34,510 nucleotides of DNA. Source: Burkholderiales bacterium. Its GTDB lineage: Bacteria > Pseudomonadota > Gammaproteobacteria > Burkholderiales > Burkholderiaceae_C. Numbering within the stretch: position 1 is the stretch's first letter; every line of letters starts with the position of its first letter. The notes beneath the pieces are model-generated. The model saw only the letters and a list, made by a program, of their open reading frames with translations, was not told the DNA's origin and ran no database searches. This document shows positions 1 to 34,510 of the stretch, piece after piece. The stretch lies in the NCBI GenBank assembly GCA_947446685.1, contig CANFIC010000008.1, positions 1-34,510 on the forward strand, written 5' to 3'. The translations under genes were made by a program, and so were the position numbers.

Positions 1-297
1 AAATTCTACGTATTTGCCGCATGACGTATTACCCGCTCCTGCTATTTGATTTTGAGCAAGTACCATTTTTCCGATCATGAGCGCGAGCGCACCCACCAAA
101 ATATGAACTTTCATGCTGCTCCTAACGACTTTATATGGCTTTGATCTTGAACTAAAATTGACGATGTTGCGGTGCGACTTGTGGGGCCTAACTCCGCAGC
201 AGGCCGCAAGTTCAGGCACGACTGATATGAACTTGTACGGAGAGTTTGTATTTGTGCGGCTTAACGTAATGTAGATCGCCAGCGAACCAGCAACCAG

Positions 298-480
298 CTA
301 GTAGTTCGACATCTTTCCTTTCAGCACGGCTTCATTCAAGCCTTTGACCCAATCTTGAACGAGCCGATCGGCCGTTGCGTCGATTTGCCTACTTTCCAGT
401 TCCTCCTCGGGCGTCCTTGGAGTGGCCGGGATGTCTGGCGTCACTGATGGTTCCGGACTTTCTGGCTGTTTCTTGGGCAT
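298..480 (-). CDS. small hypothetical protein (60 aa), Pro/Glu-rich N-terminus
   Basis: ORF track; AGGA-like RBS (gagacgaggatgaaaaa) just upstream of ATG. Confidence 0.45.
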   Translation of the reverse strand: MPKKQPESPEPSVTPDIPATPRTPEEELESRQIDATADRLVQDWVKGLNEAVLKGKMSNY

Positions 481-603
481 TTTTTCATCCTCGTCTCATT
501 GCACTTGGTTTGAGTTCAGGAGGTGGCCTTGGCCGGTGACCGGCAGACCAAAAGTCGTGGCAAGCGTGGCACGCTCCCAGGATCAAACCTAGGGACAGCA
601 TAC

Positions 604-1013
604 ATGGGCATCGAGGTCGACACGCGTAAATCGTTCCTGTGCCGGGAACACGGCCAGTTCACAGCGATCTACACCTGGGTCAATGACGAGCGGGCGCTGA
701 TTTTGTTGAACCATCTGCGGCCATGCTCGCCGTTCATCGTGATCGGTGAGTCGGCAGCCTGGAAGTACGACGACACCTTGTATTTGGCTGAAGAAGCGCG
801 CCGGGCAGTCGATCGGCTGAGGATGGAACCCAGCATGCAGACCTGGATCAAGCTGGCCACGATCATCCATTAAGGCCTGGGCGATCTGATCAAGATGCCC
901 GCGAGCCCACCGGCCGACTGTCTCAAGCCGGTGCTGGGCCACATGACGCTCAAGGCTGACGCCGTAGCGATCCATTCTGCGGACATCCGGGTAGAAAAGT
1001 CTGGCGTGGAATA
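604..1013 (+). pseudogene. degenerate IS110-family transposase N-terminal remnant
   Basis: MGIEVDTRKSFLCREHGQFT...PFIVIGESAAWKYDDTL resembles the IS110 start (MGIDVSK... / ..EATG.Y...L). After an in-frame stop at ~871 the same frame continues with GHMTLKADAVAIHSADIRVEK, resembling the G...KTD.IDA motif. Motif reading only. Confidence 0.35.
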
Positions 1014-1102
1014 GCCGGGGGACTCTTGTTCCTCTGCCGGCTTGGGAAGCTCAGTTAGCCTAAAGCACGGTCACGCCAAAACCAAAGGCAACGGGCAATA
1101 GT

Positions 1103-2476
1103 TCAGAGATCGCGGGCGATACGCAAGCCGGTGTCTTTATAGCGGTACTCTGGCGCGTAGTGGTCACGGTAGGCCGAGCGGAGTTTCTCTGGCCTGTCGC
1201 CCCAAGCTCCGCCGCGAACTACCCGCCGCTTCGGATCACCGCCAATGCCCCAGGCCGAGCCATCGTGTGTTGCGCCCTTGTAATCAAAGTGCCAATCGTC
1301 CTGCACCCACTCCCAAACATTGCCATGCATGTCGTGCAGGCCGATTACATTGGCTTTCATCTGCCCGACCGAGTGGGTCTTGCGATCGCTGTTGTCTGTA
1401 AACCAGGCATGAACGCTGAGTTGGGACTCATCATCGCCAAAGCTCCATTGACCCCTGCCCCCGGCGCGCGCTGCGTATTCCCACTCCGCCTCGCTAGGCA
1501 GGCGGTAGGTCTTGCCGGTCCTTTGGCTCAGTTTTTTCGCGAACAACTGGGCATCATTCCAACTCACATGTTCAACGGGGCAGTCGTCGCCGCAGCCCTT
1601 TAAAAAGCTGGGGTTGTCGCCCATCACAGCACGCCATTGACCTTGTGTCACTTCAGTGCGACCCAGCAGGAAACCCGGCAACTTGACCTGGTGCACCGGT
1701 TGCTCAACGGATAAACCACTGGAACCTGAGCCCATATCGAAACTACCGGCCGGGACGGCCACCATTTCCGGGCAATCGGCGCAGTCCTTGATGACCTTGC
1801 CAGTCGATTGCCAAGCCAGCCGAGTGGCCTCGACCTCAATCGACTGTTGTCGGATCGTCAGGCCGGTTGCAACAAAGGCAACGGCAGCTAAGCCAACCGC
1901 CCAGCGCATGCCTTTACGGAGAGCATTCTTGCGGGCAAAAGCCGCCTGCTCCGCCAGCGCAAAATGTTCTTGCCGTTGTTTTAGTTTTCGATCAGCTGCT
2001 TCTATCCGGCTTTCTGCAAGGTCGTCCAACTGTTGTCCATAGCGAGCATCAGCATCGGCCAACACCATCGGCAAGTCATCAAAAACATCGTTGCCGATCA
2101 CGAATTTGTCCAGCGTGTTGTTCTTTTCGATGCTGAAGCGCTTGGTCAAGAACAGTTGGTAGCCTGGCAGGCTGATGTCGCGCCTTCCGTCAAACAGCGA
2201 TTGCTGAGCGGTTGCTGTGCCGAACTTGGCGATGTTGTTTCTGGCAGGTTCGATTGGATCTTGGCGCGGCGCCTGATTCCACCCGCTTGCAGTGAAAAGA
2301 GCCCCAACAACACAAGCCACCGCAAAAAATATCAGGAGATTCTGCTTGTCGCTCATCAGGCCAATATTGTTGACCCGCCGCCCAAAATCACCTGTTGCGA
2401 CCGACGTATCCATAGCCAGGGTGAACAAAAGACCAAGGATTCCGATTGCCAGAACGACAAATCCCATCTTCTTCAT
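1103..2476 (-). CDS. membrane-anchored formylglycine-generating-enzyme/SUMF1-family protein
   Basis: C-terminal FGE-sulfatase motifs: VPAGSFDMGS, GRTEVTQGQWRAVMGDNPS, PVEHVSWNDAQLFAKKLS, YRLPSEAEWEYAARAG, GLHDMHGNVWEWVQD, RRVVRGGAW, GLRIARDL. Hydrophobic segments precede it. GGAG RBS. Confidence 0.88.
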   Translation of the reverse strand: MKKMGFVVLAIGILGLLFTLAMDTSVATGDFGRRVNNIGLMSDKQNLLIFFAVACVVGALFTASGWNQAPRQDPIEPARNNIAKFGTATAQQSLFDGRRDISLPGYQLFLTKRFSIEKNNTLDKFVIGNDVFDDLPMVLADADARYGQQLDDLAESRIEAADRKLKQRQEHFALAEQAAFARKNALRKGMRWAVGLAAVAFVATGLTIRQQSIEVEATRLAWQSTGKVIKDCADCPEMVAVPAGSFDMGSGSSGLSVEQPVHQVKLPGFLLGRTEVTQGQWRAVMGDNPSFLKGCGDDCPVEHVSWNDAQLFAKKLSQRTGKTYRLPSEAEWEYAARAGGRGQWSFGDDESQLSVHAWFTDNSDRKTHSVGQMKANVIGLHDMHGNVWEWVQDDWHFDYKGATHDGSAWGIGGDPKRRVVRGGAWGDRPEKLRSAYRDHYAPEYRYKDTGLRIARDL

Positions 2477-2699
2477 TTTTCGGCTCCGTTGTATTTCCAG
2501 CTAGCTGCCGACGATGGTAGCCGCTGCTTTGGCACAGCGCGATGCCGATGCCGATGCCGGAAAGAGTGGGGGAAGATCTTCCATGCTGGTCTGTTCCAAC
2601 ACCGACGAATTCAAAAAAAATTTCTTACATCCGCCCTTACATCCTGCGCGGTAAAGAAAAAAGCAATTAGCGTTTTCTGCGCTAAGTGCTTGATTTTAT

Positions 2700-2776
2700 T
2701 GGTAGGCCGTCGCGGACTTGAACCGCGGACCAAAGGATTATGAGTCCTCTGCTCTAACCAACTGAGCTAACGGCCC
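2700..2776 (-). tRNA. tRNA with CAT anticodon (tRNA-Met or tRNA-Ile2)
   Basis: Reverse complement GGGCCGTTAGCTCAGTTGGTTAGAGCAGAGGACTCATAATCCTTTGGTCCGCGGTTCAAGTCCGCGACGGCCTACCA folds as a cloverleaf: acceptor GGGCCGT/ACGGCCT, T-loop GGTTCAAGTCC, encoded CCA. Confidence 0.95.
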
Positions 2777-2833
2777 TTTGAACTGTTTCCGGCATTGCGC
2801 CGGAGAGGGCGGATTGTATAGGTGCGGCGATGG

Positions 2834-3853
2834 CTATTTCTGCGACAGCGCCTGGCTGATCATGCGCGAGGTGATGTCGACGATCTGGATCATGCGGTTA
2901 TAGGGCATCCGCGTCGGGCCGATGACGCCGAGTGTGCCGACAACCTGGCCGTCGACTTCATAAGGCGCCGAAACGATGGAGAGCTCTTCGAAGGGCACGA
3001 CCAGGCTTTCACCACCGATGTAGATGCGCACGCCCTCGGCGCGGCTGGAAACGTCGAGCAAGCGCATCAACTGGGTCTTCTGCTCGAACATGTCGAACAA
3101 GCGCCGCAAGCTGCCCATGTCGTTGCCGAAGTCCTGTACGGTCAGCAGGTTGCGCTCGCCGGAGATCACGACCCGCTCTTCGTCGTCGGTCATCGCGTCG
3201 GCACCGGCCTGCACGGCGGCATTCATCAGGCAGGCAATCTCGCTGCGCAGCGCATCGACTTCGCTCTTCAGTCGCTCGCGCACGGCCTCCAGGCTCAGCC
3301 CGGCGTAGTTGGCGTTGAGCCGGTTGCTGGCTTCAGCCAGTTCGGACTGACTCAGATCCTGGGCGGTGAAGATGACCCGGTTCTGCACATCGCCATCGGG
3401 CGAGACCATGATCACCAGCACGCGCCGGTCTCCCAGGCGCAGGAACTCGATATGGTGAAAGACACTGGGCTTGCGCGGCGCAGTCACCACGCCGACGAAA
3501 TTGGACAGACTCGAAAGCAGATGGGCCGCGCTGGCAATCACCCGCTGCGGCTGGTCGGGCTGCAAGCGCGATTCGATCGAACGAGAGTCGGCGCTGATCA
3601 GGGCCGGCTGTGCGGTCAGCATGGTGTCGACGAACAAACGGTAACCGCGCGCGGTCGGAATGCGCCCGGCACTGGTATGCGGGCTGGCGATCAGGCCGAG
3701 GTCTTCGAGGTCGGCCATCACATTGCGGATCGTCGCCGGACTCAGCTCGAGACCCGAGGCGCGCGACAGCGTGCGCGATCCGACCGGCTGGCCGTCGGCG
3801 ATATACCGTTCGACCAGGGTTTTCAGCAGGGATCGGGAACGCTCGTCAAGCAT
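2834..3853 (-). CDS. hrcA: heat-inducible transcription repressor HrcA
   Basis: [78 protein letters not shown] is the classical HrcA N-terminus. Confidence 0.96.
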
Positions 3854-3930
3854 GGTTGAATTGTAAGGACTGCGGCGAAAGGGCCTCGTTGTTCATGGGG
3901 CAGGCATAGCGCTGTGGTGTAATTCCGGCC

Positions 3931-4803
3931 ATGGTCAAGCGATTCCAGCATGTAGCGATTGTCGGCAAGCATCAGGCCAGAGGCATTCGCCCGATTTTGC
4001 AAGAGATTGCAGACTTCCTGACCGGTCTGGGCATCAAAATTTCGCTCGAACGCGAAACCGCCTTGAATACCGGCATCACCGAATTCGAAGCCTTGTCCAA
4101 CGAGGAGCTTGGCGCTCAATGCGATCTGGCCATCGTCGTCGGCGGTGATGGCACGATGCTCGGGTTTGCCCGGGAAATGGCGCGCTACGGCGTGCCGCTG
4201 GTGGGCATCAACCAGGGGCGGCTGGGTTTCATCACCGATATTTCCATCGAGAAGTTTCGCGAAACGTTGGGGCCAATCCTCGCGGGCGATTTCGAAACCG
4301 AACGCCGCGCCATGCTCGAAGGCGCTGTCTGGCGCGATGAAGTCAGCATCTTCGAAGGGCTGGCGCTGAACGATGTGGTGGTCAGCCGCGGCGCCACTGC
4401 CAGCATGGTCGAGTTGCGCATCGACATCGGCGATGAGTTCGTCGCCAATATGCGCGCCGACGGTGTGATCGTCGCTTCGCCGACCGGCTCAACCGCCTAC
4501 TCGCTGTCGGCCGGCGGGCCGATCCTGCACCCGAGCATCGCCGGTTGGTTGCTGGTGCCGATCGCTTCGCATACCTTGTCGAACCGACCGATCGTCTTGC
4601 CCGATACCGGGGCCGTCAGCGTGAAGATCGTCGCCGGCCGCGACGCCAGCGTCAATTTCGACATGCAAAGCCTGGCCAGCCTGCAGCATGGCGACCGCGT
4701 CACCGTGCGCCGCTCCGCCCACCAGGTCTGTTTCCTGCACCCCGAAGGCTGGAGCTATTACGCCACCTTGCGGCGCAAGCTGCGCTGGCACGAAGGCGAG
4801 TAA
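3931..4803 (+). CDS. nadK: NAD kinase
   Basis: [38 protein letters not shown] and [24 protein letters not shown] motifs. Confidence 0.97.
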
Positions 4804-4807
4804 AAGC

Positions 4808-6493
4808 ATGCTGCGCCGACTGAGCCTGCGCGATTTCGTCATCGTGCCCGCCTTGGAACTGGACTTCGGCGCCGGTTTTGCGGTGCTGACCGGTGAGACC
4901 GGCGCGGGCAAATCGATTCTGGTCGATGCGCTGCAACTGGCGTTGGGCAGCCGCGGCGACTCCGGTGTGGTTCGCGAAGGTGCGCTGCGCGCTGACATCT
5001 CGGCCGAGTTCGATCGCCCCGCGCATCTTCAAGCCTGGCTTGATCAAGCCGGTTTCGAGCTTGAAGGCGATGCCTTGCTGTTGCGCCGCGTGATCGACGC
5101 CCAGGGCAAGAGCCGCGCCTGGATCAATGGCAGCCCGGCCACCGTGACGCAGCTGCGCGAGCTGGCCGACAGCCTGCTCGACATCCATGGCCAGCATGCC
5201 TGGCAAGGCCTGACCCGGCCCGCATCGGTGCGCGCGCTGCTCGACGGCTTTGCCGGCATCGATCTGACGGCGCTGACGGCACGCTACGGGCAGTGGAAAC
5301 AGGCGGGGGATTTGCTCGCCAGCGCCAAATCGCGCCAGGGTGAACTGGCACGCGAGCGCGAGCGTCTGGCCTGGCAGATCGGCGAGATCAAGCGCCTGGC
5401 GCCGGGCCAGGATGAATGGGATAGCCTGAATGCCGAGCATCAGCGTTTGTCGCACGCGCAGTCGCTGCTCGACGCGGTGCGCATAGCGCTCGAAGCCGTC
5501 AGCGACGCCGAGCCCAGCGCCGAATCGCTGACGGTCAGCGCCTTGAACCAGCTCGAAAACGTGCTCGACTACGACGCCTTGCTGGCGCCTGCGGTCGAAG
5601 CGCTGCGCGGCGCGCAGGCGCAGATGCAGGATGCCGCACATGAATTGAACGCCTATCTGCGCCGCACCGAGATCGAGCCCGAGCGGATGCAGATGCTGGA
5701 CGAGCGGGTCTCGGCCTGGCTGACGCTGGCGCGCCGCTACCGCCGCCCGCCCGCCGAGTTGCCAGCCATGCATCAGCAATGGCGCGAAGAGCTCGAAGCA
5801 CTCGACGCCGCCAGCGACCTGGCCTCGCTCGAACTGGCTTTGGCGGCAGCCCGCCAAGCTTTCGACGCCGAGGCCGGCCGCGTCAGCGGCTCGCGCGCTT
5901 CAGCGGCGCCAGAGTTGGCAGCGGCTGTCACAAAGACGATGCAGAATCTGGGCATGAATGGCGGAATATTCGAAATCAATCTGGCAGCCCAGGAACAGCC
6001 GCAAAGCTTCGGCCTGGAGTCGGCTGAATTTCTGGTCGCAGGCCATGCCGGCAGCACACCCAGGCCTTTGTCCAAGGTGGCCTCGGGTGGCGAGCTGTCG
6101 CGGATCTCGCTGGCGATCTCGGTGACGACTTGCCTGCAGCAGCGCGCTGGGGTTGAAACGCTGATCTTTGACGAGATCGACGCCGGCGTTGGTGGCGCGG
6201 TGGCCGAAACAGTCGGGCGCCTGATGAAGCAGCTCGGGCGCTCGGTGCAGGTGCTGGCCGTCACCCATTTGCCCCAGGTCGCGGCTTGCGCCGACCAGCA
6301 TCTGCTGGTCTCCAAGACTTCGCATGCCGGGCTGACCAGCAGCGATGTGCAACCGGTTGCCGGCGCCGCCCGGGTCGCAGAAATCGCGCGGATGCTGGGC
6401 GGCGAGCGGATCTCCACGACCAGCCTGGCCCATGCGCAGGAAATGCTCGACTTGTCGAACGATGTTGCTGCAGCACCAAGGATTCTCCAATGA
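4808..6493 (+). CDS. recN: DNA repair protein RecN
   Basis: [90 protein letters not shown]. Start moved from the ORF-track start (4688) to ATG 4808, just after the nadK stop. Confidence 0.95.
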
Positions 6494-7407
6494 TCAATCA
6501 AGCGCCGGAGCAAGCTGCCGAGAAGCGGCAAAGCGAAGTCGTGCTGGTCACAGGCATGGCGGGCGGTGGCAAATCGGTGGCCATGCATGCGCTGGAGGAT
6601 GCCGGCTTTTTCTGCGTCGACAACCTGCCGGCCGAGTTGCTGCTCGACTTCCTCGCGCTTGAAAAACAGCGCGGCAAACGCCGGGTGGCGATCTCGGTCG
6701 ATGTGCGCAGTGCCGGATCGCTGCCACTGCTGCTGCCTTTGGTGAAGCAATTGCGGGCTTCAGGCGTGGCGGTCTGTTCGATTTTTCTCGATGCCAATAC
6801 CGAGGCGCTGATGCGGCGCTTCTCCGAAACCCGCCGCCCGCATCCGCTGCGCCAGGATCACGACAACGCGGATCAAGGCAATGACGCGCATCTGGCGCTG
6901 CTCGAAGCAATCGCTCTAGAGCGCGAGTTGCTGGCAGCGCTGCGCGTCGAGTCGACCGTCATCGACACCAGCTTGCTGCGCCCCGCCCTGCTGCGCACCT
7001 GGGTCCGCGATCTGGTCGGCGTTGCCAGCGACTCGCTGACCCTGGTGTTCGAATCCTTTGCCTTCAAACATGGTGTGCCCAACGATGCCGATTTCGTCTT
7101 CGACGTGCGGGTGCTGCCCAATCCCTATTACGATCGCGAATTACGCCCGCTGAACGGACGCGATGCACCGGTGGCGGCCTATCTCGATGCCCAGCCTGAA
7201 GTCGGGTTGATGCTCAAGCAGATCGGTGAATTCATGACCCGCTGGCTGCCGAATTTCGCTGCTGACCAGCGCAGTTACCTGACGGTTGCCATCGGCTGCA
7301 CTGGCGGCCAGCATCGCTCGGTCTACCTGGTCGAAACATTGGCCAGGCAATTCGCCGGCCATGGCCAGGTACTGAAACGCCACCGCGAGCTTGACGCCAA
7401 AGCCTGA
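6490..7407 (+). CDS. rapZ: RNase adapter protein RapZ (P-loop)
   Basis: [90 protein letters not shown] at 6490 overlaps the recN stop (ATGA). Confidence 0.94.
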
Positions 7408-7436
7408 ACAGCCTTTGCCAAGGCGACTCAGCGGGT

Positions 7437-8705
7437 TCAATCCGGAGAAAAACGCCGGTAACGCCCCAGGGCCAGCAGCGAGGCAGAGCCTGCCAGCAAC
7501 AGCAAGGCCGACATCAGCAGCACCGAACTGTAGGAGCCGGTCCGGTCAAATGACTTGCCGAAAATGACCGGGCCGATGCCTGCGCCAAGCGCAAAAAAAC
7601 CGTACAGGGCGCCGTAAATGGCGCCGTAGCTCTTCAATCCGAAGTAGCGCGCGACAAGAAAGGCCATCAGGTCATATTCGACGCCAGCAGCAAATCCGAT
7701 CAGCATGATGGACAGTTGCGCTGATGCCAGGCTGAGCTCTCCACCGGCCAGCAACCAGCAGGCGATAGCGGGCATGCTGAGCAGGAAGAAGGCCACCCCT
7801 GGGGCCCAGAAACGGTCGATCAACCAGCCGCCGATGACACGACCTGCGATCACCGACAAGCCGATCAGCGCGACCAGGCTGACCACATCGCCGCGCTGGA
7901 ACCCGGCCACCTTGAGGATGTTTTCCATATTGGGAATCGGGCCGCCAACTGCGAAGGCGATCAGCATGAAGGCGATTGCCAGGCACCAGAAGCGCCAGTC
8001 GCGCAAGGCCTGGCGCATTGTCAGGCCCGGCGTGGCCTGGCTGCGCAAAGCCGCTGAAGCCCGGCGCTGTGCGGCATCTTCCCCGACATGTTCAACATCG
8101 TGAAAGAAGAAATAGGCAATCGGCAGCGCCAGCAGCAGCGGCATCGCGCCAACCACCAGATAGGCCGAACGCCAGCCATAGGCAAGGATCAGCCAGGCGG
8201 TCAATGGCTTGACGAAGAACCCGAACAAGCCGGTACCGAGCAGCGAGAGTCCGAGCGCCAGGCCCTTGTGCAGATCGAATCGGTTGTTCACCGCCCGCGT
8301 CCAGGTCACCGGCAAGGTGCCGGCCCCGCACAAGGCCATCACGCCCCAGTTCAGGTAGAACAGCTCGATCGAACCATTGCTGAGCGCAAAGCTCATGAAG
8401 GACAAGCTGAACAACACAATCGAGATCAGCGCGACCCGGCGCACGCCAAAGCGGTCAGCCAGCATGCCGACTGCCGGGCTGGCGACCAGAACGCCCAGGG
8501 TCATGATCGGCAGTCCGCCCATGATGGCGCCGAACTCCCAGCCGAAGGCCTTGTGCAGCTCCGGCGCCAGCATGCCGATGGTGTAAAAAGGCACCGGCGA
8601 CAGGCCCAGACCAATTCCGACCAGGGCTGAGAGAACAACGCCCCAACCAAGCCGGAATTCAGCGCTGCCGGGGCTGGAACTTGAGGTGTCGACTGGTTTC
8701 ATCAT
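7437..8705 (-). CDS. MFS transporter
   Basis: Multiple hydrophobic helices with MFS loop motif VGMLADRFGVRRVALIS; internal repeat GRVIGGWLIDRFW. Confidence 0.9.
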   Translation of the reverse strand: MMKPVDTSSSSPGSAEFRLGWGVVLSALVGIGLGLSPVPFYTIGMLAPELHKAFGWEFGAIMGGLPIMTLGVLVASPAVGMLADRFGVRRVALISIVLFSLSFMSFALSNGSIELFYLNWGVMALCGAGTLPVTWTRAVNNRFDLHKGLALGLSLLGTGLFGFFVKPLTAWLILAYGWRSAYLVVGAMPLLLALPIAYFFFHDVEHVGEDAAQRRASAALRSQATPGLTMRQALRDWRFWCLAIAFMLIAFAVGGPIPNMENILKVAGFQRGDVVSLVALIGLSVIAGRVIGGWLIDRFWAPGVAFFLLSMPAIACWLLAGGELSLASAQLSIMLIGFAAGVEYDLMAFLVARYFGLKSYGAIYGALYGFFALGAGIGPVIFGKSFDRTGSYSSVLLMSALLLLAGSASLLALGRYRRFSPD

Positions 8706-8753
8706 TTTTCAGCTTCTCATCGATGGAACTGTGGGCAATAAGTCATTCGGCGA

Positions 8754-9755
8754 TCAGAGCCGCACCAAGGCCTTGCCCTGGTTGCGACCCTGCATCAAGC
8801 GCACAAAGGCAGCCGGCGCGCTTTGCAGGCCCTCGGCGATGTCTTCGCGAAACTGCAATCTGCCGGCCAGGTAATGCGCCTTCATTTCGCTCAGCATCTG
8901 CTCCAGCGCATCCCAATGGTCATAGACGACCAGACCGCGCATGGTGGCGCGGGCACGGATCAACAAGGCCGGATTGATCGCCGTCGGCGCGGCGCCGTTG
9001 TACTGAGCCATCAGCCCGCACAGCACGACCCGCGCACCCAGCGCCAGACGTTCGAGCAGGGCCAGCAGCGTATCGCCACCGACATTGTCGAAATACACAT
9101 CGACGCCCTCAGGGCAAAGCCGGTCGAGCGCCTGACGCAGGTCTTCATCGCGGTAGTCAATACAGGCATCAAAGCCGGCCACCCCGGTGACCCAGGCACA
9201 TTTCTCCGGGCCGCCAGCGATGCCGATGACCCGGCAGCCCTTGATTTTGGCCAATTGACCGACGGTTGCACCGACCGGCCCGCTCGCAGCAGAGACGACC
9301 AGCGTATCGCCAGCCCGGGCATCGGCCAGACGGTTCAAACCCGCCCAGGCAGTCAAACCGGGCATACCCAGGCCGCCAAGGGCCAGCGTCGGCCGATCCA
9401 GCCAGGCCGGTACGCGGCGCGCCTGCGCCACCGCTGCAGCGTCGAGCAAGGCATGGCTGCGCCAACCGCAAGCAGCGACCCATTGCTCGCCGGCCGCCAT
9501 GGCCGGATGACGCGAGGCCAGCACCTCGACCAGGCCCTCGCCGCGAACCAGGTCGCCAATGCCGATCGAAGCGCTGAGGTGGCGGCCGGCCATCGCACTG
9601 CGCAGATAGGGGTCGAGCGACAGCGCCAGCACGCGGACCAGTACCTGCCCTTCTTCGGGCTGTGGCAGCTCGGCATGGCCAAAAGCAAAGTCGCTGGTTT
9701 CGGGCAAACCGACCGGCGTGCGTTGCAGCGTGATTTGTTCGATGTGCATCGGCAA
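8754..9755 (-). CDS. MDR-family NADP-dependent oxidoreductase (CurA/YncB-like)
   Basis: DTLVVSAASGPVGATVGQLAKIKGCRVIGIAGGPEKC; VDVYFDNVGGDTLLALLERLALGARVVLCGLMAQYN; QGKALVRL C-terminus. Confidence 0.92.
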   Translation of the reverse strand: MPMHIEQITLQRTPVGLPETSDFAFGHAELPQPEEGQVLVRVLALSLDPYLRSAMAGRHLSASIGIGDLVRGEGLVEVLASRHPAMAAGEQWVAACGWRSHALLDAAAVAQARRVPAWLDRPTLALGGLGMPGLTAWAGLNRLADARAGDTLVVSAASGPVGATVGQLAKIKGCRVIGIAGGPEKCAWVTGVAGFDACIDYRDEDLRQALDRLCPEGVDVYFDNVGGDTLLALLERLALGARVVLCGLMAQYNGAAPTAINPALLIRARATMRGLVVYDHWDALEQMLSEMKAHYLAGRLQFREDIAEGLQSAPAAFVRLMQGRNQGKALVRL

Positions 9756-9762
9756 GCGGCTT

Positions 9763-10629
9763 TCAGTGAGCTGTTGGCTTGAGGTTCAGGCAGGTATCGC
9801 GAAGGCTCAGCAAATGCTGCTGCATCGCCGCCATGCGCTGAACCATCGGCGCGGGAATATCGAGCGACCGCACCTGAGGCGGCAACTCCTTGGCCAGCAA
9901 GGCGTCGATCTGTTTCAGCAGGATCGAGCCCTGCCAGCGAAAAATCGTTGTCGGCACCCGCAGCGCCTGCACATTTTCTGCCCGTTCATGGTCGAAGGCG
10001 GCCCGGTAGGCCAGCGCATAGTCCGACCCGGCGGCCAGCAGCGCGGCAAAGGTGGCGTGGATCTCGTCAGCTGATGGAGGATCAGCCCGAAAGCGATGCG
10101 CATCGTCTTGCTCGAACCAGGGGAAATACTGCAGCATGCCAGCGCTGATGCGCCAGGCTTCGAGCAAATGGCTGCCATCGTCTCGCGGACTCAGGTCGGG
10201 GAAATAGTTCGCCACGATATGTTCATGCTCGGCAGGCTCGAAATGCGCAGCGTTGTCGAGCAGCAGGTGCAACAGAGCGGCCGGATGCTCCAAGGCATAA
10301 GCGATGGCCAATTGCGAACCGGTGGCCGAGCCGTAAAGAAGGAAGGGCTGGCCGATCACCTCGCTGAGCAGTTGATGCAATGGCGCCACATAGTCGGCCA
10401 GCGAAGCCGGCGGCGTAGGCAGCGGATCAGAGCCACCATAACCCGGCGTATCGACTGCCAAGACATGGAATTGATCTGCAAGCTGCTGCATCCAGGGTTC
10501 ATACATTGCCGAGCAGCGCGGTGACGCATGCAGCAACACCAGCGGCATGCCGCCACGCCCGGCCTCACGGTACTGCAGATGCAAGCCGCCGGACCATCGC
10601 ACATGGCGCTGGATCAAGCCTCGCTTCAT
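9763..10629 (-). CDS. alpha/beta-fold hydrolase
   Basis: MPLVLLHASPRCSAMYEPWMQQLADQFHVLAVDTPGYGGSDPLP pattern; nucleophile-elbow-like YGSATGSQLAIAYALEHP. Confidence 0.88.
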   Translation of the reverse strand: MKRGLIQRHVRWSGGLHLQYREAGRGGMPLVLLHASPRCSAMYEPWMQQLADQFHVLAVDTPGYGGSDPLPTPPASLADYVAPLHQLLSEVIGQPFLLYGSATGSQLAIAYALEHPAALLHLLLDNAAHFEPAEHEHIVANYFPDLSPRDDGSHLLEAWRISAGMLQYFPWFEQDDAHRFRADPPSADEIHATFAALLAAGSDYALAYRAAFDHERAENVQALRVPTTIFRWQGSILLKQIDALLAKELPPQVRSLDIPAPMVQRMAAMQQHLLSLRDTCLNLKPTAH

Positions 10630-11783
10630 CGCCGGTGGCCGAGCAAACGCAAGTTGTCCGCGCCCAGCGCCGAGCAGACCTGGCCGGACAAGCGCTGGCC
10701 GTCAAGCTTGATCGGATTGGCCAGCATGCGAAAGTCAGAAGCCAGTGGATGCGGCAGCGATTGCAGCATGCCGATGCGCGCGGCAAAAGGGTTGTCGATG
10801 GCTTGCTGCAGGCCCAGCACCGGCGCGATCGGCAGCTTGCCGGACATGCGCTCGAGCCAGTCGGCGGTACTGCGCTGAGCAAATGCGGCTTCCAGCAGCG
10901 GGATCAACTCGGCCTTGTTCGTGCGTCGCAACGCAGCATCGGCGAAGCGCAGACTGCGCAGAGCGGGCAGATCCAGCTCAATCAGCAGCAAGTCCCAGAA
11001 CTTGGCCGTCATGCACATCAGGAAAACATGGCCGTCGGCGGTGGGCAAGAGCTGGCAGGGTACGGTGGCCGGGTGCGCCGAGCTCGCTTGTCTTGTGGTG
11101 ACATGCCCGCCATTCAGGTACCAGGTGGCTGGATAGGTCAACTGGAACAAAGCGACATCGAACAGGCTGACGTCGACATCGCGCCCGACACCCGTCTTCA
11201 GCGCACCGACCAGCGCCGCCAGCAAACCGACCGCGAGGGTGACACCGCTGATGTAATCGACCACGGACAAACCCATGCGGGTCGGTGGCGCGCCGGGTTC
11301 GCCCGTCAGATGCATGAAGCCGGCTTCGGCCTGCATCAGATAGTCGTAGCCAGGCCAGGTCGCGCGTTCATTGTCGCGGCCATAGGCAGAAAGATGGGCA
11401 CAAACAAGGCGCGGGTTGATGGCAGCAAGTGCCTGGTGGGTCAGCCCCAGCTTGTCCGCCTGGTCGCCGCGAAGGTTGTTCAAGACGGCGTCAGCCGTCG
11501 CGACCAGATGATGGAAATCCGCAAGCCCTGAAACGCTCTTCAGGTCGAGTACGACGCTCTGCTTGTTGCGGTTGAAGGTCTGGAAGAACTGGCTGTCATC
11601 CGGGCCCAGAAAATGCGGGCCGGTGGCGCGCGACATATCGCCGCCGCCGGGCGTTTCGATCTTGATGACCTCGGCGCCCAGATCGGCCAGGTGCATCGAA
11701 GCGAAGGGGCCGGCGCCATATTGCTCGATCGCCAGGATGCGCACGCCCTGCAGCGGCAGCGGCTGAGCGACTCGCGAACTCAT
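10626..11783 (-). CDS. CaiB/BaiF family CoA-transferase (copy 1)
   Basis: GVRILAIEQYGAGPFASMHLADLGAEVIKIETPGGGDMSR; NRNKQSVVLDLKS; DAVLNNLRGDQADKLGL; overlaps both neighbouring genes. Confidence 0.94.
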   Translation of the reverse strand: MSSRVAQPLPLQGVRILAIEQYGAGPFASMHLADLGAEVIKIETPGGGDMSRATGPHFLGPDDSQFFQTFNRNKQSVVLDLKSVSGLADFHHLVATADAVLNNLRGDQADKLGLTHQALAAINPRLVCAHLSAYGRDNERATWPGYDYLMQAEAGFMHLTGEPGAPPTRMGLSVVDYISGVTLAVGLLAALVGALKTGVGRDVDVSLFDVALFQLTYPATWYLNGGHVTTRQASSAHPATVPCQLLPTADGHVFLMCMTAKFWDLLLIELDLPALRSLRFADAALRRTNKAELIPLLEAAFAQRSTADWLERMSGKLPIAPVLGLQQAIDNPFAARIGMLQSLPHPLASDFRMLANPIKLDGQRLSGQVCSALGADNLRLLGHRR

Positions 11784-12961
11784 ACCGGGTGGCGCGCGAT
11801 CAACTGCTTGGCGATGATGGTGCGCAGGACTTCATTCGTGCCTTCGCCGATGCACATCAACATCGCGTCGCGGTAATAGCGCTCGATCTCGTACTCGGTC
11901 GAATAGCTGTAACCACCAAAGATCCGCATCGCCTCGTTGGCGCAAAAAACACCAGCCTCGGAGCCAAAATATTTGGCCATCGCTGCCTCCATGTCGCAGC
12001 GCTCGCCCGCATCGTATTTGCGTGCCGCCTGCTCGATCAGCAACTTTGCCGCCTCCACCTGGGTCGCCATTTCAGCCAGCTTCAACTGGATCGCCTGATG
12101 CTCGCAGATCGGCTTGCCGAAAGTGCTGCGCTCCTGTGCATAGCGCACCGACAACTCGAGCGCACCCAGCGCGATGCCGCAACCGCGCGCTGCGACATTG
12201 ATCCGGCCCAACTCCAGCCCGCCCGCCACCTGCTTGAAGCCCAGGCCCTCGACACCGCCGACCAGCCTGTCGGCGCTGACGCGGTAGTTGTCAAACACCA
12301 GCTCGCAGGTATCGATCGCCTTGTAGCCGAGCTTCTTCATCTTGTTGGCGACGATGAATCCTTCGCCCTTCTCAGCGATCAGCAAGCTCATGCCCTTGTG
12401 GCGGGGCTGGGCCTGCGGGTCGGTCTTGACCAGCAGCAAAATCCCGTGGCCGTTGCCGCTGTTGGTGATCCAAGTCTTGGCGCCATTGACGATATAGCTG
12501 TCGCCATCGCGCTTGGCCACCGTGCGAATCGCCTGTAGGTCAGTGCCGGCATTGGGCTCGGTCAGGCCGATACCACCGCGAAATTCGCCGCTGGCCATCC
12601 GCGGCAGAAAACTGGCTTTTTGCGCCTCGGTGCCGAAACGCTCGATCGCCGAAGCCATGATCAGATGCGAATTGAAGATGCCCGAAGGCGCCATCCAGGC
12701 CGAGGCGACCTTGATGACGATCTTGGCATAGGTCGATGCCGGCAGGCCCAGGCCGCCATATTGCTGGCCGATGGTGGCGCCAAACAATCCCAGCTCTTTC
12801 ATCTGCTCGACCAGCTCATGCGGATATTCATCCGCCTGATCGAACTTGCGGGCGATCGGACGTACTTCCTTCTCGACCCATTGTTCGATGCTGTCAAGGA
12901 TCGCGCGCTCGTCGTCAGCGCTCCAGGACTGACTGTCAGTGGGGCTCGCCTTGGAATCCAT
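11780..12961 (-). CDS. acyl-CoA dehydrogenase
   Basis: GGIGLTEPNAGTDLQAIRTVAKRDGDSYIVNGAKTWITNSG; RSTFGKPICEHQAIQLKLAEMA; RIFGGYSYSTEYEIERYYRDAMLMCIGEGTNEVLRTIIAKQL. Confidence 0.97.
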   Translation of the reverse strand: MDSKASPTDSQSWSADDERAILDSIEQWVEKEVRPIARKFDQADEYPHELVEQMKELGLFGATIGQQYGGLGLPASTYAKIVIKVASAWMAPSGIFNSHLIMASAIERFGTEAQKASFLPRMASGEFRGGIGLTEPNAGTDLQAIRTVAKRDGDSYIVNGAKTWITNSGNGHGILLLVKTDPQAQPRHKGMSLLIAEKGEGFIVANKMKKLGYKAIDTCELVFDNYRVSADRLVGGVEGLGFKQVAGGLELGRINVAARGCGIALGALELSVRYAQERSTFGKPICEHQAIQLKLAEMATQVEAAKLLIEQAARKYDAGERCDMEAAMAKYFGSEAGVFCANEAMRIFGGYSYSTEYEIERYYRDAMLMCIGEGTNEVLRTIIAKQLIARHPV

Positions 12962-13494
12962 CAGTAACCAACCTTGTCTTCGAAGCTATGCCCCTGACGG
13001 GCGACCAGGATGGTGCGGACGAAAGTACAGACGACCACGCCGTGCTGGTTGAATCCGGTCGAACTGACGCTGACGATGCCGGCACCCGGGCGCGAAGCCG
13101 ATTCGCGCTTGGCCAGCACTTGCGATTCGGCCGTCAGCGTATCGCCGGCGAACAGGGGATGGGTCATCTTGATGTCAGTCCAGCCGAGATTGGCGATCGC
13201 CTTTTGCGACACGTCGCTGACACTCATGCCGACGATCAGCGCGATCGTCAGCGGTGAGCAGACGATGCAGCGACCGAACTCCGAAGCCTTGGCATATTCA
13301 GCGTCGAAATGCATCGGATGCGTATTCATCGTCAGCAGCGTGAACCAGGTGTTGTCGGCCTCGCTGATCGTGCGGCCCGGACGGTGCTCATAGATGTCAC
13401 CGACGTGGAACTCTTCGTAATGGCGTCCGAAAGTTTCCCGGAAGCGGTTTTCTCCAACCTTCTTGCTGTTCTGCACCATTTCTCTTTTCTCCAA
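12961..13494 (-). CDS. MaoC-like (R)-specific enoyl-CoA hydratase/dehydratase
   Basis: Hot-dog MaoC pattern: FHVGDIYEHRPGRTISEADNTWFTLLTMNTHPMHFDAEYAKASEFG...FAGDTLTAESQVLAKRES. Confidence 0.92.
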   Translation of the reverse strand: MEKREMVQNSKKVGENRFRETFGRHYEEFHVGDIYEHRPGRTISEADNTWFTLLTMNTHPMHFDAEYAKASEFGRCIVCSPLTIALIVGMSVSDVSQKAIANLGWTDIKMTHPLFAGDTLTAESQVLAKRESASRPGAGIVSVSSTGFNQHGVVVCTFVRTILVARQGHSFEDKVGY

Positions 13495-13502
13495 AACAAG
13501 CT

Positions 13503-14336
13503 TTATTCGCCGGCACGCAACAAGATGCGTCGGGCTGACAGCAGCACCGGCCGATCAATCAAGGCCCCATCCAGCAAAGCCGCTGCCGGTCCATCGGCAC
13601 AGGCCTGCACAATCCTTCGGGCTCGCGCCAGGTCGGCGGAAGACGGCATCAAGCCGGCATGCACCGGGACCACCTGCGACGGATGGATCAGGGCCTTGGC
13701 AGTAAAGCCCAGCGCAACGACCCGCTGCGTCTCCAGCCGGGCACCTTCGGCATCTGCGACATCAAGCCAGGGCACATCGATCGCCATCCGGCCTGCACCG
13801 GCGGCGGCAGCAACCAGCACCGACCTTGCATGCAGCAAGGGCTCCCACGCAAAGGCGCAACCGAGTTCGGCTGACAGGTCGGCGCCGCCCAGCATCAGCG
13901 CTTGAAGTTGTCCATGTGCGCAGGCAATCCGGGGCGCTGCCTGCAGGCCCGCCACAGTCTCGATCAAGGCGATCAAGGGCAGCCCGGGAAGCTGTGCCGC
14001 CAGCAAGGCAATCTGCTCGGCGCTGTCGGCCTTGGCCAGCATCACGAAGGCCGGCGCGGCGCAAGCTTCGCGCAATGCCAGCAGATCACGCAACCCGTCC
14101 GCAGTTGTCAGTCCGCTGATGCGAAGTCCGTAGTGATGACCTGTCGGCTGCTGCTGCAAAAAAGACAGCACTGCGACCCTGGCCTGAGCTCGCGCTGCCG
14201 GAGCCACCGCATCTTCGAGGTCAATGCAGACCAGGTCAGCCCCACAACTGCCTGCCTTGACAAAGCGCTCGGGCCGGTCGCCCGGTACGAATAGCAGCGA
14301 CCTGAACGCTGGCAATGAATTCGGCGCGGACGACAT
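13503..14336 (-). CDS. HpcH/HpaI (CitE-like) CoA-ester lyase
   Basis: RSLLFVPGDRPERFVKAGSCGADLVCIDLEDAVAP; ALIETVAGLQAAPRIACAHGQLQALMLGGADLSAELG; GFTAKALIHPSQVVPVHAGLMPS. Start ATG 14336 overlaps the upstream gene stop. Confidence 0.94.
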   Translation of the reverse strand: MSSAPNSLPAFRSLLFVPGDRPERFVKAGSCGADLVCIDLEDAVAPAARAQARVAVLSFLQQQPTGHHYGLRISGLTTADGLRDLLALREACAAPAFVMLAKADSAEQIALLAAQLPGLPLIALIETVAGLQAAPRIACAHGQLQALMLGGADLSAELGCAFAWEPLLHARSVLVAAAAGAGRMAIDVPWLDVADAEGARLETQRVVALGFTAKALIHPSQVVPVHAGLMPSSADLARARRIVQACADGPAAALLDGALIDRPVLLSARRILLRAGE

Positions 14337-15223
14337 CAGCTGAGCTGCTCGGGTGCAGCCACGGCCGCAGCGAAATGCTCCGCCGCCGCAATCCGGGTCG
14401 TGATCCACACGCCGCTGGCCTGTTCGACATGCTCGAAAAATCGCTTCAAGGCCCAGATGCGACCCGGCCGGCCGATGATGCGCAGATGCAGGCCCAGCGA
14501 CATCAACCGCGGCTCAGTCGCGGTCTGCGCTTCCTGCAGCAACTGGTCGAAGGTATCGCAAGCGTATTTCAACCACATATCGGGTGTGTAGGCCGGCGAG
14601 ATCCACATCTTCATGTCGTTGGAGTCGAGGGCATAGGGCATGATCACCATCGGTCGCTCGGAGCCCGGCACCGCATCCCAGAACGGGGTGTCGGCGCTGT
14701 AATCGTCCATGTGATAGAAAAACCCTTCTTCCTGCAAGAGCCGGCGCGTATGTTCGGTATGCAGATAGCGCGAGAGCCAGCCGAGGGGCCTTTTGCCGGT
14801 GCTGGCTTCGATGCTGTCGGCCGCGCGGCGGATGAAGGCGCGCTCATCGGCTTCGTTGAGGCGGAACTGGTGGATCCAGCGCCAGCCATGCGAACAGACC
14901 TCATCGCCGCGGCTCCGGATCACTTGCGCCAGTTCGGGCGCGCGCTCCAGCGCCAAAGCAGCCGCAGTCCAGGTGGCTGGGATTGCGTGACCATCGAGAA
15001 GGCTGACGATGCGCCGCGCACCTTCCTTGATGCCGTAACGGTAATTCGACTCGTTGCCATGCATGCGGATCGGCTTTTTCAGCGTCACGCCGAGTTCATC
15101 GACCGGCTCGGGCATCGGGTCGCCGTCAGCCACGCTGTACTCGGAACCTTCCTCAACATTGACGACGATCGAAAGCGCGAGCTTCGCGCCATCGGGCCAG
15201 GACCAGGGGGGCTGCATTGTCAT
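14336..15223 (-). CDS. polysaccharide-deacetylase-fold hydrolase, PuuE (allantoinase)-like, copy 1
   Basis: LSIVVNVEEGSEYSVADGDP, ESNYRYGIKEGARRIVSLLDGHAIPATWTAAALALERAPELAQVIRSRGDEVCSHGWRWIHQF. Start placed at MTMQPPW. Confidence 0.88.
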   Translation of the reverse strand: MTMQPPWSWPDGAKLALSIVVNVEEGSEYSVADGDPMPEPVDELGVTLKKPIRMHGNESNYRYGIKEGARRIVSLLDGHAIPATWTAAALALERAPELAQVIRSRGDEVCSHGWRWIHQFRLNEADERAFIRRAADSIEASTGKRPLGWLSRYLHTEHTRRLLQEEGFFYHMDDYSADTPFWDAVPGSERPMVIMPYALDSNDMKMWISPAYTPDMWLKYACDTFDQLLQEAQTATEPRLMSLGLHLRIIGRPGRIWALKRFFEHVEQASGVWITTRIAAAEHFAAAVAAPEQLS

Positions 15224-15236
15224 GGGTCTGAGGATT

Positions 15237-16094
15237 TCAGTGGTATTCCTCACCGCCGGAGACATTCATCGCCTCGCCGGTGATGTACTGGGCCTGATCG
15301 GAGCACAGAAATGCGCAGGCATTGGCGATGTCGCTCGGCAGTCCGGGCCGGCCCAAAGGAATGCGGGCCGCCATTTCGGCCAGATATTGCTCGACCGTCT
15401 TGCCTTGAAGGCGGGCGAAATGTTCGTTCTGCCATGCGCCCAGTCCGGTCGTGACATGGTTCGGACAGATTGCGTTGACGGTGATCTGATGCGCTGCCAA
15501 CTCGATCGCCGAGACGCGGGTCAGGCCGATCAAGCCATGCTTGGACGCGCAATAGGCCGAAGCCATGCCGAAGCCTGACTTGGCCGCCTGGCTGGCAATA
15601 TTGATGATGCGGCCACCCCGGCCCTGCTCGATCATCCTGATCGCCACCGCCTGGGTCGCAGCGAATACGCCGCGCAAATTGACACCCAGCACCATGTCCC
15701 ATTCTTCCATGGACATCTCGACGATCGGCTTCATCAGATAGCCGACCCCGGCGTTGTTGACCAGAATATCGACCCCGCCAAAAACCGCCTCGGTCTGCGC
15801 GACCAGGTTCTTGATCGCAGCGCTATCAAGCATATTGCAGGCGACAGCCATTGCCTGCCCGCCGGAAGCCTTGATCTCGTCGACGATAGCCTGCATCTCG
15901 GCATTGGCGCCGATCGCTGCTGCTGGCAGATGCGGGCCGGCCGCTGTCCCGATGTCGGCAATGACAACGCGCGCGCCCTCGGCTGCCAAGCGCTGCGCCA
16001 TCGCCGCGCCGAGCCCGCCACGCCGTCCAGCGCCAGTGATGATGGCGACCTTGCCGGCCAGATCAGGGTAGCGGCCCTGCATGACCTGGTTCAC
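15237..16094 (-). CDS. short-chain dehydrogenase/reductase
   Basis: GKVAIITGAGRRGGLGAAMAQRLAAEGARVVIAD; VDILVNNAGVGY; INIASQAAKSGFGMASAYCASKHGLIGLTR; VNAICPNHVTTGLG. Confidence 0.96.
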   Translation of the reverse strand: MNQVMQGRYPDLAGKVAIITGAGRRGGLGAAMAQRLAAEGARVVIADIGTAAGPHLPAAAIGANAEMQAIVDEIKASGGQAMAVACNMLDSAAIKNLVAQTEAVFGGVDILVNNAGVGYLMKPIVEMSMEEWDMVLGVNLRGVFAATQAVAIRMIEQGRGGRIINIASQAAKSGFGMASAYCASKHGLIGLTRVSAIELAAHQITVNAICPNHVTTGLGAWQNEHFARLQGKTVEQYLAEMAARIPLGRPGLPSDIANACAFLCSDQAQYITGEAMNVSGGEEYH

Positions 16095-16396
16095 AGCGAT
16101 TCGGTGATGATGAACATCGGCGCATCGGCAAAGGCCTGGAATTGCGCCGAAATCGCCTGCATCGCCGGGGTGCTGATGTCAGCACCGAGCTGGGCCATAT
16201 CGTTGATCTTGAGGATTTCGACATAGGCATAGGGCGAGGGCCCGCCGGTCAGCAGGCCCTTGGCCCTCAAGACCTCGAATCGGTCGACCGAAGGCAGGCT
16301 GCCTGCGGTCGGCAGATCGACCTCGCGCGCCCAGCGCTCGTAGTCGAGATGGGCAGCAGAATCCTTCAAATTGAACAAAACGATCAAGGTGGTCAA
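16091..16396 (-). CDS. RedY/HapK-like small protein (probable dimeric alpha/beta-barrel), TTG start
   Basis: TTG ACC ACC TTG ATC GTT (TTLIVLFNLK...) preceded by GAGAGGA RBS; ORF-track ATG at 16441 would lie at/upstream of the predicted TSS; overlaps SDR start by 4 nt. Confidence 0.72.
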   Translation of the reverse strand: MTTLIVLFNLKDSAAHLDYERWAREVDLPTAGSLPSVDRFEVLRAKGLLTGGPSPYAYVEILKINDMAQLGADISTPAMQAISAQFQAFADAPMFIITESL

Positions 16397-16429
16397 GGTA
16401 AGTCCTCTCGCGGCATGCCAGCCGCATAG

Positions 16430-16441
16430 TTGTCCGGACAA
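16430..16441. promoter_or_regulatory. perfect palindromic operator TTGTCCGGACAA (site 1)
   Basis: 12/12 palindrome immediately downstream of the minus-strand -10 box; flanks AG...AT shared with site 2. Confidence 0.8.
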
Positions 16442-16469
16442 ATCATAGCAGCCGGCGAGAGGCTGTCAA
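16442..16469 (-). promoter_or_regulatory. sigma70 promoter of the minus-strand operon
   Basis: Minus strand: TTGACA (16469-16464), 16 bp, TATGAT (16447-16442). Confidence 0.8.
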
Positions 16470-16514
16470 CCCTGAACCGCAAGCGCGGCGACATTGTTGT
16501 CAGACCGGGCCTGT

Positions 16515-16543
16515 TTGCAAAAAGTTGTCCGTACAAATATTGC
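16515..16543 (+). promoter_or_regulatory. sigma70 promoter of the plus-strand operon
   Basis: TTGCAA (16515-16520), 17 bp, TATTGC (16538-16543), with operator site 2 in the spacer. Confidence 0.6.
16525..16536. promoter_or_regulatory. operator TTGTCCGTACAA (site 2)
   Basis: Near-perfect palindrome (TTGT/ACAA arms); AAAAGTTGTCCGTACAAAT is identical over 19 nt to the reverse complement of site 3. Confidence 0.8.
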
Positions 16544-16621
16544 GCTAATCAACATGATCGGATATTCTTTGGACAACGCAATCAGGCGATATTCAGCGCG
16601 CCAACCACAGGACGGGACTCA

Positions 16622-17836
16622 ATGAGCAAATCCGCAGTACCCCAACCAAGCTGGCGGCAAGTCGGCAAGCACGCCGTCTTTCCACAGGCCTCGCATGACG
16701 AGATCGCACGCTTCGATTTCCTCACCAGGCTGAACATGCATCTTTCGCAGTCAGTGCTGCCGGGCGTCAAGCTGGCGTACGAGAGCCGCGTCAAGCCGGC
16801 CTTCTGCGCCGAGCATGGCCGCGCGCCAACTGACCGCCATGAAGTGCGCAAGGCGATGCAAAAGGACCTGCATTACCAGCTCTGGAGCGCGCTGCGTCGC
16901 AACACCATGGAGCAGCGCCAGCAAGCCGGTCGCAGCGTCGTGTTTCGCCAACTCGGCGCGCTGCGGACCATTGCCGATGCAATCAACGAAGGTGCGCCGA
17001 CGCTGAAGCTTGACCCCAACATCAGCTCGCCGCGCTACGCCACCGCGGTAGACATCCACTGCATGCCGGGCTGCTACCACACCGAGGTGATCGACCGCGA
17101 CATCGCCGCCGGCGCCAACTATGACGCCGGCCTGTTCGTCACCACGGCCGGCGCGCTGGGCAGCTATTCCGACGGCGGCGGGCAGGCGGTGGTCGACTGG
17201 CTGGCCAAAAACAAACCGGGTTGGTCGCCCAAGCGCATCCTCGACATCGGCTGCACCATCGGCCACAACATCGTGCCGCTGGCGCAGGCCTTCCCCGAAG
17301 CCGAGGTGATCGCCATCGACACCGCCGCAACGATGCTGCGTTATGCCCATGCGAGGGCGCGCTCGCTGGGCGTCAACAATATCGAATTCCGTCAGGCCAA
17401 CGGCGAGGGTCTGCCCTGGGCCGACGGCGAGTTCGACCTGGTCACGACCGCGATGTTCTGGCATGAGACCTCCACCGCCGCGATGCCACGCATCATGAAG
17501 GAAGTGCACCGCGTGCTGTCGCCGGGCGGGCTGACGCTGCACCTGGAGCAGCCGCAGTACCAGGGCATGGAGCCGTTCGAGGCCTTCATGCGTGACTGGG
17601 ACACCTACAACAACAACGAGCCGTTCTGGACCCGCATGCATGAGGCCGATCTCGACGCGCTGATCACCAAGAGCGGCTTCCCGGCCGGCTCCTATTTCGA
17701 AACCACGATGCAGGCCAAGGTCGACCGCACGCTGTTCCCTGCTGCCGGCGGCACCGAGGGCGGCAAGCTCGAAGACTACGGTCGCTCACCGCGCTGGACC
17801 GCCTTCGGTGCAGCCAAACCAGGAGTCACAGCATGA
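16622..17836 (+). CDS. class I SAM-dependent methyltransferase with long (~200 aa) N-terminal extension
   Basis: RILDIGCTIGHNIVPLAQAFPEAEVIAIDTAATMLRYAHARA, LPWADGEFDLVTTAMFWHE, MKEVHRVLSPGGLTLHLE; internal ATG 16622 chosen downstream of the promoter. Confidence 0.9.
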   Translation: MSKSAVPQPSWRQVGKHAVFPQASHDEIARFDFLTRLNMHLSQSVLPGVKLAYESRVKPAFCAEHGRAPTDRHEVRKAMQKDLHYQLWSALRRNTMEQRQQAGRSVVFRQLGALRTIADAINEGAPTLKLDPNISSPRYATAVDIHCMPGCYHTEVIDRDIAAGANYDAGLFVTTAGALGSYSDGGGQAVVDWLAKNKPGWSPKRILDIGCTIGHNIVPLAQAFPEAEVIAIDTAATMLRYAHARARSLGVNNIEFRQANGEGLPWADGEFDLVTTAMFWHETSTAAMPRIMKEVHRVLSPGGLTLHLEQPQYQGMEPFEAFMRDWDTYNNNEPFWTRMHEADLDALITKSGFPAGSYFETTMQAKVDRTLFPAAGGTEGGKLEDYGRSPRWTAFGAAKPGVTA

Positions 17837-18237
17837 GCGCGCAGCAACGCCCCGAACCCGATCAACTCGACCCGGTGCAGATGGCCAACCAGCGCGCCAA
17901 GGGCCGCCGGCCGGTTTTTTTTGACGACCCCGCGGTCGAGCGGGTGCTGTCGATCGCGATGAGCATCGCCGGCGAGTTGTCGGTGGCCCGCGAGCGCATC
18001 GACACGCTGGAGCGCCTGCTTGAACAGCGCGGCATCCTCAGCGCGGCCGACATCGAGGCCTACCAGCCCGATGCCGCCGTGCAGGAAGCACGCAATGTCT
18101 GGGGCCGCGACTACATCGCCCGTGTGCTGCGCATCATCGACCAGGACGTGCAGGCGATGGCCGGCGCGCCCGAACCCTCACTCGATGAGGTGGCCGCTGA
18201 ACTGGGCACGCCGGGCAACGACCAAGGCAAGCACTGA
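17833..18237 (+). CDS. hypothetical protein (134 aa)
   Basis: ATGA overlap with the upstream methyltransferase; no recognised motif; predicted helical (ERVLSIAMSIAGELSVARERIDTLERLLEQRG). Confidence 0.8.
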   Translation: MSAQQRPEPDQLDPVQMANQRAKGRRPVFFDDPAVERVLSIAMSIAGELSVARERIDTLERLLEQRGILSAADIEAYQPDAAVQEARNVWGRDYIARVLRIIDQDVQAMAGAPEPSLDEVAAELGTPGNDQGKH

Positions 18238-18300
18238 CGCACTCGACATCAGCAGCCCGGCTTGTCCGGGCTGCACTCGTTTCAAAGCTGGAGATCCACT

Positions 18301-18975
18301 ATGGAAATGTCCGACAAGACCGCCCGCCAGATCTGGGCCGACATCAAGGCGAACCCGGCGCGTGCGCGGTTCGGCTATGGCAAGAAGGCGGTGCTGGTGA
18401 ACATCGACTTCCAATGCGCTTACACCAAGGTCGATGAATTCAAGACCGCCTACGAGACCGATCCGCGCCAGATCGAGCATGTCAATGCCCTGGCCCGGCG
18501 CTTTCGGGCACTGAACTGGCCGGTGGTCTGGACCCATGTGGCTTATGCCGATTCGGCCGAGGACGCAGGCGTCTGGGGCACACGCACCAATACGCCTGAT
18601 TCCTTGCAGAACATCAAGCATTGCTCGCGCCGGGCCGAGTTTGACGACCGCTGCGAGATCTCGCACGGCCACGACCTGATCTATTGCAAGCGCATGCCTT
18701 CACCCTTTTTCGAGACCCCGCTGCAATCGCTGCTGGTATGGCATCAGGTCGACACGGTGGTGATCACCGGCGGCTCGACCTCGGGCTGCGTGCGCGCCGC
18801 AGCGGTCGATTCGCTGTCACGCGGCTACCGCACGATCGTGCCCGAGCAATGCGTGGCCGACAAGCATGAGTCCTACCACTTTGCCAACCTGACCGACCTA
18901 ATGCTGAAGTACGCCGACATCGTCGACGTGCACGAGACGCTGGGCTGGCTCGACCAGCAGGCGCTGCAAGCATGA
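18301..18975 (+). CDS. isochorismatase-like cysteine hydrolase (N-carbamoylsarcosine/maleamate amidohydrolase-type)
   Basis: KAVLVNIDFQCAYT; VITGGSTSGCVRAAAVDSLSRGYRTIVPEQCVADKHESYHFANLTDLMLKYADIVD with catalytic-Cys SGCVR motif; start at MEMSDKT. Confidence 0.92.
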   Translation: MEMSDKTARQIWADIKANPARARFGYGKKAVLVNIDFQCAYTKVDEFKTAYETDPRQIEHVNALARRFRALNWPVVWTHVAYADSAEDAGVWGTRTNTPDSLQNIKHCSRRAEFDDRCEISHGHDLIYCKRMPSPFFETPLQSLLVWHQVDTVVITGGSTSGCVRAAAVDSLSRGYRTIVPEQCVADKHESYHFANLTDLMLKYADIVDVHETLGWLDQQALQA

Positions 18976-19889
18976 GGGCCGATGCCGGCCATTACGATTA
19001 TTGGCCTTACCTGAACCGGCCCAAGATCCGCTGGCCCAAGGGCGCCCGGCTGGCCTTCTGGGTCGCGCCGAACATCGAGTTCTATGAGCTCGCCCCACCG
19101 GCCAATCCGGCACGCGCCGCTTGGCCCCACCCCTATCCGGCCGTGCCCGGTTATTCGATCCGCGACTATGGCAACCGGGTCGGCCATATGCGGCAGATGG
19201 CCTTGCTGGACAAATATGGCGTGCGCGGCTCGATCTCGCTGTCGACCGCGCTGTGCACGCACCACCCCGAGATCATCCAGATGTGCCGCGAGCGCGACTG
19301 GGAGTTCTTCAGCCACGGCATCTACAACACCCGCTACACCTACGGCATGAGCGAGACGCAGGAGCGCTCGATGATCCTCGAGTCGATCGAGACGATCGCC
19401 AAGCACACCGGCCGCGCCCCGGTCGGCTATCTGGCCCCGGCGCTGTCGCACAGCGAGGTCACCGTCGATTTGTTTGCCGAACTCGGCGGCATCTACAGCT
19501 GCGACCTGTTCCACGACGACCAGCCAACACCGCTGCGCGTGCGCGGCGGCCAGCGCTTCGTCTCGGTGCCCTATTCGCTCGAGTTGAACGACACCATCGC
19601 CTATGTGGTCAACAAGATCGAGCCGCGCCGCTACGGGCAGATGATCAAGGACAGCTTTGACCGGCTCTACGCCGAAGGGGCCGAGTCGGGCACGGTGATG
19701 TGCATCCCCACGCACAACTACCAGGTCAGCTGCCCGCACCGCCTGAAGGCCTTCGAGGACGCGCTGGCCTATATCACCGGCCACAGCGATGTCTGGGTGA
19801 CCACCGGCCGCGAGATCGCCGAGCATTACCTGGCACAGCACCACGACGAAGCCCTGGCCGACATTGCGCTCAAGAACGGAGGCGTCTGA
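18972..19889 (+). CDS. polysaccharide-deacetylase-fold hydrolase, copy 2
   Basis: LAFWVAPNIEFYEL, YSIRDYGNRVGHMRQMALLDKYGVRGSISLSTALCTHHPEIIQMCRERDWEFFSHGIYNTRYTYGM, APVGYLAPALSHSEVTVDLFAELG. Confidence 0.9.
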   Translation: MRADAGHYDYWPYLNRPKIRWPKGARLAFWVAPNIEFYELAPPANPARAAWPHPYPAVPGYSIRDYGNRVGHMRQMALLDKYGVRGSISLSTALCTHHPEIIQMCRERDWEFFSHGIYNTRYTYGMSETQERSMILESIETIAKHTGRAPVGYLAPALSHSEVTVDLFAELGGIYSCDLFHDDQPTPLRVRGGQRFVSVPYSLELNDTIAYVVNKIEPRRYGQMIKDSFDRLYAEGAESGTVMCIPTHNYQVSCPHRLKAFEDALAYITGHSDVWVTTGREIAEHYLAQHHDEALADIALKNGGV

Positions 19890-19891
19890 CC

Positions 19892-20824
19892 ATGGCGCTC
19901 GATCAATCCCACCTCGACTACCCCCAGCGCCGCTACGGCATGGACCATGACCGCTATGCATGGTCGATGCTGACCGACCGCCCGGCCTTGCATTGGCCCG
20001 GCGGCAAGACCCTGGCGGTCTGGGTCAATGTCAGCCTGCAGCATTTCCCGATGAATCCGTCGGCCAAGCTGAAGCTGCCCGGCAGCATGACCATGCCCTA
20101 TCCGGACCTGCGCCATTTCACGCTGCGCGACTATGGCAACCGGGTCGGCATCTACCGCCTGCTGCGCGCCTTTGACCAATTCGGCATCCGCCCAAGCTTT
20201 GCCATCAACGCCGAGCTGGCGCTGCGCTATCCGGCGCTGGCGGCCACCATCCTTGCGCGCGGCGATGAATGGCTGGGCCATTCCTGGTCGATGGACACAC
20301 CCCATGCCGGCGGCCTCGACATCGATGCGGAACGTGCGCTGGTGCAGCGCTCGCTGACCACCTTGCGCGAGTTGAGCGGCCAGGCCGTGCGCGGCTGGCT
20401 CAGCCCGGGCAAGCTGCAAAGCCCGAACACGCCCGAGTTGCTCAAGGCCGAAGGCATCGAGTACTGCGCCGACTGGGTCAACGACGAGTTGCCCTATCGC
20501 TTTCACACCCAGGCCGGCGATCTGTGGAACCTGCCGCTGGCCACCGAGATCGAGGACCGTTTTGTGGTGATGGACAACTTGCACGCCGAAGCCTCCTGGG
20601 CCGAACAGGTGATCGACGCCTTCGAGCTGCTGCTGGCCGAATCGCGCAGCCAGGGCGGGCGGCTGCTGACGCTGTCGCTGCACCCCTGGGTGATGGGACA
20701 ACCGCACCGGATCAAGCATCTGGAAGCGGTGCTGGCCCATATCAGCGCATCCAGCGAAGTCTGGCAGGCCGCACCAGGCAAGATCATCGATGCCTTCGCA
20801 GCGCAGCAGGAATCACCCACATGA
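19892..20824 (+). CDS. polysaccharide-deacetylase-fold hydrolase, copy 3
   Basis: LAVWVNVSLQHFPMN, FTLRDYGNRVGIYRLLRAFDQFGIRPSFAINAELALRYPALAATILARGDEWLGHSWSMDTPHAGG, AVRGWLSPGKLQSPNTPELLKAEGIEYCADWVND. Confidence 0.9.
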   Translation: MALDQSHLDYPQRRYGMDHDRYAWSMLTDRPALHWPGGKTLAVWVNVSLQHFPMNPSAKLKLPGSMTMPYPDLRHFTLRDYGNRVGIYRLLRAFDQFGIRPSFAINAELALRYPALAATILARGDEWLGHSWSMDTPHAGGLDIDAERALVQRSLTTLRELSGQAVRGWLSPGKLQSPNTPELLKAEGIEYCADWVNDELPYRFHTQAGDLWNLPLATEIEDRFVVMDNLHAEASWAEQVIDAFELLLAESRSQGGRLLTLSLHPWVMGQPHRIKHLEAVLAHISASSEVWQAAPGKIIDAFAAQQESPT

Positions 20825-21777
20825 CGAGTGCACCCAAGCGCGATGTGCTGGTCAGCGAAGTCGGCCCGCGCGACGGACTGCAAAGCATCCAGGCCATCAT
20901 GCCGCTGGCCGCGAAGAAGGCCTGGGTAACGGCGGCCGCCGCAGCCGGCGTGCCCGAGATCGAGGTCGGCTCCTTCGTCCCGGCCCATATCCTGCCGCAG
21001 TTGGCCGACACGGCCGAGCTGGTCGCCCATGCGTTGACCATCGCCGGCCTGAGCGTGGCCGTGCTGGTGCCCAACTTCAAGGGCGCGCAGGCCGCAGTGG
21101 CCAGCGGCGCGCACAAGCTCACCCTCCCGCTGTCGGTCAGCGAGACGCACAGCCTGCGCAATCTGCGCCGCAATCACGCCCAGATGCTCGACGAGGTGCG
21201 CCAGATCGCCGCGCTGATCAAGAGCTTGCCGGCCGGCCAGCGCCCGCATTTCGAGGGCAGCCTGTCGACAGCCTTTGGCTGCACGCTCGAAGGCGTGGTG
21301 CCCGAGCAGCGGGTGGTCGAGTTGGCCGTCGCGCTGATGGAGGCCGGCTGCGACGAGGTGGGGCTGTCGGACACGACCGGCTACGCCAATCCGGCCCAGG
21401 TCAAGCGCTTGATCAAGTCGATCTGGTCTGCCGTCGGGCGCGATCAGCTGAGCGGCATCCACCTGCACAACACCCGCGGCCAGGGCTTGGCCAATGTGGT
21501 GGCAGCGCTCGACATGGGCCTGACCACCATCGACGCCTCGCTCGGCGGCCTGGGCGGCTGCCCGTTCGCACCCGGCGCCAGCGGCAATATCGTCACCGAG
21601 GACCTGGTCTTCATGCTCGAAGCGATGGGCTTGCGCACCGGCATCGACCTCGACGCCTTGTTTGCCGTGCGCGAGATCGTCAGCGCCGCGCTACCCGGCG
21701 AGCCGCTCTACGGCATGACGCCGCTGGCCGGCCTGCCCCTGGGCTTTGTCCCTGCAACAACAAAAAAACATCAATGA
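20821..21777 (+). CDS. HMG-CoA-lyase-like (HMGL/DRE-TIM) protein
   Basis: VLVSEVGPRDGLQSIQAIMPLAAKKAWVTAAAAAGVPEIEVGSFV; DEVGLSDTTGYANPAQVKRL; IHLHNTRGQGLANVVAALDMGLTTIDASLGGLGGCPFAPGASGNIVTEDLVFMLEAMG; ATGA overlap. Confidence 0.95.
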   Translation: MTSAPKRDVLVSEVGPRDGLQSIQAIMPLAAKKAWVTAAAAAGVPEIEVGSFVPAHILPQLADTAELVAHALTIAGLSVAVLVPNFKGAQAAVASGAHKLTLPLSVSETHSLRNLRRNHAQMLDEVRQIAALIKSLPAGQRPHFEGSLSTAFGCTLEGVVPEQRVVELAVALMEAGCDEVGLSDTTGYANPAQVKRLIKSIWSAVGRDQLSGIHLHNTRGQGLANVVAALDMGLTTIDASLGGLGGCPFAPGASGNIVTEDLVFMLEAMGLRTGIDLDALFAVREIVSAALPGEPLYGMTPLAGLPLGFVPATTKKHQ

Positions 21778-22958
21778 CCGAACAAGAACTGCCCCTGGCG
21801 GGCCTCAAGGTGATCGAGTTCACCCATATGGTGATGGGCCCCAGCATCGGGTTGATCCTGGCCGACATGGGCGCGCAGGTGAGCAAGGTCGAGCCGGTCG
21901 AGGGCGACAACACGCGCCGCCTGACCGGCTCGGGCGCGGGCTACTTCGCGATGTACAACCGCAACAAGAAGAGCCTGGCGATCGATGTGAAGTCCGCCGC
22001 CGGACGCCAGGTGGTGCTGGACTTGCTGGCCGATGCCGATGTGCTGATCGAGAACTTCCGCGGTGGCGCGATGGACGAGCTGGGCTTTGGCTACGAAGCG
22101 CTGGCTGCGATCAACCCGCGGCTGATTTACTGCTCGGGCAAGGGCTTTCTGAGCGGGCCTTACGAGAGCCGCACGGCGCTGGACGAAGTCGCGCAGATGA
22201 TGGGCGGCCTGGCTTATATGACCGGCCTGCCGGACAAACCGATGCGCGCCGGTGCCTCGGTGATCGACGTGACCGGCGCCATGTTCGGCGTGATCGGCAT
22301 CCTGGGCGCGCTCGAGCAGCGCCGCCGCAGCGGCCTGGGCCAATATGTCAAGACCTCGCTGTACGAGACCACGGCCTTCCTGGTGGGCCAGCATATGGCG
22401 CAGTTCGCCACCACCGGCAAGGCCGCCCCGCCGATGTCGGTGCGCCAGTCGGCCTGGGCGGTCTACGACGTGTTCGAGACATCAGACGGCGAGCGCGTCT
22501 TTGCCGCCGTCGTCAGCGATACGCAATGGCGCAAGTTCTGCGAATCCTTCGGGCTGGCCGAATTCCTCGCCGACCCGGCGCTGGCCAAGAACACCGAACG
22601 GGTCCGCCAGCGCGAACGCACCATCCCGGTGATCCGCGAGCGCTTCAAACGGCTGGACAAGGCCGGCCTGATGGCCCAGCTCGAGGCGACCGGTCTGCCC
22701 TTCGCGCCGATTGCCAAGCCCGAGGAGTTGTTCGACGACCCGCACCTGAACGCCGCCGGGGGACTGGTGGGCATCACGCTGCAGGACGGCCGGACGACCA
22801 AGCTGCCGGCCTTGCCGATCGAGATGGCGGGCCGGCGCTTCGGCCTGCGCCACGACCTGCCGCAGATCGGCGCCAACAGCCGCGAGTTGTTGCTGGCGCG
22901 GGGCTTGAGCCCGGCCGAGATCGACGCCCTGGTCGAGCAAGGCGTGATCAGGCCATGA
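21774..22958 (+). CDS. CaiB/BaiF family CoA-transferase (copy 2)
   Basis: GLKVIEFTHMVMGPSIGLILADMGAQVSKVEPVEGDNTRRL; MYNRNKKSLAIDVKSAAGRQVVLDLLADADVLIENFRGGAMDELG; ATGA overlaps at both ends. Confidence 0.96.
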   Translation: MTEQELPLAGLKVIEFTHMVMGPSIGLILADMGAQVSKVEPVEGDNTRRLTGSGAGYFAMYNRNKKSLAIDVKSAAGRQVVLDLLADADVLIENFRGGAMDELGFGYEALAAINPRLIYCSGKGFLSGPYESRTALDEVAQMMGGLAYMTGLPDKPMRAGASVIDVTGAMFGVIGILGALEQRRRSGLGQYVKTSLYETTAFLVGQHMAQFATTGKAAPPMSVRQSAWAVYDVFETSDGERVFAAVVSDTQWRKFCESFGLAEFLADPALAKNTERVRQRERTIPVIRERFKRLDKAGLMAQLEATGLPFAPIAKPEELFDDPHLNAAGGLVGITLQDGRTTKLPALPIEMAGRRFGLRHDLPQIGANSRELLLARGLSPAEIDALVEQGVIRP

Positions 22959-24367
22959 GCGGTCTGTCGCTGTTCGAGAAGCTCTGGCGCCAGCATTGCA
23001 TCACCGAACTGGCTGACGGCGCGAGCCTGATCCACATCGACCGCATCTTCTTGCATGAACGCACCGGTGGTGTGGCCTTGCAGGCGCTGGACGAGGCCGG
23101 GTACGCGGTGCGCAACCCGCAACTGGCCTTTGCGACGCTGGACCATATCGTCGACACCTTGCCCGGCCGCAGCGACAAGACCTTGATGCCCGGCGGCGAG
23201 GCCTTCATCCGCATCACGCGCGAGCAAACCAGGCGCAACGGCATCCAGCTGTTCGACCTGGGTGACGCGCGCCAGGGCATCGTGCATGTGGTCTCGCCCG
23301 AGCTGGCCATCGTGCTGCCGGGCGCCACAATGGTCTGCGCCGACAGCCACACCTGCACCCAGGGCGCGCTCGGTGCGCTGGCCTGGGGCATCGGCAGCTC
23401 GGAGGCCGAACATGCGCTGGCCACGCAGACGCTCAGGATCGTCAAGCCCCGGTCGATGCGCGTCACCTTCGACGGCAGCCTGCCGCCCGGCGTGGGCGCC
23501 AAGGACATGATCCTGGCCCTGATCGCGCGCGACAGCGCCTCGGGCGCCCAAGGCTCAGTGGTCGAGTTTGCCGGCCAGGCCGTGCGAGAACTGAGCCTGG
23601 AAGCGCGCATGACCTTGTGCAATATGGCGGTGGAGTTCTCGGCCTTCACCGGCCTGATCGCACCCGATCAAGCCACCTTCGACTATCTCGAGGGCCGGCC
23701 CTTCGCGCCCAAAGGCGAGGGCTGGACGCAAGCGCTTGAGGCCTGGCGCGAGCTGCACAGCGACGCCGATGCGCAGTTCGATTTCGAGACCCGCCTGGAC
23801 GTCAGCCGCCTCAGCCCGATGCTGACCTGGGGCACCAGCCCGCAGCATGCGGTGGCGGTGAATCAGCGGGTGCCCGATCCGGCTGAAGTCAGCGACGCGG
23901 CGACAAGCCAGGCGATGGCAAAGGCGCTGGCCTATATGGACTTGCTGCCGGGTCAGGCCTTGGCCGGCTTGCCGATTGACGCGGCCTTCATCGGCTCTTG
24001 CACCAACAGCCGAATCTCCGACCTGCGCGCTGCGGCCGAGTTGCTGCGCGGGCGCAAGGTCGCTGCCGGCGTGAAGGCGATCTGCGTGCCGGGCTCGACC
24101 CAGGTCAAGCAGGCGGCCGAGGCCGAAGGCCTGGACCAGGTTTTTATCGACGCCGGTTTTGAGTGGCGCGAGTCGGGCTGCTCGATGTGCTTCTTCGCCG
24201 GCGGCGAGAGCTTTGGCCATCAGCAGCGCGTGGTGAGCACGACCAACCGCAACTTCGAGAGCCGCCAGGGGCCGCTCACGCGCACCCATCTGGCCAGCCC
24301 GGTCCTGGTGGCGGCTTCGGCCATCGCGGGCTGCATCGCCGATCCTCGCCAACTACAAGATGACTGA
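22955..24367 (+). CDS. LeuC-like hydro-lyase large subunit (aconitase superfamily)
   Basis: CADSHTCTQGALGALAWGIGSSEAEHALATQTL; FIGSCTNSRISDLRAAAELL; SGCSMCFFAGGESFGHQQRVVSTTNRNFESRQGP (Fe-S Cys motifs). Confidence 0.93.
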   Translation: MSGLSLFEKLWRQHCITELADGASLIHIDRIFLHERTGGVALQALDEAGYAVRNPQLAFATLDHIVDTLPGRSDKTLMPGGEAFIRITREQTRRNGIQLFDLGDARQGIVHVVSPELAIVLPGATMVCADSHTCTQGALGALAWGIGSSEAEHALATQTLRIVKPRSMRVTFDGSLPPGVGAKDMILALIARDSASGAQGSVVEFAGQAVRELSLEARMTLCNMAVEFSAFTGLIAPDQATFDYLEGRPFAPKGEGWTQALEAWRELHSDADAQFDFETRLDVSRLSPMLTWGTSPQHAVAVNQRVPDPAEVSDAATSQAMAKALAYMDLLPGQALAGLPIDAAFIGSCTNSRISDLRAAAELLRGRKVAAGVKAICVPGSTQVKQAAEAEGLDQVFIDAGFEWRESGCSMCFFAGGESFGHQQRVVSTTNRNFESRQGPLTRTHLASPVLVAASAIAGCIADPRQLQDD

Positions 24368-25001
24368 AATGGACAAGTTCATCACCCATGAAGGCGTGGC
24401 GGCGGCCCTGCTGCGCAGCAATATCGACACCGACGCGATCATCCCCTCGCGCGAGATGAAGACCGTCTCCAAGACCGGCCTGGCCGGCGGGCTGTTCGCC
24501 GGCTGGCGCTATCTGGATGTGCAGACCCGTCAACCCAACCCCGACTTCGTGCTGAACCGGCCCGAACAGCAGGGCAGCTCGATCTTGCTGGCAGGCATCA
24601 ACTTCGGTTGCGGCTCGTCGCGCGAGCATGCGGTCTGGGCGCTCAAGGAATACGGCATCCGCGTCGTCGTGGCGCCCAGCTTCGGCGCGATTTTTGCGGG
24701 CAACTGTGTCAGGAACGGTTTGTTGCCGCTGGTGCTGAGCGAGGGCCAGATTGCCGAACTCGCCAGCAGCAGCGCCGCTGATCCGCAGACAAGGCGCCTG
24801 CGGGTCGATCTTGAACGCAATAGTCTCAGCGATGCCCAAGGCCGCTCTTACCCCTTCAGCCTGGCCGCCAGCCAGCGCGAGATGCTGCTCAAGGGGCTCG
24901 ACCCGATCGCGCTGACCCTCGAACTGAGCCCCGCGATCGATGCCTTCCAGGCCGAGGACCGCCAAGCCCGGCCCTGGATTTATATAGACCAGGCCGGCTG
25001 A
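24360..25001 (+). CDS. LeuD-like hydro-lyase small subunit
   Basis: NIDTDAIIPSREMKTVSKTGLAGGLFAGWRY; GINFGCGSSREHAVWALKEYGIRVVVAPSFGAIFAGNCVRNGLLPLVL. Confidence 0.94.
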   Translation: MTEMDKFITHEGVAAALLRSNIDTDAIIPSREMKTVSKTGLAGGLFAGWRYLDVQTRQPNPDFVLNRPEQQGSSILLAGINFGCGSSREHAVWALKEYGIRVVVAPSFGAIFAGNCVRNGLLPLVLSEGQIAELASSSAADPQTRRLRVDLERNSLSDAQGRSYPFSLAASQREMLLKGLDPIALTLELSPAIDAFQAEDRQARPWIYIDQAG

Positions 25002-25852
25002 TGCTCAATCGCCCACACACCGAATTCGTCCAGTCGCAGATGCTGCCTTGGCGACGCATCCCGCCCGGCGCAGCCAGGCCGGACGCCGAATACAAGTTCC
25101 TCAGCCGCGACCCGGATGACGGCGCTTGCACCTGCTTGATCCGCTATGCGCCGGGTTGGGCAAGGCTGGCCGACGAATACCTCGATGCGACCGAAGAGTT
25201 CTATGTGCTTGAGGGCGAGATCGAAGTCAACGGGCTGGTCTACAAGGCCGACCATTACGGGCATATCCCGAAGCAGGCGCTGCGCCACTCGATGTCAACC
25301 CGAAGCGGTGCGGTGGTGCTGACTTTCTTTGATGCCCAGCCGGAATTCCATGCCGAAGGCAGCGCCACATCGGCGGCGAGCGAAGCGCTGCTGCACCGCG
25401 ATGTGTTGCACATGCCCTGGGACATGAAGGTCAACGACGCCAAGCTGGCCCATCTGGGCATCTCGCGCAAGGACTTGCGTGCCGACCCGGTGAGCGGCGA
25501 ACGCACCTTTTTGTCGATGATGCTGCCGCATTCCGAACCACCCGGCTCGCATGGACCGCGCGAATCGCATCCGGTGGTCGAGGAATGTTTCGTCATCGCC
25601 GGCTCGCTGGTCGGCCCCTATGGCGAGATGCATGCGGGTGCTTATTTCTGGCGTCCGCCGGGCATTCCGCATGGACCCTTTGGTACCCGCTGGGGCTGCG
25701 TGGCGCTGATCCGTTTCGTCGGCGGCCGCCATGTCAACATCTGGACCGTCGACGAAGCGCCGTTCGACTTCCATCAGCCTTATCGGCCGGTATTACCACC
25801 CGAATATGCGCACCTGAGCGCCCTACCCTGGGTGCCGCCGCAGGCTTATTGA
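25001..25852 (+). CDS. bicupin protein (ChrR-type/DUF4437-like cupin)
   Basis: LIRYAPGWARLADEYLDATEEFYVLEGEIEVNGLVYKADHYGHIPKQALRHSM; second cupin repeat HPVVEECFVIAGSLVGPYGEMHAGAYFWRPPGIPHGPFGTRWGCVALIRF. Confidence 0.85.
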   Translation: MLNRPHTEFVQSQMLPWRRIPPGAARPDAEYKFLSRDPDDGACTCLIRYAPGWARLADEYLDATEEFYVLEGEIEVNGLVYKADHYGHIPKQALRHSMSTRSGAVVLTFFDAQPEFHAEGSATSAASEALLHRDVLHMPWDMKVNDAKLAHLGISRKDLRADPVSGERTFLSMMLPHSEPPGSHGPRESHPVVEECFVIAGSLVGPYGEMHAGAYFWRPPGIPHGPFGTRWGCVALIRFVGGRHVNIWTVDEAPFDFHQPYRPVLPPEYAHLSALPWVPPQAY

Positions 25853-25880
25853 TCCTGGATTGGGCAGTTGACAGCCCCGG

Positions 25881-27824
25881 TCAAGGCGAGCGGTCCAGGG
25901 CCTCGATCTCCTTGAGTCGGCGCCACAGCGTTGTGCGGCTGATCGAAAGCGCCTGGGCTGCGCCCTGCCGGCTACCCTTGGCGGCCTGCAGCGCCGCCAG
26001 AATGCGCGCGTCATCGAGCAAGACCGGAGCTTCCTCCTCAACAGCCGCAGTCAACTCAGGGATCAAGCCCTGTGCAAGCTCGGGCGCCTCGCGCAGGAAC
26101 AGCGAATACTCGACCTCGCCCGACTCGGGCAAGCCGAACAGGAACACGGCGAAGCGTTCCATCAGGTTTTCCAACTCGCGGATATTGCCCGGCCAACGGT
26201 ACTGACGCAGCAGCGGCAGCAGCGGCAAGAGCAGGGGCTCGGCCGACAAGGTACTGCCCAGCTCGAGCAGCTTGGCTTCGAGCAACTGGCTTGCCAAGGC
26301 ATGCAGATCCTCGGGTCGTTCGCGCAGCGGCGGCAGCGAGACCAGCAGGATGTTCAGCCGGTAGAACAGGTCAGCGCGAAACAGGCCTTCGGCAATGCGG
26401 TTTTCAAGCGAGCGGTGGGTCGCGGCAATCACTCGCACGTCGATCGCGATCGGTGCATTGCTGCCCAAACGGACAACCTCACGCTCCTGCAATACCCGCA
26501 GCAAGCGGGTCTGCAAGGAGATCGGCATATCGCCGATCTCATCCAGAAAAACCGTACCGGTATGGGCTGCTTCAAACAGACCGGGTTTGCCGCCTTTGCG
26601 CGAGCCAGTGAAGGCGCCTTCTTCATGGCCGAACAACTCGCTCTCGAGCAGCGACTCAGGAAACGATGCGCAGTTCAGCGTCACGAATGGCCCGCGCTGG
26701 CGTTCGCTGGCGTTGTGAATCGCCTGCGCGAACAACTCCTTGCCGGTGCCGGTTTCGCCGGTGATCAACACGGTTGAGGCGGTCCTGGCGCAGCGGCCAG
26801 CCACGCCCCGGGCATAGGCCAGCGCGGGGCTGTTGCCGGTGATCAGATCGAAGCTGTAGCGCGCTGCCACGCTCTTGGGCCGGCGCTGCGATCGGATCGT
26901 CGTGTCGGCACGATGAATCGCGCTGGTGTCGCGCAAGGTCAGCAAAGCGCCGGTGATGCCGCCGCGCTCATGGATCGCGGTGCGGTTCATCAGCAAGCTG
27001 CTGCGCCCAAGCTGGATCACCATGTCCAGGTCATCGTCCTGCCCGGCCAAAACAGAGGCCAGCGACAACTCGCTGGCCAGATCCGGCAAGCGCAAGCCGA
27101 TCGGACTGCTTGCATCGAGGCCGAGAATCCGCCGCATCAGCGGGTTGATCGCCGTGATGCGGTGTTGCATATCGACAGCCAGGATCGCTTCATGCAGATG
27201 GGCAAAAGCGGCATTCAGGTTTTCATATTTCGAATCCTGGCGGATCGCGTTTTCACCCAGTTGCACAGCCTCTTCCAGCGCGCGCTCGACCGAGTCGTTG
27301 CTGTAGATCAGGATGCCATGCAAGCCATTTTGCTCGGCCAGATCGACGATCAGGCTCGAACCCACCACCACCTCGATGCCCTGTGCCATCAAGGTCTGGA
27401 AATGCCCGCGCGCCTCGGCCAGGGTTTCATAGCTGAACTGGAACAGCTCGACTTTCAACAGGTCCTTGACCGAATCGAGCAAGGGCATGGTCTCGCGGAA
27501 GATCACCATCCCGACCCGGGATGACAGTTGCCGCGCCCGCTGCAATGCCAGCAGCAGGTCAAAGCCGGTGACCTCTATGCTGACGACCGGCAAATCCAGT
27601 TGCGATCTCAGCATCACGGCGATCGAGCCGGCGCTGACGAGCACATCGATGTCACCGCGCTGTTGCATCTGGCGCCCGCGCAGCACTGCATCCTCCAGCG
27701 TGTATTCGTCGACGATGATCTCGGCGCGATCGCGCACCCGACTCTCGGCATGGCGCAGCAATCGCGTCAAGGCCTTGTAGGTCAGCACACAGATGCGGGG
27801 TTTGCGTTGATGAATGAAAGCCAT
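25881..27824 (-). CDS. PrpR-type sigma54-dependent transcriptional activator
   Basis: PrpR_N-like ICVLTYKALTRLLRHAESRVRDRAEIIVDEYTLEDAV..; AAA+ GETGTGKELFAQAIHNAS, ELFGHEEGAFTGSRKGGKPGLFEAAHTGTVFLDEIGDM; C-terminal HTH SRQGAAQALSISRTTLWRRLKE. Confidence 0.95.
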   Translation of the reverse strand: MAFIHQRKPRICVLTYKALTRLLRHAESRVRDRAEIIVDEYTLEDAVLRGRQMQQRGDIDVLVSAGSIAVMLRSQLDLPVVSIEVTGFDLLLALQRARQLSSRVGMVIFRETMPLLDSVKDLLKVELFQFSYETLAEARGHFQTLMAQGIEVVVGSSLIVDLAEQNGLHGILIYSNDSVERALEEAVQLGENAIRQDSKYENLNAAFAHLHEAILAVDMQHRITAINPLMRRILGLDASSPIGLRLPDLASELSLASVLAGQDDDLDMVIQLGRSSLLMNRTAIHERGGITGALLTLRDTSAIHRADTTIRSQRRPKSVAARYSFDLITGNSPALAYARGVAGRCARTASTVLITGETGTGKELFAQAIHNASERQRGPFVTLNCASFPESLLESELFGHEEGAFTGSRKGGKPGLFEAAHTGTVFLDEIGDMPISLQTRLLRVLQEREVVRLGSNAPIAIDVRVIAATHRSLENRIAEGLFRADLFYRLNILLVSLPPLRERPEDLHALASQLLEAKLLELGSTLSAEPLLLPLLPLLRQYRWPGNIRELENLMERFAVFLFGLPESGEVEYSLFLREAPELAQGLIPELTAAVEEEAPVLLDDARILAALQAAKGSRQGAAQALSISRTTLWRRLKEIEALDRSP

Positions 27825-27876
27825 GGGGTTCCAGGTTCAGATGCGGGGTCACGCTTGTTGCTGACGGCATGCTAGC

Positions 27877-27917
27877 TGAAACATTGAACGTTGCAGCAGT
27901 TCGATGGATATGTTTCA
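27877..27917. promoter_or_regulatory. candidate upstream activator site: TGAAACAT-N25-ATGTTTCA
   Basis: Perfect 8-bp arms (27877-27884 / 27910-27917) between the divergent activator and the -24/-12 promoter, centred ~119 bp upstream of the predicted TSS. Confidence 0.55.
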
Positions 27918-27989
27918 AATCTACGCATGGCCCGCCATTTTTCGTCTCAGCGAAGGCCTGCAACAGCAGGGAAGTCGTTTCATAGCGGA

Positions 27990-28005
27990 TGGCAAGCATC
28001 TTGCT
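27990..28005 (+). promoter_or_regulatory. sigma54 (-24/-12) promoter
   Basis: TGGCAAGCATCTTGCT vs consensus TGGCACGNNNNTTGCW: one mismatch, exact GG-N10-GC spacing. Confidence 0.78.
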
Positions 28006-28137
28006 TTATTGAACCGGAAGGCATCCGACCTCCAGCCCGACGCCGGGCCGGAACAGCCTCGCAATTGCTCTGGCAAGTTATCCAGATCCGGCGCCATCTC
28101 TGCCGGCCAATTTTTTGATCAGTTGAGGATCTGCCAG

Positions 28138-29181
28138 ATGTTCCAGCTATTTAGTAAGTTCACCCTATGCATGACCCTGGGCCTGCTGGTCCCGACGATG
28201 GCGATCGCACAAGCGCCTTCAGCCAGCAGTCTGGCTGCGGACCGGAAAGCCGAGCTGGCCCGCTTCCTCGAATGGTTCGGTGGCGAATGGGACAACTTCG
28301 AACAGGTCTGGCAGCGCAAAACCGACAACGAGACAAGAGCCGCTGCCCAACCGCCTTTGCCGGAACTGGCGCCGATCGCCAACAGCCACCATATCCTCGT
28401 TCCGGTGGCAGCACCAAAGGTCGGCGGCCAGCTGTTCTACATGCAGCAAAGCCTGGGTGCCGACCTGTCAAAAGTCTACCGACAGCGCCTCTACCGAGTC
28501 ACGCCTGACGCTAGCAGCCAGGCGATCAAGCTCGAAATTTTTTCCCTGCCCGATGAAAAATCCTTCGTCGACGCCCACCTGAAACCGGCCTTGTTCGCGC
28601 AACTCGATCCCGCCTCGCTACGCGCCATACCGGGCTGCGAGCAGTACTGGCGCTACCAGGCCAGTGCCAAGGAATATATCGGCAGCATGCTTCCAGGCGC
28701 CTGCAGCAAGGCAGCGGCCGAAGCCGGCAGCCTGGCCACTGATCTGGTGAAGCTGGGCGAGAAGGAACTCTGGATCAGCGAACAAGCTCGCAATCAGCAA
28801 GGCAGCCAGAGCGGGACGACGATCAGGACCCGCAAGGTGCGTTACTACCTCGGCTGGATGTTCGGCAAGGACAGCGACGGCCGGCGCCTGCAAGGCCGGC
28901 GCGACTTGCAACTGCACAACGAAGGCCAGATCGTCACCCTGAATTTTGAAGACGGCAGCCCGAGCAAGTTGCAGATCCAGTTGGCTCAGCTGACCTACCA
29001 GAACACAAGGGCAGCGATCCTGAAACTGACTCTGCTCGACCAGAGCACCGGCAAGACGATCGCCTACACCTGGAGCGATCCGGAATCAAACACCATCGGC
29101 ATGAACCTCGGCTGGATCCAGTTCGGCTTCAAGCCGAAAACCTCTGATCTTGCTTTTGGTTTCGCCAGCAAGCCCGATTGA
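28138..29181 (+). CDS. CpcT/CpeT-family (bilin-lyase-like) exported protein
   Basis: Signal peptide MFQLFSKFTLCMTLGLLVPTMAIAQA; FLEWFGGEWDNFEQV; YRQRLYRVTPD; IPGCEQYWRYQASAKEYIGSMLPGACSK; KELWISEQARN. Start at ATG 28138 with GAGGA RBS, not the ORF-track 27904. Confidence 0.75.
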   Translation: MFQLFSKFTLCMTLGLLVPTMAIAQAPSASSLAADRKAELARFLEWFGGEWDNFEQVWQRKTDNETRAAAQPPLPELAPIANSHHILVPVAAPKVGGQLFYMQQSLGADLSKVYRQRLYRVTPDASSQAIKLEIFSLPDEKSFVDAHLKPALFAQLDPASLRAIPGCEQYWRYQASAKEYIGSMLPGACSKAAAEAGSLATDLVKLGEKELWISEQARNQQGSQSGTTIRTRKVRYYLGWMFGKDSDGRRLQGRRDLQLHNEGQIVTLNFEDGSPSKLQIQLAQLTYQNTRAAILKLTLLDQSTGKTIAYTWSDPESNTIGMNLGWIQFGFKPKTSDLAFGFASKPD

Positions 29182-29290
29182 AGCGGCTGGCTGAATTGCC
29201 TTCAGCTGCGACCACCCACCGCCGTCGATAGTGGCGCCAAGAATCGACAGACTTGCTGTCACCACCTCGACCTCGTGACTGCCAGCGCCG

Positions 29291-30853
29291 ATGAAATCCA
29301 CGCAAGCAAAAATGCACAATCCACTCTCATCAAGCGCCAAAGCTGCGCCCGAAGCGCTGGTCGTCGACTGGCTGGCTGACATCGCGAGGATCTATCCGCA
29401 GCAGGCCTCGCTGATTGACCTGGTCACCGGACGGCGTTTTGTCTACCACCAGACTTTCGACCGCGTCTGCCGGCTGGCTGCAGTTTTTCGCAGCCAGGGT
29501 TGTACAAGGGGTGACCGGGTGATGGCCTTGGTGCGCAACTCCACCGATGTCTACGAAATGATGTTTGCATGCTGGCGCATCGGTGCGGTCTTCATGCCGG
29601 TGAACTGGCGGCTTGCACCGGCTGAACTGGCCGCCATTCATTCTGATGGCGATCCGGCGCTGCTCATCGTCGATGACGAATTTGCGGCCAATCTGGACAG
29701 CTCGGGCAAGCCGCGGCTGTCGAGATCGCCAGGTTCTGCGACCAGCAGTTATGAACGCGCTTTGGCAGCCGCTTTGCCTGACCGCAGCTTCGCGGCGATC
29801 GATCTCGACGCGATGAACATGCTGATGTACACCTCGGGTACGACCGGCAAGCCCAAGGGTGTGATCGGCAACTGGCGCATGACGACGACGATGCTCTTGC
29901 AGGCGGCCACCAATGCCAGGCTCGGACCGGGTTGCGTCACGCTGACGGCTGCACCGCTGTTCCACACGGCCGGACTGAACTCCTTCGCGACGCCGACGCT
30001 GCATGTCGGTGGCGCGATTGCGGTGATGGACAACTGGCAGCCGGGCGCCTGCCTTGCACATCTGCGCGATCCTGATTTGAAAATCACCCATACCCTGGGC
30101 GTACCGACGCAATTTCTGGCGATGTCCAGGCATGCTGATTTTTCGGCTGGCGGATTTCCATTCTTGCGGGTGGCTGCCGTCGGAGGCGCGCCACCGACCG
30201 AGGAGCTGATGCGGACCTGGGCTGAGAAAGGCCATGCCTTGATGCCAGGTTACGGCATGACCGAAGCGTTCGGCGTCGCCAATATGGAGCCGGAACTGGC
30301 AATGCGAAAGCCCGGTGCTGTAGGTCGCGCAATGGCAATGACCAGGCTGCGCATCGCCGATGAACAGGGCCTCGAATTGCCGGCTGGCGAGCGCGGCGAA
30401 ATCCAGTTGGCCGGCCCCGGCATCACGCCCGGCTATTGGCGCCAGCCCGAGCTCACGCAGGCCGCCTTCGTCGACGGCTGGTTTCGCACCGGCGACATCG
30501 GTTTCATGGATAGCGATGGCATCTGTTTCCTGGTTGACCGCAAGAAGGACATGTTCATTTCTGGCGGTGAAAACGTCTACCCGGCTGAAGTGGAAAACCT
30601 GCTGGCGGATTTCCCCGAGATCTCGCAGGTCGCGGTGATCGGCATCAAAGATCCGGTCTGGGGTGAAGTCGGCAAGGCCATCGTCGTACTCAGGCCAGGC
30701 GCCGCAGTCGATGCCGCCGAACTGCTCGGCCGCTGCCGCGGCAGGATCGCCGCCTACAAGATCCCCAAAGCAATGCTGATCTTGCCTTCGCTGCCCTTGA
30801 GCGCGCAGGGCAAAGTCATGAAAAACGAACTGAGGAAGCTCTATGGCGGCTAA
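29291..30853 (+). CDS. AMP-dependent acyl-CoA synthetase/ligase
   Basis: MLMYTSGTTGKPKGVIGNW; GYGMTEAFGVANMEPEL; GWFRTGDIGFMDSDGICFLVDRKKDMFISGGENVYPAEVENLL; PKAMLILPSLPLSAQGKVMKNELR. Confidence 0.96.
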   Translation: MKSTQAKMHNPLSSSAKAAPEALVVDWLADIARIYPQQASLIDLVTGRRFVYHQTFDRVCRLAAVFRSQGCTRGDRVMALVRNSTDVYEMMFACWRIGAVFMPVNWRLAPAELAAIHSDGDPALLIVDDEFAANLDSSGKPRLSRSPGSATSSYERALAAALPDRSFAAIDLDAMNMLMYTSGTTGKPKGVIGNWRMTTTMLLQAATNARLGPGCVTLTAAPLFHTAGLNSFATPTLHVGGAIAVMDNWQPGACLAHLRDPDLKITHTLGVPTQFLAMSRHADFSAGGFPFLRVAAVGGAPPTEELMRTWAEKGHALMPGYGMTEAFGVANMEPELAMRKPGAVGRAMAMTRLRIADEQGLELPAGERGEIQLAGPGITPGYWRQPELTQAAFVDGWFRTGDIGFMDSDGICFLVDRKKDMFISGGENVYPAEVENLLADFPEISQVAVIGIKDPVWGEVGKAIVVLRPGAAVDAAELLGRCRGRIAAYKIPKAMLILPSLPLSAQGKVMKNELRKLYGG

Positions 30854-31817
30854 TTCAACCGACAAGATCGAAAGCCACATGGCACGGATCAAAGCAAGGC
30901 TGGTCCTGCCTGTCATCGCAGCACCGATGTTTCTGGTATCCGGGCCGGAACTGGTCATCGCCGCCTGCAAGGCCGGCGTGATCGGCTCGTTCCCGACCTT
31001 GAACGCACGCCCGATCGAAGTCCTGGAGGATTGGTTTCAGCGCATCGTTCGCGAGCTCGAATTATTCCGGGCAGCGGGTGGCAATCCAGCCCCCTGGGCA
31101 GCCAATTTGATCGTGCATCGCAGCAATGCTCGCGCCGATCAGGATGTGGCTTTGACCCTGAAATACCGGCCGGAAATCGTCATCACCGCGCTGGGCACTC
31201 CGGCGGGTGTGGTGGCTGCGGTCCATGATTATGGCGGGCTGGTGTTCGCCGATGTCAACTCGGTTGCCTACGCCCGCAAGGCAGCGGCAGCAGGCGCAGA
31301 TGGACTGGTCCTGGTGGCCTCGGGTGCGGGCGGCCATACCGGCCCGCTGAATGCGTTCTCGTTTGTCCCGGCAGTTCGGGAGTTCTTCGACGGCCCGATC
31401 ATTCTCGGCGGCGGCATCATCAATGGCAGGGGGGTGCGAGCAGCGCAAATGCTCGGCGCAGACTTCGCCTATATCGGCACGCGCTTCATCGCCACAATTG
31501 AAAGCATGGCCCCTCAGGCCTACAAGCAGATGCTGGTCGATTGCACCGAGGAAGACATCATCTGCTCAAGCCATTTCACCGGGGTTGCTGCCAACTACCT
31601 CAAGCCGAGCATCATCAAGGCCGGGATCGATCCGGCTCAACTCGGTGTGCGCAAGGAAATGAAATTTGACCATCGCGGCGATTCTGCAGAAGCCAAGGCA
31701 TGGAAGGACATCTGGGCGGCCGGCCAAGGCGTACGGGCGATCACCTCGGTGCTCAGTACGGCCGATCTGGTCGATGAACTGGCGCGTGATTACGCTGCCG
31801 CAGCCCCGCCTGTATGA
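30843..31817 (+). CDS. nitronate monooxygenase-like FMN enzyme (2-nitropropane dioxygenase family)
   Basis: LPVIAAPMFLVSGPELVIAACKAGVIGSFPTLNARP; GADGLVLVASGAGGHTGPLNAFSFVPAVREFFDGPIILGGGIINGRGVRAAQMLGADFAYIGTRFIAT. Confidence 0.94.
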   Translation: MAANSTDKIESHMARIKARLVLPVIAAPMFLVSGPELVIAACKAGVIGSFPTLNARPIEVLEDWFQRIVRELELFRAAGGNPAPWAANLIVHRSNARADQDVALTLKYRPEIVITALGTPAGVVAAVHDYGGLVFADVNSVAYARKAAAAGADGLVLVASGAGGHTGPLNAFSFVPAVREFFDGPIILGGGIINGRGVRAAQMLGADFAYIGTRFIATIESMAPQAYKQMLVDCTEEDIICSSHFTGVAANYLKPSIIKAGIDPAQLGVRKEMKFDHRGDSAEAKAWKDIWAAGQGVRAITSVLSTADLVDELARDYAAAAPPV

Positions 31818-32218
31818 ACGCAGTCGACATCGCAACGCTGCCGCGCATTGCGGCACGCGAGTTCCTTTGCGGAGAAGTCCTTGCGCTTGACGCTGCAAGC
31901 GGTGCCGCGCAACTGCGCTACCGGGTGACCGAAATGCACCTCAACCTGGCTGGAACCGCATTTGGCGGATTTCTCGCCGCCATGATCGACGACGCTGCTG
32001 GCCTGGCCGCCTGGTTCGGCGCTAGGCAGCGACCCTTCGCCACCGTCACCATGACCGTCAATTTTCTCAGCGCAGCCAGAGTCGGCGATGCCTTGCTGGC
32101 CGATGTCCTGGTGACTCAATCGGGTTCGCGCCAGGCTTTTATCGAGGTTCGCCTGGCCCATGAATCAAGCCAAAGATTGGTGGCGACAGCCACCGTCGTG
32201 CAAAGTTTTCTGGCCTGA
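31814..32218 (+). CDS. PaaI-like hot-dog thioesterase
   Basis: MHLNLAGTAFGGFLAAMIDDAAGLAAW; ATVTMTVNFLSAARVGDALLADVLVTQSGSRQAFIEVRL. Confidence 0.88.
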   Translation: MNAVDIATLPRIAAREFLCGEVLALDAASGAAQLRYRVTEMHLNLAGTAFGGFLAAMIDDAAGLAAWFGARQRPFATVTMTVNFLSAARVGDALLADVLVTQSGSRQAFIEVRLAHESSQRLVATATVVQSFLA

Positions 32219-32223
32219 GCTGC

Positions 32224-32252
32224 TTGGCAGTGCAATCAATTGCCGATAAGAT
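32224..32252 (+). promoter_or_regulatory. sigma70 promoter upstream of the FAD oxidase
   Basis: TTGGCA (32224-32229), 17 bp, TAAGAT (32247-32252); operator site 3 begins 6 nt after the -10. Confidence 0.6.
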
Positions 32253-32257
32253 TCAAT

Positions 32258-32269
32258 TTGTACGGACAA
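32258..32269. promoter_or_regulatory. operator TTGTACGGACAA (site 3, reverse complement of site 2)
   Basis: 19-nt ATTTGTACGGACAACTTTT is the exact reverse complement of AAAAGTTGTCCGTACAAAT at site 2; located in the only sizeable intergenic gap of this cluster. Confidence 0.8.
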
Positions 32270-32306
32270 CTTTTCGCCAGACTGCACCGGGCGGCTGGCA
32301 TAGGGA

Positions 32307-33914
32307 ATGACTGAGATGATGCGGTCGGTTGAATTGGATGATGATCTCTTGGCCTCGCTGGCCTCGCTATGCGGTGCCGAGGCGTTGGCGGTCGACTCTG
32401 CCTCGCGCCAGCTGGCAGCCCACGACATCTTTTTCGAGGCCGCGGCATGGCCCGAATTTGTCTTCGCGCCGACCGATCTGGCTTCGCTTGCCGGGGCCGT
32501 CGCGCGGATCACGGCGGCGGGGCTGGCCGTGGCACCCCGGGGCGGCGGGATGTCCTATAGCGGCGGCTATCTGCCCGCTCAGCGCTACGCCTGCATCGAT
32601 CTCTCCAAGTTGAACCGGGTCATCGAAGTCAATAGCGCCGACCTTTACATCACGGTCGAAGCCGGCTGCACCTGGGCTCAATTGCGCGAAGCGCTTGCCG
32701 GTACCGGGCTTGCCACGCCTTTCGGCGGGCCTTTGTCGGGCTTGCGCGCTACTGTCGGCGGCGCTTTGTCGCAGAACAGCGTGTTTTTCGGGGCCGGCCA
32801 GCATGGCACTGCGGCCGAGTCGGTGCTGGCGCTGCAGGTGGTGCTGGCCGACGGTCAGATCCTGCACACCGGCAGCGCCGGTTTCACTTCAGCCAGCCCT
32901 TTCAGCCGCAGCGGCGGGCCGGACCTAACCGGCTTGTTCCTGGGTGACACCGGCGCCATGGGCGTGAAAGCATCGGCCACCTTGCGCCTGGTGCCGGTGC
33001 CAGCCGCGCAAGGTTATGCGTCCTACGGTTTCCAGACTATCGCCGACATGGTCGGCGCCCAGATCGACTTGATGCGCAAAGGCCTGGGCTCGGAATGCTT
33101 CGGCATCGATGCCTTCAAGGCCACCCACTCTGCACAGACCGGCAACAAGCTCGCAGCCGGCGTCAAGACTCTGGGCGAGATTGCGCGCTCAGGGCCTTCC
33201 CTGCTGGCCGGCTTGAAGGCGGCAGCTGGCGTGGCGCTGGCCGGCACCGACTATCTGGCCGTGCACCCCTACTCGATCCACTTGAGCCTGGATGGCGACA
33301 GCAAGGCCCATGTCGATGACCGCCTGGCGCGGGTGGCGCAGATCGCGGCAGACCATCACGGCACAGCCCAGCCCGCCTCAGTGCCCCAGGTCTTGCGCGC
33401 ACAGCCTTTCCAGCCGCTGCGTTCGGTGCTGGGCTACAACGGCGACCGCTGGGTGCCGGTGCATGGCATCCTGCCGCTTTCAAAGGCACAGCAGGCGGTA
33501 CGCGAGGTCGAGGCCTTGATCGCCAGCCATGCCGGGCAAATGCATGAGCACCAAATCATCTACTCCCCGCTGACTGCAAACCTCGACCGGGCCTTCCTGT
33601 TCGAGCCCTGCTTTTACTGGCCAGACGCGATCAAGCCGCTGCACATCGATGTGCTCGGGCAGGCCTTGACCAAGCCTTGGCAGGGGCGGCCTGCCGCACC
33701 CCTGGCCCATGCGCTGGTGGAACAGCTCTGGAAGGAGGTGGTCGACTGCCTGGACCGTCATGGCGCTGTGCATTTCCAGATCGGCCGGGCCTACCCCTAT
33801 CTGCAGCGCCTGCAACCGGCAACAAGGAGCCTGCTGGAAGCGTTGAAACAGCATCTTGACCCGGATGGCCGGATGAATCCGGGCAGCCTGGGCCTGGCTG
33901 CGACGCCGCCATGA
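32307..33914 (+). CDS. FAD-linked oxidase (FAD_binding_4 / VAO-type)
   Basis: WPEFVFAPTDLASLAGAVARITAAGLAVAPRGGGMSYSGGYLP; TVEAGCTWAQLREALAGTGLATPFGGPLSGLRATVGGALSQNSVFFGAGQHGTAAESVLALQVVLADG; LFLGDTGAMGVKASATLRLVP. Confidence 0.93.
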   Translation: MTEMMRSVELDDDLLASLASLCGAEALAVDSASRQLAAHDIFFEAAAWPEFVFAPTDLASLAGAVARITAAGLAVAPRGGGMSYSGGYLPAQRYACIDLSKLNRVIEVNSADLYITVEAGCTWAQLREALAGTGLATPFGGPLSGLRATVGGALSQNSVFFGAGQHGTAAESVLALQVVLADGQILHTGSAGFTSASPFSRSGGPDLTGLFLGDTGAMGVKASATLRLVPVPAAQGYASYGFQTIADMVGAQIDLMRKGLGSECFGIDAFKATHSAQTGNKLAAGVKTLGEIARSGPSLLAGLKAAAGVALAGTDYLAVHPYSIHLSLDGDSKAHVDDRLARVAQIAADHHGTAQPASVPQVLRAQPFQPLRSVLGYNGDRWVPVHGILPLSKAQQAVREVEALIASHAGQMHEHQIIYSPLTANLDRAFLFEPCFYWPDAIKPLHIDVLGQALTKPWQGRPAAPLAHALVEQLWKEVVDCLDRHGAVHFQIGRAYPYLQRLQPATRSLLEALKQHLDPDGRMNPGSLGLAATPP

Positions 33915-34510
33915 ATCGTTCAGTTGCAACCCTGGGATTCCCGATGATGCTCAAGTCCATCTTGCCCGCCTTGCTGGCAGTTCTCAGCATCGCACCGGCT
34001 TCGGCCGATGATGTTGTGGTCCTGCGCACCGGCTCGTTTGCCCCGCCAGGCAGCGTTTTTGTCCAGTTCTGGCAGCAGTTCAAGAGCAATATCGAGCGCG
34101 ACAGCAAGGGCAGCATCAGGGTCGAGCTGAACACCAGCGACCCCAACGAAGCCAACCTGCTCTCCAACCTCCGGCGCGGCCGGATCGAATGCGTTGGCGC
34201 TTCGCTGCAGGGTTCGGCAACGATCCTGCCCGAGGTGGCGGTGCTGCAACTGCCCTATCTGTTTGCATCGTTCAAGGAAGTCGACCAGGCTTATGACAAG
34301 CGCTTGACCGACACCTACCGCAAGCTGTTTGCCGCCAAGGGTCTGGCGATGCTGCAGTTCGTCGAGGTCGGTTTCACCCATAGCTACAGCGTTCAACCGG
34401 TCAGAACACCCGCCGATCTCAAGGGCCTGAAAATGCGCGCAACCCAGTCGCGTGCGTCACAGACCTGGATCAAGTCGGTCGGGGCTGAGCCGGTGGTGCT
34501 GCCGATCTCC
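33911..34510 (+). CDS. TRAP transporter substrate-binding protein DctP family (truncated by window end)
   Basis: My translation from ATG 33911 (ATGA overlap with the FAD oxidase): MNRSVATLGFPMMLKSILPALLAVLSIAPASADDVVVLRTGSFAPPGSVFVQFWQQF..., AVLQLPYLFASFKEVDQAYD, VRTPADLKGLKMRATQSR. Open to the window end and absent from the ORF track. Confidence 0.88.
   Translation, partial: MNRSVATLGFPMMLKSILPALLAVLSIAPASADDVVVLRTGSFAPPGSVFVQFWQQFKSNIERDSKGSIRVELNTSDPNEANLLSNLRRGRIECVGASLQGSATILPEVAVLQLPYLFASFKEVDQAYDKRLTDTYRKLFAAKGLAMLQFVEVGFTHSYSVQPVRTPADLKGLKMRATQSRASQTWIKSVGAEPVVLPIS

Follow-up and report, generated by a model that had tools for sequence, protein, structure and literature searches.

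The cpeT locus and its gene content

We analysed a 34,510-nucleotide stretch of DNA, referred to here as the window, from a freshwater Burkholderiales bacterium whose genome is 91% complete. Coordinates of the features are given in Table 1. The gene of interest, cpeT, encodes a CpeT/CpcT-family protein and occurs once in the host genome. Its open reading frame was confirmed, with an ATG at 28138 downstream of a GAGG sequence; an alternative in-frame ATG is present at 27904. Almost the entire contig, from 7437 to 34510, forms one catabolic supercluster common to distant proteobacteria.

Table 1. Features of the window
Feature	Position	Strand	Evidence or remark
MFS transporter, MDR dehydrogenase, alpha/beta hydrolase	7437..10629	-	far end of cluster
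CaiB	10626-11783	-	
Acyl-CoA dehydrogenase	11780-12961	-	
RipB/Ich-like hydratase	12961-13479	-	
RipC/Ccl-like lyase	13503-14408	-	
PuuE/imidase-like hydrolase	14336-15217	-	
SDR	15237-16094	-	
HapK/REDY-like protein	16091-16396	-	
Methyltransferase	16622..17836	+	conserved among clusters
Isochorismatase-family amidohydrolase	18301-18975	+	
Two PuuE/imidase-like hydrolases	18972-19889, 19892-20824	+	
HMG-CoA-lyase-like enzyme	20821-21777	+	
CaiB CoA-transferase	21774-22958	+	
LeuC-like and LeuD-like subunits	22955..25001	+	dedicated hydro-lyase
ChrR-type cupin (Cupin_7/DUF4437)	25001..25852	+	relative in the G835 cluster
PrpR-like sigma54 activator, divergent to cpeT	25881..27824	-	PrpR_N 2.6e-43; Sigma54_activat 1.1e-67
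Sigma54-type -24/-12 element TGGCAAGcatcTTGCT	27990..28005	+	1 mismatch to TGGCACGN4TTGCW; upstream of cpeT
CpeT/CpcT-family protein (cpeT), 347 aa	28138..29181	+	PF06206; profile against CpcT 4o4o; alignment of relatives
Acyl-CoA ligase, nitronate-monooxygenase-like and 4HBT thioesterase genes	29291..32218	+	
FAD-linked oxidase (FAD_binding_4)	32307..33914	+	homologues inside the clusters of G1207, G1328 and G1327
DctP TRAP-type solute-binding protein	33944..34510	+	PF03480; ends at contig edge

Cyclic imide hydrolases are related to the PuuE/3qbu group (PMC9304392). Allantoin was considered as a substrate and rejected, as the PuuE-like and AllB-like enzymes all score under the allantoinase cut-offs. 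The lower pathway draws on the same enzyme families as RipABC itaconate degradation; it differs in that its RipB-like and RipC-like enzymes lie below the curated cut-offs (231 against 340 and 239 against 375, respectively) and are linked to ring-opening amidases. Dimethylmaleate hydratase, a LeuCD-like hydro-lyase, also matches the lower pathway by family. The HapK/REDY-like protein belongs to a family named for prodigiosin biosynthesis, is encoded in a catabolic operon and is conserved with the cluster. No TonB receptor, DUF1838 or amine oxidase gene was found on the window contig.

A probably exported two-domain member of the CpcT/CpeT family

The N-terminus of the CpeT-like protein (approximately residues 1-25) is, judged by sequence, a Sec-type signal peptide, MFQLFSKFTLCMTLGLLVPTMAIAQA. 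Residues 43-223 of the 347 form the CpeT domain (PF06206; E = 6.8e-21, 75.4 bits against a curated cut-off of 21). A conserved extra C-terminal region of about 115 residues (approximately 228-340) follows, for which there is no significant match in Pfam or NCBIfam. This region also stands alone after a lipoprotein-like signal at L044:7651-9150. Most CpeT homologues appear to carry AxA or lipobox N-termini. The window protein is likely to be exported, in line with the signal peptide that the original prediction had recognised.

The gene is scarce. Of the genomes searched, it was found in 2 of 18 from the genus, 1 of 201 from the family and 4 of 399 from the phylum; a close relative with 97% identity is carried by a Paucibacter toxinivorans metagenome-assembled genome (L002). 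A search of plasmids gave no relative, a search of phages gave only a distant match, to cyanophage CpeT, and the two-domain form was not found among viral contigs.

Family membership had been proposed from short motifs, and profile comparison bears it out. Compared as a single sequence, the protein matches CpcT poorly (E = 0.91); a profile built from 15 relatives matches CpcT (4o4o) with E = 1.2e-28 and Arabidopsis CRL with E = 7e-10. We compared residues in an alignment of 40 CpeT-like relatives with CpcT. The YRQR motif of the window protein falls opposite YRLR in CpcT and FRQR in CRL, and all 40 homologues share the cysteine of the PGCE motif. Every sequence has the cysteines that correspond to CpcT positions 116 and 137, and N20, Q23, R66 and R68 are commonly present. 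The window protein itself keeps N20, Q23, Y65, R66, R68, C116 and C137, with the Y-R-x-R motif and the cysteine pair falling at Y114, R115, R117, C167 and C189. In CpcT, arginines at the mouth of the barrel anchor the bilin propionates. The full pocket set is not retained: E54, R97 and D163 of the CpcT pocket are replaced by Q, L and E. Two CpeT proteins encoded in clusters lack YRxR.

An AlphaFold model of the CpeT domain (pLDDT 70, pTM 0.70) gave CpcT with phycocyanobilin (4o4s) as its top Foldseek match in the PDB (E = 5e-8, TM 0.66-0.68), followed by phage CpeT, CRL and fatty-acid-binding proteins. The input alignment for this model contained cyanophage CpeT sequences, so that the match to the CpcT barrel, which the original prediction had advised looking for, is partly circular; it agrees with the profile result and supports it, and is not independent of it. 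Taken as modelled, the CpeT domain likely has a CpcT-type calycin fold; a single-sequence model of the full-length protein reached a pLDDT of only 36.6 and was not usable.

The closest known proteins each share part of this picture. T-type lyases of the CpcT/CpeT group (PF06206; 4o4o, 4o4s, 5hi8) have in common with the window protein the domain homology, the predicted calycin barrel, Y65-R66-x-R68, C116 and C137. The window protein differs from them in being exported, in its additional C-terminal region of about 115 residues, in its catabolic neighbours, in the loss of E54 and R97, and in a non-phototrophic host in which no heme oxygenase was found. Plant CRL (CRUMPLED LEAF; 6lix/6liy) is likewise a CpcT-family protein outside phycobilisomes and shares EQ...FRQR and D-R-G motifs, but is a plastid protein without the two cysteines, and no such C-terminal region appears in its match. 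Proteins of about 200 residues with a PF06206 domain in other Proteobacteria (L039 and L040 type) share an exported CpeT domain outside cyanobacteria, and differ in having a single domain, other neighbours and only 20-22% identity.

A putative sigma54-controlled gene

The intergenic gap upstream of cpeT contains the sigma54-type element TGGCAAGcatcTTGCT, for which 0.006 occurrences are expected by chance in that gap. The element is identical in the sister genome, G215 (L038). The divergent regulator also matches TIGR02329, with 541.6 bits against a cut-off of 499. With both the element and the activator present, cpeT is a putative sigma54-controlled gene under a PrpR-type activator. An inverted repeat, TGAAACAT/ATGTTTCA (27877-27917), was considered as the activator site and rejected, as repeats of this quality arise in 18% of shuffled sequences and it is thus within chance.

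Phototrophy and bilin synthesis

The host had been described as apparently non-phototrophic, and genome searches agree with this. No match to the reaction-centre family PF00124 was found in the 91% complete host genome; reaction-centre genes were present in just one of the relatives checked, G494. A search covering heme oxygenases of the PF01126 type gave no match in nine genomes with CpeT, the 91% complete host included. The absence of matches for either gene argues that the protein is neither a phycobilisome lyase nor part of an evident bilin-making system; with no heme oxygenase found, any bilin would be external in origin.

The catabolic cluster is conserved in distant lineages

A survey of neighbours in other genomes, as the original prediction had advised, recovered the same large catabolic gene set around cpeT in distant lineages. 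The same gene families are found no more than about 30 kb from cpeT in G000/G215, G1207, G835, G1328, G1327 and G1333/G1367/G1387. The shared families are allantoinase/imidase-like ring openers, amide hydrolases, a LeuCD-like hydratase, CaiB, HMG-CoA-lyase-like enzymes, RipB/RipC-like enzymes and HapK, to which a TonB receptor, DUF1838 and a flavin amine oxidase are often added. LeuC, LeuD, CaiB and the HMG-CoA-lyase-like enzyme all occur within that distance of cpeT in G1207 (a different family in the same order), in G835 (another order of the same class), and in G1328, G1327, G1333 and G1367 (another class of the same phylum). These clusters were located starting from cpeT, so the tie between cpeT and the cluster is overstated by the counts; gene calls beyond the window came from a simple script based on codon usage, and their starts are approximate as a result.

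In a tree of LeuC proteins, those encoded in the clusters form one group with support of 0.998, apart from most other LeuC copies; the group also takes in two further LeuC copies, one from the host genus and the other from G1328. A second branch, consisting of CaiB, acyl-CoA dehydrogenase, RipB-like and RipC-like enzymes, is present in several distant clusters. Clusters with this branch also contain HapK, SDR, PuuE-like, methyltransferase, FAD oxidase, MDR and VOC genes, and additionally DUF1838, a flavin amine oxidase and a TonB receptor. The enzymes that would open cyclic amides differ by genome, with three PuuE-like proteins in the window, a hydantoinase-like enzyme and a CN-hydrolase in G1207, and HyuA/HyuB in G835.

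The original prediction had placed cpeT between a sigma54 activator and acyl-CoA metabolism genes. The activator beside cpeT and the catabolic setting hold; the acyl-CoA ligase, NMO-like and 4HBT genes that follow cpeT in the window are absent from the matching place in the sister genome, where the FAD oxidase and TRAP genes come directly after cpeT. These acyl-CoA genes are outside the conserved context, and it is the larger ring-opening, amide-hydrolysing and dicarboxylate-CoA set that is conserved.

In two lineages, a TonB receptor gene precedes cpeT in the same orientation, and some 80-170 bases separate the two. Among 120 genomes of one order, CpeT is present in 13 of 14 that carry DUF1838 and in 10 of the 106 others (Fisher 1.7e-10, with kinship ignored). 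DUF1838 lies with CpeT, a TonB receptor and a flavin amine oxidase at L029:6612-7514, L097:7002-7949, L104:11454-12374 and L046:14470-15393. A conserved protein of about 170 residues, weakly DUF3598_N-like, also accompanies the cluster (L122:6773-7294, L104:10891-11397 and L097:6468-6971).

The association has exceptions in both directions. Two full clusters, in G1329 and G1325, have no cpeT nearby; in these (L161-L162 and L165-L166), two adjoining TonB hits occupy that part of the cluster. CpeT relatives in G952 and G1410 have no cluster within 20 kb, and some genomes carry several CpeT hits in different surroundings. G835 (L029, L033, L041, L042 and L110) has up to eight CpeT-profile hits, some beside amine oxidase or glyoxalase-like genes. 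In genus g311 (G494 and its relatives), loci were examined as candidates and not counted as clusters because the leuB/leuD-like pair near cpeT resembles that of house leucine biosynthesis.

A possible periplasmic ligand-binding protein in N-heterocycle catabolism

We propose, at roughly even confidence, that this exported two-domain CpcT/CpeT calycin is a periplasmic ligand-binding protein of a supercluster for the catabolism of a hydrophobic compound that contains nitrogen rings, and not a phycobiliprotein lyase. The analysis shows the homology, a likely fold, the export signal, a promoter-like site and the conservation of the gene set; in the following scheme we infer ligand binding, the order of the steps and the substrate. 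The PrpR-like activator would sense a pathway metabolite and switch on the sigma54 promoter of cpeT. Substrate would enter the periplasm, for which relatives probably use the TonB receptor of the cluster, and the CpeT barrel may hold it for periplasmic or membrane oxidases. After import of the fragments, PuuE/imidase-like or hydantoinase-like enzymes would open their rings, and amidases of the isochorismatase or nitrilase type would release the nitrogen as ammonia. This would leave branched dicarboxylic acids, to be hydrated by the LeuCD-like enzyme, activated by CaiB, and split by the HMG-CoA-lyase-like and RipB/RipC-like enzymes to an alpha-keto acid and an acyl-CoA.

This proposal can take two specific forms, which differ in the substrate. 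Our leading guess, and a doubtful one, is that a linear tetrapyrrole, or maleimides split from it, serves as substrate. The cluster would then degrade bilins or chlorophyll catabolites, with the CpeT-like protein as a periplasmic bilin binder; such a role for the locus is unlikely as matters stand. Rings would be oxidised to maleimides, opened by imidases and deaminated; the two lower branches would then hydrate and cleave the two kinds of disubstituted maleate. Tetrapyrroles fit because the solved relatives of the fold are bilin-related (4o4s, 6lix), because the single locus combines imide and amide hydrolases with two branched-dicarboxylate branches, and because oxidation of chlorophyll and heme is known to yield maleimides and hematinic acid, which have also been reported from lake sediments (PMC7318184). 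The HapK/REDY-like protein and the external origin of any bilin are also consistent with it. However, HapK-like and DUF1838 proteins have no assigned role here, some cluster members lack YRxR, and other N-heterocycles, cyclic amides among them, would require the same enzymes. A search of the literature available gave no bilin-degrading gene cluster. It is possible, if still short of probable, that another N-heterocycle of the alkaloid, hydantoin or lactam type is degraded, and that the CpeT barrel was co-opted for the binding of this hydrophobic compound. The ring openers are general for cyclic amides, calycins accept many ligands, fatty-acid-binding proteins rank after CpcT in the structural search, and E54 and R97 of the CpcT pocket are not retained; the frequent recruitment of a CpcT-type barrel is left unexplained by this reading.

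Two further readings were considered. The protein could serve more generally, as an exported lipocalin-like protein of the envelope or of stress responses, with an incidental position in the cluster. Many CpeT paralogues in unrelated surroundings and the two clusters without CpeT point this way, and up to eight hits per genome together with cluster-free relatives mean that the role may be generic. We regard an incidental position as improbable, since the same gene set recurs around cpeT in far-apart lineages and the gene has its own sigma54-type site beside the activator. A true bilin lyase that loads chromophore on a periplasmic protein in a non-phototroph would account for the homology and the partly kept CpcT residues. 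We rejected it as highly improbable: no heme oxygenase of the PF01126 type was detected in the 91% complete genome, the protein has an export signal, and the locus offers no acceptor candidate. The protein departs from T-type lyases in a host without evident bilin synthesis, in a predicted location outside the cytosol and in an incomplete set of pocket residues.

Homologues of CpcT in non-photosynthetic organisms were noted in a 2008 review, which suggested that they have extra functions (PMC2327270); we found no function assigned in the literature to bacterial CpcT-family proteins outside phycobilisomes. The CpcT fold itself is already known, and we found no earlier description in the literature of an exported form with two domains or of its link to the cluster. 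A form of the family linked to a conserved, regulated catabolic gene set provides a concrete, testable function. Chlorophyll production and breakdown amount to about 10^12 kg a year (PMC7318184). Should the substrate derive from tetrapyrroles, these would be candidate genes for the recycling of chlorophyll and bilins by aquatic bacteria, and a pigment-loading fold would have been adapted to pigment degradation, with mineralisation by way of maleimides.
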